NCBI GenBank assembly: GCA_027919835.1
Contig: JANVFP010000005.1
Span: 1,488,001 to 1,552,000 of the forward strand
Reading direction: 5' to 3'
DNA length: 64,000 bases
Source of the DNA: Lentinula raphanica
Taxonomy: Eukaryota > Basidiomycota > Agaricomycetes > Agaricales > Omphalotaceae
Below the pieces are notes generated by a model, which saw only the letters and a list, made by a program, of their open reading frames with translations, ran no database searches and had not been told where the DNA came from. Below, one piece after another: positions 1-64,000 of the stretch (position 1 is its first letter; the number at the start of each line of letters is the position of its first letter). Made by a program: the position numbers and the translations under genes.

Positions 1-507
1 GGCATGTTGGGGTCTGATGGCATCGGGAAAGAAGTATAGGTTTCTGAAAGGACCTCCAGTGACAGATCCGATGTATGATGCGGATAGCGAGTGCATCTCG
101 GTGAGGATACCCTTGATCTGGGAAGCGACATGCTCTAACTGGACAGGCGTGAGGGTATCGATGACCTCCTTCAGTTGGACGCCAGGAATTTCCTCCATAC
201 ATATGTACCAGACGTCTGGTAATTCCTCGGTGCGTGGATCCCATAGATTGGATTGACGAGCGTCGCCTGGGTGGTCCAACACTCGTGGAACACGGAAAGA
301 TAGATGCTGATGAGTGTAGAGGAGGCAGTTAACTTCCTCCGCAAGGTCTCCTCTGTATTTTATCAGTACGCCTGGCGCAGTGCGAACGACTTTGCTCCCG
401 CCTAGATTAGGCTGATAGACGATATCCTCTGGAGGTAGATCATTGAGGTCTTGATAGGAAGTTGGTAGCCACAAAGGCAGTTCTGGTGTTTCTGAGATGG
501 ACGGCAT
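1..507 (-). CDS. APH-like phosphotransferase / kinase-like protein, 5' part only
   Basis: One open frame of 169 codons runs from an ATG at 507 off the left edge, so the C-terminal half is missing. The translation starts MPSISETPELPLW. It shows the N-lobe pattern of fungal aminoglycoside-phosphotransferase-like (APH) proteins: a strand with VVRTAPGVLIKY, then EEVNCLLYTHQHLSFRVPRV, WYICMEEIPGV (hinge) and an LTEMHSLSA helix. In this family such proteins phosphorylate small molecules or are of unknown substrate; no substrate can be read here. The catalytic HGD and DFE-type motifs would lie beyond the edge, so activity cannot be judged. No intron is seen in the visible part. A plain protein-kinase-like fold is the alternative. 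Confidence 0.75.
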   Translation of the reverse strand, partial: MPSISETPELPLWLPTSYQDLNDLPPEDIVYQPNLGGSKVVRTAPGVLIKYRGDLAEEVNCLLYTHQHLSFRVPRVLDHPGDARQSNLWDPRTEELPDVWYICMEEIPGVQLKEVIDTLTPVQLEHVASQIKGILTEMHSLSASYIGSVTGGPFRNLYFFPDAIRPQHA

Positions 508-2012
508 GGCCTGTACGCCAACAAGATGAGAGAAAGAGACGACAGAGAAGGAGAGAAAAGAGCCAAACATTTCACAGACGTGTAGCACTTGCCGTGTATA
601 AGTGCTGAGTCAGTTCTTCACCTTTTAACCGTGCAAGTCGTCGTCGTCAGAACAAGAGAAGAGGGTATAGTGCCGATAAGCTTAAGGTTGAGATGACGAG
701 CATAAATCAGAAAAGTGAAAAACGTTCTGGCAGACAAAAATGATATCCGCGTCTCCGCGCCCGGATTCCGACCACGTGATCAGCGCTAATAGTTTGAGCG
801 CTTAAATACCTCTCGGCGACTCCTCCCAATTCTGCAGACTCCTTAAACTTTGTTAGAACGATTTTTCTATTAACCTCCCTGAACTGAAGGCTGTCTTCCC
901 TATCGCTCTCAATCTACGACTAGACTCAACAATCTCAAGTTCGCTTGCTGTTGGGACAGCCATTTCTGGTCCATAGCGCCGCTTCTTCCACGAAGTCTTT
1001 CCCTTTGAGGAATCCCTCATTCTTCTCTGTTCTTCTCTGACCTTCTCTTCGCCGTGACATCGCTACGTCGTCACCTCAACTCCTGACTGCTGAGGCCACA
1101 ATCTTTCTAATTCCACTCGGCATACGTGGAATGGTCATGGAGTGGAACCATGATCTATCACAACATTGGTGGTTTATCTTTGTCATTACTCTCGCGTTTT
1201 CCCCGAATCCAGTTTCTCTCCCGCCGTTCCTGTGCTAATCCTTTTGACCTTGATAAAGAACAAGCTTCTTGTTCCTGTCCATCGCGCCATGTCATCGGCT
1301 GATCCAGGTCGAGCAAAATGTTGAATGCTCGAAGAATCAACGAGTACATCATGCGGTCATGTTTTACAAGTTCGTGCAATCTTCATGAGAAACCGAGCTG
1401 GTGAGTGTATAAATTACTCTCTCAAGAGATGTTCGCCGTGGACTCTCGGTGATTCCTCTCTATGTTTGCCCGATGTTATGCATCATGAAGTGATTTATGG
1501 CAGAGGGCTGGGCTTGAGTGGCATGGTAGATTCCATTGATCTGAATGGATCGACTTGACTACGCACGACGACTATAACCGTGCTCTTGTTGCGGCGAAGA
1601 AACACCGTCGATATAAGATAGATGTGTCGGTAGTGGATAGTATCCGTGAGGGTTCTCCGTGCTTCAAGTAAAGTTACTGCTCTAAAAGCTTGTGCGGGGG
1701 GGCTAAGCAAAGGATAGATATGTAAACAGTAACTGAGGTAAGATGCTTGAATGAAGAAACCGTAGAAAGCCAGAGAAAGAACTTGAAGGAAATAAGCCTA
1801 TGGCTGCCGTAAGCCGGTAAATGACAGCTGAGCGTTTGCGGTGCTCTCTTTCTTGAACGCCATATCCTCTGGTTAAGGTCTTTCTTTACCCAGCCTTAAT
1901 CGTATTATTTTCTTCTTTATATTCTTTCTATTCTTATAGCCCATCCTTATACTTTCCTCTTGCTTTCTTCGCCACTGGACCGGTCTCTTGTTCCCCAGTT
2001 ATCTCATAAGAC
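508..2012. other. Intergenic region between the APH-like gene and the Rho2-type GTPase
   Basis: This is a shared upstream region for two divergent genes. It contains pyrimidine-rich stretches (for example 1880-1990, CT-rich, just before the Rho2 start), as usual for fungal promoters and 5' leaders. Short open frames on both strands lack introns, family motifs or coding bias that I can recognise. I see no RNA gene. Confidence 0.5.
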
Positions 2013-3113
2013 ATGTCCTCTCAAAACCCTGTATGTCTTCTTCTCGCTATAATCCCTTTCTACCTGGCCTTTCTACCTCTTTCTCAACCCTCGTTCGCTT
2101 GTTAGATCCGACGAAAACTGGTTATAGTAGGCGATGGCACGTAATATCTACCACTCTGCCTTTGACTTATCTACTCACAGCTTGTTTCTTGTCTCCAGGT
2201 GCTTGCGGAAAGACGTCTCTGCTGTGTTCCTTTGCGCTAGGAGAATTTCCTAAGGAATATGTATGTTGAAATTGCTCCCTGTCTTTCTGTCTGCACCAAT
2301 CTCACCACTCTTCCTATAGCAACCCAGTGCGCAGTCAAACAGGCTCAATTCTCGTTTCTATCATTGACACACCTCTCTTCGCCCAGCTGTTTTCGATAAC
2401 TATGTCGCCGAAATCAGACTCGATGAGAAACCTGTTCAGCTAGCACTTTGGGATACTGCGTGCGTCATTTCCTACTTTCATCATTTACAACTCCCACAAT
2501 GTTTGGAATTCAACAGTGGCCAGGAAGAATATGAAGTCAGTCTTCTGCGTTACATTTTTTCGTCGCGACGGTACTGAACAGCCTTTCTGCAGCGCTTGCG
2601 ACCTATGTCCTATTCAAAGTCCCATGTTATTCTCATCGCCTTTGCTCTCGACACCCCTGATTCTTTGGAGAACGTAGAAACTAAGGTATGTCACTCCCTG
2701 ATAGGCTCACCACGACGTTTGTTCATTGGTCTTCTCATTCACAGTGGATAGAAGAAGTCCGTTCAATTTGTGGCCCCACCATTCCCGTCATCCTCGTAGG
2801 TTGCAAAGCCGACCTTCGCCCAAGTCCCACACATCCCAACACTCCTGACAACCCTGCTCCCTATGTCACTCGCGAAATGGGAGAACGTGTTGCTCAAGCG
2901 ATAGGTGCCCGTGCCTATAAAGAATGCTCTGCTTTGAAAATAGAAGGTGTTGATGATGTTTTCGAGACGGCGACTCGTGCCAGCATGTTAATGCGTGATG
3001 GTGCGCAGTCGCACTCTCATTCAGACGGCCGTCATCATCGACGGAAGAGCAGCACCAAGAGTGCCCTTCATGAGGATACTGGAAGCGGATGGAAGTGTTG
3101 CGTTGTGTGCTAA
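2013..3113 (+). CDS. rho2: Rho2-type small GTPase
   Basis: Eight exons (2013-2030, 2106-2136, 2199-2260, 2320-2326, 2387-2459, 2517-2535, 2593-2685, 2745-3113) join to a 223-residue protein. Visible motifs are the P-loop GDGACGKT, switch I around PTVFDNY, DTAGQEEYERLRP (switch II), the base-specificity motif GCKADL and SALK. The C-terminus is KCCVVC, whose last four residues form a CaaX-like prenylation box. The run EEYERLRPMSYSKSHVIL and the GVDDVFETATRA segment resemble fission-yeast Rho2, a membrane-anchored switch controlling cell-wall synthesis and polarity. Two joins are unusual: intron 2 needs a GC donor (GCACGT at 2137), and exon 4 is a 7-nt micro-exon. Without them the P-loop and switch I cannot be joined in frame. 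Rho1 or Rho3 are less likely alternatives. Confidence 0.88.
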
Positions 3114-4882
3114 ATCGTTTCTTTCGATACATGCGGGAAGGACCGGACTCAACTGCTTTATCGATCCCGTTCCTTGTTGTCGTCTTCCCTCTATCAATAT
3201 CGTATACGTCAATGGACCAACTACGGCCTGGCCTTCTCCTTGGCCATCCGGTTGTCTCTACTGCCTTTGACTACTTTTTCCTGTTTCTTCACGCCTTTTT
3301 CTTTGCTATCTTGATTTACCTCCTCCCCTGTTGATCTCTTACCAGTATATTCTGTCCATAGACTCTAATCGTTGCATTTATCACGATTTCATCTTCCATC
3401 CAAATGACTACGGTCAGTGTCGAAACACGTATTTCATTTCCTTGATGCCTTCGAATTCAACTCCGAGCTTAGCATGCAGAGTTAGCGCCATGTAAGGAGG
3501 GAGAGTTCGTCGCATAAGGAGCCTCTTCTTCTACCGAAGATGGTTCATAACATGTTGAAGACTCAAACACATGCACTTGTCTGTCTTCTCTTCGACGGCA
3601 AGGTTGTAAGAACAAAAACACCACTGGATAACTCAGCTCCCATATATTATTCTTGACGCTTATGTACAGTCGCGATGAAACTGAGTTCGAACAAGTATGC
3701 TCAACACAGAAGAATCTTCCTGTCTACATTTGAGGCATGCTGACAGTGTAGTACAACTTGAACATATGATATTTGTTCGCGCCGTAATGCTGAAGCATTT
3801 CGATCAGGAAGGAAGGGTCCAGCGAAGTCCGAAGGACTCTAGTGACCCCAAAATCCATGTCGGAGTCTCATTCGAGCACATTCCAAATTCGTGCTCGAAT
3901 TCAGAACTGGATTGCAGAACTGCACCCGGTCATAAACGGAACGCACGGCTGTGTCCCAAACATGGGACTATACTTGAGTATCGCCAAGTTCGCGGGAATC
4001 TCAATTGCACAAGTGAAAGGGTGTAGACATTTTCTGTCGACTGCATCGGGTTGGCCATGTGTTCACGTACAAGGATGGCATACAACTTGAACGTTGAGTT
4101 TTTGGCAGGGAAAAACAGCGCTTGAGATGGAGGGAAGCATACACCGGTGTTGAGATTTCCGGTGAAGATGAGGCTATCACGTCGGCGACAGCTATAGTCA
4201 AGATCTGTTTTCAATACCTTTCATCGGCAACGAACTAGCTGGCAACTATGCGCAAGCAAGAAACCGATAGGAGCACTCTTCGTGGTCCGAATGTGACGAC
4301 CCAGCTCGGGTGCTATCAGTTGAATGGAAAAAACAAATCTGACACAGGAAGTCTTCACGAGCGATGTTTCCAAAGCAAGGGAGACCTCGGAAGCGATACG
4401 TGTCTTTTTCCGAGGAGGGGTTCGAACCAATACCTGAAATTTCACTAAAATAATCAAAGGACCTACGAAATATCCGACATGGCCAATTCACTTTCCGCAA
4501 GACGCCTACGGGAATTCCCTGCATTAGTTTAGGCTATCGATTCGAGTTACAGGTTCATATTGGCTCACCCAGGATTCGAGCTACCGCTTGGCTTGGTCTA
4601 TCGCGACACCAGAGAGAAGGACGGAACCACAAAAGGTTACCTTGGGTGTACGTGCAGAGCGACCGGTTTGATTGGGGGGCGCATTGTTCGGTCTTGGGTT
4701 CTCGGACGGCTAATCTCACGAAAGGTGCTCCCTTTCGTCCTATCACAAAGGAGGAAATAATTTTTGACATTATGTGGTTTTTCTAAGTTTCTATAGGAAC
4801 ATGTAGGGTCCCTTGAGCTACTCATTGGAGCATAGCACGTACCGATATGTTACACTGTCAATACCCATCTGATAGATAATCA
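3114..4882. other. Intergenic, no gene supported
   Basis: This lies between the Rho2-type gene and ISA2, which converge here (plus and minus strand). It presumably holds both 3' UTRs. Several 60-110-codon open frames exist on both strands but none has a recognisable motif, a plausible splice pattern or support from a second copy. A GGTTCGAACC palindrome near 4420 resembles a tRNA T-loop, but no tRNA folds around it. Confidence 0.45.
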
Positions 4883-5584
4883 CTACGTCTTAAGTTCCCA
4901 ACTGACTCCACATCCACAACCACTGCCCTTGGAATGCGGGTTTTCGGATACACGAAAGCTACTCCCGATTAGTTCTGTGGCGAAATCTATCGTTGAACCA
5001 TTCAATAGAGTAAGAGAAACGGCATCCACAACAATGTTTGAAGGCTTGATCGTAGGATGCGAAAAGTGACTGGAAAGAGAAAAGTACCTCATACGAGCTC
5101 GCATTGTTTGAATAAAGACTTACTAATCATCCAGAGACCGAGTCTTTGCTAGTTCCATTTTATACTGGTAGCCATGACATCCTCCAGATTCTACTGCTAC
5201 CCTCAATGCGGCATTTGGGTCTTTTTCTCGTTGAGCTATCTTCTGTAATTGCTGATAGATCGGCCTAAGGTGAGTATCGTGTAAGTTGTGTTTCCGACGA
5301 ATACATACCTCCGCAGCTCTATCTGTTATTATGACTTTGGCATCTTCAGGAGATATAAGTTGAACATCGATCTCTTCCTGTTCAAGATACTTTTGAGAAG
5401 GTAAAGAAAGAAGCACTGTTGGGGAAGAGGGAAGATGCTGGGTGACAATAGTTGTTCTCCGAGGAGCAGAAGCTGTATAAGCGCGCAATGTTGAAGAACA
5501 ATTCAACGTCCTGGGATGCGTCCCATGTCTAGTCAAGGTCCGTAATAAACCTCTGGTTGCTCGAGGGGTGATACCGCACGCCAT
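4883..5584 (-). CDS. ISA2: Mitochondrial iron-sulfur cluster assembly protein ISA2 (HesB/IscA family)
   Basis: Three exons (5309-5584, 5124-5251, 4883-5069) encode 196 residues. The N-terminus is rich in Arg and Ser/Thr (MACGITPRATRGLL...), as in a mitochondrial presequence. The A-type carrier core follows: ITDRAAE, then LQKIAQREKDPNAALRVAVE, the SGGCHGYQY motif with the first conserved Cys, and GSGCGCG near the C-terminus with the Cys-x-Cys pair. In this family the three cysteines bind iron or a [4Fe-4S] cluster, and ISA2 acts with ISA1 and IBA57 in late [4Fe-4S] maturation. The first intron (5252-5308, 57 nt) is a multiple of three without stops, so an unspliced frame stays open; removing it restores the family spacing. 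The ATG at 5584 faces SPP2 across a 97-bp gap. The SGGCHGYQY form favours ISA2 over ISA1. Confidence 0.9.
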
Positions 5585-5681
5585 GGTTGTGTAGATGAAA
5601 GTCGAGTCGAAACTAACGGTAGCCCGGAAGATCCTCATCCGGTCGCTCACGTAATCCATTAATCCTTGGTCTTTGACCACC
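5585..5681. promoter_or_regulatory. Bidirectional promoter between ISA2 and SPP2
   Basis: Only 97 bp separate the two ATGs, which point away from each other, so both 5' leaders and core promoters must lie in or overlap this gap. No clear TATA box is visible. The arrangement suggests co-expression of two housekeeping genes (inference). Confidence 0.6.
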
Positions 5682-7037
5682 ATGTCTGCACCCAAGGTTT
5701 CTTTCACCATTCGCAGACCAAGTCCAACCTCGCGAGCTACCTCCTCAGGCCCAGAATCAGATAGCGGCTCCTCTTTCAAAATTCCTGCTTTACCTCGTCA
5801 CCTCACGAATGATAGCAGTGCGCCTGGAAGCCCTCTTGCTAGAAGCCGGACTTCATCACCATACCATGAAAACTCAGACAGTGACCAGGACGATGAAGAT
5901 CAGGATGAACTCGTAACTAGTTTCGATGCTTTTGGAGTTAAACGGTGTGTCTCTTGCCAATCACTGTGTATACAGCCGTCTCAACTCACAAAAGTCTACT
6001 TTCAACACTGCTTTAGACTTCATGAAAAGAAACCTCAAGGACCTCTTATCATTCCTGCTCTCAAAAACCGTGATTGGCGCGAAGCTGCTCGTAAACGGCG
6101 AACGCTGAGCCAGTATGTTCCTGAGTCTGCTCGTGCGCAGACAATAGGGAGTGATGGCAGTGTCGGTGGACTCGGTACCAGGGACACAATCAATAGCGGT
6201 CCAGTCGTCTCGGGGCTACAATATGGGAAGAAGGATGTGGCAATTGTTAAGCAGGAAGAAGATGTTGTCATGGTCGAACCTGGGCAGACACCCGAGGATG
6301 AGATCTCGAAACAAGAAGAGGAGGATTCTGAAGATAAAGCAGCCTTGCGTGCTTTACTCGCTGGTGCAGATGGCGAAGAAAGTGGTCCTAGGATTGACAT
6401 CATCCCTACTCCCGTTTCGGAGAAGGACGCTTATAAGCAAGATGTTGAAGAGCTTCCTGAATCTTCCACACTTGCCGATTACGAACGAGTTCCCGTTTCC
6501 CAATTCGGCGCTGCGATGCTACGAGGTATGGGATGGAAGGAAGGTACCGCGGCTTCTCGGAAAGGCAATGGCATCGTACAACCCTATATACCCGAATCTC
6601 GACCAGCTCTGCTGGGAATTGGAGCTAAAGAGATGGAAGTTTTTGACGATGGTTCCAACAAATCCGCTGGGAAACGACGTGCAGATAAACGCTACATCCC
6701 CATAGTCAGGAAAGACAAGGACGGAAATATCGTCTCTGAAGACGAGTTTCGGAGGAGAAATGCAGAGAAGGAAAAGCGACGCAATCGCTCTAGGTCACCT
6801 CAGCGCGATTCGAGAGCTTCGTCGAGGCGTTCGTCTCCAGATAGACGGTCTTACGATGACCGTCGTAGGGACTACATTCAGAAAGATAAAGGAGCTGGTG
6901 AGGGGAGGGATGATAGAAGGGACAAGTATCGGGCTCGAGATGGCGATCATAGAGACAACAATCGGCGCGATAGGTCAGAGCAAGAGCGCGACTATCGTCG
7001 TGATTATTCCAGAGAATCAGACAGACGCAGGCACTAG
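5682..7037 (+). CDS. SPP2: Pre-mRNA-splicing factor SPP2 (GPKOW/MOS2 type G-patch protein)
   Basis: Two exons (5682-5944 and 6017-7037) encode 427 residues. The 72-nt intron is a multiple of three and stop-free, so the unspliced frame is also open; removal creates VKRLHEKKPQGPLIIPAL, the usual form of this region. Order of features: a disordered acidic/serine-rich N-terminus, the conserved PLIIPALKNRDWREAARKRR block, an acidic middle, then a G-patch-like segment PVSQFGAAMLRGMGWKEG, and an Arg/Ser/Asp-rich tail (SRSPQRDSRASSRRSS and many RD/RR pairs). In yeast Spp2 binds and activates the DEAH helicase Prp2 before the first splicing step. The start was taken at the ATG at 5682 because the only in-frame codon upstream that could initiate is a TTG. 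Confidence 0.88.
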   Translation: MSAPKVSFTIRRPSPTSRATSSGPESDSGSSFKIPALPRHLTNDSSAPGSPLARSRTSSPYHENSDSDQDDEDQDELVTSFDAFGVKRCVSCQSLCIQPSQLTKVYFQHCFRLHEKKPQGPLIIPALKNRDWREAARKRRTLSQYVPESARAQTIGSDGSVGGLGTRDTINSGPVVSGLQYGKKDVAIVKQEEDVVMVEPGQTPEDEISKQEEEDSEDKAALRALLAGADGEESGPRIDIIPTPVSEKDAYKQDVEELPESSTLADYERVPVSQFGAAMLRGMGWKEGTAASRKGNGIVQPYIPESRPALLGIGAKEMEVFDDGSNKSAGKRRADKRYIPIVRKDKDGNIVSEDEFRRRNAEKEKRRNRSRSPQRDSRASSRRSSPDRRSYDDRRRDYIQKDKGAGEGRDDRRDKYRARDGDHRDNNRRDRSEQERDYRRDYSRESDRRRH

Positions 7038-8441
7038 AAATCACGTCTTGATACAACCTGGCTTGTATGTTATTGTAAACACTTATCTTGTATCTGGAGT
7101 CGTTGATTGTGGTAGCCTCATTGTAGGGCAACCTCAAGGCTTTGATCGCAGGGACAGTTTGAGGCCTCACTTGGTAGATGCTACTTAGTCTCTGCCAGTC
7201 GAAGATTATGCAGTGACATTACTTGTTGACAGCTTGGAGACTCTTGGAGACAACCAGATATTGTGCGGCGTAATCCTGGAGCTTCGTGAAATTTCGGCGA
7301 GACACCGGTTACCAAAAACGTTTGATATCTACAGCTTTGACCGTCCACGTAAGGAAGGCGACAAAATTTCGACGCTTTATGTGAAATACCTTCAAGTGCT
7401 GTGCACTGTGTCGATATTCGCTGACAAGAACATATTGTGGAACCCGTGGACACGAACATCGATCTGTCAAGGGGGGCTATACAGGAAGGCAAGTTCGTGC
7501 AGGTGGACTTTCCGCTAATATCTCAAAGACCCACCGGTGATTATTAGTCCAACCGTCGACTTCAATCCATAAGTCTGTGCCAAAGTAGGATCTATGTAAA
7601 TCCGTCAGAAAAAATCTGCTTATCGTCATCTGCCTAAAAATCTTCAACAACTTGCGGATTCCATCTTTCATACAAACATCTCCGTGCGAGTTTGACTTAA
7701 TTTTGGTTAATTCAACATGCCCAATATTATCTGCGATGCAAACAATATAGAGAGATGACAGCGGGATGCGAAAGCTCGGTGCTCAACCCCTGAGTCTGGA
7801 ATGAGCCGGTTTTGAGCATCATATCCGACATCTTCTTGAGTTCTTGGTGCAGAAAAAGAAGCAGGGACTTTCTGTTTCAGCGATTTTCATGTAAAATTAA
7901 TCCCAGGTTTGGTTCTGTTGGAGCCTGTGATCCCACACCGTTGGCAGAACTAATTGAAGACAATCTCTGATTACAACTTTGGACGGACTCCACCGCCGAG
8001 GAAACACGTTTTATGTTCGAAGCGCAACTGCCTTCGCACAATGTGACCGGGTGGCATAAGTGGAGCAGAAGAAACCCTGGTTTGTGTTGGAATCAAAACA
8101 AAAGCTGAGTTCAGAGTTCAGATATGGCCTATTCGAATAGCCACCTCGGAGCCGTGTTGTTCACAACAGTCAGGTCTATGTAGCATATAAGGCGGACTAA
8201 CAAAGAATCGCGTTCAAGTTTCGTACGGGGGATCATTACAAATAGTAGCAGATTGACATGTAAAACCAAGATCATCACGAAAGAAGATTCTGTACAAAGA
8301 AGAGAAGTATTCGTAGCATGTATTCCCACTGGTCTTCGACATTCAGACTGAACAACCGGCAATGCGTGCGGCAACGCCTGAAAACAAACTTCAGCAAAGG
8401 GGCTCAGATCTTTTTCTCGACATCTAATTTTACCTGGTTAT
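7038..8441. other. Intergenic, no gene supported
   Basis: This separates the 3' ends of SPP2 (plus) and the LPTGI-tailed LysM gene (minus). Open frames of 60-140 codons occur on both strands around 7180-7520 and 8130-8370, but none shows a known motif or splice-supported extension. Confidence 0.4.
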
Positions 8442-9240
8442 TTAGAGAATTCCAGTCGGGAGGATGCCGGTTGGGAGGATGCCTGTGGGGAGAATGCCCG
8501 TAGGGAGAATGCCTGTAGGGAGAATGCCTGTAGGAAGAATGCCGGTGGGGAGAATACCAGTGGGGAGAATGCCCGTAGGGAGAATACCGGTGGGAAGAAT
8601 ACCAGTCGGGAGGATGCCAGAAGGTAGAATACCAGTAGGCAGAATGCCATCATCAGTAGAGGAAGACTCAGTGGGAAGAATGCCAGAGGGAATGATGCCA
8701 GTAGGGAGGATGCCAGAGGGGAGTATGCCAGTAGGAAGGATGCCAGTAGGGAGAATCCCGGTCGGGAGAATGCCAGTGGGGAGAATGCCAGTGGGGAGAA
8801 TGCCAGTGGGGAGAATGCCAGTGGGGAGAATGCCAGTGGGGAGGATGCCAGTAGGGAGAATACCACTTGGGAGTAAGCCATCAGATTCAGGGACGCAAAT
8901 CTCTGAACCGGAAATGAGATCGCTGCAGTCAAGACCCTGTTTGGGGTGGTAGATAGATCAGTACACAATGTAAGGCTCAATTGAGCAAATAATCTTACCG
9001 GGTTCAACGACTGTAACTCAGTCAGTGCAATACCGAGCGCAGATGTAAGCGTGTCGCAGGTGTCTCCTACCACAGTCGTGATCGGAGTGCTGATCCCAGC
9101 AGTGCAGGAAGCATCTATGTCGCGAGGAATCACGCCGGCACCTACATGAAGACGTTAGTCCGTTGCCAGTACTAGTCTGTACAAGATGAATGCTCACCAA
9201 CAGCACCAATCATGGCGAGTAGAGAAAGACGAGCAAACAT
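8442..9240 (-). CDS. Secreted LysM-domain protein with LPTGI repeat tail
   Basis: Three exons (9198-9240, 8999-9141, 8442-8936) join in frame to 226 residues. A signal peptide (MFARLSLLAMIGAVGAGV) is followed by one LysM domain of fungal type: CTAGISTPITTVVGDTCD..., then LTELQSLNPGLDCSDL and GSEICVP, with the usual Cys pattern. LysM domains bind chitin or related N-acetylglucosamine polymers. Fungal secreted forms act in cell-wall protection or in hiding chitin from hosts; the role here is not shown. From residue about 85 to the stop the protein is almost only the pentapeptide LPTGI/LPSGI, broken once by ESSSTDDG. A TATA-like ATATAAAAA lies about 85 bp upstream of the ATG. Two further LysM genes lie nearby on the same strand. 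Confidence 0.85.
8448..8880. repeat. 15-bp minisatellite coding for LPTGI/LPSGI
   Basis: About 28 imperfect copies of a 15-bp unit, roughly GGGAGAATGCCAGTG on the plus strand, with one interruption around 8645-8675. Third-position changes dominate in the LysM gene's frame (Leu, Pro, Thr/Ser, Gly, Ile are kept), which suggests selection on the peptide rather than free drift. Because the unit has no stop, other frames on both strands are also open; these are artefacts. Confidence 0.9.
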
Positions 9241-10474
9241 ATTGGCTTGAGGTCAATGAAGAGCTAAGCGAAGTAGAGAACTGATAGTTGAGTACTCTGA
9301 AGAAAGGAGATGGAAGAGATGGGTTTTTATATCTCTAGAGTTCCTAATCTGGTTCAAGGCCAAGTATGTGGTTCCGTTACACTGACGCAATGATGCTGAA
9401 TCGGATTGGACGTTCGCAGACAGACAAAAGGCCCCGAACGAATTCGTTCCCTTTCCTGAGCTTCAGTCGTCATACGAAAGTGCTTTGACTGCACAGGGTA
9501 AAGAGGTAAGGTCACCCGCTGTCAGCAAAACGTGAAGTCACCCTAAAAACAGGCACTCGCTGATGCATGAAGTGCTCTATAAAGAGATATGCCAATGTAT
9601 CTCCTTGTTCAAAGAACCAGTGATGTTTGACTCAGCTGCACGTTGTGTACACACGCATACCACTTCTTGAATGAAAACTACTTGCCTGGGTCTCGTCTTG
9701 GCCTTACTATGAATATCGATTATCGATCTGGAAGCCTGTCGTGTCCGCCTTCGGAGACAGCTTTGGGAACAAACCTGAAGACTGCCTATAGGATTAAACC
9801 CATGTGGTCAGATATCAAATAGTGACGAACAACATAGAGATTCGAGAAAAATGCAACTGACATTTCATCCTTGAGGAGAAAGACACATCGGGGGTTTGGA
9901 AAGGACGTCTGAGGGAGGCTGGAATCCATGTCCTTGATCATATGACTTTTGCGACAAGAACGCAGGCGGAATTCAAGAATTGTTAAGTGCTCTGCGGAAT
10001 GACACAGGGGAAAACGTCGGTGAAGGCGGAAACAGTGGCAAAGATTGATACATGTGGAGCTTGGTATGTGTATCAAGAAAGTATGTATAGTTCGGGGGAA
10101 GGGCAATGGAAGATCACAGCGAAGAAAAGAAGTTAACCGCTCAGCCAATAGAGTAGACGCCCGGCATTTTCCGTAATGAACGGGATTGAACTTCTTGAAA
10201 GAACAGTAAAGTAATAATTGTAGAGTCGAGACCCTACGAACAGTGGACAGTCACCCCCTCTTAATAAAATAGATCAGGGACTTGACCATTCGCTGCCAAC
10301 CGCTGCTCAAGTTGACAAGGTAAAGATGTGCTCAGTACTGAACTCAAGAGCTGAAATTGGTATCATTGTAAGTTCGGATTGGTACACAGTACAGAATTAG
10401 AGTGCCATTTTTGCTGTACAGTGAGAACTAATCACCCCACACACGTTCTTGGTGAGAGTACATCAGTAACATGA
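9241..10474. other. Intergenic, no gene supported
   Basis: Upstream of the LysM gene. A 120-codon minus-strand frame (9786-10148) has many Phe, Leu, Cys and His codons but no recognisable motif and no clear splice partners. I see no repeat or RNA gene. Confidence 0.4.
9324..9332 (-). promoter_or_regulatory. TATA box of the LPTGI-tailed LysM gene
   Basis: ATATAAAAA on the minus strand, about 85 bp before the ATG at 9240. Position and sequence fit a core promoter; no experimental support. Confidence 0.55.
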
Positions 10475-10816
10475 TTAATTGAGATTAGACTCAAGAAACG
10501 CGCCGGACGTGGAATCGAATGCATACGTCGCCGATTTCCGAACTGTCACCCAAGAATCCATCTCAGGATTGGCATATATCTGTAATCCTGAGTTGCTTTT
10601 TGATTGTGTTGTAAATATCTTCAGCTCGTCCAGTGACAGCGCACTCGAAAGCGTGTGGTACTGGGAATACAGAACCAATTCTTGACTACCGAGGCGATTG
10701 TCGTAGTACGGTTCGCAGTCTTTACCGTAAGTATAGAGCGCGACTGTAAAACTCTCTTCTACCGGATTCATGCTTCTTAAGACCATTGTGTCAGAGATGA
10801 TGCTGTACATGGACAT
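10475..10816 (-). CDS. Hypothetical protein, 3' exon; partly duplicated at 13.54-13.69 kb
   Basis: A 113-codon frame ends at 10475. Its N-terminal part (SMYSIISDTMVL...NPVEES...VALYTYGKDCEPYYDNRL) is conserved in frame in the second duplication unit (minus strand, about 13541-13690), where it stops soon after NNRL. Retention of frame between two diverged copies argues that it was coding. Upstream, the right copy reads on as ITEIASMYN in frame, whereas the left copy carries extra bases there that shift it. The annotated ATG may therefore be a later start, or the left copy may be a pseudogene. I do not recognise the family. Confidence 0.4.
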   Translation of the reverse strand: MSMYSIISDTMVLRSMNPVEESFTVALYTYGKDCEPYYDNRLGSQELVLYSQYHTLSSALSLDELKIFTTQSKSNSGLQIYANPEMDSWVTVRKSATYAFDSTSGAFLESNLN

Positions 10817-11878
10817 GCAATCTCAGTAATGTTGTGAAATTCTGTGAATCGTCAGGTAGTTTGAGGAATGGTCGAAGTTGCCATTGGCCCGTCTAAACTG
10901 GAGCATCGAGAGACATCAAAATCTCCCTGAGAAGAGCCTGAGCGAAAATTGAGGAAACCAAGCAAAGACGGTGCAGAGAGTCCTATAGCAAAGGATCACT
11001 CAAAATGCTCTACTAGTAGCCTCTGCATGATTCAGCGACATGACTTGAGGCCTGAGGGCTTCCCACACGATTGGCCAAGAGAGTCCGGCACCGAGCACTT
11101 GTGTCTCGTCATATTGACAACCTTGAAGTTTTTTTTCTCCTATCACGGATTCGGCCTGTCCATATTCTCACTCCACGATTAGATTGTATGACACACTGAC
11201 CTCTTGTAGACAAAAACTTGAGGTTGAAGGTATTCTGACACTCTTCGTAGGACGGTACAAAGAACTTCCAGGTAAATTATAGACACTTGAGTCAAGCATG
11301 AACTTCACCCCAGAAGATTTAATTTTCAGAAAGCCTCACCTCCATGATGACCTTCAACACCGTAAGATCCATATCTTCAGTGGTAGACAGAAGTATATTC
11401 TACTTTTGTTTTGTTCGCGTCAAGCGTGTCCAATGTTCCGCGATGTTCATGGTGTCAAGCTGTGTGGCCGTTGAGTTATTTTGTTTTTCGATACTAACAT
11501 TGTCAGTCAGAGTAAAGGAGAGAGAGAGGATCCCTATCGATATTCACATAATGCTTGCAATCGATGATCTCGTTGTGTACGATCCCCAACCGACGTTCTT
11601 GGCTAAAGTCTCGACCACAACATGGTCGAATAGCTGATGAAGTCCATGTTATTGACACCCAGTCTTGAGCAAGAAGAGAATCTGGCATTCCGTGAAGACA
11701 ATTCGCATAGTTTTCAAACGTCAACTTTCGAATCGGACATATTGACAACATAGAAGTGAGTTCGTTCGAATTCAATAGTGGTACATACAAAAGTATATTG
11801 CTCCACCGGCTTTACAAGAATTTGCATTGCCCCACGCAGCTTCAGTGTAGCAACAAGCGAAGTTCAGCCCTGTTCAGC

Positions 11879-12480
11879 CTAGGGAATGCAGAGGACCTAA
11901 GGATCGAAGTAATTTCAGCGCATTCTTGGGGATTTTGAACGGTTGGGTCAGCTTACCTCGCCAATTTGCAGATTGTCGCAAAAGGCATCGATTTCGGGGT
12001 TGGCACTTTCCAACTGGGCGACTGTGATGTTGTATTTGTTTGCGATGGTGATGCATATGTCGCCAGATTCGACGGTGTACTCATCAGAGCAGACACTGGG
12101 GGTGCCGGGAATACAAAGCTGTTCCCCGATGAAGAGGTTGTCGCAGCTGGCATCGATTTGCTATTCATGAATATTGTCAGAAATCTTCTTGTAATTTTGT
12201 TGGTCTAAGTAGCAATGATTCGTCTCACCGGATTCGCACTTTCCAAGGCGGCGGCTGTGATACCATACTTAGCAGCAATCTCAATGCAGGTGTCTCCAAA
12301 CTCGACAGTGTAGGTGTCCTCGCAAGTGGCACGAGCCTGGACAGCAATGCTATTGGCACCTATGAGAAGGATAGATGTCAAGATCTCCTGTCGATTATAG
12401 CATGGGCGACGAGAATGATTCTTACATTGAATAGCACCCAAAGCAGCGACAATGGTGAACAGACGAAGGTAAGTGAACAT
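11879..12480 (-). CDS. Secreted protein with two LysM domains (left copy)
   Basis: Four exons (12426-12480, 12229-12359, 11957-12160, 11879-11896) give 135 residues. A signal peptide (MFTYLRLFTIVAALGAIQC, then ANSIAVQA) precedes two LysM domains. The first is CEDTYTVEFGDTC...ALESANP...CDNLFIGEQLCIP; the second is CSDEYTVESGDIC...QLESANP...CDNLQIGEVLCIP. The last exon is only 18 nt and supplies VLCIP and the stop; it completes the final Cys-Ile-Pro of the domain, so it is well supported. Fungal two-LysM proteins of this size bind chitin and often act as cell-wall or host-interaction effectors (family knowledge). The gene lies in the left unit of a tandem duplication; its sister is at 15006-15603. 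Confidence 0.85.
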
Positions 12481-12699
12481 TGCGTGAACAAAATTGAAGT
12501 GACGGGACGAAAGAGCTAAGGAAGGAAGATGCCTCGAGTTGGTCTAAAGTTGGATGAAGGCTTTTTATACCTTCCAAGTCTGGAGTAGCCCGTAGCCCAG
12601 TGGTTATGATTATACCATGTAGCGCGAGTAACGGGGGAACTTGAATTCGGATAGCTGGACAGGGCGTAAAACGGCCTTGGATATCCAATGCGTTGCATA

Positions 12700-13235
12700 G
12701 GATGCATGCCTTGTATTGCCTGTCTTGCGGGCGATTTTAAGCATACACAATATCAGGACGTTCCTCTGTAGCCAGATGCGTTGCTTGTATTGTAGGCTGT
12801 TCTTTTCAACAAAGATGATTGATATGAAGAAGAATCAGAACAGGCACGAACTCACAGAAGAAGTCATATGCAACTTTCAGTGCATAGTGAGATACCAAAC
12901 CAGTCACGAACTTCACGGAAGGTGGAGGTATATACAAATTCAAGAACATACCACCGCTGGCCACAACGTAGTTCATACTGTTCCTACGATGGGTATTCCG
13001 TTCTGCTGTTGTATATGACGGCGAGTCAGGACCGTCGAAGCCTGAGCACGAGAACAATAGCGGGACCTTGGCTTGTTCCAAAGAGTAGAATGCGGAGAAT
13101 CGAAATTTGAATCCCAGTGTTAACGAGGGTCTGATGTTTTTCGAGAATGTCTTTCACTGCTTCCGATGGGTGGAACGACAATCTTGCGAGAATCAAAGAG
13201 CGTCACACGTTCATTGGCAGTAAGATTTTTGAACA
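12700..13235 (-). pseudogene. Unrecognised gene remnant, left copy
   Basis: On the minus strand this region reads PSEAVKDILEKHQTL, then (after small frame changes) FDGPDSPSYTTAER and VKFVTGLVSHYALKVAYDFF, each matching the right copy at 15.85-16.36 kb. In the right copy the first two stretches form one unbroken frame, so the left copy has at least one frame-shifting difference. The family is unknown to me. It lies between the LysM gene and the divergent APN1 start. Confidence 0.4.
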
Positions 13236-13433
13236 TTTTTTTGGTATATGCTGGTTGAAAAAGGTTGAAAATTGAAATAGGCTAGAATCAATCCAGGGTC
13301 AATGAATCAACGTCGAAGACAAGATGGATGAGCGCTTGGCCTCAGCGCCTATTCAATGCTATCAACGAACTGCCATTGTCTTGCCTCGCGTCTACACACG
13401 AATAGCTCAACTTCTAGACTATACAGTACGATC

Positions 13434-13544
13434 ATGGCCGAGCGCAAAAGCAATGGAATCCAAGACACTGTACGAGAATCAACGCGGGTGACAAAAAAGG
13501 CACTTGAACGCGTGTGGTACTGGGATTACAGAACTAAATATTAA
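13434..13544 (+). pseudogene. Truncated 5' copy of APN1 fused to duplicated flank
   Basis: The frame starts [19 protein letters not shown] as in APN1 at 16555, but after TKKA it enters the start of the second duplication unit (LERVWYWDYRTKY, stop at 13544). Only 23 APN1 residues remain, none from the catalytic domain. The duplicated promoter could still drive a 36-residue chimeric peptide. This is the novel junction of the tandem duplication. Confidence 0.85.
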
Positions 13545-14282
13545 CCATCTCGGAGGCGATTGTTGTAGTACGGTTCGCAGTCTTTACCGCAAGTATAGAG
13601 TGCAACTGTAGGAACCTCTTCTACCGGATTCGTGCTGTTCAAGACCATCGTGTCAGAGATGATGTTGTACATGGACGCGATCTCAGTAATGCTTTCGAAA
13701 TCTGTGAATCATCGAGGAATGTGGCAACAAGGTCGAAGTTGCCATTGGTCTAAACCAGAGCATTGAGGAACATCAAAATCTTCTTGAGGAGAGCCTGAGA
13801 TATATCAATGGATCCGAAATTTGAGGAAACCAAGAAAAGACGGTGCAGATTCCAGAAAGTCTTATAGCAAAGAGTAGAGCAGTTCGAGTGACTAGTAGCC
13901 TCTGCAACATGCTTCAGCCAGCGACAAGACTTGAGCTTGAGGCCTGAAGGCTTCCCACACGATTGGCTAAGAGTCCGGCACTGAGCACTTGGATCTCGTC
14001 ATGTTGGCAACCTTGAAGTTTCTCCTCTAACGGATTCGGCCTGTCCATATTCTTACTCCACGATTAGATTGCATGACACACTGACCTCTGGTAGACAAAA
14101 ACTTGAAGAAGGTATTCTGACACTCTTCGTCGGACGGCACAAAGAACTTCCAGATAAATTATAGACACCCGAGTCAGGCATGAGCTTCAACACCTCAGCC
14201 TGGCAGGAGATTTGATTTTTGGAAAGCCTCCCCTCCATGATCACCTTCATCACCGTAAGATCTTTTGGCATACAGAAGTATA

Positions 14283-14546
14283 CTGTCCCATTTCGATCAG
14301 TTCGGCAGGGGGTGTGACCTGTGACAGACCTGCCGAAATTTTATTTTCAGCAGGGCTGTTGTTCATCTGTGACCTTACGGAAAATTTTCGGCAGGTCAAG
14401 GCCATTTTCGGCCTATGGGCAACATTTTTGTCCAGCATGGGAATTTTTTTTCGGCAGGAGCTGTAGGGACCTGTGACATCTGTGACATTTCAGCAAAATT
14501 TTGACTGCTGTGACCTGTGACTGCCGAAGTGATTGAAATGAGACAG
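14283..14546. mobile_element. 264-bp MITE with TA target-site duplication
   Basis: The ends are inverted repeats of about 26 bp with about three mismatches (outer CTGTCCCATTTC... and ...GAAATGAGACAG). They are flanked by TA at 14281-14282 and 14547-14548. The paralogous site in the left duplication unit (about 11393) has a single TA and no insert, so the exact empty site is visible. A TA duplication is typical of Tc1/mariner-related non-autonomous elements. The interior holds several GGCAG/CTGCC and CTGTGAC sub-repeats and no ORF. Confidence 0.9.
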
Positions 14547-15005
14547 TATTCTACTTTTGTTTTGTTCGCATCCATTGTTCCACGATGTTTATAGTGTCAA
14601 GCTGTGTGACCGTTAAGCTATTTTTTCGATACTAACCTTGCAGTCAGATAGAAGGAGAGAGAATCCCTATCGACTCTAATCACATAATGATTGTGGCAGT
14701 CAATGATCTCGTAATGTACAATCCCCAAACGACGTTCTTGGCTAAAGCCTTGACCACAGCATGGTCGAATAGCTGATGAAGCCCATGTTATTGACACCCA
14801 GTCTCAAGAAAGAGAATCTTGCATTGCGTGAAGACAACTCGCGTGGTTCTCAAACGTCCACTTTCAAATTGGGCACATTGACAACATAGAAGTGAGCTTG
14901 TTCAAATTCGATAGTGGTACATACAAGATCATATTGCTCCACCGGCTTTACAAGGAATTGCATTGCCCACACGCAGCTTTAGTGCAGCAACAAGCGAAGT
15001 TCAAC

Positions 15006-15603
15006 CTAGGGAATGCAGAGGACCTATGATCGAAGTAACTTCAGCGCATTCCTAGGGATTTTGGAAGGTTAGATCGGCTTACCTCGCCAATTCGCAGATT
15101 GTCGCACAAGGGATCGATTTCGGGGTTGGCACTTTCCAACTGGGCGACTGTGATGCCGTATTGGTTTGCGATGGTGATGCATATGTCGCCAGATTTGACG
15201 GTGTACTCAGCAGCGCAGACAGGGGTGCCGGGAATACAAAGCTGTTCCCCGATGAAGAGGTTGTCGCAGTTGGCATCGATTTGCTATTCATGAATATTGT
15301 CAGAAATCTTCTTGTATTTTTGATGGTCTATGTAGCAAGGATTCGTCTCACCGGATTCGCAATTTCCAAGGCGGCTGCTGTGATACCATACTTAGCAGCA
15401 ATCTCATCGCAGGTGTCTCCAGACACGACAGTGTAGGTGGCCTCGCAAGTGGCGCGAGGAACAGCAATGCTATTAGCGCCTAGTATGAGAAGGATAGATG
15501 TCAAGATCTCCTATTGATTATAGCACGGGCGACGAGAATGATTCCTACATTGAATAGCACCCAGAGCAGCGACAATGGTGAACAGACGAAGGTAATTGAA
15601 CAT
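15006..15603 (-). CDS. Secreted protein with two LysM domains (right copy)
   Basis: Same four-exon structure as the left copy: 15549-15603, 15352-15479, 15083-15283, 15006-15023, giving 133 residues. The signal peptide MFNYLRLFTIVAALGAIQC is followed by LysM 1 (CEATYTVVSGDTC...CDNLFIGEQLCIP) and LysM 2 (CAAEYTVKSGDIC...CDNLRIGEVLCIP). Both copies keep all cysteines, frames and splice sites, including the 18-nt last exon, so both are probably functional. Differences concentrate around the first domain (EFGDTCIE against VSGDTCDE). It sits downstream of the MITE in the same unit. Confidence 0.85.
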
Positions 15604-15849
15604 TGCGTGAACGAAATTGAAGTGAAGGATGAACGAAAGAGCTAAGGAAGGAGGATGCCTCGAGTTGCTCTGAAGAGACAAAGCTTGGATGAAGGCTTTT
15701 TATACCTTCCGAGTCTTGTTCTAGAGTAGCCCAGTGGTCAGGATTATAGCATGTAGCGCGAGTAACGGGGCCTTGAAGTTGAATACATGAATAGGGCATA
15801 GAACGGTCTTGGATATCCAATGTGTTACATAGGATGCATGCCTTGTATT

Positions 15850-16363
15850 GCCTGCCCTGCGGGTGATTTTTAGCATGCACAATATCAAGACGTTCTTCTG
15901 TAGCCAGACGATGCGTTGGATGTATTGTAGGCTGTTCATTTCAACGAAGATTGTTGATATACAGAAGAATGAGAACAGGTACGTACTTGCGAAAGAAGTC
16001 ATATGCGACATTCAGTGCATAGTGAACGACCAAGCCAGTCACGAACTTCACGGAAGGAAGGTGAGGGTAAATACGGATTTGAGATCACATTACCGCTGGC
16101 CACAACTTCTGGTAGTTCGTACTAGTATCCCTACGATAGGTACCCCGTTCTGCTGCTGTATATGACGGCGAATCAAGACCGTCGAAAGCTGAGCACGAGA
16201 GCGGTAGCAGGTCCTTGGCTTCTTCCAAAGAGTATGATGCGGAGATTTTAATCCAGTTAGTGAGGGTCTGCTGTTTTTCGAGAATGTCTTCAACTGCTTC
16301 CGATGGGTTGAACTACATTCAAAGAGCGTCACAGCTTTATTAACAGAAAGATCTTTGAGCATA
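15850..16363 (-). other. Unrecognised gene, right copy (possible exons)
   Basis: Minus-strand frames NPSEAVEDILEKQQTL...TNWIKIS...SLEEAKDLLPLS...SPSYTAAERGTY and, after a probable intron starting GTAATG, FVTGLVVHYALNVAYDFF with a good GTACGT donor. The longer frame is intact here but broken in the left copy. An upstream MLKDLSVNKAVTLFE is in another frame. I cannot place the start, the end or a family; a degraded or fast-evolving secreted or metabolic gene is possible. Confidence 0.35.
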
Positions 16364-16554
16364 GTCTTGGTATAAGCTGGTTGAAATAGGCTGGAATCAA
16401 GGTCAATTCAGGGTCAATCAACGTCAAAGATGATGGATAAGCGCTAGCGCTTGGCCTCAGCGTCTATTCGATGCTCAGAGTATCAACGAACTGCCATTGT
16501 CTCGCCTCGCGTCTATTCACGAATAGCTCAACTTCTAGACTATACAGTACAGTC

Positions 16555-18422
16555 ATGGCCAAGCGCAAAAGCAATGGAATCCAAGACGGTCTACGAGAAT
16601 CAACCCGGGTGACAAAAAAGGCAAAAATCGTCGTATCGGAGGTTTCTGAGACTGTAGGTGAAGACGTTGAGGTAGCACTAGCAGCGCCGGCTCAAATAAC
16701 TGCACGTGCGTTGTGATATTGCTATGCTAGGGCTTGCGCTCACGTTAGTACAGAGACGACAACTGCAACAAAGAAAGGGAAAGGCAAGGCTATTGGGCCA
16801 GATGCCATTGATCTATCTTGTCTTCCAGAACGCGTTTCCAGCAAATGGAAAGTAGGAGCTCATGTTTCTGCTGCTGGAGGTGTGGAAAACGCTGTCCTTA
16901 ATGCCGCTAAGATTGGGTACCTTCGTTCAACCATTCTATAGTTGAATATCACCAACACTAAACTGTGGCCCCTTATCCCCGCAGTGCTAATGCCTTTGCG
17001 CTCTTCTTGAAATCCCAAAGGAAATGGAGCTCCCCGCCATTGTCCGAGGCGAGCATATCATCATTCAAGTCGCGTATGAAAGAGCTTTCGTACAGCTCTA
17101 AACATGTCCTCCCGCATGGAAGTTATCTGATCAATCTGGGAAACCCAGACGCGTGAGTCTCTCCTGTGAACGGGCATTCATTCTCTGATTTATGTCTGCT
17201 ATAGTGAGAAGAGGGAGAAATCGTATGAGTGTTTCCTGGATGATTTGCAGAGATGCGATTTGCTTGGACTGGAGTTGTATAATTTCCAGTACGACCAGCA
17301 AATCGAAGTCTTTGTCAAGTTATGCTCAGTTACACAGTCCAGGATCTACTGTTGGCCTCGTCGACCCCTCGACATCCATGACTCACATTGCTGATTGTAT
17401 CAACCGATCGCATAAGGATACACCGGGTTCAAAGGTCGTTGTTGTGCTAGAGAACATGGTGATGCTACTAACCGACTGACGCGCTCATTCGTATGCTCAT
17501 CTCTTTTGGTCCAAGAAAGGCAGGTTCCGGGAACGTTATTGGGTCGGATTTTGCCCATTTGGGCGAGATCATAAACCAGGTAGAGGATAAATCTCGTGTG
17601 GGCGTTTGTCTGGATACTTGTGCGCTCATTTTCCTTTCACAATCTTCTCTCCAATTGGTGTCTCAACGTTTGCATAGGTCATATGTTTGCAGCGGTCAGT
17701 GTTATGGCTACACAGATTGTCATACAATCACTCAGACCCTTCGATGCAGGGATACGATATTCGTACCAAAGAAGGATGGAAGTATGTTTGTCCCAGCTCA
17801 CATTAAACTGAATAATCAAGCTATCTTCTATAGTTCTACAGGTAAGGCAGATCGTACAAGCGTTTGAGCGTCATTAAATTTCCCTCGCAGTTGAATCGTT
17901 TGATAGTCATGTTGGACTCAAGTATCTTCGAGGCATGCACTTGAACGATTCGAAGACTCAGGTCGGCTCGAAGAAGGATAGACACGATAACATCGGCGTG
18001 TACGTTCTCCACAGCTTCAAAGTTCACCATCCTAACTTGTCGCCAATCTTCACAGTGGCCATCTCTCGATTCAAAGTTTTGCGCTTATTCTCACTGATCC
18101 TCGAATGCAAGACATACCTCTCGTCCTAGAGACTCCAAGCCATGAAGGGTCAAGCAAGAACTGGGATGTTTGGATTAAGGAAATCGAGGTGCTCAATGCC
18201 CTGAGTCTAAGCCCGAGTTCTGGATTGGATTCAGGAAAGGAAAGGAACATCAACGGTGCTTCCAATATGAACTTTGACCTGTTGACGCGAGGTATCAAGG
18301 ACGTAATCGCGGCTGCTGGTGGAACGCCTGGTAGGAAAAAGCCTGCAAAAGGCGCTACGAAAGGAGGCAGAAAGATGGTAGAAAGAGAACAGGATAGCGA
18401 AGTAGACTCTCAGAGCGAATGA
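16555..18422 (+). CDS. APN1: AP endonuclease APN1 (endonuclease IV family)
   Basis: Eleven exons (16555-16705, 16754-16916, 16985-17152, 17205-17288, 17338-17458, 17520-17619, 17678-17694, 17750-17781, 17834-17841, 17891-17999, 18056-18422) give 439 residues. A basic, nuclear-type N-terminus precedes the TIM-barrel: [101 protein letters not shown] and [12 protein letters not shown]. These carry the His, Glu and Asp residues that bind the three zinc ions in endonuclease IV. The enzyme cleaves DNA 5' of abasic sites in base-excision repair. Exon 9 is an 8-nt micro-exon required to join GW to ESFDSH in frame. The C-terminal tail is Lys/Arg/Glu-rich. The first 23 codons are duplicated at 13434. 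Confidence 0.92.
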
Positions 18423-19181
18423 TTATCTTCTTTCTCAATCAGAGACTCTCGTTGATTTTGAACAGTCTTGAGCTCGAGCATGGCCAATTTGAAGATGACG
18501 AGATAAGATAAAATCGGATAAACATCGTTCCGTTTGTATACTGCCTTCTATCACAGTAACCAACTTTGTTCATCTACATGATCCTCTGCTCACTTGATAT
18601 GAGCCTCATTCCCATTGCATGTTGTATGGATTATATGTATGAAGTGCTCGCTGGATTCAACATGAAGCGGAAGAAACTCGTGGTGGCTGTCGAGCCAAAT
18701 ACACGCAAAGTATTTCGTATTCATTGATGTTTAGGGGCATCCAGGTTTCCATATATCACATCCTTCAATAGAGAGTATTTGCAACGCCTTGTTGCGGTTA
18801 TGAATTTGAACGAGAAATATATGATCGATGAGCAATCGAGAGTCTGACATGTCAACGTCACCACCCGATTTGGGTAAACCTAGGGTTAGACTGTAGACGG
18901 ACGTCTTCGTCCTTTTCATCTGTCATCCACCATGAACGTTTGAACCCTCATCCACGTACACCATCCATGCTCTTACTTCTGGGTACGGTCAAGGGGCATG
19001 CCAACAACAGAAGTGAAAGAAGGCAGTTGGCTCAAAATGGACATCTTAGGGTTTCTCAGATCAACTCAGACATTGAACTCATTGGCTTCTTTTATGATCG
19101 GGTTATCATAACTTATGCAAAACTCATAACATATGCGCTGCAAATACTCTCTAATACCACACCACCATCTTCCCCAAAACA
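18423..19181. other. Intergenic, no gene supported
   Basis: Region between APN1 and the kinase-like gene, both on the plus strand. A 62-codon minus-strand frame (18731-18919) has no motif or splice partner. It probably holds the APN1 3' UTR and the next promoter. Confidence 0.4.
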
Positions 19182-21472
19182 ATGCTCTCACCGCCGTCTA
19201 CACCTCTTGAACTCGATATGTCTTTCGATACCACCTACGGTGGTCCTATCACTCTTTCTCCCGACCGTATGGCTCTCGGTCATCGAAGGAATCTTTCCAC
19301 AGGAAGCATATCCAGCGACGACAGCGACGACACCATTGATTTAACCGACTTGGACGACGATCCTGAGCGAACGATTGGCTTTCCGCTCCAGCGTATGATA
19401 CCGTACGACATCTTGTCACCTACAAGCAGTCAGACGACATCCGATGGCGAGGAGAATCAAGGTGAAGATGCCAATGAGGACGACGACGATCTCACCGCAT
19501 TATACAAAGCTTGTATGACTGCTCGACTGGAGAGTCATCATAGCGCCGAGGATGCCGATAGCGATTCGGACAGTGAGACTAGCAGTGTTGCCTGGGACGA
19601 TGTGTATGTTCTGTCCCGACTCTGTGGCTTAGGATTTCGTTATAACTTTACACTTTTGTAGCGATTTCGAACAGCTGGTGGACTTGCTGCCGGAAAAGTA
19701 CAGGGAGGATTCAAGTGAAGAGGAATATGTGCGCAGCAACATGACCACGCCATGATTTCGTAGTCCTCTGACTATTTCGGTTCTAGGTCCAATTACACCC
19801 TTCGTCATGCCGTGCACTGTCCGCACCTCTCACAGTGCATTCGCTCAGACTTCCTGGGAATCTCAATCCATTAGCAGGAGCCAATCCCCTTCCAGAGAGA
19901 CAAGATGATAGTTCGATTCTTCTCCTGTTTCTCGCTCTCAATACACCAGAATTGCGTTCAGATCCTTGGAATCCTATTCCCAGGATCCTGAGAGCCGTCG
20001 AACGAACAATATCTTCTAAAGAACATGTCGGAGCAGGTGCTGGATCAATGGTGTATCTGTTTCATCCGCCTTTGGTACCTCTTACGCAAGAGTCTAAGAT
20101 TCTTGACGAACAAGAGGAGCAAGGTACCGTGGCGCAATGGATAGATTTCTTCAGGCAGGTACTTGAAGGTGTGACATTCTTGCACGAAAATGGGGTGGTC
20201 TGGGGTGGCTTTGATGCGATTGAACCGCTTCCCTGCCCTACGAAGGAGCCTTCACGTCCGCCCGGTCTGGGCACTGGTGAGGAAAGAGGAGTAGAAATGT
20301 TCATGATGGACATCTCTGCCGATCCCGAAGCTTTTGTTTCTGGCATACACACAGAATGGACGTTTGACCGTTCCCGATATCCAGTGAAGTATTACTTCAC
20401 CAATTTCCGGAGAGCACGCCAAATATCTGCCCCGATTACGACTCTTGCCCCATCCCCTTCATCCCCATTCACTAAAGAGATCCAATCGTGTGGCGAATGG
20501 CTCGAAACTCTCATTCAAGACATTCAACTGCTCACTGCGCCACTACTCCCGCTCACGCAGGCGATGACTAGCGGGACGTTTACTGCGGATGGGGCTAGAA
20601 AGCTCTTTGAAGCTCGCATAAGGAGTCTGAATCTGAGTAGAGACAAGTTGGTGTGGGATAAACAGATAGCAAGTGTTCGATGGAGGCCTCTTTCACGGCC
20701 TAGGCAGTCTCCTACAGGTGGAATTGGAATACATTCGGATGTGCAGCGAGCACAGACACTACACGTCACTCGCGCTGCGTCCCGACCGGGCTTCGGTTCC
20801 TCACGTACAAGAGTGACTGAAACTAGTGCTACCACGTTCTCCATGACCGCTCCACGTCCTCTTGCGTCTATCGCGCGTTCAAAATCCAATCCCATCCCAA
20901 TTTTGCAGGAGAACATACGGAAAGATGTCTTTGGGGACCTCAGCTTCGTCAAGAGTGTCGGTGTTACCAATACGATTGTCTCTCCCGCTCTTTCTGAAGA
21001 GCCGATTGCTATGCGTTTGGACAAATCAGCCGATTTGATTCCTCCGTCAACATCTCCTGCAACTTCGAACCCTTTCAACTTTCTCAGTCATGGGACTAAC
21101 TCTCCTGCCTCCTTCCCTGCATTCACGATACCCTCGCTCATCACATTTCCCTCGTCTTCCCCGTTATCCAGTCTGCCAGAGTCAACATCTTCACAACCCG
21201 AACAAAATCACAATCAACAGTCGTCTTCGATGCAGAATCCGAGAAGGCGGAAGACACTAGCGTTAGGGACGGGTATTTTTTCGCGCAAATCGTCGTATAG
21301 TGGATCACAAGCATTGGGAGCTCAGCCGGTCACAGAAGATATAGAAGAAGATAGAGGGAATAGCTGGCCGGGGATTGATGCATCAGTCCCTAGCCGTCCT
21401 GGTGGGTTGCTCAAAATAGGACGATCTTTATCGATGCCTCTTACTGGGTCCGGCACCTGGGGCAAGTCATAG
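19182..21472 (+). CDS. Protein kinase-like protein, probably a pseudokinase
   Basis: Three exons (19182-19603, 19662-19728, 19787-21472) encode 724 residues. The N-terminus is low-complexity and acidic (DDSDDTIDLTDLDDD, GEDANEDDDD). The middle resembles a degenerate kinase lobe: SSKEHVGAGAGSMVYLFHPP (hinge), WIDFFRQVLEGVTFLHENGVVWGGFDA in place of the HRD catalytic loop, FMMDIS, and KYYFTNFRRARQ in place of DFG. Catalytic Asp residues are not where an active kinase has them, so a scaffold or regulatory role is more likely (inference). The C-terminal third is Ser/Pro-rich and probably disordered. Similar kinase-like proteins are common in Agaricomycetes. The start at 19182 opens the first exon directly after a short leader. 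Confidence 0.65.
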
Positions 21473-22091
21473 CTGTACTGTGTAGAACGTTGGGGCAGTA
21501 GAGTAAGTTAAAGTTTGCTTAGATCTGTTTCCCTCCTTCATTTTTGCAAGACACGACTCCGCATTGTGTATTCATATAGTTTTTATACAAGTGATGCGTG
21601 CAGCGAGCGTGAAGAACATACCTCGAGTGAAAAGAGAAGCTCTTACAACAATTTGCTCGATACACTGGGCCGGACATGTCTGTGATACTGCATTCAGGAA
21701 TGACTCCGGATGCACAGGGATGCACTCACTACTTATACCCTCTTATACCCTTTACTTTCCTGCACTGCCTTCAATATCTCCGAAATCCCGAGTTCCCAAA
21801 GCTCAAGCCTCAAGGTGATTGCATTCATCCCATTCCGATGGTGTGGTGTAGGTGGTGCTTCATGGGATTATGTGCCTCGTTGATATGGGAAACCGGTGGG
21901 GAACACCGCCGCACAGCCTTGGCTGTATTTTTCATTCCCGATGGAGGGCAGAGTTGGCGTAGGTCGAGAACGACAACGTAGTGGGGGGGGGGGGGGGATA
22001 TTTCACGACACCGATCGAGTGTAGCCAAAGGAGAAGAAGTAAGGTCATGATAGTATTCACCAGAGTTTAGATACAAACATAGATCAGAATC
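21473..22091. other. Intergenic with a 15-base G run
   Basis: Between two convergent genes. It contains a poly-G tract of about 15 at 21983-21997, unusual in a region without other low complexity. No gene is supported. Confidence 0.5.
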
Positions 22092-22759
22092 TCAAGCTTT
22101 CAGATATGAACTTTTGAGAGGCTCCGGCATATATACGTTATCGTCGTGTCCTACCACCGTAGTAGAATCCGATATCGAAGGTGGATACGTGTTCTTCCCT
22201 GCATCCTGCGCGGCAGACCCTTCTGGGTGAACATGCCCATCCAGAGGCTGATATGAACTCGCAGTTGGCAAAATGCTCCGCTTCTGTTCACGACGGCTCT
22301 TGTAGTATCTGTAGGTTCTCCAGAGGATGTATCCAAGGAGTGCGGCGACGACGACTATAAACGCGAGCTTCAGGATAGATGAACAGTACAACAAGGAAGA
22401 AACGAACGGGAGACGATGACAATTCCGGCGATAGTAATAGGCTTGGGTGGACAAGTTACATATTCCCCTCTACAATAACATCAACGTTCAATATCAAGAT
22501 ATAGGAACGAGGTGCAAGAGACGACGCACGTATCTGCGTCAACACATTGGGTGTTGGTAGGACGTCTATGCAACGAGGATGAAACCCCTAGTGATCTTGA
22601 TGAGGTCGACCCAGAACCCCCGTCAGATCTGGCATGTGTTCCGCCGCTTTGTGCTACAACAGTAGGAGCGATTCCGCAGAGCAGGAGGACGACGGTGTGA
22701 GCAAAGGATGGAGTGCAAGCCTGGTGCGTCGCAATGTTAGGCTGTGATGTACGCTTCAT
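22092..22759 (-). CDS. Single-pass membrane protein of unknown function
   Basis: Three exons (22530-22759, 22408-22469, 22092-22354) give 184 residues. A hydrophobic N-terminal segment (FAHTVVLLLCGIAPTVVA) looks like a signal peptide. A Ser/Gly-rich stretch and NTQCVDADTGEYVTCPP (two Cys) follow. Then comes one membrane span, ITIA through SLVVVAALLGYILW, followed by a basic stop-transfer RTYRYYKSRREQKR and a cytosolic tail. The exon 2/3 join (donor GTTCGT, acceptor TTTATAG) sits inside the membrane segment and restores its hydrophobicity. It may be a small cell-surface or wall-sensor-like protein; I do not recognise the family. Confidence 0.6.
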
Positions 22760-23030
22760 GGTGGTTCGGAAGCAAGAGATGTACATGCGCCCATGTCCAC
22801 GAGATGCTATCTCAACAAATTCAGTGATGCTGAAGTTAGAAGGCCGCCTAGAAATTCAAAAAGATCCTATGGTCGTCGAAGTTACGGTGCAACCTGGTGC
22901 AACTCCAAAGTTTTAAGTTGATCGTCCCGCAGTTATCATTCATGGTTTTTCTGAAGACGTAATCTTATCTTATCATCGAGCTGTCACCTTTTGGCGAAGC
23001 AAAAAGTAGACGCAGTCCATGTTCCCGATA

Positions 23031-25430
23031 CTATGCTACAAATTCCAATACTTTCCATAGTGTCCTCTTTACGATGTTAGAGTCCTTCACCCGTCTTCCC
23101 CCCTCTCCATCATCCATACGGTCTGTCTCCTCCTCCTCGTACTCATCACGATACAGATCAACTGTATGTACATCGACGATATCGTTATACCACCACCACA
23201 GGCCTTCATTGACTCTTCGTCTTCCTCTCCCTTTTGAAGATGAGCGCGCGAGGTTCCTAGTTCCATCAAAAAGCGGAGTCTGCGAAGAGGATCGAGGACT
23301 TCCGCGGATGCCTTCGGATTCAGCTTGCGTGGGTCCTAGAGAACGTGAAGGTCGTCCTATATGCTGCTTTAACGTCCATGCTAGGTACATGATCACCATC
23401 ACTGGGATTTCGATATAATATGACACGAAGGAAACAGGGGAGAAAGTGGGAATAACAGCAGACCATCCTTGAACTAAGGACGATAAGTCAGTGAGATAAG
23501 AGTATGAAAGGGAGGTGGCGAAATGTATGCGCACTGATAATAATTGCGGCTACAGTGATGACCTATGCAGGTGAAAGAACGATAACTACGATCAGCGATT
23601 CGAAAACACGTTGCAGTGGAAGGAACATACCACGAACGGTGGTCCCCAGGGCCAAGTCCATTTCGGCCGAAACCTGAGTTCTTCTAATGAACGACCTTGT
23701 GCCAACCATGCCTTTCTGAACCGCCAGCTTGCAATCCCAATAGAGAACCACGCTATCTGCAATCGATTCCACAGCTCAGTTTTTCCTCCATACTGTACCG
23801 CAAAGACACAAACCTGATTAGATACCCCGACTATGTTTTGCAACCATCCCCATAGTGTGCCACTGCCAATGAAGCTACTACCGAAGCACAGAGCGCTGAT
23901 ACTGCTGGTGAGCAGTAGAGCCGGAATAGGGACACCCTTTGCAGATGTTTTGGAGAAGATGGCAGGTGCTTGACGAGGTGATGTAACGGCTAGGCCTGAG
24001 GGTTTCTGATCAGCGCACAGTAATTACGAATCAATAGGGTTACATGTACTGACCGTAGAGAACACGAGTGCCCGCGAAAAGTGCGTGGTTTCCAGCGGAT
24101 AGAACAGAAGTGAGAATGACGGTATTCATGAAAGAAGCCGCGACAGCTGGATTCACGATGTTAGCAGACTAAGTTACATCTTCATCATTGAACAAGGAAG
24201 GTTTACTTGAGCCTGCTTGTTGGAACACGAGAGTAAACGGGGAGGTAGTTGTGGTTTGATTGGAAAGGTCCGGATAATTCCAAGGAACTACGCACATCCG
24301 CACCGGTCAAAAATGTTTGCAGTATAGACTGTTGCTAGAGCGTACCGTCCAGGCCAATTAGCAGAATACTCAACAGGTAGAACAGAAGGATCCTATGGGA
24401 AATTGTCAGGCATAACTCAACCACCAAGAGCGATCTCATACCGCCAGAAAACAAATTTGACTACTCGAGGCATGTTTTTCGATGGGTTCTTTGTTTCGCC
24501 TGCCGTGATACCTAGACTTTCAGTACCGCCGTCTAGAATCAAGTATGAGCGATAGAGGTATTTTCCAAAATGTTTTACGAACAAGCAAAGCTGGCAGTCA
24601 CAAAGACTTGAGCGAAGCCACCGAAACCTCCCACGAATGGCGCGTTTGGAATGTACCAATAGCGGGCTCCGATGTATTCATGCTCTTGGTTCACGCCAAC
24701 GTTTACCAAGATGCCAAGGATGATGAAAATGATAATGGTGACAACTTTAAGTGATGAAAGCCAATACTCTGCACACAAAGGTCAGATTTACATGAGGTGA
24801 TGATATGGACAGACTTTCGTACCAAGCTCCCCATATGCCCGGACATGTACCGCATTAATACCAACCAAGAACAACCAAAACACCAAACTGACAATCCATG
24901 CGTGCTGAACAGTCCAAAACTGTAGAACCAGCTGAGCAGCAGTAAGGTCAGATGCAACAGATACTGCGTCGTTGAACCAATAGTTCCAGGAAAGCGCAAA
25001 GCCGTAAGAGGGTGAGAAGAATCTAACAGTGTAGGCGTTGAAGGATCCTGCCACGGGATATTGGGTAGCCATTTCGCCCAAGAGCAGTAACGTTACATAG
25101 ACGATGAATCCGATGATAGCGTAACAGATGAGGATACTAGCTGGCCCGCCCTCTGCGAGAGATTTACCAGTACCTGGACAAATTATCTATGAGCTTCAGT
25201 TCGTCAAGTACAGCTCAGAAGAACACACCAAGAAACAACCCTGTCCCAATTGTCCCTGCGATTGCGATCATCTGCACTTGCCTAGCTGAAAGCCCTCGGT
25301 GTAGTTTTCCATCGACAATTCGTGCGCGCGAATCACCATCAGCATTGGCAATCTGCGGTGAGGTATTGCTAGAACTTGAAGAAGTAGCACCGTAGCCGAT
25401 GGTGTCCGAGCTAGTATGTTCACCAGTCAT
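23031..25430 (-). CDS. Amino-acid permease (APC superfamily, fungal YAT type)
   Basis: About twelve exons, the first ones being 25229-25430, 24823-25173, 24583-24768, 24442-24532, 24346-24392, 24207-24287 and 24054-24146. After a Ser/Thr-rich cytosolic head comes the family signature [28 protein letters not shown]. Transmembrane blocks follow, such as IGFIVYVTLLLLGEMATQYPV, GFALSWNYWFNDAVSVASDLTAA, FAYGGTESLGITAGETKNP (substrate-site region), and ILLFYLLSILLIGLD. The C-terminal tail is WWWYNDIVDVHTVDLYRDEYEEEE. The family are plasma-membrane proton-coupled importers of amino acids. The substrate cannot be read. The last exon ends at 23031. Exons 8-12 are placed approximately. Confidence 0.85.
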
Positions 25431-27492
25431 CTGCAGTTTAGCTCTAGTAGGAGTCTAAAGGCAAGACTGGCCTTTGGCCATTGGGCATAAGTAATCAACG
25501 CGGAACTCGGGACATACTGTACTGATTGGGTCACGTCTTATCACGCGATTCACGCGTTTGGGGGTGTTATAGTCTATAGGGTTGCGCAAGTGGAGGTTGC
25601 AAGCACTAGAATTTGTCAGTTACAAGCATGCAGCGACAGAATGAGAAGTGCTATGTCCTGAGCTCGTAGTAGAAAGAGCAGAGAATCGGGGTTTGAATTG
25701 AGTTCAAGCAGAGGTAATTACGTAAGCTCAACGCGTCTGCGACAACGGTCACACACTTGATTTCGTTGACTACTGTTGACTATCGTCTAACTTCTCCCTT
25801 TATCAATACATGCATATGATGCAACGTCGCTGGCCCAAACTAGAAATGAAAGCTCGCTCGCTGGACGCATCGGGTACCGTTCGAGACTCAGTCGACACAA
25901 CAGGTCCATGCCTGTTGAAGGACCCAATGAAGACAAAGATCATCGCCCGTGACCCTCCTTCCGCAGGCAACCTCCTTTGTGATTCAATGCGCGTATGTTG
26001 TGGCCAACTTGCCAACTTGGACGCTTGTACTTCAAAAGTGGGAGATTACATGGACAAGGGGATATTTTTCTGGTCACTTCAAGACACAAGCATCTCATCC
26101 CTGGGAAAGGACAGTCTTCAGTCGACGTCTGGACACCAGACTACACGCTATTTTACGGAAACCATGATCAATCTTTGATCTTCCGTCTTTCGCGAGTTGA
26201 AAAGATGCCCCTGCGATGCGACAGTACTTCGTGAGTAAACACTGTCAGTTTTTTGTTCTTGGATGAGCGCCGATTTTGCCCTGAAACGTTTCGTATCTGG
26301 AGCACACGCTGACAAGGAGAACGTAGGTTGCTTGATTGCTAAAGTCTGCAAGAAATACCCTAAAAAATACCTCATCCCGATGCGCTATCCTGTGGTGGCA
26401 CTAGGACTCTCTGCCTCTGTCGAAGAATTCACGGATGAACGCAGTGACGATGAGTCAGGATGAGTCTCGGGTCTCGACGGCGGTGATCCAAAGGAGTTCA
26501 AAGGAGCTAACCTCATGCACGATAACGATTATGATTGATCATATCTGGGTGAAACAAAGTGCCAGTGAGCCAATTTCCCTATCGAAAGTCAATCCATCAT
26601 TCAAGCTCACTGACCAATTTGTACTAGTCACTTCCTTGTATCCTGACGGAGAGTGCAAGTAATTGAGCAATGGTTGAAGACGAGGTCCTCATAGTTTTCC
26701 ACAGGGAAATAGCAGGAAGTAGCCCTACGAATCAAGTTGATACGGAAATTCACTCATTGCTTTGGTTTCAACTTTCCCCTGACAACCTTACATGTGCGTT
26801 TTGTCCTCGCTCAGATAGTGATATTTCTCAACATTTGTCGCAGTGGCGGCATCGCGTCTCATCAGGTCTCATCGCATTAGGCTAGCCGCTAGAGCCTAGC
26901 ACGCTGCACCATTCATTCTGAATTCCACGCACGCTACGTAGATTTGAGTACCCCAGAATTACTTACCCGTTGGAAGATGGCCATCGCTTGAGGTTTATCA
27001 ACCAGTCGAAGCGGTAATTAGGGCGGTGTGCACTCTGACTCTGTACACTGTGGACATGGACAAAACGAAAGATTCGAAGGACAACTACTCAATAGCACTC
27101 TGTTGCAAGCTGTTGCTAGCTATCCGTCGAAGGATTTGACTAGCAAAAAATTGTTTCTCTCAACCATTGCGTTTAGATTTCTTGCTGGTTCTTGTACTGC
27201 CACGATTACAATCATGATCACAATATGGTCCCGATGAGCGAATTTTCTAACGGATAATCAATCTGTATTCAATCCTGATTCAATCTACATAGCCCGACAC
27301 ACCCCGACTGAATCACAACATGGATAAAAGTAAAGCTGCAGGCTAATCTCCCTTCCCCCAGAGCTGGTCTCCTCACAACAACTACAACCTTCTCCTCGTA
27401 AACGCTCGAACAACAAGCGCCTTTCCAACAAAAATCCTGCTACGCAGTATCCAAGATCCAACGTCTTTTCAACCATTACTAGCACTCTAGTT
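25431..27492. other. 2-kb gap without a supported gene
   Basis: Open frames of 60-120 codons occur on the plus strand (for example 25810-26178 and 26263-26463), and the last one, FALKRFVSGAHADKENVGCLIAKV, looks coding-like. I found no joinable exon chain, start or known motif. A decayed gene or lineage-specific gene is possible. Confidence 0.35.
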
Positions 27493-28764
27493 ATGACTCG
27501 TTCCATAGTCGTCCTCCCTCTCGGCCTCATTTCCATTTTCCTCGCCTCCGCCATTCATCCTGAGGTTTTCGCTGCGCCGACCTCCTTCAACGACGGCACG
27601 GAGCGTGCTTCAAGCGGTGAACTCGCTTCTACTACCAGTGATCATTCGGGTGTACTGGGGACCGCGATCAAAGCTGGGGCTGGCGAAGTCCATGTCCAAC
27701 CTCTTACTCCTTTTGCTGGTGCTGGTGCCATAGAGCCCAAGAGTAGCACTGGCCAGTGGATGAGGCGCGAAGAATCTTTTGATTCGTTCCTCATCCCTCG
27801 TGCACCCTCGACCCATGATTCACATCATACAACTGGTGCTTCTTCACAAGTGAGTCCATAAGTATCCTAGAATCATCACATCTTCAACTAATGAATGATC
27901 TTTCTACATAAGAATGTCGAGCGGGTCGAGCAAAGCAGTTCTCATCCTAGTGCGGAAGAGGTATATAATTGGGCGTGTAACTCTCCTTGATTCCAGCTGA
28001 TTCATCTACTTGTAGCCTTTTAGTGAAACCTTTGTGGGATCACTCCACAAATTAGCGCAGATATTCTCGGCGCCTGGAATCGATGTTCAAAAGCAATGCC
28101 GTACATACCACGAAGACATTCAAGAAATAATCGACAAACTTTCATCAGACTGCCGCGGGCCCGAGGCCAATTCCATCATCAAACTTGAATGTTCCATCAT
28201 CAAGTCTGCCTTGGAAATTGCAGTTGACGTTTGTACCAAGGTTGAGGGCATAAACCTTCGGAAAATTGCAGAAGTGAGTTTAGAAATTGTCTCAAGCCCT
28301 GAGACATTCAACTAATATCTGGTGAAGCATGAAAATGTCGAGCAGGTCGCTGAATACGATATCTCTTCACAGCGCTTCAATCCGCCGGCTGCCATGAAGG
28401 TAATTGTCAACCTGCTTTCTATTCATCCATTTGATGATTGATGATTTAAGAACAGGAATTCCTGGCCTCCGTGAATGCTCAAATGATGAATTTGGCTCAG
28501 TCGTTTCATGATGAGAAGGATGCACTCAAGTCGATTTCTCAACACTTCGACGATCTTCGTGACTTATGGTTAGAAATGACCGTTCATTCACCGTTTCCCA
28601 GCGTCCAATACGACGGTGTGGAAAAAACGCAACCCCCGGCCGACTGGATGAATATTATGCGGGGAGGTTCCTCAGTAAATCGTGCCTTGACTATTGTTTA
28701 TAGAATCTGTGATGAAGTCCATGCCGTCGTTTATCGAGGAAAGAAACGCTGGTGGGAGCCTTGA
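27493..28764 (+). CDS. Secreted protein of unknown function
   Basis: Five exons (27493-27849, 27913-27960, 28016-28273, 28328-28399, 28456-28764) join without frame loss to 347 residues. A clear signal peptide (MTRSIVVLPLGLISIFLASAIHPEVFA) is followed by a disordered Ser/Thr/Gly-rich region. A largely helical domain then has two cysteines in exon 3 (KQCRTYHEDIQEI, SSDCRGPE, LECSIIKSALEIAVDVC) and a C-terminal helical block (EFLASVNAQMMNLAQSFHDEKDALKSISQHFDDLRDLW). Similar multi-exon secreted proteins are common as lineage-specific families in mushrooms, but I do not recognise a named family. The short exons are in phase 0, which supports the model. Confidence 0.65.
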
Positions 28765-29578
28765 CAGGCCTTGACTCGCAGTAATTCTTGTATAGAATTA
28801 GAAGTACAGAGATGGCAAATTTGAATCAACAATGGATTTTGCTAACAATATGACTCTTTCCCTTCAACTCACTCGTACATTGAAGCCCTTAGCCCTCATT
28901 ATGCCATAGTACATAATATTATGTGTTCCTTCCCCTCAGAACTCACTGATCTCTCCACATTCAAGAAATCGAGCCTATTACCTTCAAACATCCGATGGCT
29001 TGTTCAACTAAGTAGTAGTAATTAAACATTCACTTCTTCAACTTGACTTCGAAGTGGATATGAAATGGAGGACTTCCCCAGAGGCTGGTTTAAGGAGCCT
29101 GGGACTTCCCGTAAGTAAGATTTAATCGACAAAAGATTTTCCTTGTTAGGATTTCGGTATGTCGTGGCGACGATGGTTATGTCTGGGACGCGGTGTTGTG
29201 ACAACATAATGGGCGAGATCGATGTATTGGTTTATTTGGTTTTTCCTTTTGGGTATTTAAGCTAGAGTTCGTCGTTTATCACTCTTTAACTTGTACTTCC
29301 AAGTTATCGAGTGAGTACTATCTATTTCATCGCTATATGCTATCATACTTACATTCTATCTCTAGCTTATATCGTATTCTTCTAGGTATATATATTAGGA
29401 ACTTGTACTTCCAAGTTATCGACTTATATCGTATTCTTCTAGACGACGACTTGCGGATCTTCTCATTCCTAATTCTCGTTTGATGGCCTAAATCCAAGTG
29501 ACATCCTACCCGTAATAAAGATACTAATCAAATTGAGATAATCCGAAGTGTTCTCACACCTTCTCGTACTGGTCACAC
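28765..29578. other. Intergenic; possible retroelement relic with an unspliced and a spliced copy of one segment
   Basis: The segment AACTTGTACTTCCAAGTT + ATCGA occurs at 29288-29310 and again at 29400-29422. In the first copy it is followed by a 55-nt intron-like stretch (GTGAGT...CTCTAG, 29311-29365) and then CTTATATCGTATTCTTCTAG. In the second copy the two flanks are joined exactly. A TATTTAAG-type TATA box lies at about 29256. A solo LTR or other retroelement fragment is possible, but no clear ends or target-site duplication were found. Confidence 0.45.
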
Positions 29579-30606
29579 ATGTGGGAAGCTTCTGTATTAT
29601 TCTCTTTTCTGCTCAATCATGCCCTTCCTGTTCCCAAAGGCAAGTACCAAAATGCAGTCCTTTCTGTATCAACCGAAGCAACCATTATCCCTTTGCAGCA
29701 TCCTCTCCAAATCCCTAACCGAGATCCTGATGGCGCCTGGAACTTCTTCGACGGTGCTTTGAAGACATGGGCGATTCAAAATGACGGGAGTTCCTTCACC
29801 TCTCGTCAGATCTTCAAGCATTCGAATCCACACACTGGAGTGGGTCGGAACTCAACGGCTACTCGTAAGCCTCAGAATCCAGTACTCCTTCTAGAATGGA
29901 GAAGTTGACATCACAGGTCTCTACTATGATGGTCTGTAGCCCCTTACCACTGGCATATCTACCAAACGGAGCGATTTGATGTGGTGCGATACGTTATTTG
30001 CTGGAGTTGAAGAAGGTTAGACCATTCATGAAACTTAGCAAAGCGGTGTTTTGTGCTATGACTTGGATGGCAAAGAGGGAAAATTAGTTGCAGGTGAAAG
30101 TGTGACGATTCCTCCTCACCATCACCATACTGTGCGTTCTCGTTCGGACTTCAACGATCTTCCATAGCTTTGAACGCGAATCACGTAGTTCTGGTTGGAT
30201 CCAGAATCAGGTGTAGATCTTGATGTCCACATAACCGTCAGTGGGGGACCGAATGCTGGGTAAGTAAAGTACTGATATCAACGCCAGGTTACTCATCTGT
30301 TGTCTTTCCCAGATTTGACGACACGTTCATTCACAATTTCTATGGGTAAGTTAAATCGTCATGCCGACCAAAGTACCAGATAACTCACGCACTGGCTCGT
30401 GTAGATACCTATCGTCTTGTGTGATGCAGAATCGTGCACCGAGTCCCTTTCAGATGCTTGCCTTCTTAGATCACGCAGACGTCGTTCTGGTTGATTTCCC
30501 TCTCTGGACTGGCCGGCTTGCCAACATCGTGCTAGGAAGGTGGCTGGGACGAGGATTAGGTGGTTATATGGTGGAATACAAGGAGTTTAGTGACAAGAGT
30601 GACTGA
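29579..30606 (+). CDS. Cupin-domain protein
   Basis: Six exons (29579-29864, 29940-29983, 30039-30131, 30189-30259, 30313-30345, 30405-30606). The core is a small cupin barrel: PPYHWHIYQTERFDV gives the first metal-binding motif (HxH...E). GKLVAGESVTIPPHHHHTFW gives the second, in the position of the usual PxxxxH motif with extra His. The C-terminal part (MQNRAPSPFQMLAFLDHADVVLVDFP, GRLANIVLGRWLGRGLGGY) resembles the tail found in related fungal cupins. Substrate and reaction are unknown. The N-terminal ATG at 29579 may be too early or preceded by another exon, because the first 15 residues look atypical. Confidence 0.7.
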
Positions 30607-30948
30607 ATTCTATCCTCCGAACGTATCATCATGGTGTTGAATGGCATGATTATCGTGCTTCAAGTTGAATAACCAATGCTTCTTCACGGCACATGATAAA
30701 GTTGAACAAGGTCTGGCTGTGTCTTGCTTCAAGGAAAACGGAGAACTTGAACTCGATAATGACGGGTGATCGTGCATACTAGGTAGTCGAACCGTTTACA
30801 ATCTTATACATATACACAAACAAGCAGATTCAAAATTGTGTCTCTCTCCTTTGCGCTAACCCGCGCGGCACCAAGCTTCCTCGATCCCTCACAAGTGAGT
30901 ATAAGGAGAAGACACGAGACAAGATGGGACCAAGGAAGAAGACAACTA
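30607..30948. other. Short intergenic region between convergent genes
   Basis: It lies between the cupin gene (plus) and the serine protease 3' end (minus). Nothing else is seen. Confidence 0.4.
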
Positions 30949-32692
30949 CTAGTCGCCCGAGCTCAGTGTGTCGACGACCTCGTAAAGTTGGCAATCCGGG
31001 AAAACTTTCTTGATTTCCTTCAGTATGAACCAGAATGGTGTGAGATAAGTGACGTTGGCGGCATTAGCAATACCAGCACCACTTGTTATCATTCCAAGAA
31101 TGCGGCCATCTCTAGTGACTACGATGGAGCCCGAATCACCAGAGGCTGAAAACGGTCCCTCGCTGGAGCTGTAAGGAAGGACAGCAATCTCAATCGATGT
31201 CTCTTGGGAACCAGACTCATTATATGTGCGAGTAAAAGATTCCATACCCGCAGCGCGACCAAAGGTGGTACCCGTTCCAAGGCCATTCTTGACAACGAAG
31301 TGACATCTATTCTCATGACGGTCAAGGTGATTGGGGTTGTGAATTTCGTTAGCTGAAACAACACCAGACACTCGAAGAAGACAATCCTCTGGAGACACAA
31401 ACCAGTCCTTGGGATGGGGAGACAAAATTCTGCCATAATCCATAGGCGAGTACTTCTTGTCTGCGGGTAAATATTAATTCAGTTATACATGCAAGATAAA
31501 ACTACCCTTGAAGATGTGATTGAGTACGCACCAAGATAGACTTGGTTACCCTTAAATGCAGACCAGTCAAACTTAGCACTATCGAGTTCAATGAGTGCCC
31601 AGTCCCTTGTATACCCGTAGGGCTTGACCTGGACGCCGATGGCCTCGACGTAGGCAACCTGACCGATGATACGCTGTGTCGTATGCGTCCAGCATTTTGT
31701 GATGCCACTGTGAAGATCATTCACCATTTCGATTTTCTTTTTTGCCCCTTCAATTCGCTTGAGATACTGGTCCTCCTTAGACTTGTCTTGATTGCGAAGC
31801 ATATTCTCACAAAGCCGTATCGAGCGCTTCTGGTAGGCAATCTCTCCCATCATGCTCTCAATGGCGTTGTTGTAGCCTGTTTGACCAAGAGCGATGACAT
31901 TCTTGCAAGCAGGATTCTTCTTGTTGGTGTTGATGGGAGGAGGGGAGACGACGTGAGCGCATGTGAGCAAAAATATGCGGCGACTCTGTCTGCTCTCACG
32001 GAGATACAGAGCACCAGTACCCTCGAGATGAGGTGTCTCCTGCAAGGAAATAGGGAGCCCAAGAGTGGGTGTGAAGGGTTTGCGGACCTCAGTCAAAGGG
32101 TCGAGGGGATCGAGGTTGAGCATTCTTGGGCCGGACACCGAGCGAGTGACAATGGATTCACGGAATGCTATTTGAATGCTGGGGAAACCATTGACGGACA
32201 GTAAACGTTCGATAGCATCAGCTGCATTCTTAGCATCCTCATAGGAGAGAGACGCGGGTTCAACGCCGATCCAGAGCAGGAGCTGGCAAAATGGTTCTTT
32301 TCCTTTGTCTGCGAAAGAGACAGGATCGACTGATGTCCAGCGGACCTTCTTGTCATCAAGCAAGGTGCAGATATCGTTCCCAATATCGAGCCAATTCTCC
32401 GTGATGCGATGAGTAGAAGTGACGGAGCGTGCCTCTCTAATAATACGCTGAGACTCCGGGCCACTGCGTACGGGCCAGGGATTACCACTCTTATAAACAC
32501 ACAGAGGATTACCAGGAGTGCCATAGAAATCGTAGGCGGCGTTGGGATAGAAGGCGGAGAGACGTTCAACATCAGACACCCAGGCCTCGTCCTCTCTGAG
32601 CCAGAGACTATCAGACTGGTGTGCAACATGCCGGCGATAGATATCTGTACAGGAGCTGAGAAAGACCGAGTCGTTGAGATCAGCCTGATTCC
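30949..32692 (-). pseudogene. Trypsin-like serine protease, main part, cut off from its start by a retrotransposon
   Basis: Exons 31532-32692 and 30949-31460, joined at a GTGCGT donor, hold almost the whole protein. Catalytic residues of a chymotrypsin-like fold are visible: His in LLTCAHVV, Asp in DWALIELD and Ser in SASGDSGSIVV. A long N-terminal domain precedes them (DPVSFADKGKEPFCQLLLWIGVEPASLSYEDAKNAADAI). The frame is open up to the Ngaro insertion border but has no start codon there. The missing first codons lie 23 kb away at 55941-56011. Joining the two parts across the insertion would give 565 codons in one frame. Such large trypsin-like proteins are expanded in Agaricomycetes; their targets are unknown. 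As it stands the gene is disrupted unless transcribed from within the element. Confidence 0.85.
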
Positions 32693-32696
32693 GAGG
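32693..32696. repeat. Left 4-bp duplication (GAGG) at the Ngaro insertion
   Basis: GAGG also occurs at the right border (55941-55944). The uninterrupted gene has it once. Confidence 0.6.
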
Positions 32697-32827
32697 ATGC
32701 CGGTTTGATGACACAGTCAGCAAACTATAGTCTTCGAACTGGACATGTGATGCGGTGCTGTCGTTCTCTTCCAGTACCGCATCACCAACTCCTGAGACTT
32801 ATTCTTAGGGCAGCTCAAAACTTTCGG
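32697..32827 (+). repeat. Ngaro split direct repeat A1
   Basis: About 132 bp, matching 55449-55580 (A2) with no difference seen by eye. It begins ATGCCGGTTTG and ends AACTTTCGG. It forms the left end of the element and probably contains its promoter. Confidence 0.85.
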
Positions 32828-32914
32828 TTTTCATATCATAATCTACCTCAAATTCCAAACCAACACTATCCTTAAAGTGCACCATCCACCTACCACAGTC
32901 CTTCATCCGCTAGA

Positions 32915-34694
32915 ATGGCCAACAGACTCGAATTCGACCCAGCTCTCATACCTTGTCCGGACTTCAGTGACGAGTTCTATGCCGCCTTTCGTAACTCCCT
33001 TATAATTGACCCTAACCACGCTGGGATTACCAACAACCAAGAAGCAGCCAGACACCTTAAAGAGCAATGGGAAGTTGTAAACACCCGGCAACGTGAGCAG
33101 TACCAAGCTCACGTGCTAGCTGACCAGGAAGAAGCCGACCGGAGGAGAGAAGAGGCAGAAGTACTGCAGAGGCAGAGGGAGGCAGAGGACAGGGAAAGAG
33201 TGCTAGAACAGGCAAGGGAGGTAGAGAAGAAACGCATCCCCGCTTATAGCTTTGTGGCAGGGCAAGGAGCTCATCGCAAGCCGCTCAGGATCCATCCTTA
33301 CGCCGAAAAGTTGATGTCAGCACGCAAGTATGTACCTCTGTGGTACTTTCTTCCTGATGCCGCTGCAGAGGCCGAGGAACGAGCCAAAGAGGTATTAGAT
33401 ACGAACCACTACCAAATTGCCAACGAAGGCGGCGAATCTTCTAGCTCGGCTCTGGTTCTCGTGGGTACTCACTCCATTCGGGCCTCTCCCAACGCCATCC
33501 CGGACGCAAAACTCACATGGAGCCAGGTTATACTTGCTAGAGGCGCATACCTGAAGGCGCTCTCCTTAGGCGCTTGGCCCAACGAACACGTCAAAATGTT
33601 CGCCGAATTCTTTGCATGCATGGACACCAGCGAGGAGCTGAACGCCAAGGGTGGTGTTCGAGCTCTTGTTCTGTATCAAGCGGAGATGCGCATGGATTGG
33701 TTCAAGGCAAATGAGAGGCAGAAGCCATACGACCTGTCTGTGACCAATGGGGCAGTGTTAGAAGACTGTTGGAAGATAGTTCGGAGAGAGGAGTTCGACA
33801 AGTCACTCATAGGTATGTGCTTCGGTTCTCAGGTGAATGATGACCAGTATACTGATTATTTGTCTCGAAACTCCACTCACTCACCCGATTCGTCTTGAAT
33901 CATGCATTGCCGTTTCACGTTTGCAATCACCCGCTTGACCCATCGTCATCGCATGCGCTATCATGGCTACACTACGCATCGCTGTCGCACGTACCGCATT
34001 CGCTTCGCATGTTTGCTGTCATTCGCATTGTCATCGCTCATTTCACGACTTACGTCGACTTGCTCAATGGTCTTTCACGTCTTCGTTAACGCATTGGGAA
34101 TATGTACCTAACATGTATTGAATCGTTGCATGCTACTCACTCGCTATAATGACCTCAATCACCTCGCACCGAACGCTCTACCCTCATCCGACATTGTTTC
34201 CAGATATGCGGGCAGAAGCGGCGAGGCCATCTCACTCTCGTAACAGTTTTGTCGCCGGAAGCAGTCGTAGCAAAGGAGTAAGACATAGCCCGTACCCGTC
34301 TGCAGCCCAAAGGAAAGCTAGTGGCACCGCAAAAGTCGAAGACGACCCTGAGAGCTTTGACCGGTCCTTTCGAGAGAGCAATCAGGTCCAGCTCCCGCGA
34401 TGCCACAGATGTCTGGGCAGGGATAGACACGACATCAGATCCTGCTCGCGCACAACAATACATAACGGGAAGAAGAAGGTTCTTTGCCACTGGAACAAAA
34501 GCGGATACCTTGAAATCTCCCAAGGCATCCACGCCGGATTGGAGCTCTGCGCGGAGTGGCAGCGCCCCAACGGGTGCACTAGCCGTACACACCAAGAAAA
34601 GCACAGATGCTCAGGATGTGCTAGTACCTCGCATGGAGCTCAGAACTGCCCTGAAGGGGTTGAGAATCCACACCCAAACCACGCTCAACGCTGA
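32915..34694 (+). CDS. Ngaro Gag-like protein with zinc knuckles
   Basis: Two exons (32915-33812, 34204-34694; donor GTATGT, acceptor TTTCCAG) encode about 462 residues. A central Glu/Arg-rich coiled coil (DQEEADRRREEAEVLQRQRE) is followed by a folded region (LTWSQVILARGAYLKALSLG). The second exon has two Cys/His clusters: CHRCLGRDRHDIRSC and CSGCASTSHGAQNC. The latter is a classical CX2CX4HX4C knuckle for nucleic-acid binding. The 3' end overlaps the reverse-transcriptase frame by about 60 bp. The protein would package element RNA. Confidence 0.75.
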
Positions 34695-36651
34695 AGTGTG
34701 GGAGTCGGCATTGTCTGATCTCGGTCTAACGAGAAAATACCCCACTTTAGTACATTCCATCCGTTTCGGCTTCCATATAGGCATCCCCAGTATTCAGCAT
34801 TCCTTCACCCCATCCAATAAATTACATGACCCCATTTCCAAGGCCGCCTTTGCACAAGTCATGGAGAACGAGCTTCATCTCGGGCGGTGGCTCGGCCCTT
34901 TTTCTTGTCAGGAGATTGAGAGCGAAATAGGCCCTTTTCAGACATCTCCCATCTCCATGCTTCCCAAGACAGGCAAACCAGGCAAATTCAGATTGCTTCA
35001 GAACCTATCATACCCGTACAAACCGCTAATCATATCAAGTCACATCCCTACTCCCATATCATCCATTAATTCTCATATCGATTCGACTCTTTATCCTTGC
35101 TATTGGGGCACGTTCGCAAACACATGTAGGCTGATTTGGACGTTGCCGCCGGGATCGCAGGGAGCTGTGAGAGACATCTCGGAGGCATATAGAATGTTAC
35201 CGATTCATCCGTCCCAGTTGCCAGGGGCAGTGATCCGTGCTGGTACCCAAGACGAATTCTGTATCGACACTCGAGTCATGTTTGGATTGTCATCTTCTGG
35301 CGGCGCCTTTGGACACCTTGCAGATGGTGGCATGGAGATCTGCAGAGGTCGTGGACTAGGACCATTGACCAAGTGGGTCGATGATCACCTGTGGCTTAGG
35401 ATTCTAAGAAAGTATCTTGAGCAGTATAACAAACTTAGGGCAGAGTTAAGTCGCAGAGTACAGCAGACAGGAGGACTACATCACTCTAGAGGCAGGCTAT
35501 TCCACCTAGGCAACACTCTACCTAACGGACGACAGGAAGAATTCGACGATGACTTTACCTTCCCAATCCGAGATCTTTCTAGCCTTTCACCACGCTCGCC
35601 GGAGGACGCCGCTTTCACATATGCTTTCCATGATATTGATCAGATCACTCTACCTCTAGGTTACAGGTGGGCTCTAGATAAAGACATACTATTCGGAGTA
35701 GAGCCACTCTACTTTGGTTTTCTGTGGCATCTAGAGTCTATGAGGGTATCAGTACCGGCAAGCAAGAGAGAGAAATATCTTGAGGAGATCCGCAAATGGT
35801 CAGAATCACAGACTCATGACTCGGAACAAGTACGAAAGCTATATGGAAAACTCCTTCATGTCAGCCTGATCCTTCCCATCGGAAGAGCCTACCTAGTTGA
35901 ATTGGAGAAGTTCGAAGCAGAACTCAGCCACAAAGCTCCGCTTACGAAGCATCACGCACCTCGAGGTTGGCACGAGGACATGATTTGGTGGATCGAAAGG
36001 TTGTCCGCTCCCATCTCTTCTCCAATCCCTGGACCAGCGAACCTCGTCGATGTCGGAGCATACTCAGATGCTAGTAGCGGCTATGGCATCGGTTTATACA
36101 TCCGCGGTTACTGGAGAGCGTACAGACTCCTCCCAGGCTGGAGAGGCCCTCACAACGAAAGAGACATTGGCTGGGCAGAAGCCGTTGGTTTCCTCTTCCT
36201 CATCATCATCGTGGCCAGCAGAGCAACACAACATCAGCACTACAAGTTCTGGGGCGACAACGACGGAGTCGTTGAGGGCTGGTGGTCAGGCAGGAGCAGA
36301 AATAGATCTACGAACAGTATATTCAAAAGCATACATAAGATCACTACAGAGTTCGAGTTCCACGCACACACCCGCTACATCCCCAGTGCCGAAAATCCAG
36401 CAGACCCTTTCTCGCGGGGACACGTGGGCCCCGAACGCTACCTCCTCCCACGAATCGCAATCCCGGTTGATCTCCAATCCCTCATCGTCGACTATGACCA
36501 CCCACTCTCACCCGCAGAGCTCATTGAGAGAGATCATTGCACAAACCTTGATGCCGCACCCCGACCCCCAAGAGAGAGCAGACAGAGCTATAGTCAGTGG
36601 CAACTTGAAGAAGAGGGAAGAATGCTATCCGCTTTCCAGCACGCCTGGTAG
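34633..36651 (+). CDS. Ngaro reverse transcriptase / RNase H
   Basis: The frame is open from before 34321; the ATG at 34633 inside the gag end is a plausible start. RT motifs: PGKFRLLQNLSYP, the catalytic Asp region VRDISEAYRMLPI, FGLSSSGGAFGHL and the active-site box KWVDDHLWL (WVDD instead of YVDD). After a connection comes RNase H with VDVGAYSDASSGYGIGLY, AVGFLF, KFWGDNDGVV and IPSAENPADPFSRG, the last typical for YR retroelements. The protein copies element RNA into DNA. The frame is intact. Its 3' end overlaps the recombinase frame. Confidence 0.88.
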   Translation: MELRTALKGLRIHTQTTLNAEVWESALSDLGLTRKYPTLVHSIRFGFHIGIPSIQHSFTPSNKLHDPISKAAFAQVMENELHLGRWLGPFSCQEIESEIGPFQTSPISMLPKTGKPGKFRLLQNLSYPYKPLIISSHIPTPISSINSHIDSTLYPCYWGTFANTCRLIWTLPPGSQGAVRDISEAYRMLPIHPSQLPGAVIRAGTQDEFCIDTRVMFGLSSSGGAFGHLADGGMEICRGRGLGPLTKWVDDHLWLRILRKYLEQYNKLRAELSRRVQQTGGLHHSRGRLFHLGNTLPNGRQEEFDDDFTFPIRDLSSLSPRSPEDAAFTYAFHDIDQITLPLGYRWALDKDILFGVEPLYFGFLWHLESMRVSVPASKREKYLEEIRKWSESQTHDSEQVRKLYGKLLHVSLILPIGRAYLVELEKFEAELSHKAPLTKHHAPRGWHEDMIWWIERLSAPISSPIPGPANLVDVGAYSDASSGYGIGLYIRGYWRAYRLLPGWRGPHNERDIGWAEAVGFLFLIIIVASRATQHQHYKFWGDNDGVVEGWWSGRSRNRSTNSIFKSIHKITTEFEFHAHTRYIPSAENPADPFSRGHVGPERYLLPRIAIPVDLQSLIVDYDHPLSPAELIERDHCTNLDAAPRPPRESRQSYSQWQLEEEGRMLSAFQHAW

Positions 36652-36822
36652 TGTTATACATCATCTTAGTAATACTTTAACATATTCATCAATAGTTTTA
36701 GCTACCGCTCCTGCACCGCATCGTCATTATCCTCCCAATTCTAATCTTTCACCTTCTCAATTACGACCAAACTGCTCAGCGCGAGACCGGCTAACGCTGT
36801 GGAAACCCGTAAACGAGCGCGT
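36551..36822 (+). pseudogene. Ngaro tyrosine recombinase, N-terminal part (split by gypsy insertion)
   Basis: The frame starts at an ATG at 36551 within the RNase H end, in another frame, and reads LTLWKPVNERV just before the insertion. It continues in frame at 54138 with LRDSAGHELALP if the gypsy element and one GCGT are removed, giving about 465 residues. The cut removes this part from the catalytic domain, so this copy cannot make a full recombinase. Confidence 0.8.
36819..36822. repeat. Left target-site duplication GCGT of the gypsy element
   Basis: GCGT is repeated at 54134-54137 directly after the other LTR. A 4-bp duplication is slightly shorter than the 5 bp common for Ty3/gypsy elements. 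Confidence 0.85.
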
Positions 36823-38519
36823 TAACGAGGTATAAAGTCGGTTCTTAGTATAATGCCTTATGACAGGTCACTTAGCACGAACACAGGGTACGACTTCACG
36901 GATTCGTCAATCAATTGTATTTATAGCGAGGTGTGGGGCGTTGTCAGAGATTCCGCACTATCTTATATCTCAAGTCGAACGCAGTCTTGTAAGATCTTTT
37001 AGATCAGCAATACTGGTCAGCAGAACGAAGTGACACGGATATACCAGTCGTAAGATCTGGACTAAGGGGTTTGTTTTGAGTGGCTTCCACTCGGATAAGG
37101 GTTTTTAGGCTCGGAAAGCAACGGGGTACCAGACGTTATGGTAGACCAATCGATTCCGCTCCCGGGTGAAGCAGTACTGATCACTATTCTCAGTAAAACC
37201 TCGAAGATCACGCAGATCACCAATCACTACGTGTCAACTTGAACAGAGCCACCAAAACCCTGCACGTTCACTCGGCACAACCTGAGACCAAGTCCTCTGT
37301 ATCTCCGGAACGGAGTCTACCTTCAACTAGCAAGTGACAGACACCAAGTCAAACCACTCAAAAGTCGGGCTTATCGCGATGAAGTAACACACTTAATCTG
37401 CAAGGTCCGGTACGGCTTAGAAGCCTTTACTCCCACGTATGGATGAAAAGGATTACCAGTTCAGAGAGATCTGGGCGCGAAACTTATTTCATTTGTGCGG
37501 ATACAGGTCTTTAAGTACGCTACGAAAAGTCCAATACCCGTATTTGTCCTTGATCTAGTAGATCTAGCTATTTCTACGGACGGAGTCCGATAATATACAC
37601 TTAAATAGTAAAGTATGACTGAAACGATACAAACACGCAAGGAAATAGTAAAGAAAACCGATAAAAAGATGAAACTTGTCCGTATTTCGTCGTACTTTCG
37701 CCAGATCTAGAAGACCAAGCAAGTTCCGACCATGGTCTGTGCGGCCTCCACATGCTAGGGTGCCTAACTCGTCAGAGTGGCTCCTGCCTGTGTTGCTCAA
37801 GTGTTTCCGACGAATTTGCTTCCGCGGAATAGTAGTGGTCGCCCCAAATTAATGAATAGACTCGTAACAGTGGTTGATCTCGCGGATCAGGTAGGTCTCG
37901 TCCGTAGCTTTCGAACGGTATGCCTATAGCCTGGTGTTCTGGAGCGGACAACGAAGATAAATGCTTCAGAAGTGTTTTCCGTAGGTTTCCGCGCGTTTCC
38001 GTGAGTGCTGGTCAAAGCTGTACATAGCATACGCTATATCCCAGTTTAGAATTTGAACATATGCGTGTTTCCGCAGCGGGTTTCACCCGTACTGCCACGG
38101 AAATACTAGATCATCATGTTTCCGACGGTTTCCGCTACTTTGCGTAGGGTTTCCGTGTGGTAACTCGTCCGGATAGGCTCTCGTCGTGTCTGATCTGCTA
38201 GATCAAGTGAAATTTCCGTCATCACAGCCAAGTACCAAACTCAGTTGTGCCGATCCGGCAGATCTTGATACTAAGTCGATATTCCCTTGGTGTGCTCGTA
38301 CCAGTAGTCCGCATTCTTGAAGGATCCCCGACCAAGGGTGCGAGCAATAGCTCTAAGTGAATATTCATGGCTGATCCCGCCAAAGGATCTGTATCCTAGC
38401 TTATACTGATACAAGTTTGACTGCTAGTTCGGGCTCACTACAGTCCTTACTGATACTATGCAACGGTCTAAGTTGATCTTTTTGATCATTGCACGCCTGC
38501 GCGGAAAAACCGCGCAACA
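36823..38519 (-). repeat. 3' LTR of the gypsy element
   Basis: 1697 bp, same length and, as far as I can compare, same sequence as 52437-54133. In element orientation it starts TGTTGCGCGGTTTTTCCGCG (a hairpin) and ends CTCGTTA, not the usual CA. It contains about ten TTTCCG/CGGAAA hexamers (37804-38218) and several GATC palindromes. A 78-codon open frame inside it has no motif. Confidence 0.92.
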
Positions 38520-38534
38520 TCTCCCCCAAACTAA
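38520..38534 (-). promoter_or_regulatory. Polypurine tract (copy 1, next to the 3' LTR)
   Basis: On the minus strand TTAGTTTGGGGGAGA abuts the LTR start TGTTG. This is the expected place and composition for the plus-strand primer of an LTR retrotransposon. The same 14-bp core recurs at 42419 and 44717. Confidence 0.8.
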
Positions 38535-38976
38535 AGATCTGACCGTCCCCGGTCATCGCTATGGGTAGTGTAGGCTCGTATCCCTCGAATGGAGTGGTAC
38601 TGTAGCTGATCCGACAGATCAATCACTTTTTCCGCAACATTCTGACTTGATTATACCCGGTGATCTAACAGATCAAGTTGATCCGTTGATCTTGGCACCC
38701 GTACCGACAACTCCGCTGTCCTCTTGTCGACGACGCTAAGTCCTCGGTTTGTTATCGGCGCTTAATTTCCGAGTGTGATATCATGACGTAAATCACGCTT
38801 CTAATTCTATCACATCACATACACACTTCCTCGAAACAACTTCTTTTCAACATTTTACATACTATCCCTATGCCTAGGCCTGGGATTAGTAAGTGCTGAC
38901 AAAGGTTCAACGGACTTGGAAAATTTTCTAAGTTCGTTTCTTCCTTCTCCCCACCGTTGTCCACGCTCTCGACACG

Positions 38977-41722
38977 ATGGCCTCTTCCTCCAAAGCCTCC
39001 TCGTCTAAGAAGAAACTGGACGCGCCTCCTGCCAGGATAAAGAAGTCCTATCTATTCCCTGCCGACGCTCTCATTCCCGATTCCCCTACTGCTGCCTCGC
39101 CTTTATCTTCCTTCTCATTCAACAAGGATGTGAGACCAGCGGGCGGCACGTTGGCCACGGAGGGGGTCCTTTTCTTACCGGCTACTCTTTCAGAGAGCAA
39201 GCGGCTTCAAGACAGCTGGAAACGTTTTCCCAACTCCTTTTCCTCCGCCTTCGACCTTCCTCGTTACTCTTCGCCCGAGACCGCTGATCTCAGCACGACG
39301 CTTTTTCTTGATACCTCCAAGCAAATTCCTTCCACCTACTATCCCCGTTCCCTGGTGCGTCTCGTGGACTCCTTTTCGAAGGGTCCTGCGACACGCTCCG
39401 AGGGCTACTTGCTGTATCAGGCCATCGCATCGCTGCAGGTTGCCGTGTCACATATAGTGCACAAGCATGCCTCCAAGACTCGCAACCGTGAGCTGTTGTT
39501 GGAGATGTTGGAGTCGGATCGCATAACCGCCTGCCTGGTTCGTGTTTATTTTCTCTACTGACCAGCCCTAGTCCTTATCTCTTCCGCTTAGGATCATTAT
39601 CGATCTTTTTGGCATAGGGGTCAGGATTGCCCTCTCTTTGCTGCCCTCTTCATGGCCCTCTTCTGTGACTACTGCGAAAATCTCCTGTCGACGACCGAGT
39701 ATCGGGAGTACTTGTACGACGAAGACGAACGTACGGGCGGGGGTATGAGCAAGCGGAGCCGCCGTCAAATAAAGGTAACCCTTAATTGTTTTCGGCCCCA
39801 CTCTTCTTCTAACCTTCAGCCTTCATCTCTAGTCTTCCTTTCCCGATGTTTCTGTGACCCTTACTTCCCTCGCCATTCCCCTACCTTTGGATCCTTCCAC
39901 TAAGGAGGGGCAGCTTATCATCACCGTGTGTCACAGAGGACCGCCGGGTTCACAACTTATACATCCATTTTCCAAAGTATCACTCCTTCCTGACCCGTCA
40001 GGTTTTATCCGCGCGTTACCTAGAAGTCTGACCCCCGCTGATGATTCGGATTCCGACCATTCCGCTGGACGGACACAGCCCTCTCCTAAAAAGCGTCGAC
40101 CTCCTCCTGCTGCATATTCGGATATTGAACTTGACGATGATGATTACGAAGCCGACACTCCAGACCCTCACGCCGCTGAGGACTCCGAGCCTATTGAGCT
40201 GGAGATCCCTAGTACGTTCCTTCCGTCTATTCTCCTGCGCTTTTGGCTAACCTTTCACCAGAGATCCGCGAGAGCATTGCCAGAGCTGCCAAGGCTCGAG
40301 GGCGCGGCGGTACCAGCAAAACTGAGCTTTCCAGCACCCAACCTTTCGTACAAATTCCTGCCAAAAGGGAGCGCCAGCTCTCGCCCACCAACGACACCAT
40401 CGTAAGGTCATTCCTTGTCTTTCCCTGGCTTTTATTAACCTAACTCTCTCTCTTAGGCACCCGAGGGACCTCCAGCGAAAAAGAAGAAGTCTCAAAAAGT
40501 CCTGGGGAAATCGCGCGCTGTTTCGCCGTCCACTTCTGTAGTTCCGACGACACAACCTGCGGATTCTCAACGCCTTCGTATCCAAGAGGGTCCACCGGAT
40601 TATTTCGACGACGACGATACTCGCGACCCGGGTCTGGCCCTGATGCTTCCCAACCCCGACTTCACCATTACCACCGGTTTCGCCTCTGTCTTGTTACAAT
40701 CTTCCAATGTGCGACGCGGGGCTCGACCCCCACTTCTTCGACCTCCCAAGTTCCTGATCGCCGATGAGCTGAAGGAGCTAGGAGCATTTCTTTCCACTCC
40801 AGAGGTTACGTTCTCCCTTCCAGCTCTCAGTCGATACAATTATCTCACCTCTCGTCACCTACGAACGCTCAATTCTCGCACCTTGCCTGCGCATACCTCG
40901 ATGTATTCGACCTCTAACTGCCTGACCTGTTTGAGTCGCGGACTGGTCTGCGAGGGGGGTAGCAAATCCAATGGCTCTTGCAACAACTGCGAAGCCACGC
41001 ATCGTACGTGCCCTAGCTGCCTTGGCCTCGAAGATCACCAAGACCGTTTCCGCGCTATCCATCAGGCCGTGCAAGGCTTCCCCGTTGGATATGCCAACGC
41101 TGTTGACGCCTTTGAGAAAGCCTTGGATCGCTACATCCACCTCCAAACATCGTTCGAGGCTTTGTTCGCAGATGCCCGGCAGGATTTATCCGAGAAAATG
41201 CGAAACTTGCGTGCTCAGGGCTTTGATGCCAACGTCGTGCTTTCCCACTGGGCCGAGGAGAATCCCAACACCCCTGTTGATTTCGAAACCATTTCTTGGT
41301 TATCTACTCTCTTCGGTTGGCACACCTCTTGCAACGTATCGAAATTCCTCTCGAGCCCCTCGGATATTGAAAAACTTGAGGCCTTCCTTCGTCAACTCGA
41401 TCCTGAACCTCCGACTCCTGCCAATCCTCCTCCTCAAAACCAACCTTCTCCGTCCAAAACACCTGCGTCTTCAGGACCCGTTGTCGGCACGGTGCGTCAG
41501 CCAGTTCTGAAGTCCAAGCATCGCCCCGCTGCCGCCGTTCCTGTCAACTTCCCCTTGCGTCGGGCCTTTCAGACGCCTTCCACCTCTTCGGCGCCACCTC
41601 CCTCCGCCACCGCGGTAGATGAGGAATCGGAGAACGAAGAGGAACCAGCTCAAGCTACCCCGGGCCGAAGCCTTCTTGCAGAGTACGAGGGTGACGAAGA
41701 TGAAGACGCGGAAGCGGACTAG
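38977..41722 (+). CDS. Accessory protein 1 of the gypsy element, Zn2Cys6-like cysteine cluster
   Basis: Five exons (38977-39537, 39592-39774, 39833-40211, 40262-40401, 40457-41722) join in frame to 842 residues, antisense to gag-pol. A Lys/Ser-rich head (MASSSKASSSKKK) leads into a helical region (LLYQAIASLQVAVSHIVHKHASK) and acidic segments. A basic patch (PAKKKKSQK) looks like a nuclear-localisation signal. Then comes a cysteine cluster, CLTCLSRGLVC...CNNCEATHRTC, with spacing CX2CX6CX10CX2CX6C. That spacing matches the fungal Zn2Cys6 binuclear cluster, though it sits mid-protein and lacks the usual basic residues between the first cysteines. The tail is Pro/Ser-rich and acidic. All introns are short with good borders, so it is probably transcribed. 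Its function is not known; a nucleic-acid-binding role is inference. Confidence 0.75.
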
Positions 41723-42360
41723 ACATTTTTCTGCATATGGTACCATTCTTTGATAGCTTATCGTAGTGATCGGACTCGCACATCGTTTTTTCTGAGCCAG
41801 ACTACCACAGCTTTTTAGTTTTGTATCCCTGATTCTGCCTCTTTGGTCCTCAGTAGCTAGCACCAATCTTGAATGTCAATGCCCTGTTGGGCTTTCTCTT
41901 GTCCTTCCTTGGTCTGAGCTCTCCTTAAGACTTCCCAAGTTAATTTTCAAGATACTTGAGATATTCTTTAAGATGTCTTTAAGCTTTTAGGGCTCTTGCC
42001 CTTAACCAACACCTGAAGAGCACTTATAAGTAACTTCATTGCTACCATGTTGTTCTTCTAAGTGTTTGTTCTTTGACATTTCTAACGCTTTTGCCTTACT
42101 CTTGTCATTCCTGAAGCACAATTTTCAGTCTGATCAGCTAGATCATTTTGATCTGCTAGATCAAGCCCATCAATGTTGATTCTTCGGTTATCAAGTTGGT
42201 GGTTGCAGCCTCATATGGCATGTTAAATCCATTGGGCTATACAAATTGCAAGCTGCGTCGGTTTTAGATCTGAGTCTTTGCGTTGTACGCATGCTTGAGC
42301 TGTCAATGAACACAGGTCTTCCAGATCTCGTAAAATTTTCATGAAATTTTCCGAAATTTT

Positions 42361-42420
42361 CGAAAATTCTTGAAACACCGTGTGTCCCCTCGAAAATTCT
42401 TGAAACACCGTGTGTCCCCT
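42361..42420. repeat. Tandem 30-bp repeat upstream of accessory gene 2
   Basis: Two perfect 30-bp copies, 42361-42390 and 42391-42420, directly before the second polypurine-like copy and the TATA box of accessory gene 2. It could be promoter elements or a replication slip. Confidence 0.9.
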
Positions 42421-42432
42421 CCCCCAAACTAA
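42419..42432 (-). promoter_or_regulatory. Internal polypurine-tract copy 2
   Basis: CTCCCCCAAACTAA on the plus strand, identical to the core beside the 3' LTR. It lies between accessory genes 1 and 2. It may prime plus-strand synthesis internally or mark a cassette border. Confidence 0.65.
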
Positions 42433-42471
42433 AGCTCAGCAGTCCCCTGCTGACCCGAAGCTTCGGAAAAA

Positions 42472-42480
42472 GGTATAAAA
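42472..42480 (+). promoter_or_regulatory. TATA box of accessory gene 2
   Basis: GTATAAAAG about 45 bp before the ATG at 42524, supporting transcription of the accessory gene from its own plus-strand promoter inside the element. Confidence 0.7.
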
Positions 42481-42523
42481 GCCCTTGATCTAAGATATCC
42501 GACTCCCAACTCAACGAAAAAAA

Positions 42524-44542
42524 ATGGCTCCCAACTTCGAGTACCACAATCTCCCAATCTCGCTTGAAGCTGACTTTGCCAACTGGTGTGTCGACGCGGA
42601 GTACTGGGCTGCTCGTGTCAGCGATGACAAAAGCCTGGCCTGGCAAGGTGCCAAGTATAGTTCTAGCAAGGACAAGGTCGAGTTCACCACGTCCAACAAA
42701 ACGATCTTTTTGAACGATGTTCGTTGCGCGTACACTCATCTGGTACGGAAATCGTTTGATCTGCTAGATCCAGCAAAACTAACCAATTTCCGCTAGCTCA
42801 TTCGAGTGTCCCGCGACGCTGCGTGTATGAACAAGGAATATCTGCGGGCGTACGACAATCTCGCGGAGGAATTACTTTCCGCCGTGAATGCGTACCGCAC
42901 TATCCGTGACGAGATCCCTAAGCAGTTTCCCAAACTCTCCGAAGAGGGAGGGAAGAATGCCGAGATCGTCAGTTTCTACATTCAGCTGAACGACCTTCGT
43001 CGCAAAAAGCTCCGTGAGGACCAAGGCAGACAGGGTTCCCCTGCTGTCAGTACTCGCGGACCTAGTGTTCCACCTGCTGATCCTGAAGGACCGTCGAAAT
43101 CCAAGTCGAAAGGCAAGGAAGTTGCGACTGATCCAGCAGATCCAGCAGTTTCCGATGCTGATGCCAAGTTCATGGCAGAGGTGGTGCGTTTCCGCAACTA
43201 TTTTCGAAGATTCGTTTATTGACTAAAGGTTCCAGGATGCTGATCTTGCAGAACATGGGCCTTCTCCTCCAAAAGGTCCTCGAGGCGCACTTGCTAACCA
43301 TTTACGAGGCCGCGGACTTCCCATGCGAGGCCACTTCCGTAGTCCACGCGAGCAACGCTTTGAAATGCAAGAATCACTGCGTATGGGTGTGCCTGTTCCG
43401 CGGTATGACTCTCCGGTAAGTATGGTACCTTGATCTGTTAGATCAGCTGCTAACGGTTTATCCAGCCTCGTCGTGCTGAACTCGTCATCGATCATATCAT
43501 TGGTATGGACGAAAGGATCAAGCACGCCAAGGAGGAACGTGAAAAAGGCGAGAAGGGGAAGAAGACCGCGGAAGCGACTCCTCCTCCTCCTACCAGGCCC
43601 TCTACTCGTTCCAAAAGCAAGAAGAAATCCCTGACGACGAACCGGCTGCTCTGGCAGATCAGGATGTCTCTGTACGTGGCTGGTCTTGTAGATCAGACAA
43701 ATTTATGACTAACCCGTGCCATAGATGGCTGACGAAGTCGAGGATTCTACTCCTGCGAAGGCTAAGACCAAAACCAAAAAGCGCGACACCGTCGACGACG
43801 ACGATGACACTCCGAAGTCTTCCAAGACCAAGAGCAAGCGCAAACGTTCCGAACGCGATGTTGGTCCCGCGGACGGTAATGAGACTGCGCGGGCTCTGTC
43901 TCCTCAAGCACACAGTACTGTGCATGCTGTAACCGCGATCTCCCAGCCTCGTGCTGTTGGTGAAGATCTGATTAAGAGGGTGAAGTATTCGTTGGAACTC
44001 GCGGATACCAGTGAGTACCACTTCCATTTTCCGCTTTTTCGTACGGACTTCTACGGAAACTCGTTGATCTGCTAGATCACGCAGTTTCCGTTAGATATTT
44101 TCGCTTTGCATAGTCCGGAGTCCTTCCGCAAATCTTCGTGTTACTGATTATTGTTACAGGTACCCCCGACGATACAGATCATCGAGATCTCGTGCAACTT
44201 CTTCACAACATCGGACTCGCCCACAACCCGGAGGTTGAATCGTACACCGAAGAGCAGTACAATGCCTTCATCAACTTCCATACGACCCAACTCTTCGACT
44301 GTGTTATGAAAGCTCGTTTCTATGCACACCGTGGGGAGGCTAGTCAACGGATCATCGACAACGCCAGGGCTGCTCGGAAGGCTGGTGAACCTCTGCCCAA
44401 AGACGAGGACACCACCATGACTCCTGCCGACGTTGAAGAGGTGTACGTGTTTTCCGCACCACCGTCGCTGCCACCCGTAATTAAAATTGCGCAGACAGAC
44501 TTAGAGGATCCCGCAATGCAAGGGCCACGCTCCGCACCTTAA
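42524..44542 (+). CDS. Accessory protein 2 of the gypsy element, with a probable 1-nt frameshift
   Basis: Six exons: 42524-42742, 42797-43183, 43236-43415, 43466-43671, 43725-44010 and 44160-44542. The N-terminus (NLPISLEADFANWCVDAEYW) is followed by a helical region (YLRAYDNLAEELLSAVNAYRTI) and a long Lys/Ser/Pro/Asp-rich middle. The C-terminal block is LVQLLHNIGLAHNPEVESYT...FDCVMKARFYAHRG. Exon 4 has 206 nt, one short of a multiple of three. Its first part is in frame with exon 3 (DERIKHAKEEREKG), but its end is coding-like in another frame (DDEPAALADQDVS) that joins exon 5 (MADEVEDSTP). One base has probably been lost near 43625 in this copy, or an unrecognised splice exists. I recognise no known family. 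Confidence 0.6.
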
Positions 44543-44716
44543 GCAAGTGCTTATCGAGGCTGACCATCTAGATCATCGTTCATTCTGCCCTGTCGCCTAT
44601 TTTTATACCTGTACTTTTGTCAAGTCAAGTATTATTGGTAGTTTTTGAGGTAATCCAGTGGCAACTAAATCCCTCGAGTGATTATTGAGATAGAATAAGT
44701 TGAAGCATCGCGGAAG

Positions 44717-44730
44717 CTCCCCCAAACTAA
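44717..44730 (-). promoter_or_regulatory. Internal polypurine-tract copy 3, just past the pol stop
   Basis: CTCCCCCAAACTAA on the plus strand, 23 bp beyond the pol stop codon in element orientation. In a standard gypsy element the polypurine tract and LTR follow pol directly, so this may be the ancestral 3' end (inference). Confidence 0.65.
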
Positions 44731-44753
44731 GTGATCTGTTAGATCAGGCATGT

Positions 44754-47700
44754 TTAGAAAGACTTCCGTCGACCACTTCGTCGCGGACCATTCGGTAGAG
44801 ACGGATTCGCCTCTTCCTCTTGATCTTCGGACTCAGCAGCCTTCAGATCCTCCGGACCAAGCGGTTCAACAGGCGGAACCAATGGTGGTTCAACGGAATT
44901 TGACTGATCATCACCGGAAATGTTTATTCGAGGGACAGTACTGAAAATAAAGTCCTCCACTTCCTCAGGTTCGTCTTCCTCATCCTGTACCATAGATTCT
45001 AACTGCTCAGGCGACAGATCTATCAGATCATGTATGTTTTCCGGCAGTTCGATCGGTTCGTAACGAGCATGATGCGGGATCACACGGAAAGCACCCACTT
45101 TGTCTTTAAGTACAGTGCCATCCATTTCCGCAATGATATATGCGCCTCCTCGGGTCCTCCTGATGACAACCATAGGTCCACGATATCGAAGGTACATTTT
45201 CCGATCCAAATTCTTCTCGATAGCGGTGTTCCGTACTTGTACTAAGGTACCCGGCTTGAAATCCCAGTCCTTAATGGTGTACTTGTACTTTTCCTCGAAA
45301 ACTCTCGCTTCTCGACGTTTGTTCTCATCGATCCGTGCTTTCATGTTCTCGACGAAGGAACGATGTTTGGAAAGAGCCTGAGCCCGGAAGCCCAGTAACT
45401 CTTCCCGTGATAGTATTCGATTTGGTGGATTGACCAAATATGTAGATTCAACAATATCGAAAGGTAGCAGAGGTTCCGTACCGGTAGCTACGAAGTATGG
45501 TGAACAGCCTAAACCTCTCCGTGCAGTAATACGATCAGCCCAAAGTATCGGTTTCAAGAAGTAGTACCATTTTGACAGATCTCCCGCACACGCTTTCGCA
45601 AGTGCTTGCCTCAGATCAAAGTGAGCACGTTCAATCTTTCCGTTAGCTTGTGAATTGTAAGGCGATATCTGTATTCCGCGGATCCCGTATTTCTGTTCGA
45701 GCCATCGCAACATAAGCTTCATCTGTGGTGCATTGTCCGAGACCACGATTTCCGGACATCCCCATCTACATATGATGTCTTCAAAGAACCATTCCGCGAG
45801 TGATCTCGCGTTTTCAATTCTCAGTGCCCTAGCTTCCGACCAACTCGACAACGAATCCCGTCCGTGGACGATATATCTACAACCATTACTGGCCGGAGAC
45901 ATAACCATCGTATCGATATGTATCTTTTGGAACAAGGATGGCGTGAAGGTCACCGTTGGAGGGATCCGTACCAAAGACCTAAGTCGATCTTGGCAGGCTT
46001 GACATGTTTTCACATACCACTCCACGTCTTTCTCCAGATCAGGCCACCAAAACCTCTTTTCTAAGAAGTCTTTCGTAGCATATGTACCCTTGTGTCCTAA
46101 GGCATCATGAGCACTGTGCAATAGATACATTCGTTTTTCCGGTTCAACCACTAAACGCAGTTGATCTGTGGATGGTTTCCGATGGAACAGTCGACCTTCC
46201 GAGTCTATTGAAAAGGACAGTGTTTTCCGGTCCATTTCCGCTCGTTGTCTCTTGTCCAACTTCGCGAATTGCTCAGCATTCGGGTCCTTAAGCCATGCTC
46301 GGATTTCCGGTAACTGCTGATCTAGACGATTTCCGCCATCCGATCTATGGGATATCGGATATTTGTGATCAGGTCCCCACGTAGCATTGTCGGGGATCGC
46401 AGTATACTGCAGAAACTGAGAGGTCAAAGGCATTCCCGAGGCCTCTAAACGTTCTTTGAGGAATGCATGCTGGATCTCTTCCTCCCGGGCCACTTGAAGA
46501 TCTTCCGCAAACTCATCTTCAATGGTCTCGCAAAAGTATCCTGTCCGGGGATCTATATGATCTTTGAATGATTCAAAGGGCAATGGATCATCCGCTTCGT
46601 CCGCTTTGAAGAACCTAACGTTGTTGGAGTCATCTGCATCTTCTGCTAGATCCTCTTCGGTTTCCCGACGAGGGGTAGTCCAACCTCCCGGAGGTCTTCG
46701 AGACAAACCATCAGGTCCAAAGGTTGCTCCTTTGACATGAATCAAATCGAAATGGAATTTACGGATATCTTCGATCCAACGGTTGATCGTAGCGTTTGGA
46801 CCACTACTCGGATTTTCAAGCATTCCTTGAATATAGCTAGCATCCGTTTCCACCGTGAGTTTCCGACATCCATAAAGAAGATAGTGTGTTGCTCGGAGAG
46901 CAACCTTCAGACCATAGAGTTCACGCTTAGATTGAGAAAACCGAGCTTCACGTTCATTATACGGGATGGATCCGAAGTAATTATAGTAAATCTTCGTCTG
47001 ATCTACAGGATCAATCTGATAGATGTAAAATCCCGTACCCATGTAAGAACTATCCACTGCTAAGTGTGTTTCCCAGTCATATACTATGACTCTTAAGGCT
47101 GGTGCATTACGGACTCCGTCTTTCAACAGGTCCATGGCTATGACATGCTCATCCTTCCACTCAAACGGAATATTCGCCGTTAATTTGGTCAAAGGTGAGG
47201 CTTTCTTAGCGTAATTGTGAATGAACATCCGGAGCTGACCAACAGTTCCCAGAAAGGCTCGGACCTGTGTCTTGGAAGAGCACGGAGGCCAGGTTAGAAC
47301 CGTAGTTGCGATTCTATCTTCCGGTTTCTGTCCTTCGTACGTGCAACGGTGTCCAACCACTATAGTTTCAGCGCAACACAGGAATGCTTTAGGTCCCGAG
47401 AAGGTTCCGCCGCAATACCGCATCCGCTGAATAATTCGGTTCACATTTTGGAGATGCTCCCAGACAAATCGTCTGATCAAAGGATTTTCAGGGATAGTTT
47501 CGTATCCGCCACCCGGTAATTCATAACGAGTCCCGGGGCCTCTGATAGGAACATCATCGACGTAAGGAATAGTATATTCCGGAATTTCATCTCGCATCAT
47601 GTAAGTTACATCGTCATGGAATATCGGAACAGAGTTCGTCCAACCCATAGGCAACTTTACGAGACGGTGTGGTCCGTACGGAGTTTGGAATGTCGTCAGA

Positions 47701-48938
47701 TCTCGCGAACTAACATCGAGTGGTCGTTCATCATAACCCACATAGATATCCAACAAACCACCACAGGCACGACCCGCAAAATGACGAGCAATATCCGCGG
47801 TAGCAGGAGGAATCCCGGAGTGTTGAATGGTCACCTTGTTCAAGGGTTCCAAACTATGTACTAAACGAAGACTCGTTCCATCCTTCTTGACCACACAAAA
47901 CCATTTTGAACGATAACTCGAGCAAGATGGTTCATAAACTCCAGCATCAATCTTATCCTTGATGATCTTACAAACCCTTTCGAAGATTCCGGGAGGAATT
48001 GGAATATTTCGTTCGACCCAGGGCTCATGAGGTATGACCGGAATTTTCACGGGAGGAAAGAAGTCCTCTCTGAATGTTCCGCCCTCGGAAGCTTCCCAAG
48101 CAAAACCCATTTCCTGCAACTTCATCATATGATGAACTAGCTTCATTTCCTCGTCCGTAAGGAAACCTTCCGCATGGTTTTTCTCGATGATCTCTTTCCG
48201 TTCTTGCGTATACCGAATACCCGGCGTGAATTCCGGAGGATGAGTTGGTAGATCTGGTAGATCAGCCAAAGGATCCCCGTAAATGTGTCTCCGCACACGG
48301 AATTCTTCCGGTAAATCAGCCTTGACAGGGCGAACTTTCACCGCTACAGGCTTATATTTTCGAGAACCGAAGACCGAAACTGGCTGATCTGGCAAAAACA
48401 CATCATTATATGCGCATATATGCTGGTCAATCGTCTCGTTCTTGAGTTCCCAGAGCTTAACACGATGCATCGCAGCCTCCAAATCTTGGGTCATTGAAGA
48501 CAATTCCGCATCTTTTGCTTGATCTACTTGATCTGTTAGATCTGTTAGATCTTCCGTGTTATCATATGGACGAGTTAACCCGTGTAAGTCTTTCCACCTA
48601 ACGTCCTTTGTCATAGACTGGTAAAAGGTCTCCTTCAGGTCCTCAACGGTCGGATCAGCTCTAAATCCTTCCTTCCATGGGTTGATCACACGATTTTGTT
48701 GATGATCTACACCTTTGTTCAGGTATAGTGATATGGTTTCGGCAATTCCGGGGTGCGACTTCTCGATCGTTGGCAGACAGCATTGTACATACACGTCCGC
48801 TAATTCTTCATCGGAGAAGGTACCTCGTTTCACCTGATTCGACTCTATAACCACTTCCTCCGCTTGAGCATCCCAGTACCCACTAAGAGCGATTTCTACC
48901 TCTCCCTGGTCGCTACTCAGATCCCAGAGGTTATTCAA
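44754..48938 (-). CDS. pol: Gypsy Pol: reverse transcriptase, RNase H, integrase
   Basis: 1394 codons with no ATG at the start; entry is probably by -1 frameshift from the protease frame. RT: SKWFCVVKKDGTSLRLVHSL, GLLDIYVGYDERPLD, PMGWTNSVPIFHDDV and the active-site IPYVDDVPIRG. RNase H: LAVDSSYMGTGFYIYQ, SQSKRELYGLKVALRATHYL and VETDASYIQGML. Integrase: zinc-binding HSAHDALGHKGTYATKDFL...CQACQDR, then the DDE triad as Asp in KIHIDTMVMSP, Asp in IVVSDNAPQM and Glu in NGKIERAHFDL. The C-terminal part (KMYLRYRGPMVVIRRTRGGAYII) resembles the usual integrase tail; no chromodomain is visible. The order RT-RH-IN is that of Ty3/gypsy. The frame is intact. Confidence 0.93.
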   Translation of the reverse strand: MNNLWDLSSDQGEVEIALSGYWDAQAEEVVIESNQVKRGTFSDEELADVYVQCCLPTIEKSHPGIAETISLYLNKGVDHQQNRVINPWKEGFRADPTVEDLKETFYQSMTKDVRWKDLHGLTRPYDNTEDLTDLTDQVDQAKDAELSSMTQDLEAAMHRVKLWELKNETIDQHICAYNDVFLPDQPVSVFGSRKYKPVAVKVRPVKADLPEEFRVRRHIYGDPLADLPDLPTHPPEFTPGIRYTQERKEIIEKNHAEGFLTDEEMKLVHHMMKLQEMGFAWEASEGGTFREDFFPPVKIPVIPHEPWVERNIPIPPGIFERVCKIIKDKIDAGVYEPSCSSYRSKWFCVVKKDGTSLRLVHSLEPLNKVTIQHSGIPPATADIARHFAGRACGGLLDIYVGYDERPLDVSSRDLTTFQTPYGPHRLVKLPMGWTNSVPIFHDDVTYMMRDEIPEYTIPYVDDVPIRGPGTRYELPGGGYETIPENPLIRRFVWEHLQNVNRIIQRMRYCGGTFSGPKAFLCCAETIVVGHRCTYEGQKPEDRIATTVLTWPPCSSKTQVRAFLGTVGQLRMFIHNYAKKASPLTKLTANIPFEWKDEHVIAMDLLKDGVRNAPALRVIVYDWETHLAVDSSYMGTGFYIYQIDPVDQTKIYYNYFGSIPYNEREARFSQSKRELYGLKVALRATHYLLYGCRKLTVETDASYIQGMLENPSSGPNATINRWIEDIRKFHFDLIHVKGATFGPDGLSRRPPGGWTTPRRETEEDLAEDADDSNNVRFFKADEADDPLPFESFKDHIDPRTGYFCETIEDEFAEDLQVAREEEIQHAFLKERLEASGMPLTSQFLQYTAIPDNATWGPDHKYPISHRSDGGNRLDQQLPEIRAWLKDPNAEQFAKLDKRQRAEMDRKTLSFSIDSEGRLFHRKPSTDQLRLVVEPEKRMYLLHSAHDALGHKGTYATKDFLEKRFWWPDLEKDVEWYVKTCQACQDRLRSLVRIPPTVTFTPSLFQKIHIDTMVMSPASNGCRYIVHGRDSLSSWSEARALRIENARSLAEWFFEDIICRWGCPEIVVSDNAPQMKLMLRWLEQKYGIRGIQISPYNSQANGKIERAHFDLRQALAKACAGDLSKWYYFLKPILWADRITARRGLGCSPYFVATGTEPLLPFDIVESTYLVNPPNRILSREELLGFRAQALSKHRSFVENMKARIDENKRREARVFEEKYKYTIKDWDFKPGTLVQVRNTAIEKNLDRKMYLRYRGPMVVIRRTRGGAYIIAEMDGTVLKDKVGAFRVIPHHARYEPIELPENIHDLIDLSPEQLESMVQDEEDEPEEVEDFIFSTVPRINISGDDQSNSVEPPLVPPVEPLGPEDLKAAESEDQEEEANPSLPNGPRRSGRRKSF

Positions 48939-48944
48939 AAATTT
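48935..48944 (-). promoter_or_regulatory. Candidate -1 ribosomal frameshift site
   Basis: On the minus strand the end of the protease frame reads CCA AAT TTT TGA, so A AAT TTT is in phase as X XXY YYZ. A one-base slip back enters the Pol frame directly (TTG AAT AAC...). Pol has no ATG at this point, which supports programmed frameshifting. Confidence 0.75.
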
Positions 48945-50413
48945 GGTTGCGGAACTTTCTCTGCCTCCTCGTGAGTGTCTTCCCGTCTTGATTCGGGTTG
49001 CAACTGTTGAGTTGGCTGTGATACTTTTCGTTCCACCACTTTTCTTGGTGCTCTCGGTCCATGTCCTTTCGGATATGTACCCATGGTATACCGTTTTCCA
49101 GTATTCGGATCCGTAATCGTAAGTTCCTGATCACCCGATCCAAATGTCTGAATGACACTCTCAGTTAACACATCAAACGGCCGTCCCAACAGTATTTCGA
49201 AGGGAGCCTTTTCTTGAACATGTAACTGCAAATACACTGTGACTGGTCCAAATCGAAAGGGCACATTTCGGGCTAAACCTTTGGTCCGCGCGATCCCGCC
49301 ATGTACATTTTGCATCTGTATGGTGATTCCGGGATCCCAACCTAGACCTAAGCCTAACGCCACGCTCATATCGATTGCGACTATCTGTGATCCTGAGTCC
49401 AGGAGGTTCTCTACTTCGAGATCTTCCCGATCATTCACAACAGGCCACACTGCACGGAGACCATTGCCGATGGTAGCAACTATGGTCATATCTCGTCGTT
49501 CATCATTCTCGTCGACATCACTTAAGAATGATTCTACTGGATCTACTTGAACAAACGCTCCTGCTTTCATCCCATCCCGATCCTCAGATAATCTTTCAAA
49601 AGCCCAAGCTTCGGGTAATGCTAGATCATCCACGGAAATGACTTGTTCGTCTTCGGAATCATCATTTGAAAGTGTTTCCGTAGCTAGATCTTGTTGATCA
49701 GCCAAGTTCAGCAGCATTTTCTTTCGATCTTGCGGAAGTACTCGCTTGTTCCGTATCTTTCGTGCTACGATCTGCCTGATCTTCCCCGAAAGCTGTAAAG
49801 CTTCGGAAGAAGTCAATTCAATCGTCTTTCGCACTATCCGGTCAGCAAGCTCTTCCTCTAGACCAGGCGTGAACAGTTCATTCTGCAGCCTGTATTTTGG
49901 TGCCTTCGAAGATCCCTTAGATTCAGGCATCTTTTCCGGCTTTGGTTGATTTCGAGGGTGAGGTGTAACTTCTCTGGGCTGAACATCATCAAATGGTCTT
50001 CTCGGATTTTCCGTACGAGGAGGTGACGGATCGCGGAATCGTACTTGCTTCGATTTCCGTTGATCTGTCTGATCAGGCTCACGTTCCGAACCTAACGCAC
50101 TCTCATCCGTTAAATCGTCAATGGTCACTGACTGTATCCTTTCCAAAGCAGCTTCCCTCAATGATTGAGAAGAATCGGGGTCTGATCCAGCAGATCGGTC
50201 ATGATTAGGCGTAGAATTGTCCGGATTGGACTTCGGTTTTTCGAATGTTTTGTTTTTACTAGGGTTATTTCGATCTATGGGTATATGCACCCCGTCAAAG
50301 CGTTTATTCTTGACGGCAGGTATTGCTTTTGGTGAGTTAGGCTTTGGGGCACCCTCATGAGTTGTTGCCTGTTGCTGAGACCGTGTCCTTGGCCCAGAGG
50401 TCAACTCAATCAT
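48935..50413 (-). CDS. Gypsy aspartic protease protein
   Basis: 492 residues from an ATG at 50413. The N-terminal half is disordered and basic/acidic (RSQQQATTHEG, KQVRFRDPSPPRTENPRR). A retropepsin domain lies near residues 330-430: VENLLDSGSQIVAIDMSVAL carries the catalytic DSGS, and FEILLGRPFDVL is the C-terminal part of the fold. The stop (48935-48937) lies inside the slippery region leading to Pol. The ATG is 8 nt beyond the gag stop in another frame, so reinitiation or a shift could link Gag to it. Confidence 0.88.
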   Translation of the reverse strand: MIELTSGPRTRSQQQATTHEGAPKPNSPKAIPAVKNKRFDGVHIPIDRNNPSKNKTFEKPKSNPDNSTPNHDRSAGSDPDSSQSLREAALERIQSVTIDDLTDESALGSEREPDQTDQRKSKQVRFRDPSPPRTENPRRPFDDVQPREVTPHPRNQPKPEKMPESKGSSKAPKYRLQNELFTPGLEEELADRIVRKTIELTSSEALQLSGKIRQIVARKIRNKRVLPQDRKKMLLNLADQQDLATETLSNDDSEDEQVISVDDLALPEAWAFERLSEDRDGMKAGAFVQVDPVESFLSDVDENDERRDMTIVATIGNGLRAVWPVVNDREDLEVENLLDSGSQIVAIDMSVALGLGLGWDPGITIQMQNVHGGIARTKGLARNVPFRFGPVTVYLQLHVQEKAPFEILLGRPFDVLTESVIQTFGSGDQELTITDPNTGKRYTMGTYPKGHGPRAPRKVVERKVSQPTQQLQPESRREDTHEEAEKVPQPNF

Positions 50414-50421
50414 TGGATTCC

Positions 50422-51993
50422 TCAGTTTCCCGACTCGTTCGTGTACACCGTAGCCACACCATTGCTAGATCTCCCTTGCACCATCTCCGCCAGATTGGCA
50501 ATGACCATCCAAGCTGGGGATCCGGCCAACTGTTCCGAGTAATCCTCATTGTCCGGGATCATCTCGTTCATCATCGTCGAAACCTCGGGCCATCCTTTGG
50601 CCTGACCATACTTCATGATCTTTTGGTATCTACTCTCACTTCCGAAGTTGTTCGGTAGCGGAGACCCATCCTTCAACTTAAGACGCTTTGGATCTTGCGG
50701 ATCACGCATAATCCAACCTTTCCCTAAGAGTTCCAAGAACATTGGACAACTTTGCATCATGTGGTTCGGTTCCCGACAAAGGAAACACAACATCTCAGAC
50801 CTTTGACCTTGTGCATTATTCGGATTCGTGTTAATGATTCCGCGGGGAGGCCCACTGTTTCCGGGATTACCACTACCAGAAGCGACAGTATGGGGCTGCA
50901 CCCGTTGCGCAGGTTGTACATTTCCGGTCTTGATGTTAGCCAGCATTTGAGCCAACGTCTCAAGTTCCTCTTTGTAGGTAGCCTTAAGTGCTCCCAAATC
51001 TTTGACCAACACACTGTACTGGTCCCTATTCGCAGCTAGTGCTCTTTCCGTTTCCTCGGAAGCCTCACGTTTCACTTCAACGGGCTTAGCTGGAGACCGG
51101 AAGAAATGCGAGAGATCCGGTACTTCTTCTTTGATCACCGGAGGACCACCAATCGGAACGTATACGCCTCCTCTCGAGTGGGTTTCCGCATTGAAGACCA
51201 CACCATCCCGACTTGTAACCGTCCGGTACAACGATTCCAAGGGTGGGTGCCTTGCTACGGCCTCTGCTGCTTCCTTGTACTCTACAAACAGATATGGATC
51301 ATCGACCCGACGTTTCTCTACGCGGAAAGCAGGTACCTGCTGTTGAACCTTACGATTCACAGCTTTCCGTAACTCGTCATCGAATGCTGACAGGAAAAGG
51401 GACACCAATTCCGTGTTTCCTATCGCCGGAGGCGGTTTCAACAGTTTATTGGCTTCTACCTCCATCAACAAGCAATATCCGAGCAGCCTATCTCCGTCCC
51501 GGACACCCAAAGGAGCATAGTTCTGTACGATCTGCAAGAGCGTATTCTTCGAACCCATTGGTCTCCCTAGAGATGCCGGGAATCTTTCACACAAGGAACG
51601 CAGAAAACAGTCCGCGTCTTCCCTTCCCTCCTGCGCGCCGGGAAGATGCTCGAGAGCCTGCTTGGTCTGAAGGGTCATCCAAGAAAAGATCTTTTGCATC
51701 TTCACCTTCTCGGAGGTAACTTCCGTAGCCTGGAACGTGTTCAAACAGAACCTCACCCACTCGGGGATCATGCTCGGATTGGCCAAGTCCAGGATCATAG
51801 CAGTTTTGTGTGTAAGCGGAAACTTGGTATTGTTATACTCTGCTTGTTCCGCAGGAGTCAGTTCAGGAGGACCAAGCATCCTTATGATGTCTAGTTGATC
51901 CTCCGGTCGTTTTTGTTGGGCAGCCGGGTTTGCTGGTGCGTTAGCATTCGCTCCCGCGGCTCCCTGATCATTTCCGTTATGTACTTCGGACAT
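50422..51993 (-). CDS. gag: Gypsy Gag
   Basis: 523 residues from the first in-frame ATG (51993). The open frame reaches back to about 52345 without another ATG, so a non-AUG or spliced start is possible. The capsid-like region includes IPEWVRFCLNTFQATEVTSE, QTKQALEHLPG and DGDRLLGYCLLMEVEANKLL. A C-terminal zinc knuckle CFLCREPNHMMQSC (CX2CX4HX4C) binds RNA. It sits just downstream of the 5' LTR and primer-binding site in element orientation. It forms the virus-like particle of the retrotransposon. Confidence 0.88.
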   Translation of the reverse strand: MSEVHNGNDQGAAGANANAPANPAAQQKRPEDQLDIIRMLGPPELTPAEQAEYNNTKFPLTHKTAMILDLANPSMIPEWVRFCLNTFQATEVTSEKVKMQKIFSWMTLQTKQALEHLPGAQEGREDADCFLRSLCERFPASLGRPMGSKNTLLQIVQNYAPLGVRDGDRLLGYCLLMEVEANKLLKPPPAIGNTELVSLFLSAFDDELRKAVNRKVQQQVPAFRVEKRRVDDPYLFVEYKEAAEAVARHPPLESLYRTVTSRDGVVFNAETHSRGGVYVPIGGPPVIKEEVPDLSHFFRSPAKPVEVKREASEETERALAANRDQYSVLVKDLGALKATYKEELETLAQMLANIKTGNVQPAQRVQPHTVASGSGNPGNSGPPRGIINTNPNNAQGQRSEMLCFLCREPNHMMQSCPMFLELLGKGWIMRDPQDPKRLKLKDGSPLPNNFGSESRYQKIMKYGQAKGWPEVSTMMNEMIPDNEDYSEQLAGSPAWMVIANLAEMVQGRSSNGVATVYTNESGN

Positions 51994-52416
51994 ATTGTTG
52001 GGTAAAAACAGTCGTATCAAATCAAATGGTTCGGGTTGTAATGTAGGATCTGAACTAGATTGCGGATCTGGTCCAACAGTAGCTGCCTTTTGTCTACCGT
52101 TTCCTGGCACTACGTTAGATTTCTTCGTTACTGGTTGTTCCGAAGATGGTCTAGCAGCTCTCCCGTTATCTGGATTGCTTGTACTCGCTCTTCCGAGGTT
52201 TCTCGGATCGTAAACAGGTACAGAGGGTTTCTTTGTTGCGCGCTTTCGCTGATCTGAAGCTTGTATCGCTGGATCAAAGAAATCTGCTGAGCCCGCGTTC
52301 TTCGAAGTCCGAGTAGCTCTTGGAGCTATTTTTAATGATCAAATAAATTCGATCAAAGGCAGTAGTTTTGAGAAATCAAGAAGATCTCTCGAGTTCGACC
52401 AAAATATAGATTCCAC

Positions 52417-52434
52417 CCCTCGCGGTGGGCTCCA
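52417..52434 (-). promoter_or_regulatory. Primer-binding site of the gypsy element
   Basis: Two bases inside the 5' LTR the minus strand reads TGGAGCCCACCGCGAGGG, which begins with TGG as needed to pair with a tRNA 3' CCA end. The complementary strand (CCCTCGCGGTGGGCTCCA) looks like a tRNA acceptor/T-arm 3' end. The tRNA identity was not determined. Confidence 0.75.
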
Positions 52435-52436
52435 GA

Positions 52437-54133
52437 TAACGAGGTATAAAGTCGGTTCTTAGTATAATGCCTTATGACAGGTCACTTAGCACGAACACAG
52501 GGTACGACTTCACGGATTCGTCAATCAATTGTATTTATAGCGAGGTGTGGGGCGTTGTCAGAGATTCCGCACTATCTTATATCTCAAGTCGAACGCAGTC
52601 TTGTAAGATCTTTTAGATCAGCAATACTGGTCAGCAGAACGAAGTGACACGGATATACCAGTCGTAAGATCTGGACTAAGGGGTTTGTTTTGAGTGGCTT
52701 CCACTCGGATAAGGGTTTTTAGGCTCGGAAAGCAACGGGGTACCAGACGTTATGGTAGACCAATCGATTCCGCTCCCGGGTGAAGCAGTACTGATCACTA
52801 TTCTCAGTAAAACCTCGAAGATCACGCAGATCACCAATCACTACGTGTCAACTTGAACAGAGCCACCAAAACCCTGCACGTTCACTCGGCACAACCTGAG
52901 ACCAAGTCCTCTGTATCTCCGGAACGGAGTCTACCTTCAACTAGCAAGTGACAGACACCAAGTCAAACCACTCAAAAGTCGGGCTTATCGCGATGAAGTA
53001 ACACACTTAATCTGCAAGGTCCGGTACGGCTTAGAAGCCTTTACTCCCACGTATGGATGAAAAGGATTACCAGTTCAGAGAGATCTGGGCGCGAAACTTA
53101 TTTCATTTGTGCGGATACAGGTCTTTAAGTACGCTACGAAAAGTCCAATACCCGTATTTGTCCTTGATCTAGTAGATCTAGCTATTTCTACGGACGGAGT
53201 CCGATAATATACACTTAAATAGTAAAGTATGACTGAAACGATACAAACACGCAAGGAAATAGTAAAGAAAACCGATAAAAAGATGAAACTTGTCCGTATT
53301 TCGTCGTACTTTCGCCAGATCTAGAAGACCAAGCAAGTTCCGACCATGGTCTGTGCGGCCTCCACATGCTAGGGTGCCTAACTCGTCAGAGTGGCTCCTG
53401 CCTGTGTTGCTCAAGTGTTTCCGACGAATTTGCTTCCGCGGAATAGTAGTGGTCGCCCCAAATTAATGAATAGACTCGTAACAGTGGTTGATCTCGCGGA
53501 TCAGGTAGGTCTCGTCCGTAGCTTTCGAACGGTATGCCTATAGCCTGGTGTTCTGGAGCGGACAACGAAGATAAATGCTTCAGAAGTGTTTTCCGTAGGT
53601 TTCCGCGCGTTTCCGTGAGTGCTGGTCAAAGCTGTACATAGCATACGCTATATCCCAGTTTAGAATTTGAACATATGCGTGTTTCCGCAGCGGGTTTCAC
53701 CCGTACTGCCACGGAAATACTAGATCATCATGTTTCCGACGGTTTCCGCTACTTTGCGTAGGGTTTCCGTGTGGTAACTCGTCCGGATAGGCTCTCGTCG
53801 TGTCTGATCTGCTAGATCAAGTGAAATTTCCGTCATCACAGCCAAGTACCAAACTCAGTTGTGCCGATCCGGCAGATCTTGATACTAAGTCGATATTCCC
53901 TTGGTGTGCTCGTACCAGTAGTCCGCATTCTTGAAGGATCCCCGACCAAGGGTGCGAGCAATAGCTCTAAGTGAATATTCATGGCTGATCCCGCCAAAGG
54001 ATCTGTATCCTAGCTTATACTGATACAAGTTTGACTGCTAGTTCGGGCTCACTACAGTCCTTACTGATACTATGCAACGGTCTAAGTTGATCTTTTTGAT
54101 CATTGCACGCCTGCGCGGAAAAACCGCGCAACA
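52437..54133 (-). repeat. 5' LTR of the gypsy element
   Basis: 1697 bp, matching 36823-38519. It should carry the promoter for the gag-pol transcript. It also carries the TTTCCG-rich block (about 53417-53832) and a TGATCTGCTAGATCA palindrome at 53805. Confidence 0.92.
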
Positions 54134-54137
54134 GCGT
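54134..54137. repeat. Right target-site duplication GCGT of the gypsy element
   Basis: Matches 36819-36822. Confidence 0.85.
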
Positions 54138-55263
54138 GTTACGAGACAGTGCAGGTCACGAATTGGCACTACCCAGGGAATTCGGGGATAGAATCGAGAG
54201 AGTACTAACAGCAGCCTTTGCAGAAAGTACGTTAGAAACATACGCGGCCGGTCTTCTAGCATTCCATGTGTTCTGTGATTCTCGCGGCATAGAGGAAAGT
54301 CAACGTGCTCCATGCAGCGTAGATTTGCTGCAATCTTGGATTGCAACTATGGCAGGGAACTACGCTGGCACATCCATTAAGAATTATCTACACGGGGTAC
54401 GAGCTTGGCATATCATGCATGGCATCGAGTGGAATATCGATAAGCCAACTCTAGACACCATCACACGAGGTGCCGAGCGGTTACAACCAGATAGATCAAA
54501 GCGCAAGAAACGACAACCTTTCACAGTTGAATATATTACCAAGATTCTTGATGATCTCGAACCCAGTAACCAGCTCGATGCTGCCTGTGGAGGCTGCCTC
54601 ACCACTAGCTTCTACTGTGCGGCCAGAGTTGGTGAGCTCACAGTACCAACCCTCAAGGATTTCACACCTGATAGATTTGTAACTCCTACACAAATCCGGG
54701 CAGCTACAGATCGCAATGGTTTCCAAACGACAGTGATACACGTTCCTCGCACCAAGAGCAGTCCAGTAGAGGGCGAGGATTTATACTTCTCCAAGCAGTT
54801 AGGCCAAACAGACCCTGATTGGTGGCTGCGTAACCATCTGGAGGTCAACAAGCCAGAGCCAACAGAGCACTTGTTTGCTTATGGACAGACAATCGGTCGG
54901 CGTCAAGGACGCAGGGCCTTAACAAAGTCGGCCTTCATCCAACGAATACACAAAGCAGCACGCAACCAAAACTTGCCACTCCTTCAAGGACACGGAATTC
55001 GGATTGGAGCGACACTCGAATATTTACTCAGGGGAGTTCCATTTGATGCTATCCGAGTCATCGGAAGATGGCAGAGTGACGCCTTCTTGCTATACTTGCG
55101 CAAACATGCTGAAATCATGGCACCATATTTGCAACCAGAATTACATCAAGCTTTTATTCATTATACAATGCCGCCTGTCCGATGTAAGTGCCCTCCTACC
55201 TATTTGGGGATCCGCGGTCGCTGGATGCGTCGCGCACTCCTTCCAGTTGGGTATCGCAGCTGA
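54138..55263 (+). pseudogene. Ngaro tyrosine recombinase, catalytic part
   Basis: 375 codons from the insertion border. N-terminal SAM-like core-binding region: STLETYAAGLLAFHVFCDSRG and SIKNYLHGVRAWHIMHGIEW. The catalytic domain follows: Arg in FYCAARVGELTVP, HGIRIGATLEYLLRG (H-x-x-R), GRWQSDAFLLYLRKH with the probable nucleophile Tyr in LLYLR. Enzymes of this class insert a circular DNA copy by site-specific recombination. The 5' part of the gene lies at 36551-36822 on the other side of the gypsy element. The stop at 55263 lies within repeat B1. Confidence 0.88.
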
Positions 55264-55449
55264 CCGCGTTCTCAGAGAATACTCAGTTGGGACCCGAGGG
55301 CATCCTGCCCTCCTACCCAATCGCACCATAGCATTGACATGAAACAAATATATATATATTATATACCGTCGTGTAAATCACTCAGACAAACCTCTCGTTC
55401 ACGCTACTAGCTAGTCTCATCGCTCCTTATGCATCACTGAAGTTCAAAG
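55252..55449 (+). repeat. Ngaro split direct repeat B1
   Basis: 198 bp, matching 55744-55941. It starts TATCGCAGCTGACCGCG and ends GAAGTTCAAAG; A2 follows at once, giving the B1-A2 junction expected in split-repeat elements. It contains an AT-rich AAATATATATATATTATATA stretch. Confidence 0.88.
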
Positions 55450-55580
55450 ATGCCGGTTTGATGACACAGTCAGCAAACTATAGTCTTCGAACTGGACATG
55501 TGATGCGGTGCTGTCGTTCTCTTCCAGTACCGCATCACCAACTCCTGAGACTTATTCTTAGGGCAGCTCAAAACTTTCGG
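55449..55580 (+). repeat. Ngaro split direct repeat A2
   Basis: 132 bp, copy of A1 at the left end of the element. Confidence 0.88.
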
Positions 55581-55743
55581 CCACACCCACCCACCCCTTT
55601 GCAGCAGTCAAACTCGCTGTCTGCAGTGCCAAAAATTTTTATTATACAGTTCGTACTACCGTCGCAGACTGAATGTCCAACCAACTAACCAACAACTGCA
55701 GTCCGAACTGGGTGAGTCAGACAGCGATAGGGCCCTCCCACCC
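55581..55743. other. Spacer between A2 and B2 with a 9-bp hairpin
   Basis: 163 bp without a copy elsewhere in the element. Near its end GCGATAGGG and CCCTATCGC form a perfect inverted repeat with an 8-base loop, running into the start of B2. Standard Ngaro elements are described with A2 and B2 adjacent, so the spacer is notable. Confidence 0.6.
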
Positions 55744-55941
55744 TATCGCAGCTGACCGCGTTCTCAGAGAATACTCAGTTGGGACCCGAGGGCATCCTGC
55801 CCTCCTACCCAATCGCACCATAGCATTGACATGAAACAAATATATATATATTATATACCGTCGTGTAAATCACTCAGACAAACCTCTCGTTCACGCTACT
55901 AGCTAGTCTCATCGCTCCTTATGCATCACTGAAGTTCAAAG
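55744..55941 (+). repeat. Ngaro split direct repeat B2, right end of the element
   Basis: 198 bp, copy of B1, followed directly by the host serine protease coding sequence. Confidence 0.88.
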
Positions 55942-56011
55942 AGGGTCTGATTCAGATGACACTAAAAAATGAACAATTTGCAACAAATCTAGAGACAGTG
56001 GCGTACTTACT
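55941..56011 (-). pseudogene. Serine protease start, separated from the rest by the Ngaro element
   Basis: On the minus strand a 49-nt intron (55962-56010, GTAAGT...TTTTTTAG) splits the start codon: A at 56011, then TG TCA TCT GAA TCA GAC CCT. This gives MSSESDP, which continues in frame as RNQADLNDSVFL at 32692 once the element is removed. A TATA-like sequence (TACTATTTAAATA) lies at about 56118-56133. No other ATG is in frame nearby, which supports the split start. Confidence 0.75.
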
Positions 56012-56513
56012 ACTCGTTGAAGAAGCAGAGGAGCTGGTAGAAAGAAGGTCTTGACTGAACAGACTGTTTGAAGGTAACTCAGATAATATGGAGAAAGAAA
56101 AGGAGGCGCACTCAGAAGCTTATTTAAATAGTATAAACAAGTACAAACTTTGCAGACCCTCGGAGTAGCTCGGAGTGACGACACTGACGAGTCTCTCAAT
56201 TCGACTTACGCTCGAGCATGCTCGAATGGGGATCTCAAAGAACTGTCAGTTTCAAGTTAATTGGTATGATTATCGTGTTAGAGTAACTACTGCAGTCTCC
56301 TCGAGGTATTAAGATCATACAAGGTATTGATGTGTTCTGAACTCCCAAACCGACCACGAGAAAAATAGCGATGGAGATGAGAAAGCGAGTTATAACGACC
56401 CTAGGATACCCGAGTTCGGAAGATGAAAGAGAAAATGTGAACCAAGAACAGACGATGAAATGAAAGTTTTTACTGAAAGTCCATTATGTGAACAGCAACC
56501 AGGAGGAGATGGA
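56012..56513. other. Serine protease promoter and intergenic region
   Basis: Holds the TATTTAAATA box of the disrupted protease gene and the 3' flank of the next gene. No additional gene is supported. Confidence 0.45.
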
Positions 56514-58239
56514 TCAGAGAAGCTTCTTCCAACCGTGATCTTTAGCCTTTTTAACGATTCGTTTGACCTCTTGCGATCGTGCACGGGTAGTGACCAGCAG
56601 ACAATCCGGCATGTCGACGATGACAAGATCGTCTACACCGAGGCAAGATATCAAACGACCAGAACCGGGTACAACGATACCCCCAGCAACTTGATCAGTG
56701 AGAACTGTAGAGAGTAGATGTTAGAGACAAAGACTTGATATGCTATTCGATAACGACTCACCAAGTGAGGGATCTCCCAAAACACGGGGCTGATTTGCCT
56801 CTGCGGGCAATAAGTCTGAAAGGGAAGAAAAGTCACCGACATCATCCCAACCTTGATTCCAACACTGTCAGAGGATCGCAAGGCATGCACGTTTCACGGA
56901 ATAGGCTCACCGAATGTTGCAGGTACGACAGCAACCCTTCCTACTTCCGCAGCCGGTTCAGCAACAGCATTGTCAATAGGGATCTTCTCCAACTCTGGCC
57001 AAATCTTTTCCAAAATCGCGTTTCTCTCCTTTTCATTGTCCCATACAGCACCAATCTTCCTTAACCCCTCACTCATCTCCGGCTTGTACTCCTCGAGGAA
57101 TTTGAGAAGAGTCTCGGCTTTCATCACGAACATACCCGCGTTCCAACGGTATTTACCAGTCGCGATGTATGCAGCGGCCGTTCGGGCATCAGGTTTCTCT
57201 TTGAAACTCGATACAAGCCGAGCGTTTGGAGCGTTCTTGATATTGATGGGCTCTCCAAGTCTGATGTAACCGAAACCAGTTGATGGATGGGATGGTGCGA
57301 TCCCAATAGTAACGAGGTAATCGTTTCGCGCGACCTCAACGGCCTCTGCGACAGCGGCTAAGAACGCATCGTCGCCAGAAATCATATGGTCAGCGGCGAA
57401 CGAACCGATGACAGCATCAGGATCGCGGTAGGCCAGAATGGCGGCCGCTAGACCGATAGCGGCCATTGAGTCTTTGGCGGTAGGTTCACAAAAGAGGTTT
57501 TCAGAAAGCAAATCAGGGAGTTGCTCGCGGATGGAAGATACGTGGCTGGGTCCGGCGACAATCGTGGTACGACCGGCAGAGGTCAAGGGAAGGAGACGAT
57601 CCCACGTAGCCTGGATCAGGGAACGACCTTTGAGGGTAAGGTCGAGAAGGAATTTTGGATGGCCTTCACGCGAGAGAGGCCATAAACGTGTACCTGCACC
57701 ACCGGCAGGAATTACGACATAGAAACCAGGAATGTCACGGGCTGTACTGAAGTAGCTCGTGTTTGAGATCGCATTGTCACCGAGAGGGGATGGATGATGA
57801 ACGGGAGCGGAGAGCGTTGGGAGTGAGTTGGGAACTGTAGGACTCAGGAAAGGCGACTTTGCTCGCATTTGAGGGCTCGAAGGAACTGCAGGAGTCATGA
57901 AACCGGGTGTGCTGGTGCGGTAGTAGCCATTGTTACCCTGAAATACATTCAACGCTTGGGCGCGGTATCGAAAGAAGAACAAAGTACCTGGTTGTTGTCT
58001 CGTAACTGTCTCTCCAGGCTGGCATTGGCCTGCCTGAGCTCTGAGCACTCATGTTTGAGGTCGGCGATGTCCATTTGCTATGAACAGTCTTTCAGAAAGC
58101 ATGTTCAATAATTGTCACAGCTAAACCTGCATACCGATTGCTGCATCATAGCCATGATGCTTTGGAACATCGTTTCGACGCTCAGCTGGCTGTTGCTCTG
58201 GCCAACAGACAGCGAGGAGAGTTGAGGAGGTACAGACAT
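56514..58239 (-). CDS. Mannose-1-phosphate guanylyltransferase (GDP-mannose pyrophosphorylase, ManC-like)
   Basis: Five exons (58135-58239, 57988-58077, 56911-57937, 56762-56851, 56514-56704) give 500 residues. An N-terminal helical part (MFQSIMAMMQQSQMDIADLK, ECSELRQANASLERQL) is probably a coiled coil. The nucleotidyltransferase domain starts at FYVVIPAGGAGTRLWPLSREGHPKFL, the pyrophosphorylase signature. FCEPTAKDSMAAIGLAAA, GSFAADHMI, FGYIRLGEPI, FKEKPDARTAAAYI, YRWNAGMFV and GWDDVGDFSSLSDLLP follow. The reaction makes GDP-mannose from GTP and mannose-1-phosphate for glycosylation and cell-wall synthesis. The ManC-like signature with an added coiled-coil head differs from the usual eukaryotic MPG1/PSA1 form, so this may be a second, bacterial-like type. 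All joins keep frame. Confidence 0.88.
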
Positions 58240-58882
58240 TGTTGGTGGAGAGAAAGTATGAAAGAACGTGGAGACAAGGAACGAACGGTGGATGTGTTAT
58301 GTATAATTTTATTTGCGCATGCCCCTCGGCAATATTGAATTGATTTTCTGCGGATGAGTTTACCCATCCCTAATCGGAATTTCCTCAATTGCTCAAGAGT
58401 ATAATTATCCTTCGTCCGTTTATTCGTTCGCCAGACGCAGCACAGCACACATGCACTCAATTATCCTTTCCAATATCTGATTCTCTACGACCAATCGCGA
58501 GGAGTAGTATTCATGCATCCACTCCACCGATTTTCGCATAACCGTGCCGCAAGAGACAGATATTTCAATTTTCGCTCTGGCTGGACGAGAAAATTACACG
58601 TTCGAGCACGTACGTAGCACGTAGCATACATCCTGTCACGAGGTGGAGTATCGTCCAGCGAGATCCAAGTTCCAGGCTGTGATGGTAACAGAAGATAGAG
58701 TGCAGCTGATCCATATCTCTGTAAAAGCAATGCCTCCGTTACAGCATGTTATTCAACCCATCCAGCGAATACGGGCTATGAACACCGCGGCAGCTATTGA
58801 ATTTACGAGGGTTGAAGCAACTCCTCACTTGCGCCGTGTTCCACGCCCATCTTTGTTGCTCCAGTATCCGTGGAGAACGTGT
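58240..58882. other. Intergenic, no gene supported
   Basis: Between two minus-strand genes; contains the promoter of the GDP-mannose pyrophosphorylase gene. Short frames only. Confidence 0.4.
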
Positions 58883-59696
58883 TTAATCTTCATCGCTATC
58901 AAACTGAACGGCCTGGTACTTCCTGGCCTTTTTGGTGGGATTCGCAAGAGAAGCACCTTTCATAGGTTTGGGAGCAATCTTAGCAGTCGTGGTTTCTGAG
59001 TAAGTAGAATCCCCAACCAAAAGTGAGTAAGCAGAAGGACAATTGAGATGCTCGTCGGACGCACTAGTATCTGGATCTGGAGACTTAGCTTCCTCCTTTC
59101 TCTCTTTCCTCTTCTTCGATGGTGCGGGCTGTTCTGATACTCTCTTTGATTTGGTTTCCTCCCGTTTCTTACTTGACGTCTCGGATCCCCGATTTGCGAT
59201 GGGTTTAGATGAACTTGATGCCGGAGAGTCTGAGAAGCAGATAAAGCGTTAAACTTGGCATTACTATATTTGTTGGATGACTCTATACCATCAAGATATG
59301 TGGTGGATATCCCTACAGGATATGATGATGAGCCGTGAAGCTGGCATCTGCGTGACTGAGCCTCTCGCGCGATCTAAGAAAGCAACCGACGCGTCAAAGT
59401 CGCGTATTCGAATAATAGTGCCGACACATACGCTACAGAAGACCTCAGTGGCGCAGGAGGCAGCTTCGTCAGTTGAAATTTCCGACAGTTGAACATGTGT
59501 AGGTTTCTCGGACGACGGGCCTAGTATCAGCTAGAGGCAACAATTGAGCATCAATCGCAAGATAAGTGCATGATATGACCTTGAAAGTGGTAGATTCCTT
59601 GGTCCAACCACTTAGAAAGAGCTCTCCTTGGACGATGAATTCCAGTAGTCTCTCCGACAGTCTCACACGTTCATCTTCCGATTCCTTCGAAGCCAT
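58883..59696 (-). CDS. Hypothetical lysine-rich protein
   Basis: It starts MASKESEDERVRLSERLLEF at 59696; the first intron runs from 59579 to 59531 (GTCATA...CTCTAG). Exon 2 continues LILGPSSEKPTHVQLSEIST...FCSVCVGTIIRIRDFD. A later exon begins near 59235 (SDSPASSSSKPIANRGSE), rich in Lys, Glu and Ser with likely nuclear-localisation signals (SSKKREETKSKR, APSKKRK). The last exon ends AVQFDSDED at 58883. The middle joins are approximate. I do not recognise the family; a nuclear protein is suggested by composition. Confidence 0.5.
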
Positions 59697-59732
59697 AGTT
59701 AGGCTTCATATCAGTACAATGACTGGAGTGCG

Positions 59733-59936
59733 TCAGATACGCGCACGAACAGCGGCAGCAAGAACGTCATCCTCATCCCATTTACCGCGCCACCACCGAC
59801 TGTCACCTAAAAGACCGATATGAACAACCCAGTTATCGTCTTGTACCTTGGATAAGAGAAATAATCGGCGATTGAGGTGGTATATCACTTGTATCACGTC
59901 GTCTAAGCAGCTGAAGTGAGAGAGAGAGGAAGACAT
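59733..59936 (-). CDS. Small hypothetical protein or exon
   Basis: 67 codons from the ATG at 59936: MSSSLSHFSCLDDVIQVIYHL, then LLSKVQDDNWVVHIGLLGD, RWWRGKWDEDDVLAAAVRAR. The composition looks coding. It lies directly upstream of the previous gene on the same strand, so it may be its 5' exon, but I could not find a frame-keeping splice to MASKESEDE. Confidence 0.4.
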   Translation of the reverse strand: MSSSLSHFSCLDDVIQVIYHLNRRLFLLSKVQDDNWVVHIGLLGDSRWWRGKWDEDDVLAAAVRARI

Positions 59937-60212
59937 TGGTGGAACGTGATTACGGCCGGCCAATCATATATTCAAGCCCCTATTGTGACGCTATGTACAT
60001 TTCTGACCAGTGTCCACCAGTAAATCAAGAATCAAGAAAGCTCCAGTACTAGTCAAGATTAAGCAAGAGAAGATACTATACAAACATACGTTAACAAGAT
60101 ACAACGCGTATGTACGAGAAAATAACAACAAGATAAAAGATAGATCTCGGAAATCGTCAAAACACGTATGGAAGGTGCTGTTGGTGTCGTAGGTGTCGTT
60201 TGTTGCATATAC

Positions 60213-62508
60213 TCACAGCATATGGCTAACAGCAAGGTTTCGCCTGACAATGAAGTCTTTCACTGAAAGGTATTCAAGTAATCAGCATCGAGGACTTCTT
60301 CATCAATGGACGAAAATACAAACCGTTCTCCAGAATTTGGAATGTGGACTGGATATCCTGATTGAGAGGTGGTCGTTAAATGTGAGAAGGCAGAGACAGT
60401 AGTAGCTAGTATCATACCGTGACGGAGGTGAAGTGGCAATAGAACGTTCTAGGCATAGGAGAGTTATTTCTAAGTATCGTCCCAAACTTCTTTTTCATGT
60501 CTATCCAAGGACCAGTGAGAAACGGGAATTGTCGATCCAATATTCAGGGTTGCACTCACATTTCGATGTTCCATCGAAAGTATTTGGTCGATCACCGTAA
60601 GATATGACCCATTTCGAAAATTGGACGCCAGACTCGAGCTTTGCTTTCAAGATGTCGCATTTGTTGAGGAATAGAATGAGCTCGACGGATCGAAGTAGGT
60701 GATTTGAAACGATAGATCTCCAAAGGAGAATAGAATCCTCCTGCGTTGTCAGATCAGTATGGAAGGAAGACAAGGACGACAAAAATGAGCAAAGTTGAAC
60801 CCACCAAGCGGTTCACAGAAGGATCTTCTATGAGGGACTGATCGAAACAGGAGAGAGGTGCGAGGAATATAATGGCATCTATAATGAGTCAGTTGATTAG
60901 ATATAACAATGTACCATGAGTGACATGGATGGACTTTACTAATCAATTCGAAGAACGGTGCCCATGCAGCTACGAAAAACACGATTGATGAGTACATTGA
61001 ACCCGGTGAATCTTATTTCCGCCAACCTCTCTGGGAACACATTGTGAGGCGTATCAGAACGACCAGCGGGTTAGCAATAAGATCCCGAATCTCACCAATG
61101 ACCGTGCACCTCCAACATCAAAGACTCTCCAGTCTCGGCTCACCAAGTTCCCTTCAGCAGCGGATATCAAGACAAAAGTCATACCTCGACGAATTAGTAT
61201 GCTCACCTGTTTTCAAAACGAAACGATGTTCTGAGACACCTAAAATGGAGCGTGACATTCAAGTCGTTCTTCGAATAATTGATAACTTACCCATAGTCTT
61301 CAATCGTGCCTTTAGGATGTCATCTGAATGTCGAAGAATCACTACAAAAATCTCATGTGCTACAGTGAACACGCTTACCATCAGAAGGAACGTATCTCGA
61401 TGCGGTTATACGTTCGAGGTCATCTAAGAAGCTGATTTTCCAATGAGATTTAGCCTATAAACAGATAGACAAGAACTCACAAGCCAGGTGTGTCTTCGAG
61501 GCGAATTCTCAAGGCACTCAAGAGCTCCCTGATTGTGGGATCATGCCATAGTTTGATCATGTCTTCTGCGCAGTTGTTCAAGATGACGCCAGGATCTTTC
61601 GGGTCGTCAAAATCTATGCCTGTGTCGCTCTCCGAACTGTCTCTGGACGAAGTAGACATCAGTCGTGAAAACGTCGACTTCCAAGGCATTGTTGACTGGA
61701 CATAGACTTCCTTTGGTCGCGTAGGGAGGGGTACATTGGTGATGGACGAAAGGTGGGAGGTTTCGATTTGAACGGCAGTGGACGGAGAGAGCCTGCGCCA
61801 TAATGATTCCTCAACCTGCAGAAGAGGGGATAGTCGCATCTTCAATTTGAGATGTTCCGCTGTCAGGGTTGGAAGTTGTTCGTTTTCGGCTTCTGGTATG
61901 GACACATCGTCTAACGAGGCTGGTGTGACTGGTGAACTCGGAGCCGATGAAGAGGCTTGTTGTGCTCTAGACATGGCGTCGATGATGATCCGTATCGAAC
62001 GAGCGACGTTCAACTGGATGACCGCGCGCCATGATGCTCGCTCAGCTTTGAAAGCTTTTGGTGAATTGATCAACTGAAAATCTGATTTGCGAGAATCAAT
62101 AAGACCGTCTGTATTGTCAATCCAGATTTCACTTGCTCTTCAAGGTTGTAGTCTTCCCTGAGGAATGAACGTTGACGTTGAGATTTCGATAAGCGTTTGT
62201 TCCTGGATGGTAAACGTGAAAAAGATACCTGATTCGCTTTGACCTAGCAGTTGACAAGGTTGAGCTCGAGAAGGCAAACAAAATACAACATTGGACAACA
62301 CACCTAACAACAACACTCTAACCGGATTCTCTTTCTTCTCTGCTAGACGCTGAGCATTTATCTCCTCGTCAATGCGATCGGATATTTCCTTTGCCTTTCT
62401 CTCTTCAAAAAGTCTATGTTCTCGTTCGGCTGGTGTTTCGTTGGGTGGAGGGGCAATAGCGAGGGTTAGAGGATCTTCATCTTCCGAAACAGCACTGCGA
62501 CGATGCAT
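60213..62508 (-). CDS. Heterotrimeric G-protein alpha subunit, divergent basidiomycete type
   Basis: More than ten exons. The first ones are 62304-62508, 62229-62243, 62137-62157 and 61481-62081; the last ends at 60213. N-terminal helix: EREHRLFEERKAKEISDRIDE. The P-loop VLLLGQSESGKTTTLKNFQL is assembled over four exons. A long helical-domain insert (61.5-62.0 kb) contains AFKAERASWRAVIQLNVARS. Switch I: ARLKTMGVSEHRF. Switch II: WRVFDVGGARS. Guanine-binding ILFLNKCDIL and HFTSVTD in the place of the TCAT loop. The C-terminus is VKDFIVRRNLAVSHML. It would bind GTP and transmit receptor signals. The intron after exon 3 uses a GC donor (GCAAGT at 62136), needed for LKNFQL. The missing N-terminal myristoylation Gly (MHRRSAV) and the long insert set it apart from conserved fungal G-alpha groups. 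Confidence 0.85.
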
Positions 62509-64000
62509 GGTGAAGGTAAGGAGAGAGATGAATCAAGGGAAGGGAAGGAGAGGCATGGGGTAAAATAACCCAAGCTGAATTGTCTTTTTAAAACGGCCCT
62601 CCAACATCAACCTTCACGGCACAAGCGAAAAGAAGCACAGTACGTAAGCTACTTATTTGATTGTTGGCTTGTGCGCAGAATGACAACTTTACACATCCTG
62701 TGGGATCTCCATACAGTGTACTACCGCCGACGTTGTTTTCAACTCCTTCTGCACTCCTTCATCGCTGTTTTTTCTCCTGCTTCTGAACCCCCTTGTTCAG
62801 TTTTTGTTAGTTTTCGTTCCGGATTCCGGGTCTGGCGTCTTGAATGCAAGACTGGGAGTTAAGCTGAGTTAAGGTGGCCAGAATTTCAATGCGGTTACCC
62901 ATCTTGTCCACAAGTGTTTGTATCATCAATTGACAATTCCACATCTCATCTCAGCCTCAGCGCCACTGTCCCACCAAACACACCTTTAATTCCTCTCTCT
63001 TATGGTTACAGGATATTCGGTAAACACTCTGAAGCCGCCATAGCGCGACCAATTCGGAGTATTCTAAATCGCATCCTCCGACAGTGCTAGTCGGATAGCA
63101 TACTCCGAGTATGTTGCGAAGTATGTCTTCCTGCTAAGTAAAGATAGGCGCTAATTCGAAGACCAGACTCTAGATTGTGCTTTATCCACCATGGACGGCC
63201 CACGGTAACTTGTAAGTAACGTCAGTCTACTGAAGTTCTTGCACGAGCCTTGGGAACAGAATCAGATTGTTCCGCCTCGCATCACACAGAATCATGAAAA
63301 ACTCGTCGAACAGTCCGGGATGTCAATGTTCTTTCGTCAAGATCAACATCTTGTGCGAACTCACTTTGCAGGTATCTATTCTGGAGTCTGCACACCCATC
63401 GACGACCCACAACTGATGCCCAATATCACCAGGATCCCGACGTTCCCATTGACTGAAACACGTACTCCTGAAATCGTAAGTTATAACTCTATCTAGGCTC
63501 TCTGTTGATATACTGAACTCAAGTGAGCTTTAAAGAATAACCTAGATCAACGTGACATGAGATCACACTTCTTTCATTTCGGGAGGGATGAATGTCGGGT
63601 CCTTGAGCATTGAATATTGAAGCTTCAAGTTGAAGCTTGACGTCGTACAGCGTTCCGAATACCTAGGAATGCGGATTGTCAGGCAAGCGGGTACTCATCC
63701 AGACTCTTGCCTACTCAAGACTACTCAAGATGGTCTCTAAATTCCGACTCTTTCTCCGGAATTCAGCCCTATGGCAGTGGCGGTTCCACACAGGTCCCAC
63801 ACGCGAACGAACCTGCGCTCAGCGCTCAGCTTCCGTCTGTTCGCTCAACGCCGGTGCGACGCACAACTCGGTGTAACTATAACACGCCGACACCCTGACC
63901 ACTATGTAAATTTCCCTGTGTGGCCAGGTGTGGCAGGGCGTAGCTTGACAATTAGCAAGTACATAACCAAATGACTAGGCTGTCTTATGATATCACAGTG
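62509..64000. other. Right end, no gene supported
   Basis: Promoter of the G-alpha gene, then non-coding sequence. An open frame at 63239-63474 (TTC... LHEPWEQNQIVPPRITQNHE) ends at a good GTAAGT donor and may be an exon of an unknown plus-strand gene. A Ser/Pro-rich frame at 63710-63898 could be another, but no start or joins are convincing. The stretch at about 63617-63640 has nested AAGCTT palindromes. Confidence 0.35.

Follow-up and report, generated by a model that had tools for sequence, protein, structure and literature searches.

The usual gene set of a Ty3/gypsy retrotransposon family (family 1) in the fungus Lentinula raphanica consists of gag-pol and two spliced genes antisense to it. 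One of these, gene 1, is a cassette with many allelic versions, and the version that a copy carries does not depend on the remainder of that copy, both in this family and in a sister family. Because of that independence, gene 1 versions must have been exchanged between elements. The other antisense gene, gene 2, shows conservation and purifying selection, and three polypurine tracts bracket both genes.

The element and its two antisense genes

Within the 64-kb stretch of DNA analysed here (the window), the element is one recent copy of a multi-copy family and spans 17,311 bp (36823-54133) with gag-pol on the minus strand, in agreement with the roughly 17.3-kb gypsy element proposed in an earlier note on this DNA. 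Its assignment to Ty3/gypsy follows from identical paired LTRs flanked by a 4-bp target duplication and from the order PR-RT-RH-INT (Table 1). At least 40 LTR matches occur in the genome, including the element's own two, and the identity is 98% or 100% among the matches listed. The complement of the primer binding site, CCCTCGCGGTGGGCT, occurs 48 + 57 times in the genome against 0 for a reversed control, and no tRNA matching the site was found at the 3 genomic loci scanned. In gag, a CCHC knuckle (C-x2-C-x4-H-x4-C) is visible by eye, with the Pfam zf-CCHC profile under cut-off (E 0.2); in the pol ORF, RVT_1 at residues 447-530 is also under cut-off (E 0.1), with RNase H at 658-792 and the integrase zinc domain at 996-1049.

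Table 1. Coordinates of element features in the window
Feature	Position	Strand	Remarks
Target site duplication GCGT, 4 bp	left 36819-36822, right 54134-54137	.	read from flanks
3' LTR	36823-38519	-	1,697 bp, 100% identical to 52437-54133
Polypurine tract 3, beside 3' LTR	38522-38534	-	weak hairpin, z -1.24
Exchangeable gene 1 block, ~3.2 kb	38930-42150, borders approximate	+	identity drops
Gene 1 exon 1	38977-39537	+	
Gene 1 exon 2	39592-39774	+	
Gene 1 exon 3	39833-40211	+	
Gene 1 exon 4	40262-40401	+	
Gene 1 exon 5	40457-41722	+	
Cysteine motif C-x2-C-x6-C-x9-C-x2-C-x6-C, aa 576-606	40919-41011	+	29/33 aligned proteins
Three overlapping GATC-N5-GATC palindromes	42132-42162	.	near right border of gene 1 block
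Polypurine tract 2, between genes 2 and 1	42420-42432	-	13-mer
TATA box of gene 2, TATAAAAG	42474-42481	+	~43 bp upstream of ATG
Gene 2 exon 1	42524-42742	+	
Gene 2 exon 2	42797-43183	+	
Gene 2 exon 3	43236-43415	+	
Gene 2 exon 4	43466-43671	+	frame broken in window copy
Gene 2 exon 5	43725-44010	+	
Gene 2 exon 6	44160-44542	+	coding part 45% identical in sister family
Polypurine tract 1, pol side of gene 2	44718-44730	-	13-mer; conserved in sister family
RT - RNase H - integrase ORF, 1458 aa	44754-49130	-	open; RT_RNaseH_2, RT_RNaseH, Integrase_H2C2 above cut-off
Aspartic protease ORF	48935-50464	-	open; Asp_protease_2 E 2.2e-5, above cut-off
Gag ORF, 638 aa	50422-52338	-	open frame
Primer binding site	52417-52434	-	position (starts 2 nt past 5' LTR) and TGG start
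5' LTR	52437-54133	-	1,697 bp, 0 differences from 3' LTR

The region between pol and the 3' LTR contains two multi-exon genes antisense to gag-pol, as the earlier note had stated: gene 1 with five exons (38977-41722, plus strand, 842 aa) and gene 2 with six (42524-44542, plus strand). Introns of both are bounded by GT-AG. The frame of gene 2 is broken in the window copy, and this gene is clean only in other copies. The break is a one-base length difference in exon 4, shared by 2 of 20 aligned copies including the window's; 12 of 18 fully covered copies have an intact gene. The TATA box that had been ascribed to one of the genes belongs to gene 2. Furthermore, gene 2 agrees with the idea that antisense introns outlast reverse transcription: its introns 1-4 are present in 20/20 aligned copies and intron 5 in 19/20, the remaining copy being uncovered there. 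Divergence of gene 2 is 2.1% in exons versus 6.2% in introns, and pN/pS is 0.11 among nine intact copies of equal length.

Gene 2 directly adjoins pol at 17 of the 23 family-1 pol loci in the same genome (those accepted among 32 scored candidates), and the sister family, whose pol is about 76% identical, carries both genes at the same place and in the same orientation. The situation envisaged in the earlier note, in which other copies would lack the region and the genes would match host loci, is thus not what was found, and a two-gene region common to the family is far beyond chance. L061, considered as a third family, belongs to the sister family.

The predicted gene 1 protein matches C8R42DRAFT_717908, an annotated protein of L. 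raphanica, at 100% identity; the gene has 124 matches in the genome, a count that takes exon pieces apart and may include host genes outside elements. Its six-cysteine motif, present in 29 of 33 aligned proteins and in 0 of 6,600 shuffles, has the spacing that is typical of Zn(II)2Cys6 transcription factors. Even with an E limit of 1, none of 33 gene 1 proteins gave a zinc-cluster match in Pfam. Searched whole against Pfam, these 33 proteins gave nothing convincing (PHF12_MRG_bd in 4, best E 0.024), nor did three gene 2 proteins; seven ORF pieces of both genes, which included neither exons 2 and 4 of gene 1 nor exons 3 and 4 of gene 2, reached a best E of 0.02, and PDB sequences yielded no match to gene 1. 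DNA binding is therefore suggested by the cysteine spacing, basic stretches and the DNA motif described below rather than by a protein family. By eye, gene 1 has basic and acidic stretches, which favour a nuclear location of the protein over one at the surface.

Exchange of gene 1 versions between elements

The 18 gene 1 sequences fall into 13 groups, with pS at most 0.11 within groups and 0.63-0.85, that is, synonymous saturation, between them; 16 of the 18, representing 11 groups, adjoin other matched element sequence. Copies with different versions are about 95-99% alike elsewhere. For example, C20 is 97-100% identical to the window element throughout gag-pol and the 5' LTR. At the left end of the exchangeable block, identity drops from 96-100% over some 100 bp surrounding the ATG in all four copies compared; the right end is a sharp step near 42,150 when C20 is compared with the window or with C17, and more gradual against L006-L008. 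In the comparison of the window with L006-L008, gene 1 introns differ by 46-48% and gene 2 (exons 1-4 in part) has a pS of 0.07-0.09. Distances in the two genes are uncorrelated across 10 elements (r -0.12, P 0.72). In addition, modules are shuffled within gene 1, and its versions are found again under other locus prefixes, taken as other strains. The sister family repeats the pattern, with a pS of 0.02-0.07 in pol and up to 0.77 in gene 1, and with identity that falls at the gene 1 ATG and recovers after the gene.

Continuous hypermutation of gene 1 is unsupported in family 1, since pS is either at most 0.11 or at least 0.63 with nothing between; the sister family includes a class that lies in between (pS 0.26-0.31). 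The comparison of the window with L006-L008 showed no sign of positive selection on amino acids (pN/pS 0.14-0.15).

Dispersed palindromes and polypurine tracts

The gapped palindrome GATC-N5-GATC occurs 39 times in the window against 2.2 expected, always inside the element, and is absent from 46.7 kb of flanks; genome-wide there are 347 sites versus 1 for a reversed control. One LTR plus the internal region holds 32 sites, mostly dispersed, 13 of them in gag-pol. The form in family 1 is TGATCTNNNAGATCA. In a test for gapped palindromes with shuffle maxima of 4.5-5.5, GATC-N5-GATC scored 33, and the best others scored 6.1 in flanks, 4.5 in sister-family pieces and 8.0 in the gypsy pieces L001-L004. 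Given these low scores elsewhere, the site of the sister family, YAGATCTR, was found by word counts instead; one of its AGATCT forms lies at the corresponding place beside tract 1, and family 1 has many AGATCT words as well (23 in 15.6 kb). Variable positions in gene 2 introns number 4/36 inside palindromes versus 103/322 outside (P 0.011). Conservation over all non-coding sites is marginal (P 0.047), and none was seen in exons (2/24 versus 194/1,634 variable). Gene 1 versions do not track the palindrome, so gene 1 is not obviously the reader of the palindromes.

The polypurine 13-mer is present three times in the window against 0.04 expected. Genome-wide, the triplet layout recurs in at least 20 triplets, among 100 of 218 sites, and tract 2 is preceded in the genomic RNA by a hairpin (z -4.89). 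Ty1 and HIV have a central polypurine tract, an extra plus-strand start inside the element; the tracts here resemble it as internal copies of the 3' tract, with putative initiation, and differ in being three and in lying at accessory-gene ends rather than in pol.

A putative regulatory module and its alternatives

The reading we favour, to which we give somewhat less than an even chance, is that the element encodes a nuclear regulatory module made of dispersed candidate binding sites and an exchangeable specificity gene. The antisense genes would be transcribed from their own promoters, and the genomic RNA, being of the opposite strand, would carry their introns as plain sequence, so that new copies would inherit complete genes. 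Both products would be nuclear proteins acting on the element. One of them, most likely that of gene 2, given that this gene stays the same where the motif does and changes where the motif changes, would bind the palindromes as a dimer and thereby switch the element on or prevent its silencing, a role like that of VANC in the VANDAL elements of Arabidopsis. The specificity part would be gene 1, with its zinc-cluster-like motif, and distinct versions may persist through the recognition of like by like, whether by elements or by host factors, comparable to heteroimmune phage repressors. Plus-strand starts at the internal polypurine tracts might free the gene 1 segment for exchange between the two genomes of a particle.

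A bolder and rather doubtful extension is that gene 1 is the specificity gene of a self-recognition locus, multi-allelic and cassette-exchanged like mating-type or immunity loci, which would sort near-identical elements of one genome into many compatibility groups, with gene 2 and the palindromes co-evolving and the element thereby marking and controlling its own copies.

Why are the palindromes there? They may instead be RNA signals, such as hairpins or kissing palindromes by which the genomic RNA would dimerise or be packaged, or host-factor sites; this we hold to be a minority prospect. TGATCT-NNN-AGATCA can indeed fold into a 6-bp hairpin, and one copy does so beside tract 1; the palindromes being strand-symmetric, strand cannot decide between an RNA and a DNA signal. 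However, YAGATCTR of the sister family is loopless and forms no hairpin of its own, 39 sites spread across LTR, introns, UTRs and pol are more than is known for packaging signals, and family-specific spacing is not easily explained by host factors.

The diversity of gene 1 might also be a neutral relic of old lineages, homogenised elsewhere by a recent burst and gene conversion that halted where sequences had become too different, an improbable though serious account. The drop at the loss of homology and the partly gradual right border are expected of conversion tracts, and very recent copies exist (0/1,697 LTR differences in the window element, 3/1,700 in C20); old versions could have persisted without selection for diversity. 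Yet gene 1 shows this behaviour in both families, and no other part of the compared stretches does; 13 groups in a set of 18 sequences is a high number for a burst; and both the recurrence of versions under other locus prefixes and purifying selection within the gene speak against this account. Less probable still is an arms race in which rare versions evade recognition of the protein by host factors, the situation of retroviral env subgroups: the location between pol and the 3' LTR, the many ancient versions and the shuffled modules would suit it, but selection is strongly purifying rather than driving amino-acid change, and the basic and acidic stretches do not suggest a surface protein. That one copy alone captured host genes, as host-like introns in both genes and the TATA box might suggest, is rejected as next to impossible by the family-wide presence, the sister family with both genes and the selection on gene 2.

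Among known systems, the regulatory module favoured here is best read as resembling VANC anti-silencing and phage heteroimmunity in its presumed working, a likeness rather than an established membership in either. Heteroimmune lambdoid phages have otherwise similar genomes with exchangeable immunity genes; the similar copies with an exchangeable gene are like them, except that this is a eukaryotic retroelement and no operator was seen to travel with gene 1. Retroviral env is a variable gene between pol and the 3' LTR, and HBZ of HTLV is a spliced antisense regulatory gene; both arrangements recur here, although no envelope features were noted in gene 1 and the family is Ty3/gypsy. An antisense promoter of HTLV is mentioned in a review of accessory ORFs (PMC7264820). 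The same review groups antisense ORFs between pol and the 3' LTR as aORF-3R, including maize Grande gene23, rice RIRE2, Silene Retand, PvRetro13 and Botrytis Boty; gene23 possesses a promoter of its own, and its product is nuclear; no function is known for the antisense genes found in LTR retrotransposons (PMC7264820). The present genes share with these their place, orientation, presence in most copies (17/23 pol loci), lack of a known function and selection (pN/pS 0.11 for gene 2, 0.14-0.15 for gene 1). Unlike aORF-3R as reviewed (PMC7264820), there are two genes here, with 4 and 5 introns, one of them multi-allelic and exchanged, together with dispersed palindromes and three polypurine tracts. 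Since antisense genes at such sites are known in plant elements and in fungal Boty (PMC7264820), the earlier wording of a little-described system is more apt than a new one. That earlier reading did not include the many alleles of gene 1, the scattered palindromes or the threefold polypurine tract.

VANDAL elements likewise carry fast-changing accessory genes and a short motif enriched in their own copies and different in a related family (PMC5735166, PMC10398659), but they are DNA transposons, unlike this retrotransposon, and VANC targets mainly non-coding tandem repeats, unlike the palindromic, dispersed sites here with 13/32 in gag-pol. DUF1985 and DUF287 of VANC proteins had no Pfam match in 33 gene 1 or 3 gene 2 proteins. 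Among the titles and abstracts listed by searches of one open-access library, no prior description of the family or of a multi-allelic retrotransposon gene was found.

An antisense gene that occurs within a single genome in 11 or more versions, saturated at synonymous sites and borne by copies very much alike in other respects, shows a strong sequence signature, and gene 1 versions look as if they were recognition tags of the elements. Repeated in a second family and accompanied by family-specific DNA sites, this signature makes the function of antisense genes directly testable. Retrotransposons, it suggests, can possess systems of allelic recognition, and these, if real, would bear on competition between element copies, escape from silencing and recombination.

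Layout and spread of the element and its antisense genes

The genome of Lentinula raphanica, a relative of shiitake, is represented here by a 49-Mb assembly in which the window contains a Ty3/gypsy LTR retrotransposon with two LTRs of 1,697 bp each, 0 differences between them, and a 4-bp target duplication (GCGT). On the minus strand, the element reads 5' LTR, primer binding site, gag, protease and RT-RNase H-integrase, followed by polypurine tract 1, gene 2 (antisense), polypurine tract 2, gene 1 (antisense), polypurine tract 3 and the 3' LTR. RNase H, the integrase zinc domain and the protease score above the Pfam cut-off, and RVT_1 in the RT region scores under it. This order and the exon models bear out an earlier note, which had placed two multi-exon genes antisense to gag-pol between pol and the 3' LTR.

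Gene 1 encodes 842 residues in five exons, and its predicted product is identical to the public L. raphanica protein C8R42DRAFT_717908. Gene 2 has six exons; exon 4 of the window copy carries a frame break that recurs in the copy at L024 (2/20 copies). Among 18 fully covered copies, a set outside which the partial copies L006 and L008 fall, gene 2 is intact in 12 (552 or 553 residues) and not intact in six, including the window's. Its introns have diverged three times as much as its exons (6.2% vs 2.1%); across nine intact copies of equal length, pN/pS is 0.11. Introns 1-4 are kept in 20/20 copies; intron 5 is present in 19, the exception being L006, which does not extend that far. This is expected if the genomic RNA, in which the introns run backwards and are unspliceable, is the template of new copies, and it supports the proposal that antisense introns survive reverse transcription.

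No convincing Pfam family was found for either product, and PDB sequences gave no match to that of gene 1. The pattern C-x2-C-x6-C-x9-C-x2-C-x6-C is present in 29/33 gene 1 proteins vs 0/6,600 shuffles. Its spacing is that of fungal Zn(II)2Cys6 clusters, without the basic residues usual in them; the Pfam zinc-cluster model did not match the gene 1 proteins. Strongly basic stretches are seen by eye in the proteins of both genes.

A DNA search with the region placed gene 2 sequence at 39 loci, including the window's, among 40 candidates scored. The 38 pol matches listed comprise nine of a sister family (family 2; 75-78% identical) and 29 pieces merged into 23 loci of the element's own family (family 1). 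A gene 2 match directly adjoins pol at 17 of these 23, lies 1.4 kb away at one and 3.9 and 17 kb away at two; the other three have no gene 2 nearby among the matches listed. The LTR has at least 40 genomic matches, all listed at 98% or 100%. In the sister family, genes 1 and 2 are arranged alike in order and in orientation (loci L045 and L061) and are far more diverged from family 1 than pol is (32-39% identity in gene 1 exon 5, 25-45% in gene 2). A one-off presence of the two genes, the outcome against which the earlier note had weighed its reading, is ruled out by these gene 2 loci, by their adjoining pol and by the sister family.

In 8/9 sister-family pol matches, TGA and TAG each occur at least once and TAA at least twice, and this family may be mostly inactive or decoded in another way; it nonetheless has diverse gene 1 versions. 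Element pieces lie at extreme contig ends (C1:102, C2:109, C21:232, C30:173, C51:1), as does the primer-binding-site word near others (C6:963, C10:962, C11:562, C57:563), marking either assembly breaks or subtelomeric copies.

The gypsy element is nested in a second retroelement. Of the two surrounding ORFs, the RT-like one has no Pfam match and the tyrosine-recombinase-like one reaches Phage_integrase at E 0.1, below the cut-off. The flanks also hold two direct-repeat pairs in split order (A1 ... B1-A2-B2), a layout that recalls Ngaro/DIRS elements.

Coordinates of features in the window
Feature	Position	Remark
Minisatellite in flank	8445-8883	period about 15 bp
Local duplication	10641-16623	segments 81-85% identical
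Direct repeat A1	32696-32827	132 bp, 100% identical to A2
ORFs of surrounding element	34282-36651; 54100-55263	one RT-like (by eye), one tyrosine-recombinase-like
Gypsy element	36823-54133	minus strand
Gene 1 ATG	38977	
Length-variable stretch	42350-42400	
Two 30-bp units upstream of gene 2	42360-42421	identical; length varies among copies here
Direct repeat B1	55252-55450	199 bp, 100% identical to B2
Direct repeat A2	55449-55580	
Direct repeat B2	55744-55942	

Polypurine tracts and dispersed palindromes

The window has three copies of the word TCCCCCAAACTAA, which is rich in purines on the strand of the genomic RNA, vs 0.04 expected (one mismatch allowed): beside the 3' LTR, between genes 1 and 2, and after pol. 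Genome-wide there are 113+105 sites vs 0 for the reversed control. The first 100 listed include 20 triplets (60 sites) with spacings of 3.8-4.1 and 2.25-2.3 kb, and such triplets occur in both families. A predicted hairpin precedes each tract in genomic RNA, significant at tract 2 (z -4.89) and at neither tract 3 (-1.24) nor tract 1 (-0.96). We infer plus-strand initiation at the tracts.

The window contains GATC-N5-GATC 39 times vs 2.2 expected, always inside the element (seven per LTR, 12 in the accessory region, 13 in gag-pol), with 0 in 46,689 bp of window flanks and 0 inside gene 1. With one LTR counted, it is the element's outstanding gapped palindrome (32 vs 0.4 expected). TGATCTNNNAGATCA has 347 genomic sites vs 1 for the reversed control; of 50 distinct sites listed, 35 are inside a matched element stretch, 42 within 12 kb and eight elsewhere. 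In gene 2 introns of 18 copies, 4/36 motif positions are variable vs 103/322 others (P 0.011), and conservation across all non-coding sites gives P 0.047; in gene 2 exons, palindrome positions are not less variable (2/24 vs 194/1,634).

The family-1 form has one occurrence in L045 and two in L061, and the sister family is studded with YAGATCTR. AGATCT occurs 22 times in 6.5 kb of L045 (one in gene 1) and 30 times in 9.5 kb of L061 vs 5.1 expected (two in gene 1); it is also frequent in family 1 (23 in 15.6 kb), so it is not sister-exclusive. Next to polypurine tract 1, family 1 has TGATCTGTTAGATCA and family 2 has ATAGATCTGTT at the matching place. The half-site looks kept between families and the spacing changed, which would fit a dimeric DNA-binding protein co-evolving with its sites. 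A less likely reading is that the palindromes act in RNA or for host factors. For a DNA-binding protein, the gene 2 product would be the likelier reader, because, like the motif, it differs from one family to the other and stays constant within each.

Many versions of gene 1 on similar copies

When the window is compared with the copy on contig C20, identity per 200 bp is 96-100% across the 3' LTR, the promoter of gene 1, gene 2 and the adjoining pol end; it is 97-100% in the rest of gag-pol and the 5' LTR, and 40-63% through gene 1. Against the copies L006-L008, gene 1 of the window has pS 0.66-0.67, pN 0.09-0.10 and introns 46-48% different, and for gene 2, compared over part of exons 1-4, pS is 0.07-0.09; within that trio, gene 1 pS is 0.02-0.05.

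The borders of the divergent block were followed in these four copies. Identity is 96-100% up to about 38,900 and falls within about 100 bp around the gene 1 ATG in all four; 90-98% is regained between 42,100 and 42,200, except in the length-variable stretch. With gaps ignored, the return vs L006-L008 is gradual, with 89-90% from 41,770; in a separate comparison, a single 50-bp bin at 41,500 reaches 94-96%. Three overlapping palindromes lie close to this right border. Between the copies on C17 and C20, identity is 65-78% over roughly 38,750 to 42,250 and 94-100% beyond. In two sister copies, identity is 98% then 81% over the two 100-bp bins directly upstream of the ATG (a comparison spanning some 200 bp only), 35-67% within gene 1, and 93-100% from about 490 bp past its end to the stretch end.

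Eighteen of 20 supplied loci were grouped (L031 and L032 were left out, too little being covered), and exon 5 residues 1-330 gave 13 groups, with pS at most 0.11 inside groups vs 0.63-0.85 across groups, where amino acid identity is 44-87%. Family-1 sequence adjoins 16/18 of these sequences (11 groups), C18 and C25:486106 falling outside this check. Gene 1 pS shows no correlation with gene 2 distance in a set of 10 elements (r -0.12, P 0.72), and the N-terminal, central and C-terminal parts of gene 1 are shuffled between versions. The predicted introns of gene 1 fall at similar places in the window (aa 187, 248, 374, 421), the C20 version (183, 244, then 432, its later junctions being doubtful) and one sister-family copy (169, 230, 360, 406, plus 624). 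Residues 490-745 have 45 database relatives, all of them L. raphanica entries by name and bearing several locus prefixes, in a search that misses those sharing few 5-residue words. By sequence, gene 1 is multi-allelic, and the pattern is repeated in the sister family, where pol pS is 0.02-0.07 (6 copies) and gene 1 pS runs up to 0.77 (8 copies) with an intermediate class at 0.26-0.31. Gene 1 would be the likelier specificity factor; that its diversity consists of neutral relics left by gene conversion is a less likely reading.

Relation to known systems

Two papers on VANC, the anti-silencing system of Arabidopsis VANDAL elements, describe proteins that bind a short motif; this motif is enriched in the proteins' own elements, mainly in non-coding tandem repeats, and the targets change between families (PMC5735166, PMC10398659). 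The brtn of Boty is named in a title cited by PMC8365987. By kind, our element belongs to the LTR retrotransposons with antisense accessory ORFs (aORF-3R; PMC7264820) only and not to VANC; in its working, by analogy, it would resemble both in part.
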